IMG/VR virus record: IMGVR_UViG_3300029319_007471
Span: 1-54,471 of that record
Length of the DNA stretch: 54,471 bases
DNA from: a virus
Direction: 5' to 3' (one strand)
Part shown: piece by piece, positions 1 through 54,471 of the stretch
How the letters are laid out: the number at the start of each line of letters is the position of its first letter
Position numbering within the stretch: position 1 is the stretch's first letter
Notes under the pieces: model-generated
The model's database searches: none
Seen by the model: the letters and a program-made list of their open reading frames with translations, nothing else
What the model was told of the DNA's origin: nothing
Position numbers and translations under genes: made by a program

Positions 1-1388
1 ATTATAGCATTTGATGTATCACCTGTGCTTTTTATTAATATACCCTCATCCCCACTATCGGTGTGAATGTGGAGATTGTTATTTGGATTATTTGTGCCGA
101 TACCCACGTCACCAGTGAATGAACTTACTCCTGTTCCACCAGTAACAATTGAACCAAAAGAACCAGTTGAAGTTAGTGAACCACTTACCCCTCCTTCAGG
201 TGTAATTGATAATGAGGAACCCGTAGCTTCTATAGAGCCAGTAAATCTATGATTGTCGTCTAATGTATCACCAAACTTATTAGAACCGCTAGCAAACACC
301 ACACTAGCTGATGTAAATTCCGTATGAAATTCTCTTGCGAAAATAGAGCCTGATGTTGATATGTCACCTGTGGCTGTAATCGTGGTCGCTGATAAATTGG
401 TAGCAGTTAAAGTAGCTCCGCTAAAAGTTAAATCTGAATCTTCGGATAGTAATCCATTTGTTCCGTAGATAGCAACCCTACCTGATGTTTGATTGTCAGC
501 GGTCAATGTATTTGCTCTGAATCCATGCGCACCGATATCTAAATTTCCCCCAGCGGTCAGAGATGTTATGCCATCAATTGTTCCTCCATCGATATCAAAA
601 TTACTTCCCTCAATCTCTACAGAACCAGCGGTTAATTTACCACCCAATGTAAAGGCGCCGATGTTTGTCGAATTCACAGTAGTTGATACAACGTTACCAA
701 AAGATGCGGTGGATATTAATGAACTCGTTATATCACCAATCGCTTCTATGCTCGAACCGCTACCAACTATTTTGACCGTTCCGAAAGAACCTGTTGAGGT
801 AATTGAACCACTAATATTTGGAGCATTTTCAACCGTGGAACCACTAATCAAAGCGTTTGCCACAGGCCCTAAAGTGCCCTCCAATATCCCATTAAGGTGG
901 GTAGCATTTACACTACCAAAAGAACCAGTTGAAATTAATGAGCCAGATACATCTCCAACAAAATCTAAGGATGAGCCTGAATCATTTAACGTTAATCTTC
1001 CAAACGAAGCGGTTGATGCGTAAGGTGAATTAATATCCGTAAAATAACTTAACTTAGAGGATGAAATCTGAGCGCTATCGGCTATGTGAATATTTTCTAT
1101 CGAATTTGTTCTTATAAATTGTGATTCACCTGTGATTATACCATAAAATTTTGTATTAGCATCCGGCGCCTCACTAAAAACTATTCGTGAACCACTCATC
1201 GTATAGGCTTCATTGGCGTGTTGTAATACACCACCTAAAGTTATCAAAACATTAGCGGCGTCAGGTTGTTGCTCTGTTGCACCAACACTACAGGTGAATT
1301 CTGTTTGACTACCATCAAAAGATTGAGAAATCTCATCCATCAATGCGAATTGTCCACTATTCGTTGGTGTTCTACCTATATATGGCAT
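1..1388 (-). CDS. Repetitive tail-fibre-like protein, C-terminus outside the window
   Basis: An open frame runs from an ATG at 1386-1388 off the left edge of the window without a stop (at least 462 residues). The preceding AAGGAGATTATTTAAATG supplies a good ribosome site. It begins MPYIGRTPTNSGQF, a start I associate with tail-fibre-like proteins of marine T4-like phages. After about 110 residues it turns into the Ser/Gly-rich SGSLxSTGSFG repeats also found in the next gene, including shared blocks around GAHGFRANTLTAD and AREFHTEF. Near the window edge the sequence (NNLHIHTDSGDEG) resembles fibre tip or chaperone-proximal regions. It probably forms a trimeric beta-rich fibre for host binding. 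The repeats suggest a duplication with the 1402-6204 gene. Fibre identity is inferred from composition and context. Confidence 0.75.
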   Translation of the reverse strand, partial: MPYIGRTPTNSGQFALMDEISQSFDGSQTEFTCSVGATEQQPDAANVLITLGGVLQHANEAYTMSGSRIVFSEAPDANTKFYGIITGESQFIRTNSIENIHIADSAQISSSKLSYFTDINSPYASTASFGRLTLNDSGSSLDFVGDVSGSLISTGSFGSVNATHLNGILEGTLGPVANALISGSTVENAPNISGSITSTGSFGTVKIVGSGSSIEAIGDITSSLISTASFGNVVSTTVNSTNIGAFTLGGKLTAGSVEIEGSNFDIDGGTIDGITSLTAGGNLDIGAHGFRANTLTADNQTSGRVAIYGTNGLLSEDSDLTFSGATLTATNLSATTITATGDISTSGSIFAREFHTEFTSASVVFASGSNKFGDTLDDNHRFTGSIEATGSSLSITPEGGVSGSLTSTGSFGSIVTGGTGVSSFTGDVGIGTNNPNNNLHIHTDSGDEGILIKSTGDTSNAI

Positions 1389-4262
1389 TTAAATAATCTC
1401 CTTATCCTAAAGCTATTGCTAATGCGGTCGCATCATCAACGGTTGCGAAACCTGAGCCAGTAAACGAACCTGAAAATGACCCACTTGCTGATGATAAATA
1501 TAAACCACCTACAATTTCGTTATTTCCCTGAGAATCCACTTTTAAACTAGCGGATGTAATTGTTAAACTACCCGTTGATTCGATTGAGCCAGTAAATCTA
1601 TGTATATCATCTTGCGTATCACCTAATTTTGTGCTACCACTGGCAAAAATAATTGATGCACTTACAAATTCTGTGTGGAATTCTCTGGCTGTGATTGAAC
1701 CTGATGTCGAAATATTGCCACCGACCTCTAAGTTACCTGTTACATCTAAATCTGTAAAGGCTAGTGTCCCTTGCACTTTATCAGCAACCACCAATGAACC
1801 AAATGAACCTGTTGAAGTTATCGAGCCACTTACGTTTCCAGCCTGAATTGTGGTCGATGATATATTTGTAGCGGTTAATGTCGCTCCGCTAAATGTTAAA
1901 TCTGAATCCTCTGATAGTAATCCGTTGCTACCATATATTGCTACACGTCCAGAAGTCTGATTATCGGCGGTGAGAGTATTTGCTCTAAATCCATGTGCGC
2001 CAATATCTAAATTTCCTCCAGCAGTTAAGGTTACGATATTACTCAACGTACCACCAACGGCGTTAACATTTGTTACGTTTAGAGTTCCAAATGAAGCTGT
2101 TGAAATAAGTGAGCTACTAACATCTCCTATCAACTCTAAAGTTGAACCGCTACCATTTATTTTTACGTTACCAAATGAACCAGTCGATAGTAATGAACCA
2201 CTAACGTTGGCTGCGTTCACAACCGCCGAACCACTAATCAATGTATTTAACGCACTACCTAAAGTTACCAAACCAGTTGCTGAGGTTATTGAATTTTGTG
2301 TGGCGGTTTGTATGGTTCCAAATAAATCTGTGCTTGTAACTTTTCCAAATGAGCCAGTTGAAATTAGTGAGCTAGTTAGATTACCAACTATCTCTAACGC
2401 TTTTGAACCCGAATCATTGATAATCGCTCTTCCGAATGAACCTGTTGAGGATATTGAACCACTTATCTTAGTTGCGCTAATATTTGCTAGAATGTCACCA
2501 TCATCTTTTACAATGACATCGCCACCATCAGCATTTAATTCTATATCTCCAGCCACATCAACAGTCAAATCACCTGTGCTTAAATCTATTTCGGTTCCGT
2601 CTATCGTAATATTATCTATGGTGACTCCACCATCAAACTTAGCCGATGGTGCTTCGAAATCGACGCTTGAAGTTATTGTCGTTCCTATGTGTCTGTATTT
2701 GATGTTTGCTACGCTTCCTCCGTCACCAAATAAAATACCTGACCCATCTATATCTGAACTATTTGTGCTTCCGCTTGACACCGTTATGGTCGCCGCCTGA
2801 ACATCCAATCCAGCGACCGTATTGTTTGTTGTTGTACCGACAACAGTTAAGTTACCTGCGATAGTTACATCACTACCTGAGAAAATTGTTTCCTCAACCT
2901 TAACCCTAGCATTAGTTGAGACAATCTGAAAATCATTAGATGCGTGGTCAGCTGTTAAATTACCACTTATTGTTTGACTACCATTTACATCTAAATTACC
3001 ATCAACAATTACCCCACTCAAAGTTCCAAAATTACCTCTACCAAACGATGCGCTTGATAATGATGAGCCAGTTATATGACCTATCATTTCTATAGCTGAT
3101 GCTGAATTGATTAATATCAATTTACCAAAAGAGCCAGTTGATGTTAAGGAACCGCTCACATCAGCAGCGTTCACAACCGCTGAACCACTAATTAAGGTAT
3201 TAAGTGAACTTCCTAAAGTGACTAAACCAGTAGCGGATGTAATGGAATTCTGAGCTGCTGTTTTTATTGTTCCATATACTTCCGTACTATTAATGTTTGT
3301 GGCGTTTACTGCGCCAAATGAAGCCGATGATATTAAGGAACTAGATACATTTCCAATCATCTCAATCGCTGGTAATGAACTCGAACCAGCTAAAATTATT
3401 CTACCAAAAGAACCAGTTGATGTTAGTGAACCACTAACTTTTGTGGACGATATGTTTAATAGTGAATCACCATCATCCTTTATATTTACGTCTCCTCCAT
3501 CAGCATTTATCTCAACATCACCATCGACATCTATTGTTAAATTGCCTGAGGATAAATCTATTTCGGTTCCATCTATTGTGATATTATCAATCGTTACCCC
3601 ACCATCTGCGTCTAATGAACCAACTGATACCGCGCCTGGAGTGACAATCGAACCAAAGGATGCCGTTGATGTTAGTGAACCACTAACTCCCCCTACAGGT
3701 GTAACCGATAATAAAGAGCCTGTAACTTCTATCGAACCAGTAAATCTGTGAACATCATCCTGACTATCACCAAATTTATTACTACCACTAGCGAAAACAA
3801 CACTAGCGGATGTGAACTCTGTATGAAACTCCCTTGCAAAAACAGAGCCAGATGTCGAAATATCTCCTGTGGCATTTATCGTTGTGGTCGTTAAAGTTGT
3901 ACTAACTAAATCTGTAGCTGTGACATCCGTTGCGTTTACATTTGTTGTGTTGAGTGTTCCAAAAGATGCGCTTGATATTAACGAACTTGAAACATCTCCA
4001 ATTAATTCTAAGCTTGAACCACTTCCATTAATTTTAACATTTCCGAATGAGCCAGTAGAAATGAGTGAACCACTTATGTTTCCTGAATTTATATTGGTAG
4101 CCGTTAAAGTATTTCCTGAAAATGATAAATCACTATCCTCTGTTAATAATCCATTACTACCATAGATAGCAACTCTTCCAGAGGTTTGTGCATCAGCAGT
4201 TAAAGTATTCGCTCTAAATCCATGTGCTCCAATATCTAAATCACCACCAGCCGTCAATGTTG
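400..4262 (-). repeat. Three-copy coding repeat around GAHGFRANTLTAD
   Basis: Three near-identical coding blocks of about 150 bp encode a GGNLDIGAHGF...RVAIYG...EDSDL segment. They lie at about 405-560 (first fibre gene), 1880-2030 and 4103-4260 (second fibre gene). Protein identity is high while synonymous positions have drifted, so the duplications are not recent but the fold is conserved. They could serve as sites for recombination between the two genes. Confidence 0.75.
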
Positions 4263-6204
4263 TAATGTTTGTAAGTTCACCTCCAGCAGCGTTGACGTTT
4301 GTGACATTAACCGACCCAAATGATGCGGTTGAAATCAAAGAGCTAGATATATTACCGATAGCCTCAATGCTTGAACCGCTACCTAATAAATTTACAGTTC
4401 CAAATGAACCTGTTGATGTTAGAGAACCACTTACGTTGGCGGCGTTGACCACCGCTGAACCACTAATGAGAGCATTTAAATCACTACCTAAGGTAATCAA
4501 ACCTGTGGCTGATGTTATAGAATTTTGAGTAGCAGTTTTTACTGTTCCATAAAGTTCAGTAGCGTTAACGTTAGTAACGTTTGCTGCGCCAAATGAAGCG
4601 CTTGATATTAATGAACTACTTACGTTTCCAATCATTTCTATCGCAGAAGCTGAACCCACTAAGTTAAGTTTACCAAAAGAACCTGTAGAGGTTAAGGAAC
4701 CACTAACATTAGCTGCGTTTACAACCGCCGAACCGCTTATTAAAGCATTTAAAGAACTTCCTAAAGTTACCAAACCTGTGGCTGATGTTATAGAATTTTG
4801 TGCGGCGGTTTTTATCGTTCCATAAAGTTCGGTAGCGTTAACGTTAGTAACGTTTGCTGCACCAAATGAAGCGGTGGAAATCAACGAACTACTCACATCA
4901 CCTATTAATTCTAAAGTTGAACCACTACCATTAATTTTTACATTTCCGAATGAACCAGTCGATAGTAATGAACCACTAACTTTTGTTGAGGATACGTTTA
5001 ATAATACAACGTCATCATCCTTAACATCTACACTACCACCATCAGCGTTCAACTCAATATTACCATCCACATCAATGGTTAGATTACCGCTACTTAAATC
5101 TATTTCAGTCCCATCAATTGTTATATTATCAATCGTAACACCACCATCAGCATCTAAACTTGTTGCTGTGGTCGCCCCTAATGTCGTAGCACCTAATGTG
5201 GATTGACCTGGTACAACTAATGAACCAAATGAGGAGGTTGATATTAACGAACCACTAACCCCACCACCGACAAATTTAACAAAACTGGCGCTTAACTCAC
5301 CTCTAAATGAACCACTAATATCACTAGCTAACTGTGCTGAACTACTAACTAATGTTCTTAATCCACTCTCATCTTGCCCTTGCGAATTTTGACCTGTATG
5401 GATAGCCCAACCCATAAATTGGTGACTTGAACATTGATAATAAATTATTTGTGGACTATCTTTGTCAATCTTTAAAGTGATTACATTTCCAGCGACCGAT
5501 ACGTGACTGCTTGGGTCATATTGTGTTGTTTTAGCAGCATCAAAGTAAAATCTTATTGGATGAGAGGAGGCCCCACTATAATCAAATTTATAATAACCCT
5601 CAGTTAAATATAGGAAAGGAGTTTCAACCCCATCAATAACATATCCATTACCTGAACCGCTATCATAGTATGGATGGTTTGTTGTTTTGGATGCGGCTAA
5701 TGCAGTAAATGTATGAGCACTACCTGGCGCTATGACTGGTCCCTCTGATGCTCTAGCTAAGTAATTAAACCCTTTAACTGGCTCTCTACTTAACTCAAAA
5801 CTGCCTGAACTCTCTATTGAGCCTGTAAATCTATGAACATCATCTTGGGTATCACCAAATTGTGTCGAACCGCTTGAAAATATTATTGATGAATTTACAA
5901 ACTCTGTTCTAAATTCTCTAGCTATTATAGACCCGCTGGTTTCTATATTGCCAGATACTTGTAAATTACCTGTGGCTCCTATGTCCCCAACTACTCTCAG
6001 GCTTTCACCATTTAATTGGGTGGTTCCAATACCAACTCCACCATCGGCATAAATCGTGCTTAAAGAAGATGTTCCAACTGAATCTATGGCAGAGCCAGAG
6101 TCTACTAAAGTTAATCTACCAAAAGAGGCAGTAGATGTTATAGAGCCAGTTACATTACCTACTTTTAAACTACCTGTTAATTGTTTACCTTTGATAATAG
6201 CCAT
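1402..6204 (-). CDS. Giant repetitive tail-fibre-like structural protein (1600 aa)
   Basis: A 1600-residue protein very rich in Ser, Gly, Thr and Ala and almost free of Cys. It is built from tandem blocks: many copies of (V/I)SGSLxSTGSFG, four AREF(H/R)TEF...HRFTGSIE units, about four GGVTIDNITIDGTEIDLS blocks and two GAHGFRANTLTAD blocks. Residues about 190-290 are a non-repetitive insert with a copper-protein-like flavour (SAHTF..., YYKFDYSG, YYQCSSHQFMGW), so a cupredoxin-like fold is possible but unproven. The C-terminus ends in a short Ala-rich stretch. Such repetitive SGS proteins are common next to neck and tail genes of marine T4-like phages and are thought to be fibres or baseplate appendages. 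The ATG at 6202-6204 follows an AAGGAATATTA ribosome site. Exact position in the virion is unknown. Confidence 0.75.
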   Translation of the reverse strand: MAIIKGKQLTGSLKVGNVTGSITSTASFGRLTLVDSGSAIDSVGTSSLSTIYADGGVGIGTTQLNGESLRVVGDIGATGNLQVSGNIETSGSIIAREFRTEFVNSSIIFSSGSTQFGDTQDDVHRFTGSIESSGSFELSREPVKGFNYLARASEGPVIAPGSAHTFTALAASKTTNHPYYDSGSGNGYVIDGVETPFLYLTEGYYKFDYSGASSHPIRFYFDAAKTTQYDPSSHVSVAGNVITLKIDKDSPQIIYYQCSSHQFMGWAIHTGQNSQGQDESGLRTLVSSSAQLASDISGSFRGELSASFVKFVGGGVSGSLISTSSFGSLVVPGQSTLGATTLGATTATSLDADGGVTIDNITIDGTEIDLSSGNLTIDVDGNIELNADGGSVDVKDDDVVLLNVSSTKVSGSLLSTGSFGNVKINGSGSTLELIGDVSSSLISTASFGAANVTNVNATELYGTIKTAAQNSITSATGLVTLGSSLNALISGSAVVNAANVSGSLTSTGSFGKLNLVGSASAIEMIGNVSSSLISSASFGAANVTNVNATELYGTVKTATQNSITSATGLITLGSDLNALISGSAVVNAANVSGSLTSTGSFGTVNLLGSGSSIEAIGNISSSLISTASFGSVNVTNVNAAGGELTNITTLTAGGDLDIGAHGFRANTLTADAQTSGRVAIYGSNGLLTEDSDLSFSGNTLTATNINSGNISGSLISTGSFGNVKINGSGSSLELIGDVSSSLISSASFGTLNTTNVNATDVTATDLVSTTLTTTTINATGDISTSGSVFAREFHTEFTSASVVFASGSNKFGDSQDDVHRFTGSIEVTGSLLSVTPVGGVSGSLTSTASFGSIVTPGAVSVGSLDADGGVTIDNITIDGTEIDLSSGNLTIDVDGDVEINADGGDVNIKDDGDSLLNISSTKVSGSLTSTGSFGRIILAGSSSLPAIEMIGNVSSSLISSASFGAVNATNINSTEVYGTIKTAAQNSITSATGLVTLGSSLNTLISGSAVVNAADVSGSLTSTGSFGKLILINSASAIEMIGHITGSSLSSASFGRGNFGTLSGVIVDGNLDVNGSQTISGNLTADHASNDFQIVSTNARVKVEETIFSGSDVTIAGNLTVVGTTTNNTVAGLDVQAATITVSSGSTNSSDIDGSGILFGDGGSVANIKYRHIGTTITSSVDFEAPSAKFDGGVTIDNITIDGTEIDLSTGDLTVDVAGDIELNADGGDVIVKDDGDILANISATKISGSISSTGSFGRAIINDSGSKALEIVGNLTSSLISTGSFGKVTSTDLFGTIQTATQNSITSATGLVTLGSALNTLISGSAVVNAANVSGSLLSTGSFGNVKINGSGSTLELIGDVSSSLISTASFGTLNVTNVNAVGGTLSNIVTLTAGGNLDIGAHGFRANTLTADNQTSGRVAIYGSNGLLSEDSDLTFSGATLTATNISSTTIQAGNVSGSITSTGSFGSLVVADKVQGTLAFTDLDVTGNLEVGGNISTSGSITAREFHTEFVSASIIFASGSTKLGDTQDDIHRFTGSIESTGSLTITSASLKVDSQGNNEIVGGLYLSSASGSFSGSFTGSGFATVDDATALAIALG
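2490..5155 (-). repeat. Multi-copy coding repeat GGVTIDNITIDGTEIDLS
   Basis: A block encoding GGVTIDNITIDGTEIDLS followed by a Asp/Gly-rich stretch (NADGG) recurs at about 2490-2640, 3470-3615 and 5015-5150 on the minus strand. It alternates with SGSLxSTGSFG units. It looks like a repeated beta-strand module of a fibre shaft. Confidence 0.7.
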
Positions 6205-6213
6205 TAATATTCC

Positions 6214-7209
6214 TTAAGAATTAAATTTTCCGTGTGCAATAATCTCATCACTAGCCTCTAATTCGTAACCTATGCTATCCGTATCAATCTTTAAGTGAAA
6301 TAATACTGCGGTTTTTTGTTCTATTTCTAATGCGTCGTGTTCCATATATTGTCCATTGATAAAAAATGTAAAATCTGTTTCTGTAGTGGCGGTCATGCCA
6401 GTCGGAGCTGAAGCTGTAACCGCTGTAAAACTGGCGGTGTCGGAGCCAGTTATCGACAATGATTTTTTTACAAAATTCTTCCTTAAATAATCTGCGCCGG
6501 ATGATGTCACGCTACCTGATATTTTAGCATCAACATATGCCTTTGAAGTTGATGAACCAGCGGCAGTTGGACTTGCTGGCAAACCCAAAACCTCACCATC
6601 ACCACTAAATGTTAGATTGGCTGCGCTAGCCATCGTAGAGGTAGCTAATGATGTTATTGTTTTATTTGTCAAAGTATCAGTAGTTGAAACACCAACTATA
6701 TTTATGTTACTACCAGCTGCATTATCTATCGCCCATCTTGTCTCTGAATGGTCAAACACTAATTGTGCATTTGTAGCACCACTTCTTCCAACCCTTAATC
6801 CAGCGTCGGCTGAGGCTAAAGCAGTTGAACCTGAGAAATTTAAATCTATTATTGGGTCTTGTACGGTAAATTGTTCTACATTTTGAATGGATTGTGAACC
6901 CTGCACAATTAAGTCACCGTGAATCTTAATGCTACCGCTTTGAACACTACCAGTCGTTAAAAATTCTATGGCTGGATTATTACGACTATCCCTTATAAAA
7001 CTTGGGTCACCAGACATACTAATCTGTCCGACCTGCAAAGTATGGTCAGAACCCATATCTAAACTACCTGTTCCTAAATTAGCAATTGAAATTGTTGTAA
7101 ATTCAGGTTCAAATCTACTCGTTATGGAGCTAGTTGTTGGGGATGTTTGAAAAACCAAACTTCCTGTTTGTGGAACTTGTGCTTGTCTCGTTAAATCTAT
7201 TAATGACAT
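6214..7209 (-). CDS. Tail-fibre or baseplate-appendage protein
   Basis: A 331-residue structural protein immediately upstream of the giant fibre gene. The N-terminal half is Ser/Thr/Gly-rich (for example a TTSSITSRFEPEFTTISIANLGTGS region). The middle carries a VQDPIIDLNFSG...GLRVGRSG...LVFDHSETRWAID module, which I know from phage tail-fibre proteins in which short beta repeats face the virion. The C-terminal part (FFINGQYMEHDALEIEQ) has the look of a small beta-sandwich that describes a bound edge. No catalytic motif is visible. It is separated by only 9 bases from the next gene, so the two are probably co-transcribed and assembled together. Role inferred from composition and position. Confidence 0.65.
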   Translation of the reverse strand: MSLIDLTRQAQVPQTGSLVFQTSPTTSSITSRFEPEFTTISIANLGTGSLDMGSDHTLQVGQISMSGDPSFIRDSRNNPAIEFLTTGSVQSGSIKIHGDLIVQGSQSIQNVEQFTVQDPIIDLNFSGSTALASADAGLRVGRSGATNAQLVFDHSETRWAIDNAAGSNINIVGVSTTDTLTNKTITSLATSTMASAANLTFSGDGEVLGLPASPTAAGSSTSKAYVDAKISGSVTSSGADYLRKNFVKKSLSITGSDTASFTAVTASAPTGMTATTETDFTFFINGQYMEHDALEIEQKTAVLFHLKIDTDSIGYELEASDEIIAHGKFNS

Positions 7210-7764
7210 TTAACTACTCTCCAATTGAAATCTTATATTAACTCTGTCAGGTTCTCCAGTGCCAGATTGGGTTGGTATACCCTCAAATACTGAGCCTGTT
7301 ATCAACGTAATTCCCAATCCAAATTCATCTCCTAGTTGTCTTTTTCGTATTCTAACTTTTGTTTGACTCGAATCTATCTGAAAATCAGCACTTGAACTAT
7401 CGGTTTGGTCAATGTTTGAAATCTGACTAACACCATTAACATTGACTTTCACCGAACCATTTCTAATTCTAAAACCGCTAGGTATTGTTGGCGCGAATTG
7501 TTGGTAATAAATATTCGATAACTCAACTTCTGATAAAGTAAATGATTGAAACTTAGTATTGAATCTCTCATTACCACTTTGTTGATTTATTACATTATCA
7601 TCTTGTCTAGCTGAACCCAAATTAACATTATTAAGGGTAAAAGGTAGTTTCTCACTACCGCTATCTCTAAAATTTATTATGTCTCCATCAAATTTCGACT
7701 CACTTACAGGAGTCATAAACTTTCTAATTGAGCCTTTTAAACCCTCTAATGCCTGCCTAGCCAT
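7210..7764 (-). CDS. Tail/baseplate structural protein, unknown
   Basis: A 184-residue protein with no family that I recognise. It begins with a basic helix (MARQALEGLKGSIRKFMTP) and continues as a mostly beta protein with few Cys and alternating polar residues. It sits one base away from the neighbouring genes on both sides in the block of tail and neck genes, so a virion role is the most economical reading. The similar MAR start of the next upstream gene is probably coincidence. Confidence 0.5.
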   Translation of the reverse strand: MARQALEGLKGSIRKFMTPVSESKFDGDIINFRDSGSEKLPFTLNNVNLGSARQDDNVINQQSGNERFNTKFQSFTLSEVELSNIYYQQFAPTIPSGFRIRNGSVKVNVNGVSQISNIDQTDSSSADFQIDSSQTKVRIRKRQLGDEFGLGITLITGSVFEGIPTQSGTGEPDRVNIRFQLESS

Positions 7765-7765
7765 C

Positions 7766-9121
7766 TTATTCTATGGCCTGTTGAAAATTCATTATTATTT
7801 TATCGTCTTCTTTCAAAGTGATACCTGAGCCAGACCTTTGTGCGAATATGACTATATCTTTTAATGAGCTAGAAATAAAAAAATCAAACGTATTTGTTAT
7901 ATCTTTTTGATTTGTTTGTTCTGATAATAAATTTAATCCATTCACCTGTAAGTCTAATGAGCCTGTTTGAATAACAAAGCCAGAATCAAATGTTGGTTGA
8001 AAGACGGAGCCAGAACTACTTCCTGTAATCATCGCAGATGATGATTGACTACCTGAAAAAAATTGTGTTTTATTCATATAGATTCCATTTCCAGAGCTCA
8101 AACTCACAACCGCTTTATCATCTTTTGATGAGGTAGGAGAACCTCCACCCCTCATAACATAAAAAGTGTCACCTCCAAACGTATTGGTAAACTCTAAATC
8201 TTGTGCGGCGTTTCCATAACCAGGTGATATAGGTCTGATAAAATCTGTGGAACCACCCAATGAATTTAAGGTCGAGGAGCGATTACTAAATACCTTAACT
8301 CTTTCGGTTCTACTATCTGGTGAAAATACTGATGAAACTCCAAACTCAAACTCACCCTCTGTGACAATTTGTTTGGGAGTTAAATATTTTTGCGTATTAA
8401 TAAATTCATTAAATGATTCTGGTATTAGATAACCTCTAAAGTTAAAACTAAAAGTAGTTTTAATCATCCTTTCATTATCAACCATTTCGGTAGCATCCTC
8501 AAACGACTCTATGTTGGCCTTAAATTTGAATTTATTAGGTTCACCCCAATACGAACCACCACTCCAATTTATTTTTTCCACAATACTATTCATTTGTTCA
8601 ATTAATGTTGTGAATATAATCGCTTCATAATTCATTGTGATATATTTTGGAACGGCTACCTGATAAAACTCCTTTGTCGGCATTAGATTATTTTTTGCCG
8701 AAAACTGGTCATAACGATTTTCTTTTGAATATTTTTGTTGAAAAAAGTAAAAGTTTTTAGGGTCATTAGCATCGACTGAATCTATAGCGATGCTATCATC
8801 TCTTGATATTGATGTTCTTTTAAATACTATAGCTGGTGTTATTAGTTGATTATTTTTATCTCTAATATTACCTCTTCTTTGAATTGAAGCCCAACGTTCA
8901 GCATTAGCGTATAAAACAGGTACCTTTACTTCCTCACCATTATCTTTTACTGTCGGTTTAATAACCTGAGTAAAGTAATACATTATGGCTGAATCCACAT
9001 CCATCAAACCGATGTTTACATTTTTAACATCATCAGTTTTTCGTGTTCTCTCGATTCCACGATTAATCTCTCTACCTCTAAGTATTCTTTCAGACCTTGG
9101 TAATGGTTTGGTTCTTGCCAT
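7766..9121 (-). CDS. Neck/tail structural protein of marine T4-like phages
   Basis: A 451-residue protein. The N-terminal half has a striking conserved-looking core: DVDSAIMYYFTQVIKP, then VPVLYANAERWASIQRRG, then a TPAIVFKR segment and a VPKYITMNYEAIIFTTLIEQMN helix. This pattern is one I associate with a structural gene next to the neck proteins of marine T4-like phages, possibly a sheath-stabiliser or gp15-like role. The C-terminal 180 residues are Ser/Gly-rich and fibre-like and could be the exposed part. The stop overlaps the start of the 9121-9606 gene side by one base in the same operon. Assignment beyond 'neck/tail structural' is inference. Confidence 0.6.
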   Translation of the reverse strand: MARTKPLPRSERILRGREINRGIERTRKTDDVKNVNIGLMDVDSAIMYYFTQVIKPTVKDNGEEVKVPVLYANAERWASIQRRGNIRDKNNQLITPAIVFKRTSISRDDSIAIDSVDANDPKNFYFFQQKYSKENRYDQFSAKNNLMPTKEFYQVAVPKYITMNYEAIIFTTLIEQMNSIVEKINWSGGSYWGEPNKFKFKANIESFEDATEMVDNERMIKTTFSFNFRGYLIPESFNEFINTQKYLTPKQIVTEGEFEFGVSSVFSPDSRTERVKVFSNRSSTLNSLGGSTDFIRPISPGYGNAAQDLEFTNTFGGDTFYVMRGGGSPTSSKDDKAVVSLSSGNGIYMNKTQFFSGSQSSSAMITGSSSGSVFQPTFDSGFVIQTGSLDLQVNGLNLLSEQTNQKDITNTFDFFISSSLKDIVIFAQRSGSGITLKEDDKIIMNFQQAIE

Positions 9122-9606
9122 TATAAACTTCTCACCTCTTCAATATTTAGATTCGCCACTCTAATCATAAATGTATTTGCGATAATTGAGTGACTATTTG
9201 ATTGTTGTCCAGCTACTAATTGATTTTCATTAAGACTCGCTATCTCCCAATAACTTTCATTCCATTCTATCACATCACCGATATCAACAACATAATCAAC
9301 ATCAACTAATGATTGTCTTAAAAATGCAAATGTTGCGGTTTGTCTTAAATCTGGCCCAAATTCATCGGTGTTATACTCCATATCGGCGGCATCAACTATG
9401 CATGCTAACTGAACACCTGGATTAAATATTTTTCCTTTTCCAGCCTCACCATACATATTAGTCTCTGTTTCATTAACTGAAATTTTATAAACTACAACAG
9501 TTTGGTTTATATAACCATCTTGTGCAGTTAATAAATTACCAACTAATTCTTTATTGATTTTATCAAAAGTGTCTATATCCTTCTGACTTATAAATCTGTT
9601 TGGCAT
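9121..9606 (-). CDS. Neck protein-like structural protein
   Basis: A 161-residue protein lying between a connector-like gene and a tail structural gene, a place that T4-like phages give to gp13/gp14 neck proteins. It reads MPNRFISQKDIDTFDKINKEL, then a beta-rich body (TVVVYKISV, GVQLACIVDAADMEY) and a VVDIGDVIEWNESYWEI segment. That last segment resembles the head-completion and tail-terminator barrels of many tailed phages, where a small beta barrel closes the neck. No enzyme motif is visible. It is five bases from the upstream gene and shares one base with the downstream gene. Confidence 0.55.
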   Translation of the reverse strand: MPNRFISQKDIDTFDKINKELVGNLLTAQDGYINQTVVVYKISVNETETNMYGEAGKGKIFNPGVQLACIVDAADMEYNTDEFGPDLRQTATFAFLRQSLVDVDYVVDIGDVIEWNESYWEIASLNENQLVAGQQSNSHSIIANTFMIRVANLNIEEVRSL

Positions 9607-9610
9607 TATT

Positions 9611-10762
9611 TTATCCTATGTAAATTGGATATGGAACTTTTCTTAATTTTTCTTGTAAAAACTCAGCCTCATCTTTGTCAGCCTCTAACATAGCCTTCCT
9701 ACTTGTTTGTTCCAACATTTCCCTCAATTGTGTCGTTAACGTTTCTTTTTCTGCGGCCGCTTCTGAACGTAACGTATCTCCATCTAACGCCACATCAGAG
9801 TTTGGTATCGGAATAGTTCCATATTTACCTCTGATTGTTCCGAGTAGTTCTTTAGATAACGCTAAACCGTATTTTCTTATCCATTGTTTTCCAACATCAT
9901 TAATCTGCGCAAAAACCATATTACTATAAGGTACATTTGAATAATCGGATATAACATCATTGGAACCACTTAATTCAGTAATTAGATTGTTATCTCTCGC
10001 CGACCTCAAGACGTAATTAAAATGTAACTTAAAATCATCTAATGGTTTTGGAAAAATTCTTAATTTGTTGTTTCTAAGTTGAAATGAATACGCGGCTTTT
10101 CTAATTTGGTCATTATATTCAATCGCTTGTATTCTGAGTAAATCAGAATATATTGGCATCATCAAAAAAGAGATGGATGGTGAATAATTACCGAATCCAA
10201 ATTGGTCTAATAAATTTAAAGAACCAGCACCAGTACCAGCATAAGGGTCAAAATATCTTTGTATTGCTGGTGTTGCTTCATAGAAAACTTTTCTCACCTC
10301 TATAGCATTACCGCTTTCAGACGCTTCAGCCCAAAGAGCATTTAAATCATAATCTTGTGAACCGCTAACCACATCGATAGACCCACTTTCTACACTTACT
10401 AAACCTCCGACACCAGCTTCAGTACCATAAGCCTCAGATAGAAAAACGTTTCTACCTAAATTTGGTGTAACCCTTTTATGAGTTAGGTTAGAGCCAGTAG
10501 ATTGACCAGTTAAACTTAATAAATTATCTTTAATATTAAATTGATTGACCTGTGCCGAATACTCTGTGACCGATTCTTCTAAACAAGCATAAAATTGTGT
10601 GTCTTGTAATTCTATTGAAGCGATAGGATACCCTAATCTCCTAGCACACCAAGTTGCAAAATTAGGTGCTTCGGTTTGGAATTCACTATCATCATCATAA
10701 AGACCGAAAGGTGTAGTACCGCTTACTGCTGACCCACTTCCAGCCCATATAGCTTCTGCCAT
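9611..10762 (-). CDS. Head-tail connector/neck protein (gp13-like)
   Basis: A 383-residue protein and the first gene of the neck/tail transcription block. Residues about 30-75 read FATWCARRLGYPIASIELQD...CLEESVTEYSAQVN, an alpha-helical signature typical of head-tail adaptor proteins in marine T4-like phages. The middle has alternating hydrophobic segments (RIQAIEYNDQIRKAAYSFQLRNNKLRIFP), and the C-terminal 80 residues are helical (a LSKELLGTIRGKYG segment, then charged helices). It probably binds under the portal and completes the DNA-filled head. The ATG follows TTGGAGATAAGTT, a clear ribosome site. The gene sits just downstream of the capsid terminator, so it needs its own promoter or readthrough. 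Confidence 0.65.
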   Translation of the reverse strand: MAEAIWAGSGSAVSGTTPFGLYDDDSEFQTEAPNFATWCARRLGYPIASIELQDTQFYACLEESVTEYSAQVNQFNIKDNLLSLTGQSTGSNLTHKRVTPNLGRNVFLSEAYGTEAGVGGLVSVESGSIDVVSGSQDYDLNALWAEASESGNAIEVRKVFYEATPAIQRYFDPYAGTGAGSLNLLDQFGFGNYSPSISFLMMPIYSDLLRIQAIEYNDQIRKAAYSFQLRNNKLRIFPKPLDDFKLHFNYVLRSARDNNLITELSGSNDVISDYSNVPYSNMVFAQINDVGKQWIRKYGLALSKELLGTIRGKYGTIPIPNSDVALDGDTLRSEAAAEKETLTTQLREMLEQTSRKAMLEADKDEAEFLQEKLRKVPYPIYIG

Positions 10763-10810
10763 AACTTATCTCCAAATTAATATATTAACTCAATAATAAA
10801 TATCATAGCA

Positions 10811-10848
10811 CAAAAAAAGGGTGAGAAAAACTCCCACCCTTTTTAAGT
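10811..10848 (-). terminator. Rho-independent terminator after the capsid gene
   Basis: The sequence AAAAAGGGTGAG-AAAA-CTCCCACCCTTTTT folds into a strong hairpin with one mismatch or bulge, flanked by A and T runs, so it can act in both directions. It lies 30 bases past the stop of the major capsid gene and ahead of the connector gene. That position would cap the very abundant capsid transcript and lower expression of neck genes. Confidence 0.85.
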
Positions 10849-10876
10849 GTTTGATATAAACTAAGACTAAAATTAA

Positions 10877-12499
10877 TTAGACGAAGTTGACATCAGCAAC
10901 AATGACCTTACCATAGAACTCTGACCTTACCATTTTCTTAGCGTAACGAGTCATCACACCTTTACGTGGAGTAAAGTTGGTTGGGTCGTACACTAATGGA
11001 GTCATAATTAACGGTACATATGGTGCATACACAGCTCCAGTTTCTAAGAACGAAGAACCACGGAAACCGACGAGAATCTGATTCTCTGTCATGTATGGGT
11101 TCTTGTAAACTGTGAATCTATTGTTTAATAGTCCTACTTTTTGAACTCCCATTGCGTAAGTTCTAGCAGAAGCATCACCTGTTGAATCAGAAGCGTATCC
11201 TGGAATTGACTCAATGATAGTTGCTGTCTCTGGTGAAACCACCATAAAGTTAGCACCACCTCTTAGAGTTTTCTGATGGATAGCATTTGATACCGCTTGT
11301 ATTTTGTTTCCAAGAGTTTGGAACCAAGTGTTCTTTGTGTAAGCGTTAGAATTACCTGAGGATGCGGGACCCGCTTCATCAAATAGGCCGGTAGCTGAAT
11401 TGAATTCAAAACCAACTCTAGTTGACCATCTCTCAGTCTTAGCAGTTGCAGAAGCCATCAACATATCAAGTATTTCTAAATCAATTTCCATTGAAATATA
11501 TTCACTTAACATTGAAGTAAGTTCTGCTTCAGCGTCTACTGAGTGATAAGCATTAAGGTCTTGCGCAAGTTCAGGAGTCCAGACTGCTTTCAACTTTCTT
11601 GTTTTAGCAACAATAGGAATTGAACGCATTGCAATATCAACTTCTGGAATACCTGCATCTGACTCAGCGCCTGTTCCACTTGGAGTAGCTTCGAAGTCAC
11701 CACGAGTAATATCCGTTGGTTGTTTATGATACTTAACAGTATAAGATCCTGAATAATCAGTCAAGTCTGCTGGTTGAACGATGAAAGTGATATCACTTCC
11801 AGTTACTTTTGTATGTGCTGGGAAGAACGATGTAAGTTCTGTTCCTGCACTACCACTAATTTCAAACGCACGAATACCTTCTAAATCAGGATTTGTTAAT
11901 GCTGACTGAGCGACAGTAATTTTTCTCAAGTTAGATAGAGAAGCACTAAGGCCTGGCTCAAAGTCAACATCTTGGAATGATACAGAAGATGAGGCAGCTG
12001 ATGCGGTACTTACAGTATCGCTAGCGTCGTTAATAGAATATCCAAAACGACCAGCTCCATATAAACCTTCTGATGCATCACCTGATGCTGAGGTAACACC
12101 ATGCAAATTTTCACCTACGTCAAAATTTGATTGGTTTGTTCCGTATTTGAAATCAAGATAGAAAATCAGACCTGATGGTAGATTCATAGGCTGAACAGAT
12201 ACGAAATCTTGTGCAGCTAATTCACCAAAGATTCTTCTTACTAAAGGAAGAGCGACACCTGACCACTGCTCATTGTTAGCAGCTGTTCCAGCTGAACTAG
12301 CTTCGTCAATTAACTGACGAGCTTGGTTCTCAAGTAGAACTGCCATACCGTGAGTCTGTGTTTCAGAACCCATTCCCTCTAACAAACCAGTTGGTTCCCA
12401 TTTTTTAACGAGTTGTCTAGTTTGCTCAAGAAGTTGTCTTTGTGGATTATATCCATCCATCAAATCGGATATTGAGTTAAATGTACTTTTGTCTGACAT
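10877..12499 (-). CDS. 23: Major capsid protein (T4 gp23-like)
   Basis: A 540-residue protein that builds the phage head shell. It shows the hallmark LPLVRRIFGELAAQDFVSVQPM...GLIFYLDFKYG motif (residues about 83-115) found in gp23-like capsid proteins of T4-type phages. Near the C-terminus it shows PLVYDPTNFTPRKGVMTRYAKKMVR, the other conserved region. The first 60-70 residues (LLEQTRQLVKKWEPTGLLEGM) match the propeptide that is cut off during T4-type head maturation. A GGAGAAATAAAATG start site is visible. The gene is followed by a strong terminator and preceded by the scaffold gene, the T4 order gp22-gp23. Family assignment is firm. The cleavage site is inferred. Confidence 0.95.
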   Translation of the reverse strand: MSDKSTFNSISDLMDGYNPQRQLLEQTRQLVKKWEPTGLLEGMGSETQTHGMAVLLENQARQLIDEASSAGTAANNEQWSGVALPLVRRIFGELAAQDFVSVQPMNLPSGLIFYLDFKYGTNQSNFDVGENLHGVTSASGDASEGLYGAGRFGYSINDASDTVSTASAASSSVSFQDVDFEPGLSASLSNLRKITVAQSALTNPDLEGIRAFEISGSAGTELTSFFPAHTKVTGSDITFIVQPADLTDYSGSYTVKYHKQPTDITRGDFEATPSGTGAESDAGIPEVDIAMRSIPIVAKTRKLKAVWTPELAQDLNAYHSVDAEAELTSMLSEYISMEIDLEILDMLMASATAKTERWSTRVGFEFNSATGLFDEAGPASSGNSNAYTKNTWFQTLGNKIQAVSNAIHQKTLRGGANFMVVSPETATIIESIPGYASDSTGDASARTYAMGVQKVGLLNNRFTVYKNPYMTENQILVGFRGSSFLETGAVYAPYVPLIMTPLVYDPTNFTPRKGVMTRYAKKMVRSEFYGKVIVADVNFV

Positions 12500-12525
12500 T
12501 TTATTTCTCCAATTTCAAAGATTAA

Positions 12526-13623
12526 TTAAATTATGTTCGCTAATTTTCTAAACCTATTCTTCAGTTCAGCACCCTCACTAATTACTTTCTTAGCTTTGGG
12601 TTCTGTTGAAGCTACTGGCTTAGAGGACGAACCTTTACTCTCTTTTAGTTCTTTTTGAACACTACCACCAAAAGATTCAGCTAATGTAGAATACACTAAC
12701 TTAATTTCTCTTACGTTTTGTGCTCTATCAAATGTTTCAACAACTTTCATTTTCTGCTCATTAGAGAGACCAAAGGAGCGGAAAAGTTTGTTTGTAAAAA
12801 GTAGTTTTGCATTCAATAAATTTACTTCGTTCAACTTAGAACGTAAGTATTTAACAACATCGCGGTGTTCAGCGAGTTCGGATTGTAAGGCTTTTACATC
12901 AACTGCTGGTTCAGAAACTTCTTCATCTAAGGCTTTTAATACCTCTTCTAAATCAATATCTTCTTCAACTGTTTCAGTTTGCTTAGCTTTACCAGCTTTT
13001 CCGATTTCAGAGGATGAATATGCTTTTTTATCAAGTTTATTATCACCTGCTCCGATACCTGAAGTAACGTCGTTTTCATCGACTTTCTTTTCGTCGTCTT
13101 CTTCTTCGTCATCTTCTTCAGTTACGGGCTCAGCAACATCTTCCTCAAGGTCTTCTTCAAGTTCCTTAAGGACGCTTTCTAAATCAAGCTCTTCGTCCAT
13201 TTCTTCTTCATCATCGTGCATTCCCTCTTCGTCGTCATGCATTCCTTCTTCATCGTCATGCATTCCTTCGTCGTCACCATGCATGCCTTCATCGTCATCT
13301 TTCATTCTTTCTTCCATATCATCACCCTCTTCATCATCACCATGCATTCTCTCTTCGACATCATCATCGTCGTCATCACGAGGCATTTTCATACCTCTCT
13401 CCTCCATGTCGTCTTCTTCATCGTCACCATGCATTCTTTCTTCAACATCTTCTTCGTCGTCGTCATGCATGCCTTCGTTCTCAACTTCATTTTGGATTTT
13501 TTGAGAAAGCATTGATTTTAAGCGTGGTGTGAAAGCTTCTTCTAATGCGATTTTAGCATTTTCTAGTGCTGTTTCACGAACTGCTTTTGCATCCGCAATG
13601 GCTTCTTTTAATAAGTCATCCAT
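12526..13623 (-). CDS. 22: Prohead scaffold core protein (gp22-like)
   Basis: A 365-residue scaffold-type protein next to the capsid gene, as in T4. The N-terminal helix (KAVRETALENAKIALEEAF) and the C-terminal helical region (SKLNEVNLLNAKLLFTNKLFR, then KVVETFDRAQNVREIKLVY) match the helical core that I know from gp22-like proteins of divergent T4-like phages. Between them lies an unusual acidic region (residues about 50-240) with a Met-containing Asp/Glu repeat. The protein is expected to form the core on which gp23 assembles and to be degraded by the head protease, which is outside this window. The start follows GGAGAAAAGTAATG. Confidence 0.8.
   Translation of the reverse strand: MDDLLKEAIADAKAVRETALENAKIALEEAFTPRLKSMLSQKIQNEVENEGMHDDDEEDVEERMHGDDEEDDMEERGMKMPRDDDDDDVEERMHGDDEEGDDMEERMKDDDEGMHGDDEGMHDDEEGMHDDEEGMHDDEEEMDEELDLESVLKELEEDLEEDVAEPVTEEDDEEEDDEKKVDENDVTSGIGAGDNKLDKKAYSSSEIGKAGKAKQTETVEEDIDLEEVLKALDEEVSEPAVDVKALQSELAEHRDVVKYLRSKLNEVNLLNAKLLFTNKLFRSFGLSNEQKMKVVETFDRAQNVREIKLVYSTLAESFGGSVQKELKESKGSSSKPVASTEPKAKKVISEGAELKNRFRKLANII
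13204..13473 (-). repeat. Acidic Met-Asp-Asp-Glu repeat in the scaffold gene
   Basis: Residues 51-140 of the scaffold protein consist of imperfect repeats such as GMHDDEE (four times in a row at residues 120-140) and EERMHGDDEE (three times). On the DNA the units are about 21 bases of GAT/GAA/GAG codons with ATGCAT-like cores. Such arrays can grow or shrink by slippage, so length variation between related phages is likely. Confidence 0.85.
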
Positions 13624-13772
13624 TACTTTTCTCCGTATTATTATTTGGATTTAATATTGTTATTATGAACAATAATAGAGTTTTATCTACTTAGGGTACA
13701 CCTTATGATGGCGAAGTGGCCGAAGATGTATTTTTAATTATATATAAATATATAGAATCTGAAAAAAATTAT
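13624..13772. other. Intergenic region with a GC-richer core
   Basis: 149 bases between the HNH gene and the scaffold gene. It contains an AT palindrome-like run (TATATATAAATATATA) and a GC-richer stretch of about 40 bases (around 13694-13730, with GGCGAAGTGGCCGAAG). A weak hairpin (TATTGTT/AACAATA) lies nearer the scaffold start. No open frame of note and no tRNA was seen. It probably holds the scaffold/capsid promoter. Confidence 0.5.
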
Positions 13773-14315
13773 TTATTTTTTATCATTCCAAACTTTTTCC
13801 ATATTCTTTCTGAGTGTGGTTATATTTTTAGGAACAACTAATTGCTTAGCAGGGTCTTTTAGTATAAAAAAACAATTATAACAAATTAATCTGAGATTGG
13901 ATAATTCGTGATTCGTACCATCACCATCTAAAAAGTCTAATAGTAATGGAGATAATAAATCAGAGCCCCTACATTCATCATAACCACAGTTGGAACATTC
14001 TTGAGCCAAATATCCATTTTTCAGTAATCTTTCTTGTAATTTGTAATGAGCGTAATTTGGATGTTTACCTGAAAATATGTCTGAAAGTTTTGCAGTTGAA
14101 AAGCCAGTATCACCTTTACGACTTATACCTTTACCAGCTTGATTTTTATTTTGTTCGAATAAATCGTAATACTTAGCATATTTTTTAAACGTATTATATG
14201 AAACTCTTAAAAGTTTGGCTGCTCCAGCTATTGATTGACTATTTTCTATAGCCCATTCAATTTTTCCCTTAGGTATAATCCTACCTTTAAATGGATTTGT
14301 CCCTTGCCTACCCAT
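13773..14315 (-). CDS. HNH endonuclease with N-terminal helix-turn-helix
   Basis: A 180-residue protein. The N-terminal part (IAGAAKLLRVSYNTFKKYAKYY, residues about 28-50) is a helix-turn-helix of the type that reads DNA. The C-terminal part carries CSNCGYDEC and LLLDFLDGDGTNHELSNLRL, followed by CYNC, a zinc-bound HNH nuclease core (His at DGTNHE, Asn at SNLRL). Free-standing homing-type HNH nucleases with this build are frequent in T4-like genomes, where they cut a nearby homologous site and spread. It overlaps the next gene start by eight bases. Whether it is active is not shown. Confidence 0.75.
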   Translation of the reverse strand: MGRQGTNPFKGRIIPKGKIEWAIENSQSIAGAAKLLRVSYNTFKKYAKYYDLFEQNKNQAGKGISRKGDTGFSTAKLSDIFSGKHPNYAHYKLQERLLKNGYLAQECSNCGYDECRGSDLLSPLLLDFLDGDGTNHELSNLRLICYNCFFILKDPAKQLVVPKNITTLRKNMEKVWNDKK

Positions 14316-14523
14316 TTTTATTTCGTTTTTGTCTTGGTATTGGTTTACGTCGTTTACTCAATTTTTTTATTTCTTCTTTTAATAATCTTCTTTGTAATCT
14401 CAAATCTTCAATAACATAGTCCTTCTCTTCCATCCTACCTGATGTTAAGAGACTCATTATCAACACACCAAATGTTGTACCGATAAATATACCAATAAAA
14501 ATCCAAATAGCAATTTCTATCAT
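14308..14523 (-). CDS. Small membrane protein with basic tail
   Basis: 71 residues: one N-terminal membrane segment (IAIWIFIGIFIGTTFGVLIMS), then a charged helix (VIEDLRLQRRLLKEEIKKL) and a Lys/Arg-rich tail. It looks like an N-in or N-out single-pass protein with a coiled coil. I recognise no family. It sits in a cluster of very small genes, two bases from the next one. Function unknown, and holin or spanin roles are possible only by size and shape. Confidence 0.55.
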   Translation of the reverse strand: MIEIAIWIFIGIFIGTTFGVLIMSLLTSGRMEEKDYVIEDLRLQRRLLKEEIKKLSKRRKPIPRQKRNKNG

Positions 14524-14524
14524 T

Positions 14525-14713
14525 TTATTCCTCCTCTCTAAGATGTGGGCTATCTTGATGTATATATATTATATTTTCTCTATCTAAATTAGACCCACTT
14601 CTTTCATACTCAATTCTAACATTAATCGCCTCGTCAAAAATTTCTTTTTTCAAATCATTGAAATCCCTATCCTTTTCAAATGCAGCGCCTAAATCTATCT
14701 CTTTTCTTTTCAT
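14525..14713 (-). CDS. Small hypothetical protein
   Basis: 62 residues, charged, with no membrane segment and no Cys. It contains DFNDLKKEIFDEAINVRIEYER, likely a helix, and ends with HLREEE. Ribosome site and tight spacing with both neighbours (one to two bases) support it as a real gene. Function unknown. Confidence 0.5.
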   Translation of the reverse strand: MKRKEIDLGAAFEKDRDFNDLKKEIFDEAINVRIEYERSGSNLDRENIIYIHQDSPHLREEE

Positions 14714-14715
14714 AA

Positions 14716-14943
14716 TTATTTTTCGATATCAGGATTTAGAGTTTCTTCTTTCCACCATTTATAATTTAAAGGTGGTTTATGATAGTCTTTGGCTTCTTTA
14801 ACCTCAAATATTTTATCAAATTCTTTTTCATCTAATCTTTTAACACCCATAAAAAACTTTTTAGCTTCAATGATGCCAATTTTAGAAGCATCTATTGTAT
14901 CGATTGGTTCCTCTGAACCCTTAGAAACTAATTTAAACCTCAT
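14716..14943 (-). CDS. Small hypothetical protein
   Basis: 75 residues, mixed charged, with a short beta start (MRFKLVSKGSEEPIDTIDA) and a C-terminal WWKEETLNP segment. No motif that I recognise. It lies in the run of small genes between the HNH gene and the lipoprotein gene and is separated from the lipoprotein by three bases. Confidence 0.5.
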   Translation of the reverse strand: MRFKLVSKGSEEPIDTIDASKIGIIEAKKFFMGVKRLDEKEFDKIFEVKEAKDYHKPPLNYKWWKEETLNPDIEK

Positions 14944-14946
14944 TCG

Positions 14947-15498
14947 TTACTCCAATATAATTTTAAAGTTTTTAGATACTAAACTGGCATTAGTATTCCA
15001 ATTATCATAGTAACTTACCCATATGCTCATTGTGTCTCCAATCATTGTTTGAACGGGCGATAACATAGTTCGAACCTCACCATTTTGGTTACTATAACTA
15101 CAACAATTTATAGTCGGAACCTCTAAACCATTGAATCCGACCACAAATGATGTATCTATGTTTCTCCATTCCATTTCATCCGTCAACCCCTTTCTGACCC
15201 AATAACCTAAAGTGTCACCTAAATGCCAGTAATGTGATGATTCCCAATTAACTTTCAAATTTTCTTTTGGTGAATCATCTTCAGTTACTATAGCCTCTAA
15301 TAATTGTAATGTTTGCCAATTATTCCTATCAATTTCTAATAAATAAAATCCCTCACTATCTTTGTTCAAATCTAAATTTAGACTTAATTCTATCTCACCC
15401 CAATCATCACTACCAATTGGATTAACACAACCAAATGTTATTGCGATAGGTATAAAGATGAGTCTTTTTAGCCAGACTTTACTTATTTTTTTTAACAT
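14947..15498 (-). CDS. Predicted lipoprotein of unknown function
   Basis: 183 residues. The N-terminus is a classical export signal: basic start (MLKKISKVWLKR), hydrophobic core (LIFIPIAIT) and a lipobox ending FGC, with Cys24 as the lipid anchor. The rest is a mostly beta, Trp-rich mature domain (WESSHYWHLGD, MSIWVSYYDNWN) with one CC pair (NCCSYSN). It should be anchored in a membrane facing the periplasm. Phage lipoproteins often block superinfection by other phages or interact with spanins. That is inference. The start codon lies inside the small upstream gene (20-base overlap). Confidence 0.7.
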   Translation of the reverse strand: MLKKISKVWLKRLIFIPIAITFGCVNPIGSDDWGEIELSLNLDLNKDSEGFYLLEIDRNNWQTLQLLEAIVTEDDSPKENLKVNWESSHYWHLGDTLGYWVRKGLTDEMEWRNIDTSFVVGFNGLEVPTINCCSYSNQNGEVRTMLSPVQTMIGDTMSIWVSYYDNWNTNASLVSKNFKIILE

Positions 15499-15640
15499 AT
15501 TTTTTCTTACCTTTTACTTTGTAATTTTCATTTTTCATTTTATCCCAACTTTTTTTGGGTTTTTTTCTTTTGAATTTTGAATAATGTTTTTCTTCAATAA
15601 CATTATCTTCAAATGATTCATAATCTATGTTATTAGCCAT
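15479..15640 (-). CDS. Small lysine-rich protein
   Basis: A 53-residue frame, ATG at 15638-15640, stop at 15479-15481. It has an acidic N-terminal third (DYESFEDNVIEE) and an extremely basic remainder with about 40% Lys (KFKRKKPKK, KVKGKKKYVKKNK). It starts a few bases downstream of a TTGACT/TATATT promoter and overlaps the lipoprotein start. A nucleic-acid or host-polymerase binding role would fit the charge. No family recognised. Confidence 0.55.
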   Translation of the reverse strand: MANNIDYESFEDNVIEEKHYSKFKRKKPKKSWDKMKNENYKVKGKKKYVKKNK

Positions 15641-15653
15641 TTAATATACCCTT

Positions 15654-15682
15654 AATATAATAAAATTTTTGAAATAAGTCAA
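15654..15682 (-). promoter_or_regulatory. Sigma70-type promoter
   Basis: Minus strand: TTGACT (15677-15682), 17-base spacer, TATATT (15654-15659). It shares the AAGTCTTGACTTA layout with the other promoters listed here. It would drive the lysine-rich protein, lipoprotein and small genes. The transcript start is predicted within about 10 bases of the ATG at 15640, leaving a very short leader. Confidence 0.75.
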
Positions 15683-15918
15683 GACTTTATTTTCCATTTT
15701 TCAAGTTTATCTAAGAATTCTGTAATGGTGTAATTCTTTTTTCGTTCATCAATTATAGATATATCCTCTAACATTTGCGGTTCTTGATTAATGATTCTAT
15801 TTAGTAAAGTAAAACCTAACGCCTGATAAAAAACTCCAAAACTCTCCTCACCTATTATGTTTGGTTCATAAATGGTGTCACCCTCATTATCGCTTTTATG
15901 TAATAAATAATATATCAT
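15679..15918 (-). CDS. Small hypothetical protein
   Basis: 79 residues, no known family, with YYLLHKSDNEGDTIYEPN near the start and FLDKLEKWKIKS at the end. It overlaps the epimerase stop by four bases, so it is the last gene of the glycan operon. Its own stop overlaps the promoter of the next unit. Confidence 0.5.
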   Translation of the reverse strand: MIYYLLHKSDNEGDTIYEPNIIGEESFGVFYQALGFTLLNRIINQEPQMLEDISIIDERKKNYTITEFLDKLEKWKIKS

Positions 15919-16823
15919 TTAGAATCCCCAATTAAAGTCTTAATATATGTTTCTAAGTCATGAGTTGGTTCCCAATTTAATAAATCTCTTTCTATTTTAG
16001 ACTCACATAAAGTTTCTCTCATTTCCCCATCACGCGCAGGAATGTATTTCTTTGGATAAGATTCTCCAAACATATTAGCTAACTCATTTATAGAATAATT
16101 TTTACCACAACCAAATTCAAATTCTAAACCGTTAATTTGTTCGAAGTTTACATCAGATAATCTATCACCACATTTAATTAATCCGTCAACGATATCATTG
16201 ACGTGGGTGAAATCTCTCCTTTGTTCCCCATCATCGGTAATTGTAAGGGGTTCATTTTTAAAAAATTGATTTTCAAAAATTGGTATCACTAATGAATATG
16301 GGCCTTCATAAATCATATTTGGGCCGTAGACATTATAAAATCTACAAATTGACATTCTGACATTAAATAATTTATGATACATCTTAAACATCAATTCACT
16401 TTGCCATTTAGTAAATGTGTAAGGGTTAGCGTATTTATCTCCGTGTATTGAGCTAGTCCCTGCGAACACCACAGGTATGTCTTTATCTTTTGCCCAATCT
16501 AGTATATTCTGTGTAGATATTACGTTTGACTTAAAAACCTCATTTGGATTTTCAAATGATGCTTGTATTCGTGGTAGAGCTGCTAAATGAAAAATAACAT
16601 CAACTTTAGGTTCGTACAATCCATAAGATTCCTGTATAAACCCACCACTTTTACGAGTTGTATCACCCAAATCGACATTTCTGTAATCACAACCTTTTTG
16701 TTCATTTTTCTTTAAACCAGTTGAGTAATTATCTAAACTAACTACATCGTGCCCATCATTAATCAATCGTTTAATTAAGTTAGTTCCAATAAAACCAGCT
16801 CCTCCAGTCACTATATATCTCAT
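15915..16823 (-). CDS. NAD-dependent nucleotide-sugar epimerase/dehydratase
   Basis: 302 residues from the ATG at 16821-16823, which overlaps the previous stop as TAATG (an upstream in-frame ATG at 16841 lies inside the previous gene and is less likely). This is an extended short-chain dehydrogenase: GGAGFIGTN NAD loop near residue 10, then a Ser...Tyr-x-x-x-Lys site as SSIHGDKYANPYTFTKW (residues about 125-140), and a RRDFTHVNDIV segment typical of GalE-like enzymes. It probably converts a UDP- or GDP-hexose in surface-glycan synthesis. Exact substrate cannot be read. It ends the cassette. Confidence 0.85.
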   Translation of the reverse strand: MRYIVTGGAGFIGTNLIKRLINDGHDVVSLDNYSTGLKKNEQKGCDYRNVDLGDTTRKSGGFIQESYGLYEPKVDVIFHLAALPRIQASFENPNEVFKSNVISTQNILDWAKDKDIPVVFAGTSSIHGDKYANPYTFTKWQSELMFKMYHKLFNVRMSICRFYNVYGPNMIYEGPYSLVIPIFENQFFKNEPLTITDDGEQRRDFTHVNDIVDGLIKCGDRLSDVNFEQINGLEFEFGCGKNYSINELANMFGESYPKKYIPARDGEMRETLCESKIERDLLNWEPTHDLETYIKTLIGDSK

Positions 16824-17494
16824 TAACCAACACCTTTCCAAGTTGCACCACCATCAGTATAATGATGTTTGCAAATTAATTTTGAGTCATAATAAATTCC
16901 ATCTCCGTTTTCTATTCTATCATTAGCCCAATATCTATCTTCTTTACCACTTAGTCTTTCATCAAACGGAAATTCTTCTAAATAATCTCTTTTATAAATT
17001 GCAAATGCGTTATGTAAAAAATACCTATTTTCAGCATCACAAAAATAATTCCAACTATCTTTATCTTTGAAATTACTCCATATGTAACGTGGAGTTACTC
17101 TTTTACCATCCCAAACTGGTATTTGTTTTCCCCATATGCAAGCCACCTTATTATTGATAGTTTTTTTATAATCGAATGCATTTATGACATTATCAATATC
17201 AAATTCAACTAACTCACAATGTGATGAAAAAATTAGTATAATTGAATTGGTAGCCTCTTTGACCCCAATGTTCAAACTTTTACCTGGCGTATAATCATCG
17301 TTATTAATGTGTATTTTTTTGATATTCATCCAATCGAAAGTATTTACAACTCTAATTGAATTATCAGTAGAGTTATTATTAAGTAATATTATTTCAGGCT
17401 CATATAAGAAATCATCTAAAGATTGTAGACAATGACCAATATATCTTTCTTCATTTCTACATCTTAGTATTACCGATATTTTTTGTTTCAACAT
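16823..17494 (-). CDS. Glycosyltransferase family 2
   Basis: 223 residues, GT-A fold. The opening KISVILRCRNEERYIGHCLQSL and the following EIILLNNNSTDNS are the usual nucleotide-sugar site of GT2, with a short loop instead of a classical DxD before SSHCELVE. It ends in a KEDRYWANDRI motif, equivalent to the ED-type catalytic base. It would transfer a sugar to a glycan or glycolipid. Co-transcribed with the epimerase that follows (1-base overlap). Confidence 0.85.
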   Translation of the reverse strand: MLKQKISVILRCRNEERYIGHCLQSLDDFLYEPEIILLNNNSTDNSIRVVNTFDWMNIKKIHINNDDYTPGKSLNIGVKEATNSIILIFSSHCELVEFDIDNVINAFDYKKTINNKVACIWGKQIPVWDGKRVTPRYIWSNFKDKDSWNYFCDAENRYFLHNAFAIYKRDYLEEFPFDERLSGKEDRYWANDRIENGDGIYYDSKLICKHHYTDGGATWKGVG

Positions 17495-17503
17495 TTTTTC
17501 TTC

Positions 17504-18334
17504 CTATTTTATATCATCTAATAATAACATTAAAGTTGAAAGTGATATTGCTTGGTCAGCATCACTAATAGATTTTGGTGGGTTTGGATGTGATTCAATA
17601 ATCAAACCATCCGCTCCAGCCGCGATAGCTGCTTTAGAAATAGCAGGTACAAAGTTTCTATATCCAGTCGCGTGACTTGGGTCATAAATAATTGGAATAT
17701 CACATAATTCTTTTAGTGCGGGTATCATCATTAAATCGGGTGCCCATCTAATAGATGGAAACACGTGACGATAAGATGGCATACCCACCACACCTCGTAA
17801 ACAGATAGCGACCTTTTCATTACCACCAACTAATATTCTTTCAACAGCGCCTAATATCTCATCTATAGTTCCCCAAGTGCCACGTTTTAAAAGAATAGGA
17901 ACATCTAATTCACCAAGTGCATCTAATAAGGTATAGTTTTGAAAGTTACGAGTTCCTACCTGAACTATATCAATACAATCCATTGTGGAACCTGTAATCT
18001 GATATGCATCCATAATTTCAGATACAATAGGTAGTCCAGTCTCCTCTCTGGCTGTTTTAAGAAATCTTAAACCATCTTCTCTTAGTCCCTCTTTCCAACC
18101 GTTACTACCGACCTCTTTAGTTATCGGATATGTGCATGGTTTATATGCACCACCCCTTAACGCGTTAACACCGACTCTCTTCATTTTTTGTGCCCAATCA
18201 ACTATCATTTCTTCGGACTCCACAGAACATGGGCCTGAGATAATATAGGGATTTTCTTCAAACTGCCACCTATTTGGTGATATTGAGATGGATAACTTAT
18301 CTTGTTCGGATAACATTTTTATATAATCGTTCAT
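17504..18334 (-). CDS. aroF: DAHP synthase-like enzyme (3-deoxy-ulosonate-phosphate synthase family)
   Basis: 276 residues, TIM barrel of the DAHP/KDO-8-P synthase superfamily. It condenses phosphoenolpyruvate with an aldose phosphate to a 3-deoxy-2-ulosonate phosphate. Visible signatures: GPCSVES (34-40), LRGGAYKP (59-66), LLKRG (148-152), DPSHATG (218-224), ESHPNP (247-252) and SDADQ. The four metal ligands of type I-beta DAHP synthase are all present (Cys36, His221, Glu247, Asp258). The set resembles DAHP synthase more than KDO-8-P synthase or NeuB. The gene overlaps a CMP-sugar synthetase-like gene by four bases. So it may serve a sugar acid rather than the shikimate route. Regulatory domain absent. 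Confidence 0.85.
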   Translation of the reverse strand: MNDYIKMLSEQDKLSISISPNRWQFEENPYIISGPCSVESEEMIVDWAQKMKRVGVNALRGGAYKPCTYPITKEVGSNGWKEGLREDGLRFLKTAREETGLPIVSEIMDAYQITGSTMDCIDIVQVGTRNFQNYTLLDALGELDVPILLKRGTWGTIDEILGAVERILVGGNEKVAICLRGVVGMPSYRHVFPSIRWAPDLMMIPALKELCDIPIIYDPSHATGYRNFVPAISKAAIAAGADGLIIESHPNPPKSISDADQAISLSTLMLLLDDIK

Positions 18335-18912
18335 TTTTTACTCTTTATGTTTATTTCTGCTTGTTTTAAATCATCTTCGCTATGGATATTTGTACAATCA
18401 TCTAAGTGACTACCAACTCTACGACTCATAACGCCATGTTTTACAAATCCAAATTTTGTAATTCTAACACCACCATTTCTAGTCCCATCAGAGTTTACTG
18501 TGACTAAATCATCATATTTATTTTTTACAGAGTAAGTTAGTAAATCATCTACATTTGTATTTCTATCAGGATGGTCTGGCTGTATTCCAACAACGTGAGT
18601 TATATCTTTTAATATTTCTGGTGATGATTCCTGAACAACATTAACGTAAACATCAGCTACCTCTCTTTCACCCATATAACTTTTATCCCTATCACGTAAT
18701 ATTATATTATCGTATTTTTTTGTTATATCTTTAACTTCATCGGACTCTGTTGTAACTATAATGCGTTTAATTAAATTGCTATTTTTAGCGTAATCTATGG
18801 CGTGTTCTACAAGTGTTTTACCAGCGATTACCCTCAAATTTTTTTTCTTCAATCTAGTGGAATCGGTTTTAGCAGGTATAATAGCTAATCCACAAATATC
18901 TTTTGTATTCAT
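18331..18912 (-). CDS. NeuA-like cytidylyltransferase (acylneuraminate-type)
   Basis: 193 residues with the nucleotide-binding start AIIPAKTDSTRLKKKN, as in CMP-sialic acid synthetases (AIIPARGGSKR...KN). An IIVTTESDEV segment follows, and later a VGIQPDHPDR stretch replaces the usual LQPTSP. It would couple CTP to a sugar acid to give the CMP-donor. It is shorter than typical NeuA (about 230 residues), so the C-terminal dimer part is reduced. It overlaps both neighbours by four bases. Alternative: any other NTP-sugar synthetase of the same fold. Confidence 0.7.
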   Translation of the reverse strand: MNTKDICGLAIIPAKTDSTRLKKKNLRVIAGKTLVEHAIDYAKNSNLIKRIIVTTESDEVKDITKKYDNIILRDRDKSYMGEREVADVYVNVVQESSPEILKDITHVVGIQPDHPDRNTNVDDLLTYSVKNKYDDLVTVNSDGTRNGGVRITKFGFVKHGVMSRRVGSHLDDCTNIHSEDDLKQAEINIKSKK

Positions 18913-19871
18913 TTTATTCCTTTAAATTTATTTATTGCCCAATGATAAGCCTTTGTTTGACCCTCAATAGTCATACCACCAATATGAGGTGTTATTACAA
19001 CATTGTTGTTGGGTTCAATTGAAAACTCTACCAACTTACTATTTCTAAAATCACCAAACTCATCTTTTATGACATCCGTGCCGTAACCTTTCAAATGTCC
19101 TTTTTGTATCGATTTAATTATTGAACTCTCATCTACCAATTCTCCTCTGGCAGTATTAATTAAATAACTTCCTTTTTTCATATTACCTAAAAATTTATCA
19201 TTAACCATATTTCGTGTTTCGTCGGTTACGTGTGTATGTAAAAAAACTACATCAGATTTTTTAAGTAACTCTTCTAAACCAACACCCTTAGCATTAGTTA
19301 TTCTGGCGTATGGGTCAGTAACTAAAACATCTACATCCCAACCATCAAACAACCTTTTCATTATTTTACCAAGTCTACCATAACCTATGATACCAATCGT
19401 CTTACCTTTTATTTGATGTCCAACGTAAGGTTCGTAATCCCAATTACCATCTTTAACAGAATGAAATGATGATGGTATGAATCTTAATAACGACATCATC
19501 AATCCAAACGCTAACTCTGAAGTTGATGGTAAATCGTTTATTAGTTCATAATCTTTTTTTAGAGACCAAACCTCTATGTTATTTTTTTTACAAAAATCTA
19601 AATCAATATGATTAAGACCAGTTGAACAGGTGTTAATAACTTTTAAATTTGAATTTATCAAAACTTCCTCATCCAAAATAAAATTTTGTTTGTTGGGATT
19701 TGTAAATAAGTATTCTGCTTGAGTCTCAAATAAAGTTTTTTTTAGTGATTTTTTATTTATCTCTGGCTCATATAACACATTACCAAAATTTGAAATTAAG
19801 TCAAAAGCTCCATTTAAATGTTTAATTGGCGTTATACAAATTATGTTAATCTGTGAATTCTGAGTTTTCAT
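18909..19871 (-). CDS. D-2-hydroxyacid dehydrogenase family protein
   Basis: 320 residues. NAD-binding Rossmann motif IGIIGYGRLGKIMKRL (about residues 160-175) and the catalytic triad pattern are visible: Arg in LINTARGELVDE, Glu in TDVIKDEFGDF and His in VVITPHIGGMT. This is the phosphoglycerate dehydrogenase-like family, which oxidises D-2-hydroxy acids or reduces 2-keto acids. The neighbouring aldolase and cytidylyltransferase genes make a sugar acid or keto-acid precursor a plausible substrate. It overlaps the next GT2 gene by 26 bases. Confidence 0.85.
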   Translation of the reverse strand: MKTQNSQINIICITPIKHLNGAFDLISNFGNVLYEPEINKKSLKKTLFETQAEYLFTNPNKQNFILDEEVLINSNLKVINTCSTGLNHIDLDFCKKNNIEVWSLKKDYELINDLPSTSELAFGLMMSLLRFIPSSFHSVKDGNWDYEPYVGHQIKGKTIGIIGYGRLGKIMKRLFDGWDVDVLVTDPYARITNAKGVGLEELLKKSDVVFLHTHVTDETRNMVNDKFLGNMKKGSYLINTARGELVDESSIIKSIQKGHLKGYGTDVIKDEFGDFRNSKLVEFSIEPNNNVVITPHIGGMTIEGQTKAYHWAINKFKGIK

Positions 19872-21078
19872 TTATAATTAAATCCTTTTCGTAACTCTTT
19901 AACGAATTAATAGTAAATGAAAATATATCATAATTCATCTTACCTATTTCTCCGCTATCATTTAAAATAGCCGATAATGAATGAATAATTTGCCAATGTT
20001 TATCGGTAAATTTATTACAATCAAATTCTACAATTATACTGTCTTTTTTATGATAATCATAGTGAGGTTTATCCCAATTAAATTTTACTTTTTCTGATAA
20101 ATCATATGATGTATTTGGTTGTTCGTGCCTAATATATGCATCTTTAATTCCTGAGTAGTCGACGACTACTTTTGAACACCACGGCTCTAAGTTAAATAAT
20201 AATTCATAAGTTGTATTATTTAGAATAAAAGTAATATCGTATTTTGGAGTTATAATTGGCATCATATATCTATCGTGATTAACTAAACTACCCCATTTTC
20301 TGAAAAATTCTCTGGTCGAAGCATCCATCATTTTTCTCCACTCCTTAGATTTTTGACTATGGTCTTGAGTTAGTTTTCCGTGTTGAAATTGACCTGCTCT
20401 AGCCGTTAAATGATAAACATAACTCTCCCAAGATTGAACCAAATCATAACCAGCCAAAACACATCTATTGAAAACATCAGAATCTTCTCTACACGAATGA
20501 AATTTTAAATCATGACCCCCTATTGCGACAAAATCTGTTTTATACATCATCCACGGTGCAAAACAACCATTAGTTGTCATATCTTTATTTTCAACTTTTG
20601 ATTTTTCAACAAACTCATCAAACTCTTTTTCTTTCCAACCATCCTCAACATCCTCCTCAGGCCATAATCCAAAATCTTTAATTATTTTTTCAGGACCAGA
20701 TGGGTGTAAAGGTGGTTCAATTCGGGTAGAACAAACAACTTTATTTTTATCTAAATGTTTAAAAGCTTCTAAATCAGCGTTTTTACCTAACATCATATCC
20801 GCGTGAAATATCATAAAAATATCAGTTTTTGAATTTTTAATACAATGGTCATAAGCCCGTCCTATTCCGTAAAGTTTGCCTGTATTATTAACTTCAAAAT
20901 TTATGTTATATTTTTCTTTTACAGAATTCAACCATTCAACAGTGCCATCCTTATCCTCATCCACAAAAACTATTATATCGTGGTCATCCCTAAAACTATT
21001 TTTTCTAATAGACGGTATACAAGCTTCAAGATATCTTTTGTTATTTTTGCTTGGTATACAAAACGTTATTTTTTCCAT
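19846..21078 (-). CDS. Glycosyltransferase family 2 with extra C-terminal domain
   Basis: 410 residues. The first about 240 are GT2: ITFCIPSKNNKRYLEACIPSIRKN, DIIVFVDEDKDG, then MIFHADMMLG (the DxD region) and CREDSDVFNRCV (acceptor-base ED). The last about 160 residues form a separate beta-rich domain (YDITFILNNTTYELLFNLEPWC) with no obvious match. Sugar and acceptor are unknown. The gene sits directly downstream of the aminotransferase gene. Confidence 0.8.
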   Translation of the reverse strand: MEKITFCIPSKNNKRYLEACIPSIRKNSFRDDHDIIVFVDEDKDGTVEWLNSVKEKYNINFEVNNTGKLYGIGRAYDHCIKNSKTDIFMIFHADMMLGKNADLEAFKHLDKNKVVCSTRIEPPLHPSGPEKIIKDFGLWPEEDVEDGWKEKEFDEFVEKSKVENKDMTTNGCFAPWMMYKTDFVAIGGHDLKFHSCREDSDVFNRCVLAGYDLVQSWESYVYHLTARAGQFQHGKLTQDHSQKSKEWRKMMDASTREFFRKWGSLVNHDRYMMPIITPKYDITFILNNTTYELLFNLEPWCSKVVVDYSGIKDAYIRHEQPNTSYDLSEKVKFNWDKPHYDYHKKDSIIVEFDCNKFTDKHWQIIHSLSAILNDSGEIGKMNYDIFSFTINSLKSYEKDLIINENSEFTD

Positions 21079-21079
21079 T

Positions 21080-22237
21080 CTAACCTCTTTTAATTATTTC
21101 AACTACCCTCTCACAATCATATGAATTCATTTTCAAATGAATAGGTAATGTTATTAATTGTTCATTGTATTTATGAGCTTTAGGACACGTACCTTTAGCA
21201 TAATCATACATAGGATAATTTGTATTATCAATGTAATGAACACCTGGATAAATCTCATTATCAGTTAGCTCATTAATCAATTCATCTCTTTTTCCATTTG
21301 TAATCAATCCCTGATACAAATGCTGTGCGGATTGATATGTGTGATGAGAAATCGTAATCGGTTTAAACCAATCAACGTCCTTTAGTAGCTCACTATAAAG
21401 GGTAGCTATTTCTCTTCTTTTTTTATTGTCCTCATTTAAATATTTTAACTGAACTAGACCAATAGATGCCATTATAGAATTTCCGTGATATTTAAAACCT
21501 ACATTTGGGACATCGTATTTCCATTTGTATTTTCCGTCATCGGAAGTTCTACTGAATGTATCCTTATCTATACCCAACCAACTTAATTGTCTTACTAACT
21601 TATCACACTCTTTATCTTTAAAACAAATCATACCTGAATCAGCAGTTGGTAAATTCTTAACCGCTTGAAAACTAAAAACTGAAACATCAGCTTCCCAACC
21701 AACATGCGGTGTAGTATAACCAGCACCATCAAAAATATTCTTCGTTTTTGTACCGGCCATATGAGCGGCGTCTAATATCAATTTTAAATTATTTTCTTTA
21801 CAGATTCTACTAACCGCTCTTAATCTACCAGCATTACCACCCATACCTACAAACATAACAGCTTTAGTTTTAGATGTAATTCTTTTTTCTATTGATTTTG
21901 GACTTAAACAAAGATACTCATCAACATCTGCAAAAACTGGTTTCAGTTTTTCATATAAGATAGCGTGATTGGTAGAAACAAATGTTAATGGTGTTGTTAT
22001 TACTTCATCACCATCTTTCCAACCATACATTTTTTTAAAAGTGTGTAAGGCTAAATGCAATCCTACGGTGTTTGATTGTAGAAAGTGAGCGTTTTGTAAA
22101 GAAGTAAACTCTTTCCACTTTTCTTCAAATTCAATTGTTTTGAAACCCATTCCGCTCCATCCTTTATCAAGACAAATTTTTATTTCATCTAAAATTTCAT
22201 CTGTTCTAAATTTTGGAACAAAAACATTTATACTCAT
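21080..22237 (-). CDS. DegT/DnrJ/EryC1 family PLP aminotransferase
   Basis: 385 residues, the sugar aminotransferase family that puts an amino group on a keto-sugar nucleotide. Cofactor features are visible: GDEVITTPLTFVSTNHAI (75-92), LILDAAHMAG (153-162, Asp156 binds the pyridine nitrogen) and SVFSFQAVKNLPTADSG, with the Schiff-base Lys at 194. It is close to AHBA-synthase/WecE-type sequences. Its stop overlaps the start of the next gene side (ATGA). In the cassette it could use the 4-keto sugar made by the Gmd-like enzyme, as in perosamine synthesis. That link is inference. Confidence 0.9.
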   Translation of the reverse strand: MSINVFVPKFRTDEILDEIKICLDKGWSGMGFKTIEFEEKWKEFTSLQNAHFLQSNTVGLHLALHTFKKMYGWKDGDEVITTPLTFVSTNHAILYEKLKPVFADVDEYLCLSPKSIEKRITSKTKAVMFVGMGGNAGRLRAVSRICKENNLKLILDAAHMAGTKTKNIFDGAGYTTPHVGWEADVSVFSFQAVKNLPTADSGMICFKDKECDKLVRQLSWLGIDKDTFSRTSDDGKYKWKYDVPNVGFKYHGNSIMASIGLVQLKYLNEDNKKRREIATLYSELLKDVDWFKPITISHHTYQSAQHLYQGLITNGKRDELINELTDNEIYPGVHYIDNTNYPMYDYAKGTCPKAHKYNEQLITLPIHLKMNSYDCERVVEIIKRG

Positions 22238-23037
22238 CCTATGACAGAATCCTTTCCTAATTGTTCAAATGGTGGTTCCTCATAATCTAGTCTAGATTGT
22301 CCAGCCCCACACTCAATCATATATTTTGAAAACCTATAATGATTTGATAAATACTTCATACCTTCATATCCAAATACCTTTGAAAATTTATATCCATTCA
22401 AATATTCGGATGTATTCCCATGCGGGTCTCTCGAATCATTACCATCAGGCATTTTGATTAGTGGTTTATCTACATAATCAAAACTACCTATCTCTCTAAT
22501 GTAACTAGCTTTGGAAGTTAAGAAACTACCTCTCATTGACCAACAAACTAATTTATCGTTAAATATATGTTGATTTTCTGGCCTAACATAATCTACCCAC
22601 CTATCATTAGTTTTTAACCAATAAGATAGTCTAGCCTCTTCTAAAGGATTAATCTCCCACGGATAGTTCCAACCATTACCAATAACTTTTGATTTTGGAT
22701 TATTATCAAAATGATTTATACATAATGGAATAAATGACCAATCATGCACAATCATATCATCTTGAATATAAAAAATATAAGTATCATCATCCAGATTCAT
22801 ATCCGTAAACGCTTTGTGATAAGCACCCCACTCTAAACCAATATTTTCATATTGTTGGTATTCAAAATTATCAGTTATAATTTTTGGTGGTGTTTTGTGA
22901 CACGTCCAAAATACATCAATATTTTTATTCTCTGTATTTAATTCAATTAATTGGTTAATAAAATCCGTTTGATTTTCTTTACTATCAAATTTATCATACC
23001 ACCAACCACAGACTATAAATTGAATTTTTTTATCCAT
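22234..23037 (-). CDS. Glycosyltransferase-like protein (GT-A type)
   Basis: 267 residues from the ATG at 23035-23037, which has GGAG eight bases upstream (the longer in-frame start at 23094 lies inside Gmd and lacks such a site). The sequence has IQFIVCGWWYDKFDSKENQ, then YIFYIQDDMIVHDWSF with an acidic DD metal site, and a GNGWNYPWEI block. It looks like a GT-A sugar transferase of a family seen in phage glycan islands. Donor unknown. Confidence 0.65.
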   Translation of the reverse strand: MDKKIQFIVCGWWYDKFDSKENQTDFINQLIELNTENKNIDVFWTCHKTPPKIITDNFEYQQYENIGLEWGAYHKAFTDMNLDDDTYIFYIQDDMIVHDWSFIPLCINHFDNNPKSKVIGNGWNYPWEINPLEEARLSYWLKTNDRWVDYVRPENQHIFNDKLVCWSMRGSFLTSKASYIREIGSFDYVDKPLIKMPDGNDSRDPHGNTSEYLNGYKFSKVFGYEGMKYLSNHYRFSKYMIECGAGQSRLDYEEPPFEQLGKDSVIG

Positions 23038-23998
23038 TACGATTCTCCAATCTTTTAATATCGCTTGATACCATTTTATTAACCATTTGGTCAAACGATG
23101 TTTTTGGTTTCCAACCTAAGACTTCTCTAGCCTTTGTGGAATCACCTCTTAATACATCGACCTCAGCAGGTCTCATATACCTTTCATCCTCTCCAACATA
23201 ACCACTCCAATCAATTATCCCTATATGTTTGAATGCTCTATCCAAAAATTCTCTAATTGAATGTGCTTTACCTGTGGCTATAACATAATCATCTGGTTTA
23301 TTTTGTTGTAACATCAACCACATTGATTCAACATAGTCGGGCGCATATCCCCAATCCCTTTTGGAATCTAAATTTCCTAAAATTATTTTATCCTGCAATC
23401 CACAATATATTTTAGCGACTCCATCAGATATCTTTCTGGTAACAAACTCAATACCTCTTCTTTCAGATTCGTGATTAAATAATATACCACTCACATTGAA
23501 CATATCATAAGACTCTCTGTAATTTTTTGTAATCCAATGTCCGTATAATTTAGCCACCCCATATGGTGAGCGTGGGTAAAAAGGTGTTGTTTCTTTTGCA
23601 GGATTTTCAACCATTCTACCAAACATTTCAGAAGTTGAAGCTTGATAAAATTTAATCTCTTTACCGTATTCTCTGATAGCCTCCAACATTCTTAATGTTC
23701 CTAGTCCAGTAACGTCACCTGTTTGTTCTGGTGTATTCCAACTCTCTCCTACAAATGATTGAGCAGCTAAATGATATATCTCATCTGGTTTAGATTCTTT
23801 TATCACTCTTAATAATGAGTTTTGGTCAGTTAAATCACCATTTAAAAAAGTTATTTTGTTTTCTAAATGTTTGCTGTTTAATCTATTTGGATAAGATGTT
23901 CTTCTTTCCATACCATAAACAGTATAGCCTTTTTTTAATAAAAAATCAGCTAAGTGACTTCCGTCCATCCCATTTACACCTGTTATTAATGCTCTCAT
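23030..23998 (-). CDS. gmd: GDP-mannose 4,6-dehydratase
   Basis: 322 residues. Converts GDP-mannose to GDP-4-keto-6-deoxymannose, the entry to fucose, rhamnose and perosamine sugars. Signatures: GVNGMDGSHLADFLL (7-21), HLAAQSFVGESW (76-87), STSEMFG (121-127), SPYGVAK with Tyr146 and Lys150, and ILFNHESERRG, the substrate loop of Gmd. The usual length is about 345-370, so this is compact but all active-site pieces are there. It overlaps the next gene by eight bases. Confidence 0.95.
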   Translation of the reverse strand: MRALITGVNGMDGSHLADFLLKKGYTVYGMERRTSYPNRLNSKHLENKITFLNGDLTDQNSLLRVIKESKPDEIYHLAAQSFVGESWNTPEQTGDVTGLGTLRMLEAIREYGKEIKFYQASTSEMFGRMVENPAKETTPFYPRSPYGVAKLYGHWITKNYRESYDMFNVSGILFNHESERRGIEFVTRKISDGVAKIYCGLQDKIILGNLDSKRDWGYAPDYVESMWLMLQQNKPDDYVIATGKAHSIREFLDRAFKHIGIIDWSGYVGEDERYMRPAEVDVLRGDSTKAREVLGWKPKTSFDQMVNKMVSSDIKRLENRNG

Positions 23999-24006
23999 TT
24001 TATCTC

Positions 24007-24942
24007 CTAAATTCTGAAAAGAAAAGTGTCATCTTTTTTTTCGTTTAATATTTTTGTCTGATTTATTCTATTGGGTGAACCATCAACAATCGGTAATGGT
24101 ATAACCATATCATTTTCATCATTATCAGGCAGCCTACCATATTTTTGTACAAAAGCGTTAGTGCTATTTATTTCAAATTGTTCTAAATGTTTAGGTCGAT
24201 GATTTAGATTATCATCAGGAAATCTGCTACTACGTGATGCAAAATGCCACATCAATGATTTTGTTGTTAGTGAAAATTCAAAACCCTCATTCATCATTCT
24301 TATATATAAATCTTTATCTTCCCAATACATTGGCGCAAACCTATCATCATTACCACCAATATAATCCCAATCCTCTTTTAAAATAAATCCACTTACACCC
24401 TCAGCTTTTCTGTATTCATAATCATTATTGGATGAAAACTCATCACACCAATCTAAAAAATATTTTTCATTAAAATCGTGATGATAAGCTCCAAACTCCT
24501 CTAAAGGTACAAAGGTGGTTCCTACACGTGGACTATCATTAAAAATATTAGGTTGTATTCTGTAACTAAACGTATGCCACTTTTTATCAGGTTGTTTTTT
24601 CTTATTGTTTTCATAACATCTTTCCAACTCTACATCCCAATTCCTAGCCACATATGTATCGGCTTGTAAAAAATTAATATACTTTGTTTTTACTTTACTG
24701 GCACAAAAATTCATCCCGCCACCTATACCTCTTCTAACCATATTGGTTGGTTCGATATAAACTTCCAAATTCCACTTATCTTTATTTTCATTCAACCACT
24801 CGTTTGTTCCGTCATCACAATTTTCGGCGTAAACAACAAATGGTGAATCTTTGTAATAAGAATTTTCTCTTACAGATTTTATAGCCAAAGGTAAATAATT
24901 TACGTTATTATAAACTGATACACAAAATGTCATTTCACTCAT
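24007..24942 (-). CDS. Glycosyltransferase family 2
   Basis: 311 residues. Opening MTFCVSVYNNVNYLPLAIKSVREN, FVVYAENCDDGTNEWLN, then YINFLQADTYVARNWD (the acidic metal site) and a MYWEDKDLYIRMMNEG segment, the usual GT2 base region. It would add one sugar to the glycan. Its ATG overlaps the stop of the next upstream gene (four bases). Confidence 0.85.
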   Translation of the reverse strand: MSEMTFCVSVYNNVNYLPLAIKSVRENSYYKDSPFVVYAENCDDGTNEWLNENKDKWNLEVYIEPTNMVRRGIGGGMNFCASKVKTKYINFLQADTYVARNWDVELERCYENNKKKQPDKKWHTFSYRIQPNIFNDSPRVGTTFVPLEEFGAYHHDFNEKYFLDWCDEFSSNNDYEYRKAEGVSGFILKEDWDYIGGNDDRFAPMYWEDKDLYIRMMNEGFEFSLTTKSLMWHFASRSSRFPDDNLNHRPKHLEQFEINSTNAFVQKYGRLPDNDENDMVIPLPIVDGSPNRINQTKILNEKKDDTFLFRI

Positions 24943-25727
24943 AAAGTAACCCTTTCAATTGACTCATGCGCTGGATTTGTTTCAGATATTATTTTAAAAT
25001 CAATATTTTTAGACATTAACCATTCATTCAAAAACTTCGTGCTTTTAATTACTGTTTCTGCCTCATGCTTATTTGTTGGTGTTGGTGCATAAACAATATT
25101 AGATTTACCCTCATAAGAATGTTTTTGAAAACTATCATCATAGGGGTCATCTTTGAAAGAATTCATATCAGCTATATCCCAACCTAAAGTTGTTATAGAC
25201 TTAACGCCTAAATGTTCTGCCAAGTGGATAGCGGTTTGAAACATTATGCCCGGCCCATACCAACGAGTTAAAGTTTTATCCAAAGTATATTTATCCCAAC
25301 TATTCTCTCCACATTGTGATTTTAAGTTTTTCTCAATGGTATCAGGTATTCTATTACCATCTATAGGTAACATAATGTCACATCTAATATTATTATCTAA
25401 AATCATTTTAGGATGAAAGTGTTCATATACTTCCCAAACAACAATTGTGTTAGATGAGTAATTTTCATAAGGTTCGTAATTAGCAAAATTGAGCACGTGG
25501 AAATCAGTAACATCCATAAAGTTTTTTATTGATTGTTTTAAAGATATGATGATTTTGTCTTTTAGTTTTTCCTTAACGTAATTTACATCGTAATTATTTA
25601 GGGACGGGCCAGCGGCTAGAATAAAACAATCCTCTGTATCATAATAGTCCTTTAGGCATTCAACCCTATCAGGTATATCTTCAAACTTTTTTATTTTAGA
25701 TAATAATGTTTTATTTTTTTCTATCAT
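24939..25727 (-). CDS. DUF115/Maf-like protein
   Basis: 262 residues with a FILAAGPSLNNYDVNYV start region (about residues 35-52), a YGPGIMFQTAIHLAEHLG stretch and SITTLGWDIADM. This matches the 6-hydroxymethylpterin-like/Maf (DUF115) group, some members of which transfer nonulosonic acids to flagellin. So it may use the CMP-sugar acid made by this cassette. The match is read by eye. It shares one base with the KdsB gene. Confidence 0.55.
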   Translation of the reverse strand: MIEKNKTLLSKIKKFEDIPDRVECLKDYYDTEDCFILAAGPSLNNYDVNYVKEKLKDKIIISLKQSIKNFMDVTDFHVLNFANYEPYENYSSNTIVVWEVYEHFHPKMILDNNIRCDIMLPIDGNRIPDTIEKNLKSQCGENSWDKYTLDKTLTRWYGPGIMFQTAIHLAEHLGVKSITTLGWDIADMNSFKDDPYDDSFQKHSYEGKSNIVYAPTPTNKHEAETVIKSTKFLNEWLMSKNIDFKIISETNPAHESIERVTL

Positions 25728-26530
25728 TATCTGATACCACTTTTTCTTTTATCTGTAATTTGAGAATAAATTTGTTGTTTTCTGAATATCTTTTCAACCT
25801 CTGATACATCCTCTGGAAAATCAACGGCTAAAGTTCCACCTTCAACTCTAACCATCTTTACTCGCTTACCCATCTCTAAAAATCTGATAATCTCTATATC
25901 CTCAGATAACTCTGCTGGTGTCTTACCACTATCCTTACCTCTCTCAAAATAAGTTTTTAATTCATCTTTATTAAAAGCGTATACACAAACCTGCTTGAAT
26001 GCGCTTTTCACAATACCATTTTTACTTGATGGTATAGCGTTTCTAGACACATACATTAATTCATCATTGAGATTAGTGGCTACTTTACAGGTTTTCAAAT
26101 CATTTGGGTCTTCGGATGATGTTAACTTAGCCATACAGGTAACGACTGAATTACTATTCTTAATTTTTTCCTTAACAACTTGCACAATATCATTAGGATT
26201 TAAAAGAGCTTCATCACCTTGCACATTAACAAATATATCAGCATCGATTTGTAACGATGCTTCAGCAACTCTATCGGTGCCTGTTAAACAATCTTCAGAG
26301 GTTCTTACAACATTATAATTATATTCTTTTACTTTATCCTCTATCCTATCATCATCGGTAGCAACAAAAACATTTTCTTTTCCAACCGCTTTACTTGATA
26401 AGTCAGCTACCCTAACAACCATAGGTTTACCCAATATATCAACCAAAGGTTTACCTGGAAATCTGGTCGATTTATATCGTGATGGAATAATTACTACAAC
26501 TTTTTTATTAAATTTCATCTTTATCTCCAT
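25727..26530 (-). CDS. kdsB: CMP-KDO synthetase (3-deoxy-manno-octulosonate cytidylyltransferase)
   Basis: 267 residues (263 from the second Met). It activates KDO or a similar 3-deoxy acid with CTP. Signatures: VVIIPSRYKSTRFPGKPL (the RxxSxRxPGKPL loop), VFVATDDDRI, a TGTDRVAEA block and DIFVNVQGDEALLN with the QGDEP-like catalytic segment. Sequence is close to bacterial KdsB (about 250 residues). It overlaps the aldolase-like gene by ten bases. No KDO transferase (KdtA) is seen, so the product probably goes to the family GT29-like or DUF115-like transferases here. That is inference. Confidence 0.9.
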   Translation of the reverse strand: MEIKMKFNKKVVVIIPSRYKSTRFPGKPLVDILGKPMVVRVADLSSKAVGKENVFVATDDDRIEDKVKEYNYNVVRTSEDCLTGTDRVAEASLQIDADIFVNVQGDEALLNPNDIVQVVKEKIKNSNSVVTCMAKLTSSEDPNDLKTCKVATNLNDELMYVSRNAIPSSKNGIVKSAFKQVCVYAFNKDELKTYFERGKDSGKTPAELSEDIEIIRFLEMGKRVKMVRVEGGTLAVDFPEDVSEVEKIFRKQQIYSQITDKRKSGIR

Positions 26531-27261
26531 TTAGTAATTTCGTGAAAACTATCATACAAAACTTTGGTGTCCACACCATAGGTCAAAAAGTTCACTCCAA
26601 TACTTTGAAACTTTTTTAATTCATTTTTGTTATGAAAAAGACATCCGACACTCTTTTTTGAATCCCTTATTATTTTAGTAGTTTTTTCTAAAATATTAAA
26701 CACATCCTTATGATTGGTTGATTTTCCTAAAGTTTGTGCTATGTCATACGTGCCCACATAAACTAAATCAATAAACTCATTATCAACGATACTCTCAACG
26801 TTTCTTAAACCCTTTATATCTTCAATAATAATACCAACTATACTTTCTTGATTAATAACATCGGTAGATTTTTCATCTTTCATTTTTCCAAAATCTCCAC
26901 CACGAATGTAAGGTGAAAATCCTCTATCACCTAAAGGATGATATTTAGCCGCTTTAATAATTTTTTCAACATCTCCCATCTGTTTGACGTGAGGGACTAT
27001 TATACCGTTACAACCCGTATCTAAAGATGTGGATATTAAGTAATCTAAATTTTTAGGAACCCTAATCAAACCATTACACCAATTTGTTTGTGCAGCTGTA
27101 ACCATTTGTTGTGCTGTTTTTAAATCAATCGCTCCGTGCTCCATATCAACAATAACGAAGTCCAAACCAGCTTTGGTCAGTAAATCAACAACCTCAGGTG
27201 ATGGTAATATACACCAGGTTCCTATAACTTCCTTTTGTTCTTTTAATAATAACTTAAGCAT
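26521..27261 (-). CDS. HpcH/HpaI-type 2-keto-3-deoxy aldolase
   Basis: 246 residues of the class II pyruvate aldolase family. Signatures: IGTWCILPSPEVVDLLTKAG, FVIVDMEHGAID (15-40, with the Asp-Met-Glu-His segment of HpaI), GCNGIIVPHVKQ and RGFSPYIRGGDFG. Metal ligands and Arg are in place. It catalyses reversible addition of pyruvate to an aldehyde, giving 2-keto-3-deoxy acids. With KdsB and a HAD phosphatase beside it, a sugar-acid role is attractive. Confidence 0.85.
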   Translation of the reverse strand: MLKLLLKEQKEVIGTWCILPSPEVVDLLTKAGLDFVIVDMEHGAIDLKTAQQMVTAAQTNWCNGLIRVPKNLDYLISTSLDTGCNGIIVPHVKQMGDVEKIIKAAKYHPLGDRGFSPYIRGGDFGKMKDEKSTDVINQESIVGIIIEDIKGLRNVESIVDNEFIDLVYVGTYDIAQTLGKSTNHKDVFNILEKTTKIIRDSKKSVGCLFHNKNELKKFQSIGVNFLTYGVDTKVLYDSFHEITKWR

Positions 27262-27637
27262 CCATAACCTCTAAAAATTTCAAAGTATTTTTTTGAGACA
27301 ACACATCACCAAAACCTAAAACTTTATCATCGATATAATAATCCGCCATTATTTTTGGACTATAACCTGATAACTTCTTTTGGTTGGGTAGATTTTCATT
27401 AACAGCATCAAATTCTAAACCTCTTTCCTTACACCATTCGACTGCTTCGGTTAGAACAGGATATTCCTCGTTATCACCCCTATTTGTCCAAAGTATTAAC
27501 TTATGTCCTTCATCTCTTAATTTAATTAATGTTTTCAATAGTTTTTTATGATTTTCTGTTTGTTTTCCTATTTTTGGAAAATCAAACTCACATAACGTAC
27601 CATCAAAATCAACTGCGAATGTAAGTTTTTCCTGCAT
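27254..27637 (-). CDS. HAD-superfamily phosphatase-like protein
   Basis: 127 residues from the ATG at 27635-27637, preceded by AAGGAGAAGGTT, a strong ribosome site (the longer frame to 27670 has none). The HAD catalytic motif FAVDFDGTLCEF is at the start (Asp10 and Asp12), LILWTNRG is motif II, and KIMADYYIDDKV carries the final acidic pair. No cap domain, as in KDO-8-P phosphatase (KdsC) and small phage HADs. It could remove the phosphate from a 3-deoxy-acid phosphate. Overlaps the iron-sulfur gene by 29 bases. Confidence 0.8.
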   Translation of the reverse strand: MQEKLTFAVDFDGTLCEFDFPKIGKQTENHKKLLKTLIKLRDEGHKLILWTNRGDNEEYPVLTEAVEWCKERGLEFDAVNENLPNQKKLSGYSPKIMADYYIDDKVLGFGDVLSQKNTLKFLEVMDA

Positions 27638-28733
27638 AACCTTCTCCTTTATTGATATTACTATCAACAAGATTCTTTCCTATTAAATAAGCCTGTTTTA
27701 TATTATCATAATCTTTATAAAAATTATCATCGTCATAGGAATAATTTGTTTTTATCCTATCATAAATTAGATTTCTAGCAAATGTACCCACCGCAACTCC
27801 CTGAAATCTTACATCACCTTGCACTGCTAAATCGGCTGTTAACGTATTGGTTCCGCCTGATAATACGACGTTTAATTTTTTTCTTCTCGTATATTGTAAT
27901 TGTTTAGTTTTTTTATTTAACCTCATATTGAAATTTTTATTTACCACATCCGCAGTAGCAACTGCCTGTAATGTAGTATTGAAATCATCTTGTCCGCCAC
28001 TCATAGGATACCCATCGGCTTGTAAAATCATTAAACCAGGCTTTGTCATCTCTAAAGCTTTTTCTATTCTATTTTTTAACTCAAAATTACCAATATGTAA
28101 CCTATCTAAACACATACTATTGTGACCATCAGGATTTGATTTAATAACGGTTTCCCACTCTTTCATTATTACATCCGTTTCGGCGACAGCCGCGTGTAAC
28201 TCAATGTTTTCTGCTCCTAACTCTATACAATGAGGTAAAAGTTCCTCTAACAATTTATCATTGTGACTATAAGTTATACAATCCATAATCGGACAAACAG
28301 CGCTACAAGCACCACAACCAATACATTTTTCCTCTATTACAAACGCTGTTTCAACTTTTATTTCGATAGGTTCAATAGCTACAGTCGGACATACCGGCGC
28401 CACACATAGACCACATTTAATACATAAATCTTCGTGAATATATGCTTTTCTAACGTGGTGGTCGCCAGGCATACCAACGCTAATCATTATAAAAGGTTTG
28501 ATTCCAATATCTATGTTTAATTTATGAGCTATCTCATAAGCCCTATTAATACCATCAACAGCAGCTAAGACAACGGATGGTGTTGTTGATATGTCCAATC
28601 CTTTTGCACCTGCTAAGGTATAAATCATAGCTAGTCTTCTAACCTCTTCAGTATCCTCATTCCCAGCACCACATATCATTTTAAAATATTGTCCTGTATC
28701 CAAAAGGTTTTGTAATTCTAATGTTCTATCCAT
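27609..28733 (-). CDS. LdpA-like protein with two [4Fe-4S] clusters
   Basis: 374 residues. The start YFKMICGAGNEDTEEVRRLAM...AGAKGLDIS resembles cyanobacterial LdpA, which senses redox state for the clock, and the same N-terminal layout occurs in other LdpA-like proteins. Two ferredoxin-type motifs follow near residues 105-155: CIKCGLCVAPVCP and CIGCGACSAVCP. Further on are GPGLMILQADGYPMSGG-like and VLSGGTNTLTADLA...GVAVGTFARN segments, typical of the LdpA tail. So it is probably a redox or metabolic iron-sulfur protein. In a phage this is unusual. Fe-S clusters are certain by motif. Function and LdpA identity are inference. Confidence 0.65.
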   Translation of the reverse strand: MDRTLELQNLLDTGQYFKMICGAGNEDTEEVRRLAMIYTLAGAKGLDISTTPSVVLAAVDGINRAYEIAHKLNIDIGIKPFIMISVGMPGDHHVRKAYIHEDLCIKCGLCVAPVCPTVAIEPIEIKVETAFVIEEKCIGCGACSAVCPIMDCITYSHNDKLLEELLPHCIELGAENIELHAAVAETDVIMKEWETVIKSNPDGHNSMCLDRLHIGNFELKNRIEKALEMTKPGLMILQADGYPMSGGQDDFNTTLQAVATADVVNKNFNMRLNKKTKQLQYTRRKKLNVVLSGGTNTLTADLAVQGDVRFQGVAVGTFARNLIYDRIKTNYSYDDDNFYKDYDNIKQAYLIGKNLVDSNINKGEGYAGKTYIRS

Positions 28734-29515
28734 TATACTCTTTCATCTAATAAGCTAGCTCTGTTTAAATATGAATTACCAATGTTCATATAGTAAGATG
28801 ATTTTGACCTCAACCAAAGTGATTCAAAGGTTATAGCATTTTTAATAGCCTCAGATAAATTATTGATATTATTATCATCTAATTCAAACACCACATTTCT
28901 AGTTTCTATCTTATCTAATAAGTTTTGTTTGTATAATTTTCTCACAAAATCAACACTATCAACCGATATGCTACCACCCATAATCGTATTTAATTTATAC
29001 TCTTTTGCCTGTTCAAATACATCCCTAACAATGTTAAATATCTCATCATCATTTACATTACTTTTTGTTAGTCCAAATGATTTACATAAATCAGAGCGAC
29101 CTAATACTATCCCATTAAGATACCTACAATAATTCGAACTAATTATATCAGTTATATTGTCGTATGCTGTTTTACTTTCTATATTAACATAGCATTTAAT
29201 TTTTTGTCTAAGTTGTGGTGTTAAGTTGTCATCTAATGAAGTAATAAACTTCTCTAATGCAAAAGGTGATTCAACCATAGGAGCGACCATACCATCAACA
29301 TTTAAGACTAAACAATTGTTAATATCACTAATAGCTTCACATCCACCTATTTTCATATTAAGGAAAATATCTGTGCTCAAACAAAGTTGTCTAAGCTTTA
29401 TTAACTCTTCAAATTTAACACCTTCATCTTCAAAAGATGATTTTATTCCAACGACATTGTAATCGGACTTTAAACTTTTTAGTGTATTCAATAATTCTTT
29501 ATGATTGTAAATCAT
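28733..29515 (-). CDS. HpcH/HpaI aldolase-like protein
   Basis: 260 residues. Motifs of the pyruvate-aldolase/citrate-lyase beta superfamily: VVGIKSSFEDEGVKF, MKIGGCEAISDI, VDGMVAPMVESPFALEKFI, NIESKTAYDN and GIVLGRSDLCKSF. The metal-binding Glu and Asp appear present, but the sequence is far from the family centre. The gene shares a base with the LdpA-like gene (28733) and follows a promoter, so it may be the first gene of a metabolic operon. Substrate unknown. Confidence 0.6.
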   Translation of the reverse strand: MIYNHKELLNTLKSLKSDYNVVGIKSSFEDEGVKFEELIKLRQLCLSTDIFLNMKIGGCEAISDINNCLVLNVDGMVAPMVESPFALEKFITSLDDNLTPQLRQKIKCYVNIESKTAYDNITDIISSNYCRYLNGIVLGRSDLCKSFGLTKSNVNDDEIFNIVRDVFEQAKEYKLNTIMGGSISVDSVDFVRKLYKQNLLDKIETRNVVFELDDNNINNLSEAIKNAITFESLWLRSKSSYYMNIGNSYLNRASLLDERV

Positions 29516-29535
29516 TTAAAACCTTTCTATATAAT

Positions 29536-29565
29536 AATATATCAGTATAAAGTTCGAAAAATCAA
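29536..29565 (-). promoter_or_regulatory. Sigma70-type promoter
   Basis: Minus strand: TTGATT (29560-29565), 18-base spacer, TATATT (29536-29541). The ATG at 29515 follows a GAAAGG ribosome site about 14 bases past the likely start. It would drive the long overlapping run of genes down to 15.7 kb, starting at the aldolase-like gene. Confidence 0.65.
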
Positions 29566-29566
29566 T

Positions 29567-30268
29567 TTATTTTCGTTCAAATTCATATTCAAAAAAGTTG
29601 ATATCTTTCTTAAACATCTTAGCAATAAATTCTTGGCTTTCATCATCATAATAATCTGAATAATGTTTATGAGACGATTTGTTGGCTGATGGTAATTGTG
29701 GGATTGGTTTTAGATTCAACTCACTAAACATATTATTCCAATCCTCATTCAAATTTTCAAATCTTAAAATTTTATTTACCAATAGATTACCTTTTAAATC
29801 ACAAACAACATCAAGTTGATTTATAAATTCAATATTAGCTCTAAGAAAGTTAACGTTAAATTTAGTTTCTTTTAAAAAAGCGCCACTAGCCATCTCAAAG
29901 TAAATTTCATTGGAATCAACATTTTTTATACCAGGATCCATTATCCATCTTTTAAAACCCCAAACTTTACCGTCTGGCCCAAACGATTTATCAACTCCTA
30001 AATTATTCATATATAAATCTTTTTGTTGTTTTCTGAAGTGATATAAAGAAACCATTCTGTCCCACGGATTTCTGACCACCGTAAATTTAGTGTAAGAGTT
30101 AAAAATTCTTGGGTCTGTGTATTTTTGTATATCTATTGCAAGATTTGTGGTTTTTTTAAAGACCTTTGGGTGATATTTGGTATCTAAACCTAAAATTCTT
30201 CTAACGCTAACACCCGCATTTTTAGGTATGTGAAAGAAAATTAGCGGATATTTGAGACTTTCATTCAT
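29567..30268 (-). CDS. Sulfotransferase-like protein
   Basis: 233 residues. The PAPS-binding start LIFFHIPKNAGVSVRRILG and the 3'-phosphate site FTVVRNPWDRMVSLYHFRK are both visible, the two signatures of the Golgi-type/bacterial sulfotransferase family. It would transfer a sulfate from PAPS to a sugar hydroxyl, modifying the glycan. The host must supply PAPS. It ends the run of genes just upstream of the promoter and overlaps the upstream gene by eight bases. Confidence 0.85.
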   Translation of the reverse strand: MNESLKYPLIFFHIPKNAGVSVRRILGLDTKYHPKVFKKTTNLAIDIQKYTDPRIFNSYTKFTVVRNPWDRMVSLYHFRKQQKDLYMNNLGVDKSFGPDGKVWGFKRWIMDPGIKNVDSNEIYFEMASGAFLKETKFNVNFLRANIEFINQLDVVCDLKGNLLVNKILRFENLNEDWNNMFSELNLKPIPQLPSANKSSHKHYSDYYDDESQEFIAKMFKKDINFFEYEFERK

Positions 30269-31187
30269 TTATTTTTCCTTTTATAAATTTATTTACTTCC
30301 TCTCTATAATGTTTTTGTGCGACAACTCTAAATTTTTGTTTGAATTCATCACTATTGGTTAAATCAGCTATGTATGGTAGATACGGATTTAAATCCCTAT
30401 ATTTTCTATTCTCACAGACTAACATATTATCTAAAATATATTGATTAATATCGTAACCTGATTTTGACATAATACCAGCACATTCAAAAATAAATGTATC
30501 GTCTAATCCATAGGAGCCAAATGAATCTGGTATGTCAATGTACTTTAACAAATTTGAGCTAAACAAATTAAACCAACCACCACCAAACTTAAAGTCATTT
30601 AATTTTTTTATCTTTACTTCACTTAAATAGTTGTAAACCTCAGAATCTAAGCCGTAAGGGTCATACTTCAACCATATTTTTGATTCGATGCCCATAGGTA
30701 TGTATCTATCATTTGAAATGATATTCCAACCATCATCCCATAGCCTTAAAATTTGCGAGTTTAGAATATAATATTCGTCCTTTATATTATCTAAGGCTCT
30801 AAACATATAAGCTAAATTAAATTGTGAGAAAAAGACATCAGTATCTAAATACATAAAATTTTTCGGATTATATTCTCTTATGCTATTTCTTCTTTTGTCG
30901 TTTATACCCAAACATCTATTACTTTCACCATCATTTATCTCAAAAATATTTTTGTATGTCCAATCGGATTTCGATTCCATAACTTTATACTTTTCAACAA
31001 AGAAATCCTTTGGTAATTTGCTAGCGTTCCAATCCGTATAATAATCTGATAAATTTAAGGTAAAATCTAATACAACTTTGTCGTTTTTTTCTAAATAATG
31101 ACTAGATATCTTTAATTGATTTACTATTCTTTCTAAGTCATCTATTTCACGCGGTAAACAATGTAATATTATATGAATATCATTCAT
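30261..31187 (-). CDS. Glycosyltransferase-like protein (GT-A type)
   Basis: 308 residues. Features: FMYLDTDVFFSQFNLAYM (a DxD-type site, residues about 130-145), NDRYIPMGIESKIW and a FGGGWFNLFSSNLL...DSFGSYGLDDTFIF C-terminal segment, as in bacterial GT-A enzymes with a late GLDD motif. Acts on the glycan. It overlaps the GT29-like gene by four bases. Confidence 0.7.
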   Translation of the reverse strand: MNDIHIILHCLPREIDDLERIVNQLKISSHYLEKNDKVVLDFTLNLSDYYTDWNASKLPKDFFVEKYKVMESKSDWTYKNIFEINDGESNRCLGINDKRRNSIREYNPKNFMYLDTDVFFSQFNLAYMFRALDNIKDEYYILNSQILRLWDDGWNIISNDRYIPMGIESKIWLKYDPYGLDSEVYNYLSEVKIKKLNDFKFGGGWFNLFSSNLLKYIDIPDSFGSYGLDDTFIFECAGIMSKSGYDINQYILDNMLVCENRKYRDLNPYLPYIADLTNSDEFKQKFRVVAQKHYREEVNKFIKGKINE

Positions 31188-31795
31188 TTAAGTATCGTTG
31201 GTTTAAAGTTATCTTTTAAAAACTCCCAACATTGTCTTTCTGCTGATATTTTGTGGTGGCCATCTTTAAATTTATCGTAAAAATACTCTGTAGTCCTATC
31301 ATCTGTTTTTGAAAAGTAATGTCCAAATTTATATTTGTCATTGTAACCATCAAAACCAACTAAAGTTACATCCATATCGAAACATTTTAATATATGATAA
31401 GTACCTATTAAGCCAGTTGAAGGCCAACCACCCCCAAACTCAGCTTCTCTTTTTAAATTTGTTTCTACACTGGTTGGAATAAACACTAACTTTTCTGGAT
31501 ATTTATCATATTGATTTTTAATTCGTTGAACCTCTGACTCCCATTTAAAAGCTGGTGTGCCTATTAAAATGTAAGCAGTATTTTCAAATAATTCATCGGA
31601 CATATATTCATCAGTCATAAATCCATCATGCACAATCAATATATCGGTTCTACTACCAACATTTTTTTCGTATCCGTCAATACCTTCAAAAAAACCCCTA
31701 TTCATACGACAAACTAAATCAAATTTATCAATTTGTTTCCCGTATTCATTATCTAACATTGATGAACCGTTTCCAACTATAACCAATTTTTCCAT
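31184..31795 (-). CDS. Sialyltransferase-like protein, family GT29
   Basis: 203 residues. All four GT29 sialylmotifs can be read in order. Motif L is LVIVGNGSSMLDNEYGKQID...LVCRMNR...VGSRTDIL (residues 4-54). Motif S is GWPSTGLIGTYHI...CFDMDVTLVGFDG (123-150). Motif III is GHYFS (158-162). Motif VS is HKISAE (His171-x4-Glu176). The family moves a CMP-bound nonulosonic acid to a sugar. In animals it is membrane-bound, here the domain is free-standing without a membrane segment. With KdsB and a NeuA-like protein in the same operon it is a good partner for a CMP-sugar acid. Confidence 0.8.
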   Translation of the reverse strand: MEKLVIVGNGSSMLDNEYGKQIDKFDLVCRMNRGFFEGIDGYEKNVGSRTDILIVHDGFMTDEYMSDELFENTAYILIGTPAFKWESEVQRIKNQYDKYPEKLVFIPTSVETNLKREAEFGGGWPSTGLIGTYHILKCFDMDVTLVGFDGYNDKYKFGHYFSKTDDRTTEYFYDKFKDGHHKISAERQCWEFLKDNFKPTILK

Positions 31796-31799
31796 AATC

Positions 31800-32432
31800 T
31801 TAACCTTTTTGTATGTTTATACTTTGATATAAGGAATTTTGTTTTTCTTGCTTTTTTATATTTTTTGGATGATATAAAGATAACTCTTCATTTGGTGGAA
31901 GATGAGCGTATGTCTTACAGCCAGTTATTCTTTCATGCACTTTACCTGCCCATCTTATATTAGGGTCATTTTTAAAAATTCTACTCTGATAATCTGGATA
32001 ATTAACCCAACCTTTTTCTGTTATTCTCCATCCCCATTTGACACAATGTTCTTCGGTTATTCCATCAACCGTATTAACTCTTGGAACCCAAATCATTTCA
32101 ACACCCTCATTTACCTCTATGATGTCTTTTAACTGATTTAGTAAATTTTTATGTGGATACTCATCAGCATCAATGTGGAAGATATAATCACCCGTACATT
32201 TTTCTATCACAAAGTTTTTTTGTTCAGCGAAGTCACCCTCAAACTTTTTATCATAAACTTTAATGTTCTTCGATTCTTTATGGTCATTTAATAAAGCACC
32301 AACTGGCACATCCATTCCATCCCTAACAATTATTATTTCATCTCCCTCATCAATATTTTTTTTCAATATTTTTAGTAATTCGAATAATTCTTCTGATTCA
32401 TCTTTTACTGTTATTCCATAACTAATCTTCAT
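31800..32432 (-). CDS. Glycosyltransferase family 2
   Basis: 210 residues. ISYGITVKDESEELFELLKIL start, EIIIVRDGMDVPV, and then DYIFHIDADEYPHKNLLNQL (DxD at about residue 93). A WGWRITEKGWVNYPDYQSRIF segment and the LPPNEELSLYHPKN tail are typical of short GT2 enzymes found in marine phages. Ends the block of glycan genes. Confidence 0.85.
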   Translation of the reverse strand: MKISYGITVKDESEELFELLKILKKNIDEGDEIIIVRDGMDVPVGALLNDHKESKNIKVYDKKFEGDFAEQKNFVIEKCTGDYIFHIDADEYPHKNLLNQLKDIIEVNEGVEMIWVPRVNTVDGITEEHCVKWGWRITEKGWVNYPDYQSRIFKNDPNIRWAGKVHERITGCKTYAHLPPNEELSLYHPKNIKKQEKQNSLYQSINIQKG

Positions 32433-32904
32433 CTTGCTCCTCTACTTTTTTCTTTTCTTCAGGCGGTAATACATCCGCTCCATAATCATAATCAGCTAAT
32501 TGTAAGCCCGTAACCCTATCCAATCTAAATGTCCTATATGAATCCATTACTTTTGGTATTTTACTTAATTTATTTTTATAAAACGCTCTTATCGCACCTC
32601 TAACCAATGGTAGTGATAAGGTTCTAACTTTAGTCTCCGGGTCTACGGATGTCTGTGGGTCTTGTATAAAATTAATTAATCTTTTTAAATATTGAGGTGC
32701 TAGGCTATTTAAATCAATTGAATGTATATATCTTTGACTTCTAGCACCAGCTAATGGCCAAACATTTAAAACTAAAGAAATCCTTAATCCTGCGGAGCTT
32801 TTACCTTTATACCTAAAGTAAATTATGTCACCATTTCGGATTTGATTAATTTTGATGATTTTGAATTTTTTTATTTTTCTACGATGTAGATTGTAGAATT
32901 GCAT
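32422..32904 (-). CDS. Conserved-type hypothetical protein
   Basis: 160 residues: basic start (MQFYNLHRRKIKKFKIIKI), a short beta module (INQIRNGDIIYFRYKGK), a helix-forming middle (LAPQYLKRLINFIQ, LVRGAIRAFYKNKL) and a Glu/Asp-rich tail. GDIIYFRYKG is reminiscent of an SH3-like barrel. No family that I can name. Its stop overlaps the GT2 gene start and it lies two bases from the zinc-ribbon gene. Confidence 0.5.
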   Translation of the reverse strand: MQFYNLHRRKIKKFKIIKINQIRNGDIIYFRYKGKSSAGLRISLVLNVWPLAGARSQRYIHSIDLNSLAPQYLKRLINFIQDPQTSVDPETKVRTLSLPLVRGAIRAFYKNKLSKIPKVMDSYRTFRLDRVTGLQLADYDYGADVLPPEEKKKVEEQDED

Positions 32905-32906
32905 AT

Positions 32907-33365
32907 TTATCTCTTTATATCCTGTGCTATACCCATATCTTTACAAGCTTCCAAAAATGAATATTGTTCATAGGATTTGGCATTTTCAACATCCAATCTT
33001 TTTTCGTGCCCATCATACTTTTCTCTCATATTAGGTGGAATATCGATAACTTCAGCATATTTCCAAACCCACATTTTCATATTACCCTCAGGAAATATTA
33101 TACCCTTTGAACCCATATTAACAACTGAAGGAAACCAAATAATATTTCTTTTGGTATCTTTAAATTGTAAGTCCTGCACTAATTTTGGAGAACTCTTAAT
33201 ATAATTATCAAATTCTTTACTATCCAATGTAAATCTACTATCACTCATAAAACCACAGTTGAAACAAAGATAAGAGCTTGATTCAATTTTACTATCTAAA
33301 AGCACGGATTCTTCAAAACATAAATCTTCATCAAAACAAACAGGACATTGAATTACTCTCTCCAT
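32907..33365 (-). CDS. Zinc-ribbon protein, unknown function
   Basis: 152 residues. An N-terminal zinc ribbon is visible as CPVC (Cys7/Cys10) and CFNC (Cys34/Cys37). The remainder is a mixed domain with SPKLVQDLQFKD and WFPSVVNMGSKGIIFP. Zinc ribbons in phages often bind nucleic acid or protein partners. It starts right after the GT4 gene with a one-base gap. Confidence 0.55.
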   Translation of the reverse strand: MERVIQCPVCFDEDLCFEESVLLDSKIESSSYLCFNCGFMSDSRFTLDSKEFDNYIKSSPKLVQDLQFKDTKRNIIWFPSVVNMGSKGIIFPEGNMKMWVWKYAEVIDIPPNMREKYDGHEKRLDVENAKSYEQYSFLEACKDMGIAQDIKR

Positions 33366-33366
33366 A

Positions 33367-34662
33367 TTAACCTTTCTTTAGTTTTGGTAATTTTAAATCC
33401 ATTTGTTGTGGTTGTTCATCAAACTTTGGTAGATGCTTTGTCAATATTTTTTCAAACTCTTTCGTCATTGCGTTTAATGAAAATTGACTTTTGTTGATTT
33501 TACCTTGCTTCTTTCCTTTGAAAGAATAGTTTTTAAAATTAGACCTAACATCTTTTAAAACCTTAGCAGCCTGAGTATAATTAATTGTAGCCCATTGTGC
33601 TCCCTCAACGTAAATATTTTCAGGAAATGAATCTTTGTGAACATCGGTCATTTCTACTGGTAATAATATTGATAGATTTTTATTCAAAAAATCAACATGC
33701 CCACTCCAACCTGTAGCAATAACTGGTTTTTCAGCCATAGTGAATTCTAATAAAGGTCTTCCAAATCCCTCACCATGCGTGAATGAAATTAAAGATTTAA
33801 TTTTATGATGATTATACAATTCATTCATTTGTATATCAGTTAACGTACCGTGCAATAAATAAATGTTAGGTAGTGTTTTTTTGAAACTTACTGTGTGTCT
33901 TATCTCCCTAATTTTTTTGAAAATAGCTTCTCTATCCAAAACAGATGGTAATGCTCCGCTAGTTTTCAAAACTAATGCTGGTGGATTTTTTGTATCTTTA
34001 AAAGCAGTTAGAAAAGTTTTTATCATCATATAACAATCTTTTCTATCTTGCCCATCAACACCCTGCAACCAATGTCCAACAAATAAAAAAGAAAAATTTT
34101 CTTTTATGTTAGATAGTTCAGATTTAATAGATTCATCCGATACTTTTAATTTTTTAAAAATATCTGTATCGGCTCCTTCAAATAAAACCTCTATTGGTTT
34201 TTCAGATTTAATTTCACCTACTTTGTTTTTATCTTTATCAAAAGAATCAAAAACAACTGAATTAAAAATATTTTTAGCGTGCACTGAGGGAACGATATTC
34301 ATATCCATACGATTTAAACCCTGTATCCAATCAACAGGACAAGCAGTAGTTTCTATACCTGCGGTTATTCCAATATTATATTTGCCGATAGGTTGAAACT
34401 CATTAGGAACTACAATGTGAATATGTATATCTGGTTGCCTGTCCAAGTTCGGTTGTGATAAACACAAATCTAATATCTTTTTATCATTTGGGTCATTTTT
34501 ATCTAATGCGTCCCAAGAAGTATTACCCCATCTAACTGGAAATATTTTAATATCAAATTTATCTATATCAATCAATGAACGGACTATATCTCTTGCATGC
34601 GCACCATAACCAGAACGAGTCTGGACTGGCGCTGTAACTAATAACAATGGTTTATAACTCAT
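33367..34662 (-). CDS. Glycosyltransferase family 4 (GT-B)
   Basis: 431 residues. N-terminal acceptor domain begins PLLLVTAPVQTRSGYGAHARDIVRSL. The C-terminal donor half has FLFVGHWLQGVDGQDRKD and NIYLLHGTLTDIQMNELYNHHK, then SFTHGEGFGRPLLEFTMAEKPVIATGWSG, the classical GT4 EGFG...E segment. It adds a sugar from an NDP-sugar, retaining. Ten bases separate it from the next GT4 gene. The pair may make a phage-controlled glycan. Confidence 0.85.
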   Translation of the reverse strand: MSYKPLLLVTAPVQTRSGYGAHARDIVRSLIDIDKFDIKIFPVRWGNTSWDALDKNDPNDKKILDLCLSQPNLDRQPDIHIHIVVPNEFQPIGKYNIGITAGIETTACPVDWIQGLNRMDMNIVPSVHAKNIFNSVVFDSFDKDKNKVGEIKSEKPIEVLFEGADTDIFKKLKVSDESIKSELSNIKENFSFLFVGHWLQGVDGQDRKDCYMMIKTFLTAFKDTKNPPALVLKTSGALPSVLDREAIFKKIREIRHTVSFKKTLPNIYLLHGTLTDIQMNELYNHHKIKSLISFTHGEGFGRPLLEFTMAEKPVIATGWSGHVDFLNKNLSILLPVEMTDVHKDSFPENIYVEGAQWATINYTQAAKVLKDVRSNFKNYSFKGKKQGKINKSQFSLNAMTKEFEKILTKHLPKFDEQPQQMDLKLPKLKKG

Positions 34663-34671
34663 ACTCTACCT

Positions 34672-36144
34672 CTATACTTTATGTAATTTAAAAGGTTTTT
34701 TAGGTTTCCATTTTTCAAAAGCGGTATCCATATGACTGATAAAGTTTTTACACATATTTTTAGCAGTCATCATAGCATCATCGCTCAATACAAAATCTCT
34801 ACCCAATCCACCACATCTTTCTCTTTCATCTCTACCTGCATCATACCACTCTTTAATTCTATCAGCAGCGTCATCGAATCTACATCTATCATCAAAAATA
34901 TAAGGTGTTGGTACAGAACCAACCAAAGCTCTATTAGACGGCCAAACAGGTTTTACCCATTGACCGTGTGTTAGATTTTCGTTATTAGCCCATTTTTTAT
35001 CATCATGTAATGATTTGATTTTATCATAGTCCTTAGCAGTCAAAAGTTCTTCTGTATAACCACTATTATCATTGTTTGGTTTTCTTAATCGAAACCCACA
35101 TTGGTCTTGTAATCCACCTGTAACATTAACAATAATAGGAGTTCCACTCATCAATGATTCACAAGTTGCTAATCCAAATCCCTCATTTGACGCGATATTA
35201 ATAGTGACATCAGCTATGTTATAAAGAAAATTCATATGTTTATTATCTTCTTTATTGACTGAGTAATGAACATTACAATCTGACGCTACGGCCTCTACCA
35301 CAGCTGGAATATCAGTTCCATTTTCATCAACTGGTGCCGTATGAAATAATAAGGCACATTTTTTAGCTCTCTCCTTAGGTAACATATCACAAAAAGTTTT
35401 AAATGCTAATACAACATCACCAGGCATTTTTCTTCTAATATTTCTATTATTGTAGTAAAGAACAAAATCGTACTGATTATTTTCGAGTATCCTATTTTTA
35501 AATTTGTTAAGTTCATTATACTCTGAATGTAATTCATCTATAGGATAGAAAAAGTCTTCATTGATACCATGTGGTATGTAAGTTACTTGCCAATCCTCAG
35601 GTGGATTAGTCTTCCAAACATCCTTTACAATAGCTACACTTTGTTTAGAAATATTCATAATTAAATCACAAGATTCATAATACCATTCGTTATATTTAGG
35701 AGCTGGCCAGTCGTCCCAAATATTGTAATAAAATATAGGAATATTTTGTCTTATCTCATGCTCAATTTGATATAACCATACCCAAAATCGTGGGTCGGTA
35801 TAAATCATTATAGCATCAGGCTTTTCTACTTGTATTAAGTTTCTGACTAATTCCTGTGAACCATAACCATTTACTGCATATATTTTTAAATCAGCATCTG
35901 CTATACCTGTATCTTTTCGTACAGAATCATTCATATTAATTACTTTACCATTTTCAGGATGTTTTATAGCTCCGCCAATTTGAACCCAATCATATCTATC
36001 AAGCGTACCTAATACAAACTCTCTTGACATCGTTCCTACGCCGGAGGACATTCTTAAGTCATCGGCGAGCAACATAATCTTTTTCTTTTTTCTAGTTTTA
36101 ACCTGTGATGTGGTTTTCAACTTAGGTAATTTTATTTCGTTCAT
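34672..36144 (-). CDS. Glycosyltransferase family 4 (GT-B)
   Basis: 490 residues. Signatures: KKKIMLLADDLRMSSGVGTMSREFV (N-terminal domain start), FVLYYNNRNIRRKMPGDVVLAF (donor domain), and NIASNEGFGLATCESLMSGTPIIVNVTGG with the usual E-x7-E pair. It is longer than typical GT4 and keeps an extra C-terminal helix region (ERCGGLGRDFVLSDDAMMTAKN). Substrate unknown. It directly precedes the other GT4 gene. Confidence 0.85.
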   Translation of the reverse strand: MNEIKLPKLKTTSQVKTRKKKKIMLLADDLRMSSGVGTMSREFVLGTLDRYDWVQIGGAIKHPENGKVINMNDSVRKDTGIADADLKIYAVNGYGSQELVRNLIQVEKPDAIMIYTDPRFWVWLYQIEHEIRQNIPIFYYNIWDDWPAPKYNEWYYESCDLIMNISKQSVAIVKDVWKTNPPEDWQVTYIPHGINEDFFYPIDELHSEYNELNKFKNRILENNQYDFVLYYNNRNIRRKMPGDVVLAFKTFCDMLPKERAKKCALLFHTAPVDENGTDIPAVVEAVASDCNVHYSVNKEDNKHMNFLYNIADVTINIASNEGFGLATCESLMSGTPIIVNVTGGLQDQCGFRLRKPNNDNSGYTEELLTAKDYDKIKSLHDDKKWANNENLTHGQWVKPVWPSNRALVGSVPTPYIFDDRCRFDDAADRIKEWYDAGRDERERCGGLGRDFVLSDDAMMTAKNMCKNFISHMDTAFEKWKPKKPFKLHKV

Positions 36145-36159
36145 TATAACCTCACAATT

Positions 36160-36423
36160 CTAATCATTTAACAATTGTTTCTCCACTTGACCATTATAAT
36201 CATCCGCAAAATATTTATTTAAAGCCTCAAGTAAATCATCATAATTTGCTATTTGCTCTAACTCTTTTTCAATACTATCCATAATATCTGGATGTTCACC
36301 GACACCTACTGAATTATTTAACATATTTTCTACATTAACAATATGCTTTGCGATATGCGCCTTAAAATGTATTTTACTAGCTTTTATTAATTCACTTCTC
36401 AGATTAATCCTACTCATCGTCAC
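36160..36423 (-). CDS. Small hypothetical protein
   Basis: 87 residues, mainly helical (LRSELIKASKIHFKAHIAKHIVN, then IEKELEQIANYDDLLEALNKYF). No motif that I recognise. Three bases separate it from the next gene. Confidence 0.5.
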   Translation of the reverse strand: MTMSRINLRSELIKASKIHFKAHIAKHIVNVENMLNNSVGVGEHPDIMDSIEKELEQIANYDDLLEALNKYFADDYNGQVEKQLLND

Positions 36424-36426
36424 TCC

Positions 36427-36618
36427 TTATAAATTACTGCCGCTTGGTTTAAGGGCTTTGTGTTCTTCTATTCTTTTCTTAAAACTATCATCGGACACAT
36501 ACAATTCCATTGAACGATTTACTAATTTTTGCAACGTAAATTCTTTTTCAAAACTTAATGTTTTAAAATCTTTATATAAATCCTCTAATAGTTTTACGGT
36601 TGTTAATTTTAAACTCAT
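36427..36618 (-). CDS. Ribbon-helix-helix-like small protein
   Basis: 63 residues from the ATG at 36616-36618 (GAGAG just upstream), rather than the longer frame to 36645. SLKLTTVKLLEDLYKDFKTL, then FTLQKLVNRSMELYVSD, has the beta-helix-helix pattern of MetJ/Arc-type DNA-binding proteins. Possible autoregulator of the surrounding genes. Confidence 0.55.
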   Translation of the reverse strand: MSLKLTTVKLLEDLYKDFKTLSFEKEFTLQKLVNRSMELYVSDDSFKKRIEEHKALKPSGSNL

Positions 36619-36657
36619 AATAATCTCTCGTATATGTATATACATATATATATCAAA

Positions 36658-37062
36658 CTAATTAATAATAATGTATTTTTTATTTAGCTTTTGTGCTTCC
36701 TTAATTGTATGGAGTGCTCCTGCAGTTTTAGAGTTTTTATCAATAAAGGCTACAACGTAATCAGAGTATTCTGCTATCTCTTTATTTCTTTTAAAGTAGT
36801 TTGAAACATAATATGGTTTATTATATTTAGTAGCTGGTAATTTACAATGCATATTCCAATTATAATGAGACGGTGGGAACTCTACATATTTTAAACCAAA
36901 CTCCAGCGCATATTTCTTAGCAAAACCATCAGCACCATCCTTTTGTCCCCCACTTACTATTTCTGTATCTAATCCAAAGTTTTCTTTTATTTTAAAAATA
37001 AAATCTTTGATAACAATTTTATTATCGTATATCCTACTACCAACTATGGCTATCTTCTTCAT
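36658..37062 (-). CDS. SLOG-domain protein (DUF2493/YspA-like)
   Basis: 134 residues with a Rossmann-like start KKIAIVGSRIYDN and IVSGGQKDGADGFAKKYALEFG, the GGxxGxD motif of the SLOG/YspA group. The end, AGALHTIKEAQKLNKKYIII, completes the fold. Such proteins bind nucleotides or nucleotide-derived signals and occur in phage and defence contexts. The overlap with the next gene is 26 bases. Confidence 0.7.
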   Translation of the reverse strand: MKKIAIVGSRIYDNKIVIKDFIFKIKENFGLDTEIVSGGQKDGADGFAKKYALEFGLKYVEFPPSHYNWNMHCKLPATKYNKPYYVSNYFKRNKEIAEYSDYVVAFIDKNSKTAGALHTIKEAQKLNKKYIIIN

Positions 37063-37510
37063 AGTCGTTCCTTTTTTGTTTCTTTGGTTTTGGTTTGAGT
37101 GTGAATGTTAGTATATTGTTAAATTCTTCTAATCCATTTAAGAATTGTTTTTGGTCTCCTTTTTGATAAATATATTTAAATCTACAATCTAAAGAGGTTG
37201 ATAGTATTTCGTTCACCTTATTTTTGTCTTCATTTGAAACTAAATTAAACCAAGCAAAATTATATACTTTTATATTATTCAAACTTTTAATCGTAGTTTT
37301 AAAGGGTAATTTATTTTGTGTGTTATCAACGAACCTTTTTAATTCCTTAGCCATTAATTTTTCATCTTCAAACCAAAATAAAGTTTGAAATGGATAGCGA
37401 GTTTTTTCATATATCAATTCAATTCTTTTAATTACGTCGTCTTCTATTTTTTGTCCGATGAAATCATCTAGTTTAATTCTTAAAGATGCGTTAAAATAAG
37501 TTGGATGCAT
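37037..37510 (-). CDS. Hypothetical protein
   Basis: 157 residues, mixed alpha/beta, with FQTLFWFEDEKLMAKELKRFV and a basic tail (LKPKPKKQKR). No recognisable motif. Its stop lies inside the SLOG gene start (26-base overlap) and its start meets the nuclease stop, so it probably belongs to the same transcription unit. Confidence 0.45.
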   Translation of the reverse strand: MHPTYFNASLRIKLDDFIGQKIEDDVIKRIELIYEKTRYPFQTLFWFEDEKLMAKELKRFVDNTQNKLPFKTTIKSLNNIKVYNFAWFNLVSNEDKNKVNEILSTSLDCRFKYIYQKGDQKQFLNGLEEFNNILTFTLKPKPKKQKRNDYEEDSHSW

Positions 37511-38373
37511 TAGTTTTTCCTATCACATAAATCTGGTTTATCTTTGAATTCACACCATTTACAATTTTTAGTCGTAGCTATTTTCTTATATTCTTTATTT
37601 GTGTTATGTTGTCCATTTACAAAGCAATCATCCATAAATACTTTTAACTCATTAACCACCTTATTTATGCTTGGTGTGCCATTAGCTGGTATAAATGTTT
37701 GAACTCTTCTCTGAGGAAAGTCTAAATTTTCATATAGTTTTCTTTTAACTATAAAGTATTCAACATCGATTTTATTTAGCGGAATATCATTTTGTTTTGA
37801 GTAAAATTGTTTGTATAATAAAAGTTGATTAGTTTTATTTTTATCGGCCTTCATCCATTTGTTCCAACCCATAGTGGATGTTTTGATATCAATAATTTTA
37901 TACCTATCTCTCACAGTATCATAAATTAAAACATCTATAAATCCTACAAACTTAATACCATTTGGTAAATCATAATCTATAGGAACCTCAATACCAACTA
38001 GCTCATAACCCTTTTTACTAAAATACATACCACGTTTCTTTTTAAACCACTCTAATATTAGTAATCCATGCTGATAAAACTCACCCATATCACTTTGACT
38101 ACAAAATTCTTCTCCGCCATTTTTTTTCAAAGTATTGACAAAGTTGTCTTTCATTTGTGTTAACAACATTTCGTTTAGGTTTAAGGCGTCAGCTGCTTTC
38201 ACCGTATCCGTATACATAGTTGTTAAGTAAGTTTGTAAAACTTCATGCATAGATGTACCAAATAATGTATGAATGTTATCGGTAAATTTACCTAACTCAT
38301 CGATATAATTTAGTTTCCATTTGTATGGACATTGTGTCCACATAGAAAATTGACTATAACTAATTTTTTTCAT
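37510..38373 (-). CDS. Cas4/AddB-like PD-(D/E)XK exonuclease with Fe-S cluster
   Basis: 287 residues. The nuclease core is seen as FGTSMHEVLQ (His43), GFIDVLIYD (Asp147) and IIDIKTS (Asp162, Lys164). Four Cys that could hold a [4Fe-4S] cluster are at Cys15 (CPYKWK), Cys271, Cys274 (CKWCEF) and Cys283 (DLCDR). This arrangement is that of Cas4 and the AddB nuclease domain. The likely role is 5'-to-3' trimming of DNA ends in recombination-dependent replication. No cas1/cas2 or CRISPR is near. The stop shares a base with the next gene. Confidence 0.8.
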   Translation of the reverse strand: MKKISYSQFSMWTQCPYKWKLNYIDELGKFTDNIHTLFGTSMHEVLQTYLTTMYTDTVKAADALNLNEMLLTQMKDNFVNTLKKNGGEEFCSQSDMGEFYQHGLLILEWFKKKRGMYFSKKGYELVGIEVPIDYDLPNGIKFVGFIDVLIYDTVRDRYKIIDIKTSTMGWNKWMKADKNKTNQLLLYKQFYSKQNDIPLNKIDVEYFIVKRKLYENLDFPQRRVQTFIPANGTPSINKVVNELKVFMDDCFVNGQHNTNKEYKKIATTKNCKWCEFKDKPDLCDRKN

Positions 38374-38542
38374 TCGTCATTTCATCGATTAACACTAAAG
38401 CAATTTCCGATGCTAATACCTCTTTTGATGAATCACTAGCCAAATTAATTTGCCTATCGGTATATCTATCCAATACCTTTTTAACTACTTTTTCAATATC
38501 CTTTTCATCAACATAATACAGGTGATTAAACATTTGTGCCAT
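38360..38542 (-). CDS. Small hypothetical protein
   Basis: 60 residues: MAQMFNHLYYVDEKDIEKVV start, then a helical region with SKEVLASEIALVLIDEM. No motif. Overlaps the nuclease start by 14 bases. Confidence 0.45.
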   Translation of the reverse strand: MAQMFNHLYYVDEKDIEKVVKKVLDRYTDRQINLASDSSKEVLASEIALVLIDEMTNEKN

Positions 38543-38551
38543 TACTACTCC

Positions 38552-38995
38552 TTATAATTTAAGCTTTTTAATTAACTTTGGGTCAGTACCATACTTATTT
38601 AGAATTTCAACTAACTCAATCTTACCACCCTCAGACATCATATAAACATCTAAATATCCAATAGCTTCAGATATGCTCACCTGATAATGTTTAGCTACTA
38701 TTTCTAAAACCCATTTTTCGTACTGCATATCTTTTTTTCCTTTTATATATCTCAACCATTGTTTCTTCTTAGGTAGAACGTTTGTGTATAATTTATATAA
38801 GACATTTGGAGATAAATTATATTTTTGTAATTCATTTACCAACTCAATCCAATCCGACTTCATAGATAAAAATCTATGTGTCATATAATTTGACCACGTT
38901 TTTTTATCCTCATCAGAAATTTCATCCCAATAATTTGGATTCTGAACAGAGGTTATCTGATTTATGTGGTCGAATAAACTTTTTTTCTTAATCAT
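38552..38995 (-). CDS. 62: Clamp-loader small subunit (gp62-like)
   Basis: 147 residues. It contains DEDKKTWSNYMTHRFLSMKSD (about residues 28-48) and VLPKKKQWLRYIKGKK (78-92), the pattern shared by gp62-like proteins of T4-type phages (a YM-x-RFLSM core and a LPKKK stretch). Together with gp44 it opens the sliding clamp. It overlaps the zinc-ribbon gene by four bases and lies close to gp44, as in T4. Confidence 0.7.
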   Translation of the reverse strand: MIKKKSLFDHINQITSVQNPNYWDEISDEDKKTWSNYMTHRFLSMKSDWIELVNELQKYNLSPNVLYKLYTNVLPKKKQWLRYIKGKKDMQYEKWVLEIVAKHYQVSISEAIGYLDVYMMSEGGKIELVEILNKYGTDPKLIKKLKL

Positions 38996-39273
38996 AGACT
39001 TGGGTCAAAAGCACTTTTTGGTTTATCATCAACACCGCTACCGTCCAACATACCATCAGCAACTTTACCACAGTTACCACAACTATAAACCTGAATAGGG
39101 ACTAATGCTTCTTGGCCGCTTGGTGATACTAAAGCTGATAATCTTTTTAAAACAAAAGATTGAATCCACAAATAATTGTTACAATCTTCACATTTAATCG
39201 TTTCAGCGTCTCTTAAATCAACTTGGACTTGTTGTTGTTTTTTAGGTAAAGGCCCTTTTGGATGCATACTCAT
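38992..39273 (-). CDS. Zinc-ribbon protein
   Basis: 93 residues with two CxxC pairs, Cys28/Cys31 (CEDC) and Cys65/Cys68 (CGNC), which would hold one zinc ion in a ribbon. The remainder is flexible. Its stop overlaps gp62 by four bases and its start overlaps gp44 by four. A clamp-loader accessory role is conceivable from position. No function shown. Confidence 0.6.
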   Translation of the reverse strand: MSMHPKGPLPKKQQQVQVDLRDAETIKCEDCNNYLWIQSFVLKRLSALVSPSGQEALVPIQVYSCGNCGKVADGMLDGSGVDDKPKSAFDPSL

Positions 39274-40193
39274 TTTATTACTCCTAATAATTCTATTAAC
39301 ATAGCCATCGCATTGATTTCTTTATCAACCACTTGACCATCTGAAAGTTCGTATCTGGCTATTATCAATATACACTCTGCCACGTGACCAGCACCCCAAC
39401 TATCAACCTCATCATATAATAATCTAAATAAATCTGCAAAATCAGTTATCTTATTATCAGCTAATAATTGTCTTATTTCTTTGAATGCGTCTTTCTTTGG
39501 TTTTGTTTTTAATATTTCTAATAACTTAAGTTTGTAATCATTTTGTATAATACTTTTAGTATCTAACTTTAGTTCATTGTTAACGATATTTCTTTGTGCT
39601 GAATTAATAACCCTACGGATATCAGGATATCCACTTTCTATCAATACCTTCAAATCGTCAATGTTACTATTAATATTTTCTTTAACCAAAATATTGTGAA
39701 GATGTTTTGCCACATCACTTTTGGATGGAGGGATTATCTGGAAAGATTGACATCTACTTTGTATTGGGTCAATAATTCTTTCAACATAATTACAAGTCAA
39801 AATAAACCTACAATGTTTTGAGAATGTTTCCATAAGGTTACGAAGAGCGGCTTGTGCGTTTGGTGTAATATAATCACACTCATCTAAGATAATCACTTTC
39901 ATATCTTTGAAACCGATGGTAGATGCGAAGTTCTTAACTTTGGTTCTTACGGTTTCAACGTTATTCTCATCCGATGCGTTGATATAAAGATAATCACATT
40001 CTATATTATTTACTAACAATTTTGCGAGAGTGGTTTTACCTGTACCAGCCTTACCATATAGTAGAAGATGTGGCAAGTCCCCACTCTCAAGATAAATAGA
40101 CACCTTACTTTTTAGATGCTCATTACCAATGTAGGTGTCTAGATTGGAAGGCCGATATTTTTCTACCCATAGAGTATTAGTTGAATGATTCAT
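39270..40193 (-). CDS. 44: Clamp-loader ATPase large subunit (gp44/RFC-like)
   Basis: 307 residues, AAA+ ATPase. Walker A is GKAGTGKT (47-54), the box II motif is DECD (104-107), the sensor/arginine-finger SRC is at 146-148, and the start WVEKYRPSNLDTYIGNEHLK is the RFC box. It assembles with gp62 to load the clamp onto primed DNA. The end is a helical collar domain. It overlaps the Mom-like gene by 17 bases. Confidence 0.95.
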   Translation of the reverse strand: MNHSTNTLWVEKYRPSNLDTYIGNEHLKSKVSIYLESGDLPHLLLYGKAGTGKTTLAKLLVNNIECDYLYINASDENNVETVRTKVKNFASTIGFKDMKVIILDECDYITPNAQAALRNLMETFSKHCRFILTCNYVERIIDPIQSRCQSFQIIPPSKSDVAKHLHNILVKENINSNIDDLKVLIESGYPDIRRVINSAQRNIVNNELKLDTKSIIQNDYKLKLLEILKTKPKKDAFKEIRQLLADNKITDFADLFRLLYDEVDSWGAGHVAECILIIARYELSDGQVVDKEINAMAMLIELLGVIK

Positions 40194-40941
40194 TAATTAC
40201 CTCAATTTTTTGTATTTCTGCTGTTGAGTTTGCTTCCTTTGGATAAGGAAATAACTTATGTTTTAGACTTTTCATAAACACCTTATTCTCTCTTTTATTA
40301 CCAAGAAAATAAATGTATCGATGTTTTTCAGCTTCTTTTTTTAACCAGAATGTATGTCCTATTTGTTTCTTTAAATGCTCGACATTACTACTACCATATC
40401 TACTATAAACGTTGCGAGAATGCATCCATTCACCATCTTCCTCAAGCCTCAGAGCATAAGTGGGAGCAGCTTGAAAAGCACCCTGCCCTTGATACAACCA
40501 ATTAGTAGCTTGATAAATAAAGCCTGAGTGATTCTGTTCTGGATCGGCGTATGATATCAACACCTTAACATCTGGCGCATATTTCTTCAACCATTTAAAA
40601 GATTGTGATATAGCGTAAGATTCTATGTTAGAACCAAAACCATTTTTTACACATAACCTCGTTAACTCAAGTATGTTTCTGTTTCCAATTATATCTTCAT
40701 TGAATATAGAACCGACAACCCTTCTACCTTTTGGAAAACCATAGGTTAGAGTGCCTATGAGGTGTTCTTCGGTATCGTCAAAGAATTTGTGTTGATTATC
40801 AGTTTTATAATATAAACCTAAAGCATATCTACAAGAAGATAACTTACCACTATAGTGATATTTAGATACTATTTTAGCGGATACCTTTTTAGGAATTCTA
40901 TCAAGCGATACACGAGATGTATCAACATACTCTTTATTCAT
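40177..40941 (-). CDS. Mom-like DNA-modification protein
   Basis: 254 residues from the ATG at 40939-40941 (the longer frame to 41016 lies inside the clamp gene). GNAT-like Mom family signatures: KYHYSG (27-32), LIGTLTYG (61-68), LELTRLCVKNG (91-101), ESYAISQSFKWLKK (107-120) and SYADPEQNHSGFIYQATNWLY (130-150). In phage Mu, Mom converts adenine to a carbamoylmethyl derivative that blocks many restriction enzymes. Here the chemistry is inferred by family. The promoter just upstream leaves almost no leader, so the mRNA may be leaderless. Confidence 0.8.
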   Translation of the reverse strand: MNKEYVDTSRVSLDRIPKKVSAKIVSKYHYSGKLSSCRYALGLYYKTDNQHKFFDDTEEHLIGTLTYGFPKGRRVVGSIFNEDIIGNRNILELTRLCVKNGFGSNIESYAISQSFKWLKKYAPDVKVLISYADPEQNHSGFIYQATNWLYQGQGAFQAAPTYALRLEEDGEWMHSRNVYSRYGSSNVEHLKKQIGHTFWLKKEAEKHRYIYFLGNKRENKVFMKSLKHKLFPYPKEANSTAEIQKIEVINESFN

Positions 40942-40946
40942 AACTG

Positions 40947-40976
40947 AATATAATAAAAAAAGCCAATATAAGTCAA
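40947..40976 (-). promoter_or_regulatory. Sigma70-type promoter (leaderless candidate)
   Basis: Minus strand: TTGACT (40971-40976), 18-base spacer, TATATT (40947-40952), preceded by AAAAAAGGC. The -10 box ends only five bases before the ATG at 40941, so transcription would start near the start codon and there is no ribosome site. It drives the Mom-like gene and gp44 onward. Confidence 0.75.
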
Positions 40977-40985
40977 GCCTTTTTT

Positions 40986-41705
40986 TTAATCTACGGTGGT
41001 TGTTGCTACTAACCAATAAGTGACATCATAGTCGTCAACTTTAAAATTGATTCTACCCAATCCTTGCGAACTAATTTCTAAAGTAGCTGATTCACATTCA
41101 CCATTTGCGGTTAACACATCAGAGAATAAATTAGCGTTAAAAGATACGTTCTCAATATCAACATAATTTTCGGACTCAGCTGGAATTGTAACTCTATTAG
41201 TATTGATTGAAGAATAACCAATGACAATCTTTACAGACTCACCATCTGACAATACAGTAAAGCTATCAGTTTCAGATAAAGCTTTTTTACCTGCGATGAA
41301 TTTTTTAATAAACGTACTATCAACCTTTAATCTGAGTTCGAACTCAGGAACGTTTTTTAGTTGTGGTGGTTTATTAATAACCGATAAATCAGATAACATA
41401 TAGTTAACTGATGCGTTGTCATCTTTTACTTTTAGTGCTACAGATTTTCCATTTGATGATGATAAGTCAATTGTGATATCTTCTCCTAAAACGCTTAGAA
41501 GTTTTGTTAATTGTTCGGTATCATAAACACCCAACTCAGAATTGTCAAACTTCCAATTCTTCATTTTAAGTTCACCAAGTAATGATTTATCGCCAGACAT
41601 AAATCTGGTTTCTAAATTGTTATCATTAGTTGTAAGAACAACAGAATTAACATTACCACCTAAATGGTATTTTTCAATGAATCTATTTAACTTAGATTTT
41701 TGCAT
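40986..41705 (-). CDS. 45: Sliding clamp (gp45-like)
   Basis: 239 residues with the clamp fold: KLNRFIEKYHLGGNVNSVVLTT start, a MSGDKSLLGELKMKNWKFDN segment, FELRLKVDSTFIKKFIAGKKAL (domain link) and SEDVKIVIGYSS-like strands. It forms a ring that holds polymerase and late-sigma on DNA. It is close in length to T4 gp45 (228). The start follows AGGAGAAAGTTATAATG. Its own upstream promoter is noted separately. Confidence 0.85.
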   Translation of the reverse strand: MQKSKLNRFIEKYHLGGNVNSVVLTTNDNNLETRFMSGDKSLLGELKMKNWKFDNSELGVYDTEQLTKLLSVLGEDITIDLSSSNGKSVALKVKDDNASVNYMLSDLSVINKPPQLKNVPEFELRLKVDSTFIKKFIAGKKALSETDSFTVLSDGESVKIVIGYSSINTNRVTIPAESENYVDIENVSFNANLFSDVLTANGECESATLEISSQGLGRINFKVDDYDVTYWLVATTTVD

Positions 41706-41731
41706 TATAACTTTCTCCTATTGATTTATTT

Positions 41732-41761
41732 ATTATAACCTTTTTAATAACTATTATACAA
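41732..41761 (-). promoter_or_regulatory. Probable promoter of the clamp gene
   Basis: Minus strand: TTGTAT (41756-41761), 18-base spacer, TATAAT (41732-41737), 27 bases before the clamp ATG. A good ribosome site AGGAGAAAG follows. It differs from the TTGAC family seen elsewhere, so it is a weaker call. Confidence 0.5.
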
Positions 41762-41784
41762 ATTATTCAAAATAAAAACTTTTT

Positions 41785-44289
41785 TTAAAAAAACCTCTCC
41801 ATTGAGTTTTGTTTATCAACAACCTCGCCCCAACCTAATGCTTCATAAAACATATCGAGTTTTTTCTTCAAAGCAGTATTGAATATTTTATCATAGTCTA
41901 TATATTTTTGTATGAACTCAAGTATCTGTGGAGGGTCTTCGTGTCCCTTATATGCCACAACATCTATACCTATTGGATTTTGTTTTAAATATACCCACTT
42001 TATTTTATCACCAGCTGATATAAATTGATACTTTTTTTGCTGTTTGAAATATTTCATAAGGTCATTATAGAACAAAGCTGACTTCACATGCACAGGTGTT
42101 CCTTTATGATAAGATGTCAAAATAGAACTACTCTCATCATCATTGATAAACTTCTTTATATTTTTTACACCCGTTGGCATTGAGATAGAATCATAATTAG
42201 CTTTTTTCATTCTACTTTTAAAAGCCACAACCTTATCATCAATTTTATCTTTCGGCACATCCATCAAAATATCATCCAACATAATTTCTAAAAATTTTCT
42301 CATCGCCGCTGGAAAGTTTGACCTAACGGTATCAATACCTTTTACCAACATCTTATTTACTTTGACGCCATTATCATTGATAATCTTCATACCATATCTT
42401 TTTTTAGTAATAAACAAACCTGACTTTGCAATAACTTCCTGCTTTATCTGAAAAAAGTGTTCATCAATGTTACAAAACTTTTTAGCAAAATAATTGTAGG
42501 AGTTATTTAGATAGGTTTGAACCTCAGAGGCTATCTCTAAGATTCTTTGTGTCATCATAACATCGCTTAAATCTGAATTAGGGAATCTTTTTTTGACCAA
42601 TGGTATAGCCGAATAAAATACAGAATCAGTATCGATATAGATACAATAATCTTTATTGTCACTTAACTCTTTATTGTAAAAGTTATTGGCTATGGTTTTT
42701 GTAAACTTAATCAACGATTGGCCTGTAAGTGTCGTAGCTTCGGCGTTATCGACATCATAAAATCTAAATACAGGCAAACCCAAAACACCATACATAGAAT
42801 TTAATAGAATTTTCTGTAGATGTTGTCTACGATTAAAGTAACCATATTTTTCATCATTACCATCCTCAGCAAACTTTTTAGCTAACTTTCTATATTCAAC
42901 CCTTTCATCAAACCACTTTGTTAACAAAGAGGGAATTAAACCTTTTTTATCGGTTCTATACATAACACCATTATCAGCCACCGAACATTTTGATTTATTG
43001 AGAAAGTCAGCTAACTCTGTTTCCGTAAACCTACCAAGCTCTTTTCCGTTGTTTGTTATCGTATAGGTCTTCTGTGTTTTTTTTATAAACTCTTTTGAAT
43101 CCCAACCTGTAATTTTACCAATCTTAGTTTCGGGCGATATATTTAAAGACCTAATGGTAGATGGGTACATAGAGGTTATATCCAAATCATAAACCCAATT
43201 ATGTTTACCCTTTTGTGGTTCTTGAACAAAAGCACCGGCGAACTTATCATCATTACCCAAAAGTTTTCTATTACCGATATTTTTGTTTGGAGCCACAATA
43301 CCTAATTTTTTAAGGTAAACCAATATAGCACCCTCTAAATATCGAGATGACATAAACACATCCTCATAAGGACAATGACCCATATGACATATACCCCTAG
43401 CTATATCAATATGGTCTAACTTTTTATCTAACTTTGATATCAACTTAACGTCCTGCAAATTATACTCTATGAATTTATCTATTTCATTTTCATACAAATC
43501 ATTTAAAGTACCATCATAACTTATCTTTTTTTCACCCAATTCATAGTTAGCGATATCATCCAATCTATAAGACGAACGTTGACTAAATGTAAATGTTTTG
43601 TAAAGATGTAGATAGTCTAAAGATGATACACCAGCTATTCTAAAGCTCTTTTTGAAATTACTCCATCTAACAATCTTAATAGGTGATAAAGCATTAGCTA
43701 CATCCTGACCGACAACTACGCAAGCTCTGTTGTACAAATAAGGTATATCAAAATTTTCAATATTCCAACCGCTTAATATTGTGGGTTGAATCTCCATATA
43801 TTTTATAAAGAACTTATTTAGTAAATTATATTCTGAGTCGAAAGATACAATTGTTTCATTATTAACCTTACTATCCTTAACGCGATTTCTCTCATCCAAT
43901 ACATAACAATAATATTCATCCATCAAAGCATCATAAAAAGCTATTGATGTTATTTTATTCTCAGCTTTTTCAACCGAAGGAAATCCATCAGTAACCTCAA
44001 CCTCAATATCAAAATATAATCTTTTATGACCTGTGGATGGTTCATCGGAATCAGTATAGGTGTCAACTAATGTTCTAATCTCTGCATTGACATCACTTTC
44101 GAATAGTCCCCTTTGGTCATCATCCCACCTAAATATCTTTTTCACCTTATCACCATATAGAGATACACTCTGCCCATAGGAGTCTTTTACATAAGCATAC
44201 TTTTTATATTGTATAACTCTGTAACCGCTTGTGTCATCCCAAAGATGTATTTTTTTAGTCATGTTGTCAAAAAATATATTTTGATACAT
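41785..44289 (-). CDS. 43: DNA polymerase, family B (gp43-like)
   Basis: 834 residues. Exonuclease motifs: DIE (Asp94, Glu96), LSGWNIENFDIPYL, and YNLQDVKLI. Polymerase motifs: A DLDITSMYPS, B KILLNSMYGVLG, C YIDTDS. The last eight residues, QNSMERFF, form a canonical PCNA-interacting (PIP) box, Q-x-x-M-x-x-F-F, at the very C-terminus, where T4-type polymerases hold the clamp. It is a little shorter than T4 gp43 (898). The ATG overlaps the sigma gene stop as TAATG. Confidence 0.95.
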   Translation of the reverse strand: MYQNIFFDNMTKKIHLWDDTSGYRVIQYKKYAYVKDSYGQSVSLYGDKVKKIFRWDDDQRGLFESDVNAEIRTLVDTYTDSDEPSTGHKRLYFDIEVEVTDGFPSVEKAENKITSIAFYDALMDEYYCYVLDERNRVKDSKVNNETIVSFDSEYNLLNKFFIKYMEIQPTILSGWNIENFDIPYLYNRACVVVGQDVANALSPIKIVRWSNFKKSFRIAGVSSLDYLHLYKTFTFSQRSSYRLDDIANYELGEKKISYDGTLNDLYENEIDKFIEYNLQDVKLISKLDKKLDHIDIARGICHMGHCPYEDVFMSSRYLEGAILVYLKKLGIVAPNKNIGNRKLLGNDDKFAGAFVQEPQKGKHNWVYDLDITSMYPSTIRSLNISPETKIGKITGWDSKEFIKKTQKTYTITNNGKELGRFTETELADFLNKSKCSVADNGVMYRTDKKGLIPSLLTKWFDERVEYRKLAKKFAEDGNDEKYGYFNRRQHLQKILLNSMYGVLGLPVFRFYDVDNAEATTLTGQSLIKFTKTIANNFYNKELSDNKDYCIYIDTDSVFYSAIPLVKKRFPNSDLSDVMMTQRILEIASEVQTYLNNSYNYFAKKFCNIDEHFFQIKQEVIAKSGLFITKKRYGMKIINDNGVKVNKMLVKGIDTVRSNFPAAMRKFLEIMLDDILMDVPKDKIDDKVVAFKSRMKKANYDSISMPTGVKNIKKFINDDESSSILTSYHKGTPVHVKSALFYNDLMKYFKQQKKYQFISAGDKIKWVYLKQNPIGIDVVAYKGHEDPPQILEFIQKYIDYDKIFNTALKKKLDMFYEALGWGEVVDKQNSMERFF

Positions 44290-45005
44290 TAAAATATAGA
44301 GCCTGTATTTACAGTATTTAAATCACCTGTTGTAAAGAACTCCTTTTGCATCTCACTTATATATTTTTTCATCACATTGATAACCCTCGTAATATGTTGT
44401 GTATTAGAACCTGTCATTTCTCTAATCAATATATACAAAGCCTTTTTGTTGAAGTTTTCTATATTTTGTCTTCTACGAAATAACTCTAAAACAGAATCAG
44501 CCACTCTGATATCTTTTTTTCTTTTAAAAACATTATTTAAATTATTATCCCAATAATTTAACATAAGTTCTGTAAATTCTGAATTGGCTTCAGCGTTTTC
44601 TACCTGCGAGCTCTCAGAACTCAAACTTCTCTTAAAATCTAAAACGTCTAACTTTTCGTGTTGTTTCATTTTTTTATAGTTGTTATTGTTATGTAAAATC
44701 AGATAATTTTTAGCAACAATACTAAAGTAGGAAAATGCTTTACCCTTACCAGCTTTAAATTTGTGCATATTCATAACTAAAAAAGAAACAACCTCATGCT
44801 TAACATCCTCTGATGGAACATCAAAATAATAAAATTTAAACGTATGAATAATATTCTCAGCTAGTTTTTGAAAGGGATACTCAATATGTTCCTGATATAT
44901 TTTATTTCGTAAAATCTCATTATCAGAATTGTTGTATCTGATAATAGCCCTTTCGGTACTCTCCGTAAAATATTGTTTACTCTTTTTCTTTTTAGTTCGT
45001 GGCAT
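44289..45005 (-). CDS. 55: Late-transcription sigma factor (gp55-like)
   Basis: 238 residues. Basic start, then VVSFLVMNMHKFKAGKGKAFSY, the sigma region-2-like helix that recognises the -10 box, and a C-terminal helical region with TQHITRVINVMKKYI. In T4-like phages gp55 directs host RNA polymerase to late promoters and touches the sliding clamp. It overlaps the polymerase start by one base and the membrane-protein gene by 14. Assignment by pattern and by its place next to polymerase. Confidence 0.75.
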   Translation of the reverse strand: MPRTKKKKSKQYFTESTERAIIRYNNSDNEILRNKIYQEHIEYPFQKLAENIIHTFKFYYFDVPSEDVKHEVVSFLVMNMHKFKAGKGKAFSYFSIVAKNYLILHNNNNYKKMKQHEKLDVLDFKRSLSSESSQVENAEANSEFTELMLNYWDNNLNNVFKRKKDIRVADSVLELFRRRQNIENFNKKALYILIREMTGSNTQHITRVINVMKKYISEMQKEFFTTGDLNTVNTGSIF

Positions 45006-45264
45006 CTACATCTTCTCCTTTTAGTTCATCTAACGTATTTACTATTTCTTTTATTTGTTCAAATATTGTACCAATCTCATCATCGGCTTCAAAGTGACCC
45101 GAATCATCAATGGTCTTTAAATCAAATTGTATTCTATCTATTTTTTGTTGGAACTCCTCAACCCAATCCTCTAACATTTCGGTTTTTGTCATTAGATTCC
45201 AAATGACATATCCCATAACCAAAGTTAGGGTCAACAATATTCCTGACATTATTTCAATTACCAT
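44992..45264 (-). CDS. Small membrane protein
   Basis: 90 residues: one N-terminal membrane segment (IMSGILLTLTLVMGYVIWNLM) and a cytoplasm-type acidic coiled-coil tail (EDWVEEFQQKIDRIQFDLK). No family recognised. Wedged between the HD gene (two bases away) and the sigma gene (14-base overlap). Unusual neighbour for a sigma factor. Confidence 0.55.
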   Translation of the reverse strand: MVIEIMSGILLTLTLVMGYVIWNLMTKTEMLEDWVEEFQQKIDRIQFDLKTIDDSGHFEADDEIGTIFEQIKEIVNTLDELKGEDVDATN

Positions 45265-45266
45265 AA

Positions 45267-46052
45267 TTAATCTCCAAATAATTCACTAAATAAATCTTGT
45301 GCATTGGTGGGTTTTTCCTCTTTCTTTTCAACAACAACCTCTTCTTTTTTTACAACCGCTTTTACAATATTGTTTACACGTTGTTTGGTTTCCTCATCCT
45401 GCACAACCTCACTATATTTCCATTGGTCGTACTCTATATGAGTAGCCATCATATCAGCCTGATGTAAAATATAAGCTATGTTGGATTTCAATGCCCAATC
45501 AGGATTGTAAGATATGTAGTAAGATTTATTAGCTTCCTCATACAAACCATCGGTTAGTCTTAAACCAAGATATTCATTTTCTGTCATAGTGACACCAAAC
45601 TGATTTAATAAAAATATAGCTCTATCGGTAACCGACATATAAGATAAATCACCATTATGTGTGAATATCTCACCACGATTTTTTCTATGCCATTCAGAAT
45701 CCTGTGGAACATAATAATCATTATTCATATCTCCAACCTTACCTAAGTCGTGATGCATAGCCGCAAATATTAATTCTTCATCACTAAAATCAATTCTAGC
45801 TCCATCATTTGTCCATAACTCCTTTATCTTTAGAGAACAATCTATGACATGCAACACATGCTCCACATAACCACCGATATGTGCGTTGTGATAATGTTCT
45901 TTACCACTAGCGGGCGCCATACACATCCTATCCTCAAAATAATCATACATTTTATTCAACTTCTCTAAACGTTCACCTTCGAAAGTTTCGGAAATTAAGT
46001 CACGTAATTTAACCCAATTTTCTTGGATTTGTTCTGCTTTCAACTCTTTCAT
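45267..46052 (-). CDS. HD-domain phosphohydrolase
   Basis: 261 residues. Metal-site pattern of HD hydrolases: HxxxGYVEH (His65), MHHDLGKV (His100, His101, Asp102) and ILHQADMMAT (His197, Asp200). It resembles the HD part of YhaM-like exonucleases and dNTP or cyclic-nucleotide hydrolases. The last residues, AQDLFSELF, look like a weak PIP-type motif, like other T4-type clamp partners. So it may ride the clamp. The substrate is unknown. It overlaps the REase-like gene by four bases. Confidence 0.8.
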   Translation of the reverse strand: MKELKAEQIQENWVKLRDLISETFEGERLEKLNKMYDYFEDRMCMAPASGKEHYHNAHIGGYVEHVLHVIDCSLKIKELWTNDGARIDFSDEELIFAAMHHDLGKVGDMNNDYYVPQDSEWHRKNRGEIFTHNGDLSYMSVTDRAIFLLNQFGVTMTENEYLGLRLTDGLYEEANKSYYISYNPDWALKSNIAYILHQADMMATHIEYDQWKYSEVVQDEETKQRVNNIVKAVVKKEEVVVEKKEEKPTNAQDLFSELFGD

Positions 46053-46711
46053 TTACTATTCCTCCAATTAAAAAATTCATTATTATCTCTATTATCAATT
46101 ATCAATTTATGTAAATCTGAATATAATACGTGGTCTGGATTTATAGTCTCACTCCACTCATAACTGTCCCACTTACCACTTTCTGTGGGTTTATCGTAAT
46201 CTAAATGATTACTGATTATTACTTTTACACCAGCGTTAAGTAATAATGGAATGTATTTACTATTACCACTAACGAAAATACCCTTTTCGTCTTTTGTAAC
46301 AACATATAAAGGGAAAGGCCAGTTTTCCCCATGCCAAACGGTTGCGTACACCGCGCTATCTGATAAGGCGCCTTTTGAAGAGATAACGGCGACAACATCA
46401 TTTGACGGTGACAAAACAACTAAATCAACGTCAGGAAATACACCATTAATTAATAGTTGGTCGAAGGCTTTTTTGGGAAGCCCTTTACCATTTTTATCAT
46501 AATATCCAACGTTTCCATTATTCTTATGTTTTTTACCCCAATATAGTGAGTAACCTTTAAAACCATTAATTAGACCAGCTACTCTATCACAAATTCCAAG
46601 CTCTAACTCTTGTCCTCTTTTATGTTGATTACGATAAATTTCAGCCATAGTTTCATTATCAATCTTATCATTATCAACATAACCTTTTGGTTTTTTAGCA
46701 TCTACAGCCAT
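46049..46711 (-). CDS. Restriction-endonuclease-like protein (PD-(D/E)XK)
   Basis: 220 residues. Residues about 90-117 read GVFPDVDLVVLSPSNDVVAVISSKGAL: PD, a spacer of 14 and then SxK, the nuclease core of type II enzymes such as BsaWI/CfrBI-like. VWHGENWPFPLYVVTKDEKG follows. There is no methyltransferase beside it. It could cut host or rival DNA, protected by the Mom-like modification. Nuclease activity is inferred from the motif only. It shares a base with the GT-B gene. Confidence 0.55.
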   Translation of the reverse strand: MAVDAKKPKGYVDNDKIDNETMAEIYRNQHKRGQELELGICDRVAGLINGFKGYSLYWGKKHKNNGNVGYYDKNGKGLPKKAFDQLLINGVFPDVDLVVLSPSNDVVAVISSKGALSDSAVYATVWHGENWPFPLYVVTKDEKGIFVSGNSKYIPLLLNAGVKVIISNHLDYDKPTESGKWDSYEWSETINPDHVLYSDLHKLIIDNRDNNEFFNWRNSK

Positions 46712-48054
46712 TATATAACCTCATATCTATTCTTTGTGAATCTTATGTTCGATTCTGTTCTTAACTTATTTCTATACGGATTGAATGCTATTCTAACACC
46801 CCAACCCATATAATCTAATATTTCTTTTTTTGTAACCGATTTCTTTTTACTGATGAATTCTAATATCTTTCCATAGGATTCGCTTTTGTCTCCTATCATA
46901 GAAAATTCATTAGGATTTAAAAAGTTCCAATTATCAAACCATTTTAAAACTCTTTTGTTCCACGGAAACTCTTTTATCTTTGTATCTAAATATTTTTTAG
47001 CGTTCTCAACACTACCATCGTCATCTAAAGCACCATTAATTTTATTTAAGAAATCCTCTTTATTATCATATAATAATGGATAATCACTCCCAACCATCTC
47101 TGGATAACATAACTTATTAGGTAAAATATATGGGACACCCATGCTCAAAGAATCTGTTGTTGATATTGACCAAGCTGAATATTTTTGAAACGTACCAACA
47201 CCTATGTGCATTGAACGAATAAAGTCTAAGTATTCATTTCTATCACTTATTTTCATTCTTTTAGCATATGGTTTATCTAAGTCGGCTAGTGTTGTGTAGA
47301 CTTTGAAATCTTGTCGTCGATTCCATAACTCATCCATTCTTTCTATAAACCAACTCCAACCTGTATAGTAATTATCCCTATGATTGAATATGATTGTTTT
47401 CTTTTTAGTCGGAACCTTAACCTTATTTATTTTATCAATACCTAAATAATGTGGTTTTATAATACTTTCCAACTGGTTTACATATTGGTGATTAAAAACT
47501 TTTTTAGCTTCTTTCAATACCAACTCTTTTAACCAAACGCTATTGACACCACACTCTTCCATTCTCAACATACCGTTAAAATTGTGTAAGAGCATCCTCT
47601 CACTATAATTTGTATTTTCATCTACCTCATACCAATGACAATATCCAACAAACTTTGGGTCAATGTTTGTATCATTCACAAAAAGGTTTTTTAATTGTAA
47701 AGTATGTTCTGGCAGGTGTGAATACACAACATCGTAATCTGTGTATTTCCATCTTATATTTGATTTAATTTCATTGTAATTAAAATGACATCTCATAGCA
47801 TTTGGATAAGATGGTAGATTGATTGGTATCTGTGTTGTGTTATCAAACGTCAAACTCTTAATGTCCATAGGTGACATTATAGTCCAATGAATATCATCAC
47901 GCACTTTGTTAAGTTCTTTTATTACATTTCGTAAAACTACGACATAGGAATCTTTCTCTAAATCTCTCATATACGTTATATTAGGGTATACAAGAATTTT
48001 ATATTTATATTCTTTGTCGTTGTCTACATCTTTTGTGAAATCAAATATATTCAA
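46711..48054 (-). CDS. GT-B glycosyltransferase with C-terminal winged-helix-like domain
   Basis: 447 residues. The body is GT-B: KTIIFNHRDNYYTGWSWFIE (about residue 220), DFKVYTTLADLDKPY, and GVGTFQKYSAWSISTTDSLSMG...YPEMVG (donor site). The last about 50 residues, ILEFISKKKSVTKKEILDYMGW, then AFNPYRNKLRTE and a beta hairpin, look like a winged helix, a DNA-binding type fold. A sugar transferase with its own DNA-binding tail suggests DNA glycosylation rather than surface sugar. This is inference. It sits between REase-like and DruA-like genes. Confidence 0.65.
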   Translation of the reverse strand: MNIFDFTKDVDNDKEYKYKILVYPNITYMRDLEKDSYVVVLRNVIKELNKVRDDIHWTIMSPMDIKSLTFDNTTQIPINLPSYPNAMRCHFNYNEIKSNIRWKYTDYDVVYSHLPEHTLQLKNLFVNDTNIDPKFVGYCHWYEVDENTNYSERMLLHNFNGMLRMEECGVNSVWLKELVLKEAKKVFNHQYVNQLESIIKPHYLGIDKINKVKVPTKKKTIIFNHRDNYYTGWSWFIERMDELWNRRQDFKVYTTLADLDKPYAKRMKISDRNEYLDFIRSMHIGVGTFQKYSAWSISTTDSLSMGVPYILPNKLCYPEMVGSDYPLLYDNKEDFLNKINGALDDDGSVENAKKYLDTKIKEFPWNKRVLKWFDNWNFLNPNEFSMIGDKSESYGKILEFISKKKSVTKKEILDYMGWGVRIAFNPYRNKLRTESNIRFTKNRYEVI

Positions 48055-49248
48055 TTATCTACCTACTTCTCCCAAGTATTTAGCTTTTGTCTCATCCCAA
48101 GTAGTGTTCAATACATCAGCGTAAAACAACTTCTCCGGCTTAATCTTATTTTCATCCAATAACTTTGAGTATCTTCTAATAGCCTTTGGTTTCCACCAAT
48201 TGTTGATGTAATCCATATCCTCAACATATTTCTTTTTCATAACCAAATCTTTCTCATCAATTTCATTTCTCAAAAATAGTTTACCATTCTCATACATATC
48301 GGCATAATAAATACCCCTTTGAAATCCATGCTCAAAGTCTTTTAACTTTAATCCCAACTCATCATAAATCATTTTGATTATCTTTTGCTTAACGCCTGTA
48401 ACTGGCCCTGCCACACCACTCTTTTGTGTTGTCTCTCTGAGATATCTCTCTGATTTATTTTCCTTAACCCAATCATGCCAAACATCATATGATGAATCAT
48501 CTGGCTTCAAACTTATTCTACCTGATGATTCTCCTAAGGTTTTCCAATGTGGGATTCCATTGTACATCGAATGTATGCCATACAATGATGTGGTGGATAA
48601 TCCAACTAAGGTTTGATTATACAACTTTTTCCACATATCTCTAACTACCGAAGAGGTGACCATAGCTGCTACCAACTTACCACCTAAAAAATTAAAACCT
48701 AAAGGTTGGACACAACAAATGGTTGTGCCGATTGACGTATGATTCAACTTACCATCTTTGAATTTATTATCTTTTGTCCATCCTATAAATGAATCTCTGG
48801 CTCCTAATGAGGTAACATCGGAACCTAAACAGATTAAACCTAAAACCTTATTTGTATTCTTATCCTTAACATAGAACTTAATGTTTCTACCTGGATTTGC
48901 TGTGAACTCCATAGTGTGGATTAATCTTCTGAGTAATGTCCAATTCTCACTATCTTTAGGATTACCCTGCTCCACAGTTTCTACAATTGGATTTAAAGAC
49001 TCTATCTCACTAATTGTTTGTTCTTTGTTATAGATATCTTTAGGCACCCAAATAGATTTTTCTAATCCATCAAATTTAGATGCCTTTTGTAACATTGAAT
49101 AAGAGTCTTTGTTAAACTCTTCCCATTTTTTATATAATGTAATTTCCTGCACCGACATAGACTTTAGGAAATTTAAATTTTCTATAAACTTTTTTTTCTC
49201 CGATTCGTAATCGAATTTTGGTTCATCAAAAAAATTATCAAACGACAT
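48055..49248 (-). CDS. DUF4338 protein (DruA-like)
   Basis: 397 residues. The family core is visible: KVLGLICLGSDVTSLGARDSFIGW (residues 133-156), QPLGFNFLGGKLVAAMVTSS and VRDMWKKLY, matching the pattern 'liGil.lgdpv..laaRd.wIGW ... l.GgKLvA.l..S..vrd...kYg'. DUF4338 includes DruA of the Druantia anti-phage system and proteins of unknown function. No DruB-E are here. It begins one base from the GT-B gene stop. It may serve as a phage counter- or inter-phage defence factor. Confidence 0.7.
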   Translation of the reverse strand: MSFDNFFDEPKFDYESEKKKFIENLNFLKSMSVQEITLYKKWEEFNKDSYSMLQKASKFDGLEKSIWVPKDIYNKEQTISEIESLNPIVETVEQGNPKDSENWTLLRRLIHTMEFTANPGRNIKFYVKDKNTNKVLGLICLGSDVTSLGARDSFIGWTKDNKFKDGKLNHTSIGTTICCVQPLGFNFLGGKLVAAMVTSSVVRDMWKKLYNQTLVGLSTTSLYGIHSMYNGIPHWKTLGESSGRISLKPDDSSYDVWHDWVKENKSERYLRETTQKSGVAGPVTGVKQKIIKMIYDELGLKLKDFEHGFQRGIYYADMYENGKLFLRNEIDEKDLVMKKKYVEDMDYINNWWKPKAIRRYSKLLDENKIKPEKLFYADVLNTTWDETKAKYLGEVGR

Positions 49249-49265
49249 ATAACCTCTTTTTATTT

Positions 49266-49775
49266 TTAATCATTCATTACCCAACTCGTCTTATAAATGT
49301 GAGCGCCGGTAAATTTGTATGGTTTAACATCGGTTGACTCTAAAATATCAACATAATTTACATACTTCGGGTTCATAGTGTCCCTAACCTGATACACACC
49401 ATCTTTTTTATTCGTTCCTTTTATAAGAATGAAATCACCATAATTAAAAGGCCCACCCCATCTTGATAATAGATTTCGTGATAGTGCTACAAATTTATAA
49501 TCGGAAGCCCTACTTATACGAATACGAGTACCATCCGCAGTTACGTTTGGTGTATTATCTGTTTGTCTGACGACAGGTTGATACATTGTAACATCAACCT
49601 CAATTCCATATTTGTAAAATTCATTTAATTGTGAATTCAAATCATCGTTTTTTGATATCAAATCATCTATTTGATTTGCATAAAATTTATGATTGCTTTT
49701 TATGATATTAGTAGAAAAAAATCCATTCACTAATAATACTGATATCAACAATGCTAAAAATGTCTGTTTTCTCAA
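49266..49775 (-). CDS. 3D-domain lytic protein candidate
   Basis: 169 residues, starting at a TTG (49773-49775) with GGAG ten bases upstream. An N-terminal hydrophobic segment (FLALLISVLLVNGFF) may be a signal or anchor, followed by a short coiled coil. The C-terminal domain reads VDVTMYQPV...TDNTPNVTADGTRI, VALSRNLLSRWGGPFNYGD, then YQVRDTMNP...VDIL. This is the 3D/double-psi barrel of MltA and RlpA-type proteins that act on the cell wall. A lysis role is likely. It has its own promoter and stands alone. Confidence 0.75.
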   Translation of the reverse strand: MRKQTFLALLISVLLVNGFFSTNIIKSNHKFYANQIDDLISKNDDLNSQLNEFYKYGIEVDVTMYQPVVRQTDNTPNVTADGTRIRISRASDYKFVALSRNLLSRWGGPFNYGDFILIKGTNKKDGVYQVRDTMNPKYVNYVDILESTDVKPYKFTGAHIYKTSWVMND

Positions 49776-49801
49776 AATAAATTCTCCATTTGTTAACTAT
49801 A

Positions 49802-49830
49802 AATATACGACTTTTATTTGGTAAAGTCAA
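49802..49830 (-). promoter_or_regulatory. Sigma70-type promoter
   Basis: Minus strand: TTGACT (49825-49830), 17-base spacer, TATATT (49802-49807), with an A-run before the -35 (AAAAAAAGGCTTGACTTTA). It begins eleven bases after the tmRNA 3' end and drives the 3D-domain gene. Confidence 0.75.
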
Positions 49831-49841
49831 GCCTTTTTTTG

Positions 49842-50243
49842 TGGAGCTGGTGGGATTCGAACCCACGTCCAGTTTGCCCGTGATAAATAGTCATTCACAA
49901 CTTAGTTAGGTTCCAAATTCGGTAGTCACCTACAACCCACCACGGTCAGTTTACAGATTGACAACTGGTAGGGTTTATTGTCTCCCTACATTGACGATCC
50001 TGTCTAACTTATTTTATGACCGAGTGTTAGACAACTCAGTATCCTATGCAGCGTATGCGTAGGATGGTTGAAAGTCAGAAACAAAATTATCAAATCCCAT
50101 TTCCGAATTGGCTAGATGCCAATCAATTTCCAACCCTTCAAGCGATTTATCGCCATTTGAGTTATGAGTCTTTTTTCGCGAGACCTACTCAATCTCTGTT
50201 GCACTATCTTATCAAAAAACACCTGTCGATACCGTTCAGCCCC
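49842..50243 (-). ncRNA. ssrA: tmRNA (transfer-messenger RNA)
   Basis: 402 nt. The 5' end GGGGCTG (50237-50243) pairs with CAGCTCC (49843-49849) to make the tRNA-like acceptor, with one G-U. The T-arm is GTGGGTTCGAATCCCAC and the discriminator is A at 49842. CCA is not encoded. The tag frame ends SYAYAA-stop (TAG at 50044-50046). The first in-frame GGC at nt 90 or a later GCC at nt 132 could be the resume codon, giving a tag of 36 or 22 residues, long for the family. Rescues stalled ribosomes. It lies between phage genes in the same direction. Confidence 0.9.
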
Positions 50244-50391
50244 AATCATCATCATCATATTCACCCAAATTCATCTCTTCGTCTCGGATTATACTTTTTC
50301 TTAATTCATCAATGACACGTATAACCAAATCCCAATCTTTCATTTCTTCCGCTTGAGTCAATAATTCAATTAAATTTTCTATCTGTGACAT
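50236..50391 (-). CDS. Small acidic protein overlapping tmRNA
   Basis: 51 residues, ATG at 50389-50391 with AGGA eight bases before it. Helical start (SQIENLIELLTQAEEMKDWD), end EYDDDDWG. Its TGA stop is at 50236-50238, inside the first eight bases of tmRNA. So one transcript may carry both, with tmRNA processed out. No family that I recognise. Confidence 0.6.
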   Translation of the reverse strand: MSQIENLIELLTQAEEMKDWDLVIRVIDELRKSIIRDEEMNLGEYDDDDWG

Positions 50392-50442
50392 AATTTTTTT
50401 CCTCATATTGGATAACTATAAGAAAATAAAAAAATTAGTATA

Positions 50443-51378
50443 TTAATATTTTTTTATAAAATCAATCTTACTATGAAATTCTTCAATATTTTTAGCACCA
50501 ACAAACATAAGGGATGATTTTAATGATTCCGATATATCATTTATTGTTGCCTGTAAATCTATTTTTATCGACGAATTTTTTGTATTGTTTTTAATATAAG
50601 AGTCCATAATAAACGAATCGGCACCAGCACCAAGTCCTTTACATACATCACCAATATTGTTAGTATCAACATAACCGATAACAGGCACGTTAAAGGTATC
50701 AGCAACATTAGCACAATTAATGATAGTAGAAATTTCGGGAACATCATAACCTGTTCTATTAGCTTTTTGATGTTTATATCCACTCCCACACCCGATTGTA
50801 ATCGCGTCAGCTCCTGACTCACATAAGTATCGTACCGCTTCTTCTGTATTAACTGAGCCCGCAATAACTTCAACTCTCGATAACTCTTTTTTGATTTTTT
50901 CAACTGCATCTCCTACTAATTTATTATATCCGTGTGGACTATCAATAAATATGACGTTACAACCGTTTCTATATAACTCAGCACTCCTCTCAATAAAGTC
51001 ATCGGATAACTTTATGCTAGCGCACTTAGGTAATTTATTTAGAAAATTTATCGTATCGTCCAAATCTTTTTTTATTTCGTCTTTTATATTGTCATTTTTT
51101 TGTAACTCATAAATGTAAAGACTTTTGGTGTCATGCCAACTATGATATAAAAGTTTCATTTGATGTGATTGTTTTTTAATTGACATATTACTATTCAACA
51201 CACCAACACCCAAACAATCACTCATTTTTTTTGCCATCTCTAAATCGGTATTGTGTTGGGATAAAACAAATGGTATTGCTATTTTAGTTTTTTTTGTAAA
51301 TTTAGTTATTAAATTTATATCTGATAAATCTATTTTACTAAATTTGGAAACAATAGATGAGTTATTGAATGATAACAA
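50443..51378 (-). CDS. IMP dehydrogenase/GMP reductase-like protein, catalytic Cys replaced
   Basis: 311 residues if the TTG at 51376-51378 is used, two bases past the previous stop (a longer frame to 51450 overlaps that gene). IMPDH-type landmarks: SFNNSSIVSK near the start, VIAGSVNTEEAVRYLCESGADAITIG (IMPDH has VIAGNVATxEGA...GADAVKVG), a GCGSGYKHQKANRTGYDVPE segment and PVIGYVDT. Where IMPDH and GMP reductase have the catalytic Cys (GPGSICTTR), this protein has GYKHQKANR, so the Cys is absent. Either a dead or a repurposed nucleotide-binding barrel. Confidence 0.7.
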   Translation of the reverse strand: MLSFNNSSIVSKFSKIDLSDINLITKFTKKTKIAIPFVLSQHNTDLEMAKKMSDCLGVGVLNSNMSIKKQSHQMKLLYHSWHDTKSLYIYELQKNDNIKDEIKKDLDDTINFLNKLPKCASIKLSDDFIERSAELYRNGCNVIFIDSPHGYNKLVGDAVEKIKKELSRVEVIAGSVNTEEAVRYLCESGADAITIGCGSGYKHQKANRTGYDVPEISTIINCANVADTFNVPVIGYVDTNNIGDVCKGLGAGADSFIMDSYIKNNTKNSSIKIDLQATINDISESLKSSLMFVGAKNIEEFHSKIDFIKKY

Positions 51379-51379
51379 T

Positions 51380-51763
51380 TTACTTACCCCATTTACCTCT
51401 ACCGACAATGGTGGCCATAATTCCATAATTAGATACATCAAGATAAGCATCTTCTAATGGTTCATCTTTAACAACAGATTTTTTATCACCAAGCAATAAT
51501 GTTTTAACACGTTGTAATTTATCATTCATTCGAAACCATAAACCTGTTAAAGATAATTTTATCTCTTCTGGTGTTACTAAAAAAGTTCCAACACTAATAT
51601 TACCCGGCCCATAATCGTGTTGTTTATGTAAGAACAACTCATATTGTTCCTTTTGTATTTTTTTAAACTCTTTTGTCATCTCAGGCCACTCCTCCTCCAT
51701 CTTTGTTATTACATCATAATCTGTTTCTGATGTGCCCTTAGGTGTATCTTTTATAAACTTCAT
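51380..51763 (-). CDS. Nucleotide-modification-associated domain protein (DUF1599-like)
   Basis: 127 residues. The HKQHDYGPGN segment (residues about 46-55), RMNDKLQRV, and DEPLEDAYLDVSNYG at the end match the DUF1599/Nmad1 pattern (DYG, K-R pair, D...DL.NY), an alpha-helical relative of MazG. These proteins are linked to modified nucleotide pathways in phages. It ends just before the IMPDH-like start. Joint work in nucleotide metabolism is inferred. Confidence 0.65.
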   Translation of the reverse strand: MKFIKDTPKGTSETDYDVITKMEEEWPEMTKEFKKIQKEQYELFLHKQHDYGPGNISVGTFLVTPEEIKLSLTGLWFRMNDKLQRVKTLLLGDKKSVVKDEPLEDAYLDVSNYGIMATIVGRGKWGK

Positions 51764-52215
51764 TTATTTTTACTCACTTTATGATTGATAAAATCTTTCT
51801 GTTTTTTGAATGCTTTCTTTAATTTTTGTTTTTCGTTGTATTTTGCAACTAATATTTGTTCTTGTGTCCTACGTTTAGTTTTTACCTTAGCCTTTGTTAC
51901 TTTGGTCGGTTTTAAAGTGCCTTTCAACTTTGGTTGTTCAACACCCTTGTGAAAAACGTTACCATCTTTATCTACAAACTCAGACATCCAATGCCAACCA
52001 GCTGGCCTACCTGTGGGTTTATAAGATGGTTTAGATACCTCTTTAAAAGTTTCAGGAAACATCTTATACATTCTACCCATTAAAGCTCTATCACTTATTA
52101 CTGATATACAATCGATACCGACGTTACGAACTGGCTCACCTGTAATTTTACAATCCATATAAGGAACGCCATTTATGTAATACCCACCATAATCTTCAAA
52201 TGATTTCGTACTCAT
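51760..52215 (-). CDS. Hypothetical protein with basic tail
   Basis: 151 residues. The first half has two Cys (CKITGEPVRNVGIDCISV) and PTGRPAGWHWMSEFVDKDGN. The second half is Lys-rich (KVTKAKVKTKRRTQEQ, then KQKLKKAFKKQKDF), likely nucleic-acid-binding. I recognise a general marine-phage look but no defined family. Confidence 0.5.
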   Translation of the reverse strand: MSTKSFEDYGGYYINGVPYMDCKITGEPVRNVGIDCISVISDRALMGRMYKMFPETFKEVSKPSYKPTGRPAGWHWMSEFVDKDGNVFHKGVEQPKLKGTLKPTKVTKAKVKTKRRTQEQILVAKYNEKQKLKKAFKKQKDFINHKVSKNK

Positions 52216-52228
52216 ATCTTTCTCCTAA

Positions 52229-52819
52229 TTACATACAACATTTTTTATGTTTTTTCCCACTACCACAATGACACGGGTCATTTCTACCTACTTTGTTGTT
52301 ATTAACTATCGTAGTTATAAATTTTCTATCATTTATTGTTACACCATTCAAATGGTCAATCTCATGCTGAACACAAATCGACTCTAATAATCTCAATTGA
52401 GTATCTTGTTTTTTAGATTCTACTTGCTCTTCCCAACTACCCTTACCCTCAATAATATGTTCAACACCGCTGAAATACCAATGTGATTCCGATTGTTCGG
52501 TTTTAATTACAACATCTCTAAATCTTTTAGTATTTACACCTTTACCTTTAAAAGATAAACAACCCTCATAATAAGGTATCTCAACCTCTTGTGAAATGTA
52601 CTCAGGATTTATAAGAACTAATGGTTCTCTTACATTAACAACAGCAACTTGTGCATCTATACCGACCTGATTAGCAGCTAAACCAATACCATCCTTACGT
52701 TGATTAAGTATTTCAAATAATTCTGTTGCTATCTTCATACCCTCTTCTACAGATACCTTTTTTAGAGGTTTGTTAATTAAAGGATTGTGTTCAGTTAGAC
52801 AATTGATTACTTTTCTCAT
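52229..52819 (-). CDS. def: Peptide deformylase with C-terminal SEC-C zinc motif
   Basis: 196 residues. The three catalytic motifs are GIGLAANQVG (44-53), EGCLSF (85-90) and QHEIDHLNG (151-159), with metal ligands Cys87, His152, His156 and catalytic Glu153. It removes the formyl group from nascent proteins. Between motifs 2 and 3 is a longer insert (about 40 residues). The tail VGRNDPCHCGSGKKHKKCC is a SEC-C zinc motif of the SecA/ribosome-binding type, so the enzyme may be docked to the ribosome. Phage deformylases are known from marine phages. This fusion is less usual. Confidence 0.95.
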   Translation of the reverse strand: MRKVINCLTEHNPLINKPLKKVSVEEGMKIATELFEILNQRKDGIGLAANQVGIDAQVAVVNVREPLVLINPEYISQEVEIPYYEGCLSFKGKGVNTKRFRDVVIKTEQSESHWYFSGVEHIIEGKGSWEEQVESKKQDTQLRLLESICVQHEIDHLNGVTINDRKFITTIVNNNKVGRNDPCHCGSGKKHKKCCM

Positions 52820-52835
52820 AACACCTCAAATTTTG

Positions 52836-52909
52836 AGTGCAGGACTGGATTCGAACCAGCGAACAATGGTTTTGCAAACCACCCCATTAGACCACTCTGG
52901 CACCTGCAC
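52836..52909 (-). tRNA. tRNA-Cys (anticodon GCA)
   Basis: Read on the minus strand, GTGCAGG at the 5' end pairs with CCTGCAC, and the discriminator is U, as needed for Cys. The anticodon arm is GTGGT-TTGCAAA-ACCAT with GCA, the T-arm is CTGG TTCGAAT CCAG. CCA is not encoded. It overlaps the last 23 bases of the zinc-finger gene upstream. Confidence 0.9.
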
Positions 52910-53153
52910 GGCCCTCTGCATCTGCCACTCTTTGTTTAAACTTTCTGTTTTGCACCTCTAATATATGTTTACAATATTTAATTTTATGTCTCCTACGAAA
53001 CTTAAATGCTGGACAATCACACGCCCACTCAATACGAGATGGGTCAAATTGAATATCATAATCCTTTCCATCTATCTTATGATGTTCCCAACCATACTCA
53101 TCAATCAAAACACCATCAAACAACTCTATAATTTTATCAATAAGTTCAGACAT
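52887..53153 (-). CDS. SWIM zinc-finger-like protein
   Basis: 88 residues. The SWIM pattern CxCx(n)CxH is visible as WACDCPAFKFRRRHKIKYCKHI (residues about 44-65). Such fingers bind DNA or protein. The last 20 residues are basic (QNRKFKQRVADAEGRAGARVV), and the stop lies inside tRNA-Cys, 23 bases in. The overlap suggests that the protein tail may be a recent readthrough extension. Confidence 0.65.
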   Translation of the reverse strand: MSELIDKIIELFDGVLIDEYGWEHHKIDGKDYDIQFDPSRIEWACDCPAFKFRRRHKIKYCKHILEVQNRKFKQRVADAEGRAGARVV

Positions 53154-53244
53154 TACCTAATACCATCAGTAATCCAAATACAAAAAATATCCACAACAAT
53201 GTCAAAAATTCTGCTATATGATATAACCATTGTCTCCAACTCAT
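53146..53244 (-). CDS. Very small membrane protein
   Basis: 32 residues, ATG at 53242-53244 with GGGGAG eight bases upstream. It is mostly a single membrane segment (EFLTLLWIFFVFGLLMVLG) with a short N-terminal MSWRQWLYH. The start overlaps the preceding gene as ATGA, and the stop overlaps the next start, so translation is likely coupled. Function unknown. Confidence 0.55.
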   Translation of the reverse strand: MSWRQWLYHIAEFLTLLWIFFVFGLLMVLGNV

Positions 53245-53513
53245 GCTAATTCTCCCCACATAATTATTTCTGAAATTAATTTATCCTCTGCTTCTGTCCA
53301 ACAAGTGGAATTCCAATTTTCCCACAATGTGGTACCAGACTCATCTTCTATTCTGTGAACTCTAAGTTCACCACTATAATCCTTATCATATGAAATTGTG
53401 TAATGATTTGATACCGAAACAACTGGCTCTTCGGTTGTCAACCATTCATTTACAGCCTCACCAACCGTAGATTGATATAGTGTTTGATTTGAATTTAAAA
53501 CCTTTTCGTTCAT
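53241..53513 (-). CDS. Hypothetical protein
   Basis: 90 residues with VSNHYTISYDKDYSGELRVHR, a small beta sheet, and a WENWNSTCWTEAEDKLI end. No motif. It is the first gene of the promoter unit ahead of the SWIM protein and follows AAAGAGG. Confidence 0.45.
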   Translation of the reverse strand: MNEKVLNSNQTLYQSTVGEAVNEWLTTEEPVVSVSNHYTISYDKDYSGELRVHRIEDESGTTLWENWNSTCWTEAEDKLISEIIMWGELA

Positions 53514-53535
53514 AAAACCTCTTTATTAACAATAG

Positions 53536-53565
53536 AATATAAGAAATAAAACATATATTTGTCAA
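53536..53565 (-). promoter_or_regulatory. Sigma70-type promoter
   Basis: Minus strand: TTGACA (53560-53565), 18-base spacer, TATATT (53536-53541), preceded by an A-run and AGCTTGACA. It drives the 90-residue protein, the 32-residue membrane protein and the SWIM gene. Confidence 0.8.
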
Positions 53566-53578
53566 GCTTTTTTTTAAA

Positions 53579-53992
53579 TTATTTTAAATAATTTGGGCCT
53601 GTCCACTCATACCAACTGGTATCTTTATAAAAAACATTACCTCTGGCATGCTTAGCTGGTGCATTCCAACTAGCAGCTTTGAATGTATCACCCCTATTAT
53701 AGAGAATATTTTTATGACTATCACTATCAATAGCGACGAATCCCCAAACTCTCGTACCTTCCAAAACCTTTATAAATTTCCTACCATACTTAAAACTTAT
53801 GTCAAATTTATCAACATTAAATCCACCCCATTTTTTATACTTAAGAATAATATTCTCTCTTAATCTTTCTAATGCGATATCCATATTTCTTTCTATATTG
53901 TTAGAATCATATTTAGATTCATATGTTTTTTTTATAACTGGTTTTTCTTTTGTTGATTTCGGAGTTACTCCGTTGATAAATTTAAAACTCAT
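53579..53992 (-). CDS. Hypothetical protein
   Basis: 137 residues, basic, alpha/beta, with YGRKFIKVLEGTRVWGFVAI, RGDTFKAASWNAPAKHARGN and YKDTSWYEWTGPNYLK. The segments look like a small protein known from marine phages, but I cannot name a family. SD AAAGGA is twelve bases before the ATG. Confidence 0.5.
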   Translation of the reverse strand: MSFKFINGVTPKSTKEKPVIKKTYESKYDSNNIERNMDIALERLRENIILKYKKWGGFNVDKFDISFKYGRKFIKVLEGTRVWGFVAIDSDSHKNILYNRGDTFKAASWNAPAKHARGNVFYKDTSWYEWTGPNYLK

Positions 53993-54023
53993 TATATTAT
54001 ATTTCCTTTGTTTTTCATACCTT

Positions 54024-54053
54024 AATATACGAAAGAAATACTATATTTGTCAA
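54024..54053 (-). promoter_or_regulatory. Sigma70-type promoter
   Basis: Minus strand: TTGACA (54048-54053), 18-base spacer, TATATT (54024-54029), with AGCTTGACAAATATA identical over fifteen bases to the 53536 promoter. It begins eight bases after the ferredoxin stop and drives the 137-residue protein. Confidence 0.8.
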
Positions 54054-54061
54054 GCTTTTTT

Positions 54062-54379
54062 TTAATTTATTTTAAAATCGTAGGTTTCCTCAAACTCATC
54101 TGTCTTAATCATTCGTATGGCATCCCACGTTAAAGCCGTACACGCCTTAGCACATAACTGACAACCAATACACTCATCGAATCTAACCTGAACTGGCGGA
54201 ATTGGAATATCATATTTTTCTTTTGGTACTGGCTCTATGCAATCCACAGGACAGAAAGGTATACAAACCTGACAGCCAGTGCAATTATCCTCATCGACAA
54301 CTGCTACGGATTTTGGTCTTTTCTTTTTGAATCCAATTTTGTTGGCTGGTTCACCAACTGATTTATAATGGTCGTACAT
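54062..54379 (-). CDS. Ferredoxin with two [4Fe-4S] clusters
   Basis: 105 residues. The two cluster motifs are CTGCQVCIPFCPVDC (33-47) and CIGCQLCAKACTALTW (71-86, where the usual Pro after the last Cys is Thr). The start has a basic stretch (KKKRPKSVAVV). Electron carrier in the cytoplasm, with unknown partner. The start has no clear ribosome site and a hairpin terminator ends 13 bases upstream, so its own promoter is not evident. Phage ferredoxins with two 4Fe-4S centres are unusual. The LdpA-like iron-sulfur protein at 27.6 kb may be a partner. Alternative: a host gene captured with its context. Confidence 0.85.
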   Translation of the reverse strand: MYDHYKSVGEPANKIGFKKKRPKSVAVVDEDNCTGCQVCIPFCPVDCIEPVPKEKYDIPIPPVQVRFDECIGCQLCAKACTALTWDAIRMIKTDEFEETYDFKIN

Positions 54380-54392
54380 TTTAATAATTAGT

Positions 54393-54422
54393 AAAAAAGG
54401 GGGGAAATAAATCCCCCCCTTT
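54393..54422 (-). terminator. Rho-independent terminator
   Basis: G6 (54399-54404) and C7 (54413-54419) form a hairpin with an AAATAAAT loop. On the minus strand it is followed by a T-run (TTTTTT). It follows the stop of the outer-membrane-protein-like gene by eight bases and would end that transcript, just before the ferredoxin start. Confidence 0.85.
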
Positions 54423-54429
54423 AAATTAC

Positions 54430-54471
54430 TTAGAAATTGACAACTAATCCAATGTTAGCATAACGTGGTGT
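54430..54471 (-). CDS. C-terminal end of an outer-membrane-beta-barrel-like protein (partial)
   Basis: The window ends inside this gene. The last 13 codons read TPRYANIGLVVNF and then TAA (54430-54432). An alternating hydrophobic strand ending in Phe is the BAM recognition signature of outer-membrane barrels. The rest lies outside the window. A phage-coded or host-derived porin-like protein is possible. It is based on only 13 residues. Confidence 0.45.
   Translation of the reverse strand, partial: TPRYANIGLVVNF

Follow-up and report, generated by a model that had tools for sequence, protein, structure and literature searches.

A minimal GT29-family glycosyltransferase in the glycan operon of a T4-like phage, with CMP-KDO as candidate donor

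The window, that is, the whole 54,471-nucleotide stretch of IMG/VR record IMGVR_UViG_3300029319_007471, is a 54-kb virus fragment which carries a T4-like major capsid protein, a clamp loader and a DNA polymerase that shares 47% identity with its counterpart in Microcystis phage Mel-JY01. Structural genes are located at 10.9–12.5 kb and replication genes at 37–44 kb. Between them lies a 203-aa open reading frame with an ATG start (Table 1), a position that makes contamination with host DNA unlikely. The plus strand across the same interval is crowded with stops. The gene starts 4 nt after the upstream gene for a family 2 glycosyltransferase (GT2), and an ATGA overlap joins its stop to the start of the next gene; therefore, it belongs to a tightly packed operon. 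Elsewhere in the window, a 397-aa protein (48055–49248, minus strand) matches DruA of the Druantia defence system (PF14236, E=3.9e-24), here in a phage genome. A Mom-family DNA-modification protein (40177–41016, minus strand; PF25680, E=5.8e-45) is encoded amid the T4-like replication genes, and a peptide deformylase (52229–52819, minus strand) carries a C-terminal SEC-C motif.

Table 1. Coordinates of the GT29 gene, its motifs and the associated genes of the window
Feature	Position	Strand	Evidence or signature
GT29 transferase, 203 aa, motifs L/S/III/VS complete, without membrane/stem region	31184..31795	-	PF00777, AF2/Foldseek, profile match 2wml
Motif L	residues 4-50		V7-G8-N9 ... G19xxID ... 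R30-N32 ... G47-S-R-T50
Motif S	residues 125-148		P125-S-T-G128 ... V-G147-F148
Motif III			H159-Y160
Motif VS			H181-x4-E186
Family 2 glycosyltransferase, directly upstream of GT29	31800..32432	-	PF00535 E=5.4e-12
308-aa protein, overlaps GT29 stop by ATGA	30261..31187	-	DTD + GLDD motifs
Carbohydrate-type sulfotransferase (Sulfotransfer_2)	29567..30268	-	PF03567 E=1.2e-16
Second HpcH/HpaI-type aldolase-like protein	28733..29515	-	PF03328 E=1.8e-9
Small HAD-type phosphatase, BT0820-like	27254..27670	-	NF046079 95 bits, under cut-off 165
HpcH/HpaI-type 2-keto-3-deoxy sugar acid aldolase	26521..27261	-	PF03328 E=3.3e-23
KdsB, CMP-KDO synthetase, 267 aa, complete	25727..26530	-	NF009905 266 bits, cut-off 255
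GDP-mannose 4,6-dehydratase	23030..23998	-	TIGR01472 435 bits, cut-off 415
DegT/PseC-type sugar aminotransferase	21080..22237	-	PF01041 E=2.3e-81
Short cytidylyltransferase-like protein, 193 aa	18331..18912	-	PF02348 E=7.4e-17 over first 115 residues
DAHP-synthase-type ulosonate synthase	17504..18334	-	PDB DAH7P synthase E=1.5e-53 vs KDO8P synthase E=6.4e-20

The 308-aa protein encoded next to the transferase gene gave no Pfam family above cut-off, no PHROG and no PDB match; its DTD and GLDD motifs suggest a putative GT-A-like glycosyltransferase. A GT4-type transferase is also encoded in the operon, besides the GT2, the GT-A-like candidate and the sulfotransferase. Some of these neighbours recur in other loci: a close homologue of the GT2 (8e-60) is found in L006 together with GT29, NeuB and a CMP-synthetase, sulfotransferases accompany GT29 in L028 and L289, and small HADs are met near phage GT29 genes. 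The glycan operon also contains a gene for an LdpA-like 4Fe-4S protein (27609–28733, minus strand; 147 bits, under the cut-off of 450). LdpA is a circadian clock family of cyanobacteria.

All four sialylmotifs of family GT29 (L, S, III and VS) are present, in order, in the 203-aa protein. The first-pass annotation had recognized this complete set, with an error of ten residues in motif VS: the pair given as His171-x4-Glu176 is His181-x4-Glu186. The protein was rightly described as minimal, since its chain begins 3 residues before motif L; the type II membrane anchor and the stem region are absent. Leu4 replaces the motif-L cysteine of the animal enzymes, and the disulphide between motifs L and S is lacking. 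In GT29 enzymes, the motif III His helps the phosphate to leave, and the VS His (with Glu) acts on the acceptor hydroxyl as general base.

The assignment to GT29 is confirmed by independent comparisons. PF00777, the profile proposed for checking it, matches the protein with 63.4 bits (cut-off 23, E=2.9e-17, profile positions 58–269 of 272) and is the only Pfam family found at E<=1. Plain phmmer retrieves pig ST3Gal-I at E=1.9e-8. A profile built from 27 viral homologues matches only GT29 chains in PDB (2wml, E=1.7e-23), and its VS His and Glu columns align with HDGDFE of ST3Gal-I and HPLLFE of ST6Gal1. The AlphaFold (AF2) model (pLDDT 82.5, pTM 0.83), compared with known structures as had also been advised, finds GT29 sialyltransferases at Foldseek ranks 1–30 in PDB (E 2e-9 to 1.4e-6, then a jump to 1.5e-3 for the first non-GT29 match), with the caveat that GT29 structures were included in AlphaFold training. 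By these best 30 matches, the predicted model has the variant GT-A fold of GT29. The product of 31184–31795 is thus a genuine GT29 protein, ordinary for the family in fold and motifs; its context is the interesting part.

Other families were considered. A placement in DUF115 or a GT-B family, which the first-pass annotation had named as the outcome that would speak against GT29, is contradicted by Pfam, PDB sequence profiles and Foldseek alike. DUF115/MptE-like (PF01973) has no match to the 203-aa frame, and the MptE-like protein of the window is encoded by a separate gene (24939–25727). No GT-B glycosyltransferase is found among the listed Foldseek fold matches. The bacterial sialyltransferases of GT42, GT52 and GT80 are not supported, with PF00777 alone at E<=1 and no such chain in the best 50 Foldseek matches, nor are the KDO transferases of GT30, GT99 and GT73, with no Pfam match at E<=1 except GT29 and no GT-B fold match. 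PHROGs contain no family matching the protein. A degenerate or non-enzymatic protein with a GT29 fold could be suspected from the shortness of the chain, its long end branch in the tree and residues 161–180 of the model, between motifs III and VS, which are of low confidence. We regard this as very improbable, since the reading frame is unbroken and forms part of an operon and since, in alignment with relatives, the protein keeps all CMP-site and catalytic positions.

The distribution of the family was followed with a fixed-spacing DNA pattern for motif L, scanned over bacterial and viral contigs. The pattern matched at least 118 bacterial and at least 118 viral stretches; among the matches listed, GT29 is encoded in 117/118 bacterial and 113/118 viral loci according to an HMM built here. 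All proteins of the first homologue set (33/33, all from viral or phage records, that of the window included) match PF00777 individually, and 8 of the 25 viral contigs tested also encode a T4-like capsid protein. Among the matches listed, 116/119 viral and 102/108 bacterial relatives have the His equivalent to H181, and 114/119 and 104/108, respectively, the Glu equivalent to E186. The motif III His occurs in only about 43–45% of the viral and bacterial relatives listed, and this split suggests two prokaryotic GT29 subgroups. On the viral contigs L003, L015, L026 and L215, GT29 is combined with a methyltransferase or GT8 domain; in the first three, the putative identity of the extra domain comes from length and sequence.

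Several searches gave no match: a scan of IMG/VR with the window protein as sole query, aimed at close relatives, tblastn against a plasmid collection, and a profile scan of genome contigs with one homologue alignment (A5). Three GT29 queries against 50,697 phage records matched no named phage isolate, the only matches being two uncultured huge phages, LR756508 and LR756500. The 'alpha-2,3/2,8-sialyltransferase' of phage TayeBlu (PMC12772287) was considered as a phage GT29 and set aside: it was unmatched by GT29 searches, and its name points to GT42. Literature searches yielded GT29 of eukaryotic viruses and none of phages. Petit et al. 2018 (PMC5811610) described 23 bacterial GT29 sequences, mostly alphaproteobacterial, with viruses unmentioned. 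The earlier view of GT29 as a mainly animal family is out of date in light of these published members and the bacterial and viral stretches found here.

Genes that could provide a donor are encoded in the window. The KdsB noted in the first pass is complete, and its 13/13 PDB matches are KDO cytidylyltransferases (best E=1.3e-39); its gene is located 4.7 kb downstream of GT29 on the same strand and is not adjacent to it. The supposed NeuA-like protein is indeed cytidylyltransferase-like, with similar PDB scores for KdsB (E=2.3e-5) and NeuA (E=2.4e-4) that leave the two types indistinguishable; it covers only the N-terminal half of the fold and may be incomplete. Its gene overlaps that of the ulosonate synthase, the two forming a pair at 17.5–18.9 kb. 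By sequence comparison, the synthase is DAHP-like and clearly not KdsA. The KPRTSP motif of DAHP synthases reads KPCTYP in this protein, whose substrate may be other than erythrose-4-phosphate. Because the synthase is DAHP-like rather than KdsA-like and carries this altered motif, a related ulosonic acid is conceivable as donor.

Use of another donor by the phage enzyme, for example a CMP-activated C7 sugar produced by this overlapping gene pair, would agree with the change from KPRTS to KPCTY in a synthase that is DAHP-like and not KdsA-like, and with a proposed transfer of the C7 ulosonic acid Dha by plant GT29s (PMC11288761). However, 12 kb separate the pair from GT29, and the cytidylyltransferase of the pair may be incomplete; we consider such a donor distinctly unlikely.

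Relatives of the phage gene are linked to CMP-sugar pathways of both kinds. NeuB-type linkage, usually with a CMP-synthetase, is observed in nine loci (L002, L004, L006, L204, L215, L222, L231, L262 and L267). On the 200,903-base viral contig L204, a 480-aa fusion of CTP_transf_3 and GT29 (6530–7972) is followed by NeuB, and in L002, from the huge phage LR756508, four tandem GT29 paralogues surround NeuB (7947–12768). KDO-type linkage is represented by LR756500, which has kdsA and kdsB above curated cut-offs and a kdsD-like isomerase under cut-off, all about 8 kb from GT29, and by L028 and L033, whose synthases bear the KdsA signature (DKANRS/T, D-x-THS) and lie near CMP-synthetases and GT29. 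Among the matches listed, GT29 adjoins a CMP-sugar-pathway gene in 15 of the 33 loci holding such genes, against 7.3 expected from random open reading frames of the same loci (within-locus permutation, P about 0.0009); the figure is somewhat optimistic, since some of the genes used to seed the profiles for the synthetases, NeuB and KdsA were themselves neighbours of GT29. At the level of loci, the CMP-sugar genes occur within the fetched flanks of 17/97 viral and 18/103 bacterial GT29 loci among the matches listed. The viral rate shows no clear enrichment over a GT2-pattern control (2/24), whose 24 loci are too few for a firm comparison, so the within-locus permutation was used instead. Because most GT29 loci have no CMP-sugar genes in the fetched flanks, other donors are possible.

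In the tree, the phage protein is loosely placed, with long branches and a support of 71, among neighbours that are mostly Fidelibacterota GT29s. Several of these sit beside NeuB and a CMP-synthetase; by this evidence a nonulosonic donor would be favoured, which counts against KDO. The donor could then be a true nonulosonic acid, with CMP-Neu5Ac, CMP-legionaminate and CMP-pseudaminate as candidates; it would come from the host or from phage genes outside the fragment, and KdsB would serve another transferase. The nearest neighbours L104 and L161 lie beside NeuB and synthetases, most linked phage GT29s adjoin NeuB and PseF/NeuA-like synthetases, and the window itself encodes a PseC-like aminotransferase. 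Nevertheless, KdsB is the sole complete cytidylyltransferase of the window, and a search for NeuB across the 54-kb record found none, which is weak evidence, as the record is a fragment. On these grounds a nonulosonic donor is judged unlikely.

A CMP-KDO or related CMP-3-deoxyulosonate donor is favoured because KdsB is complete, a DAHP-synthase-like protein is present and no NeuB was found in the window. The first-pass suggestion of a KDO- or nonulosonic-type transferase would fit both the KdsB of the operon and the linkage of relatives to KdsA/KdsB or to NeuB and CMP-synthetases. RCKT1/MGP2 of Arabidopsis, also a GT29, is a CMP-KDO transferase by genetic evidence, with in vitro confirmation still awaited there (PMC11288761), and is a genetic precedent for such use of the donor.

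The phage protein is probably a cytosolic inverting ulosonate transferase. On balance, we favour a minimal GT29 of this kind which takes CMP-KDO or a related CMP-3-deoxyulosonate and, during infection, adds an acidic sugar to the glycan built by the operon. For the reaction, its precise donor and acceptor and its role in the biology of the phage, we infer the following. Motifs L and S would bind a CMP-activated alpha-keto-acid sugar, most likely CMP-KDO from the phage's own KdsB or a close CMP-3-deoxyulosonate relative. His159 of motif III would assist departure of the phosphate, and His181, together with Glu186, would activate the acceptor hydroxyl as general base. The acidic sugar would be added to a glycan produced by the GT2, GT4-type and GT-A-like transferases and the sulfotransferase. 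This glycan would be displayed on the host envelope or the phage particle, with a change in receptor recognition. It is also conceivable, if improbable, that the phage possesses an unusual CMP-3-deoxyulosonic acid of its own, produced by the altered DAHP-like synthase and the short cytidylyltransferase, and that GT29 attaches the product. If that were true, phage and bacterial GT29s would be general cytosolic ulosonic-acid transferases (with KDO, C7 and C9 donors), and animal sialyltransferases one branch of them.

GT29 is usually presented as an animal sialyltransferase family. As far as the searchable literature goes, the protein described here is a new phage member of this known family. Bacteria and phages widely encode GT29 in a minimal soluble form, physically linked (once fused) to CMP-sugar synthetases, NeuB or KdsA. 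This linkage offers a direct way to test the evolution of the donor, sialic acid versus KDO, and suggests that phages decorate the surfaces of hosts or virions with acidic sugars resembling sialic acid. The phage proteins are also compact candidate enzymes for glycan synthesis.

The GT29s of LR756508 (four in tandem beside NeuB) and LR756500 (one, with kdsA/kdsB/kdsD-like genes) are likewise of phage origin; both records are unannotated, and their proteins share less than 30% identity with that of the window. Virus-encoded GT29 is also known from eukaryotic viruses, namely F-sial of a turtle herpesvirus (PMC3462797) and the enzyme of EhV (PMC5371807), whose hosts are eukaryotes and not bacteria; F-sial, which resembles the vertebrate enzymes most, is anchored by a transmembrane segment. 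Bacterial GT29s (PMC5811610) contain all sialylmotifs as well, and the nearest tree neighbours of the phage protein are bacterial, whereas the window copy lies in a T4-like phage operon. With the animal enzymes (pig ST3Gal-I and others; PDB 2wnb/2wml, 6qvt, 5bo9, 6apl) the phage protein shares the fold (TMq 0.55–0.69), motifs L, S, III and VS and the catalytic His and Glu, at about 22% identity and with 203 aa against 265–318 aa in the solved animal chains. Unlike them, it has neither a transmembrane or stem region nor the motif-L cysteine, and it is found in a bacterial-virus setting. The plant RCKT1/MGP2 is a Golgi enzyme acting on RG-II, and the CMP-KDO donor proposed for it is also the one suggested for the phage GT29.
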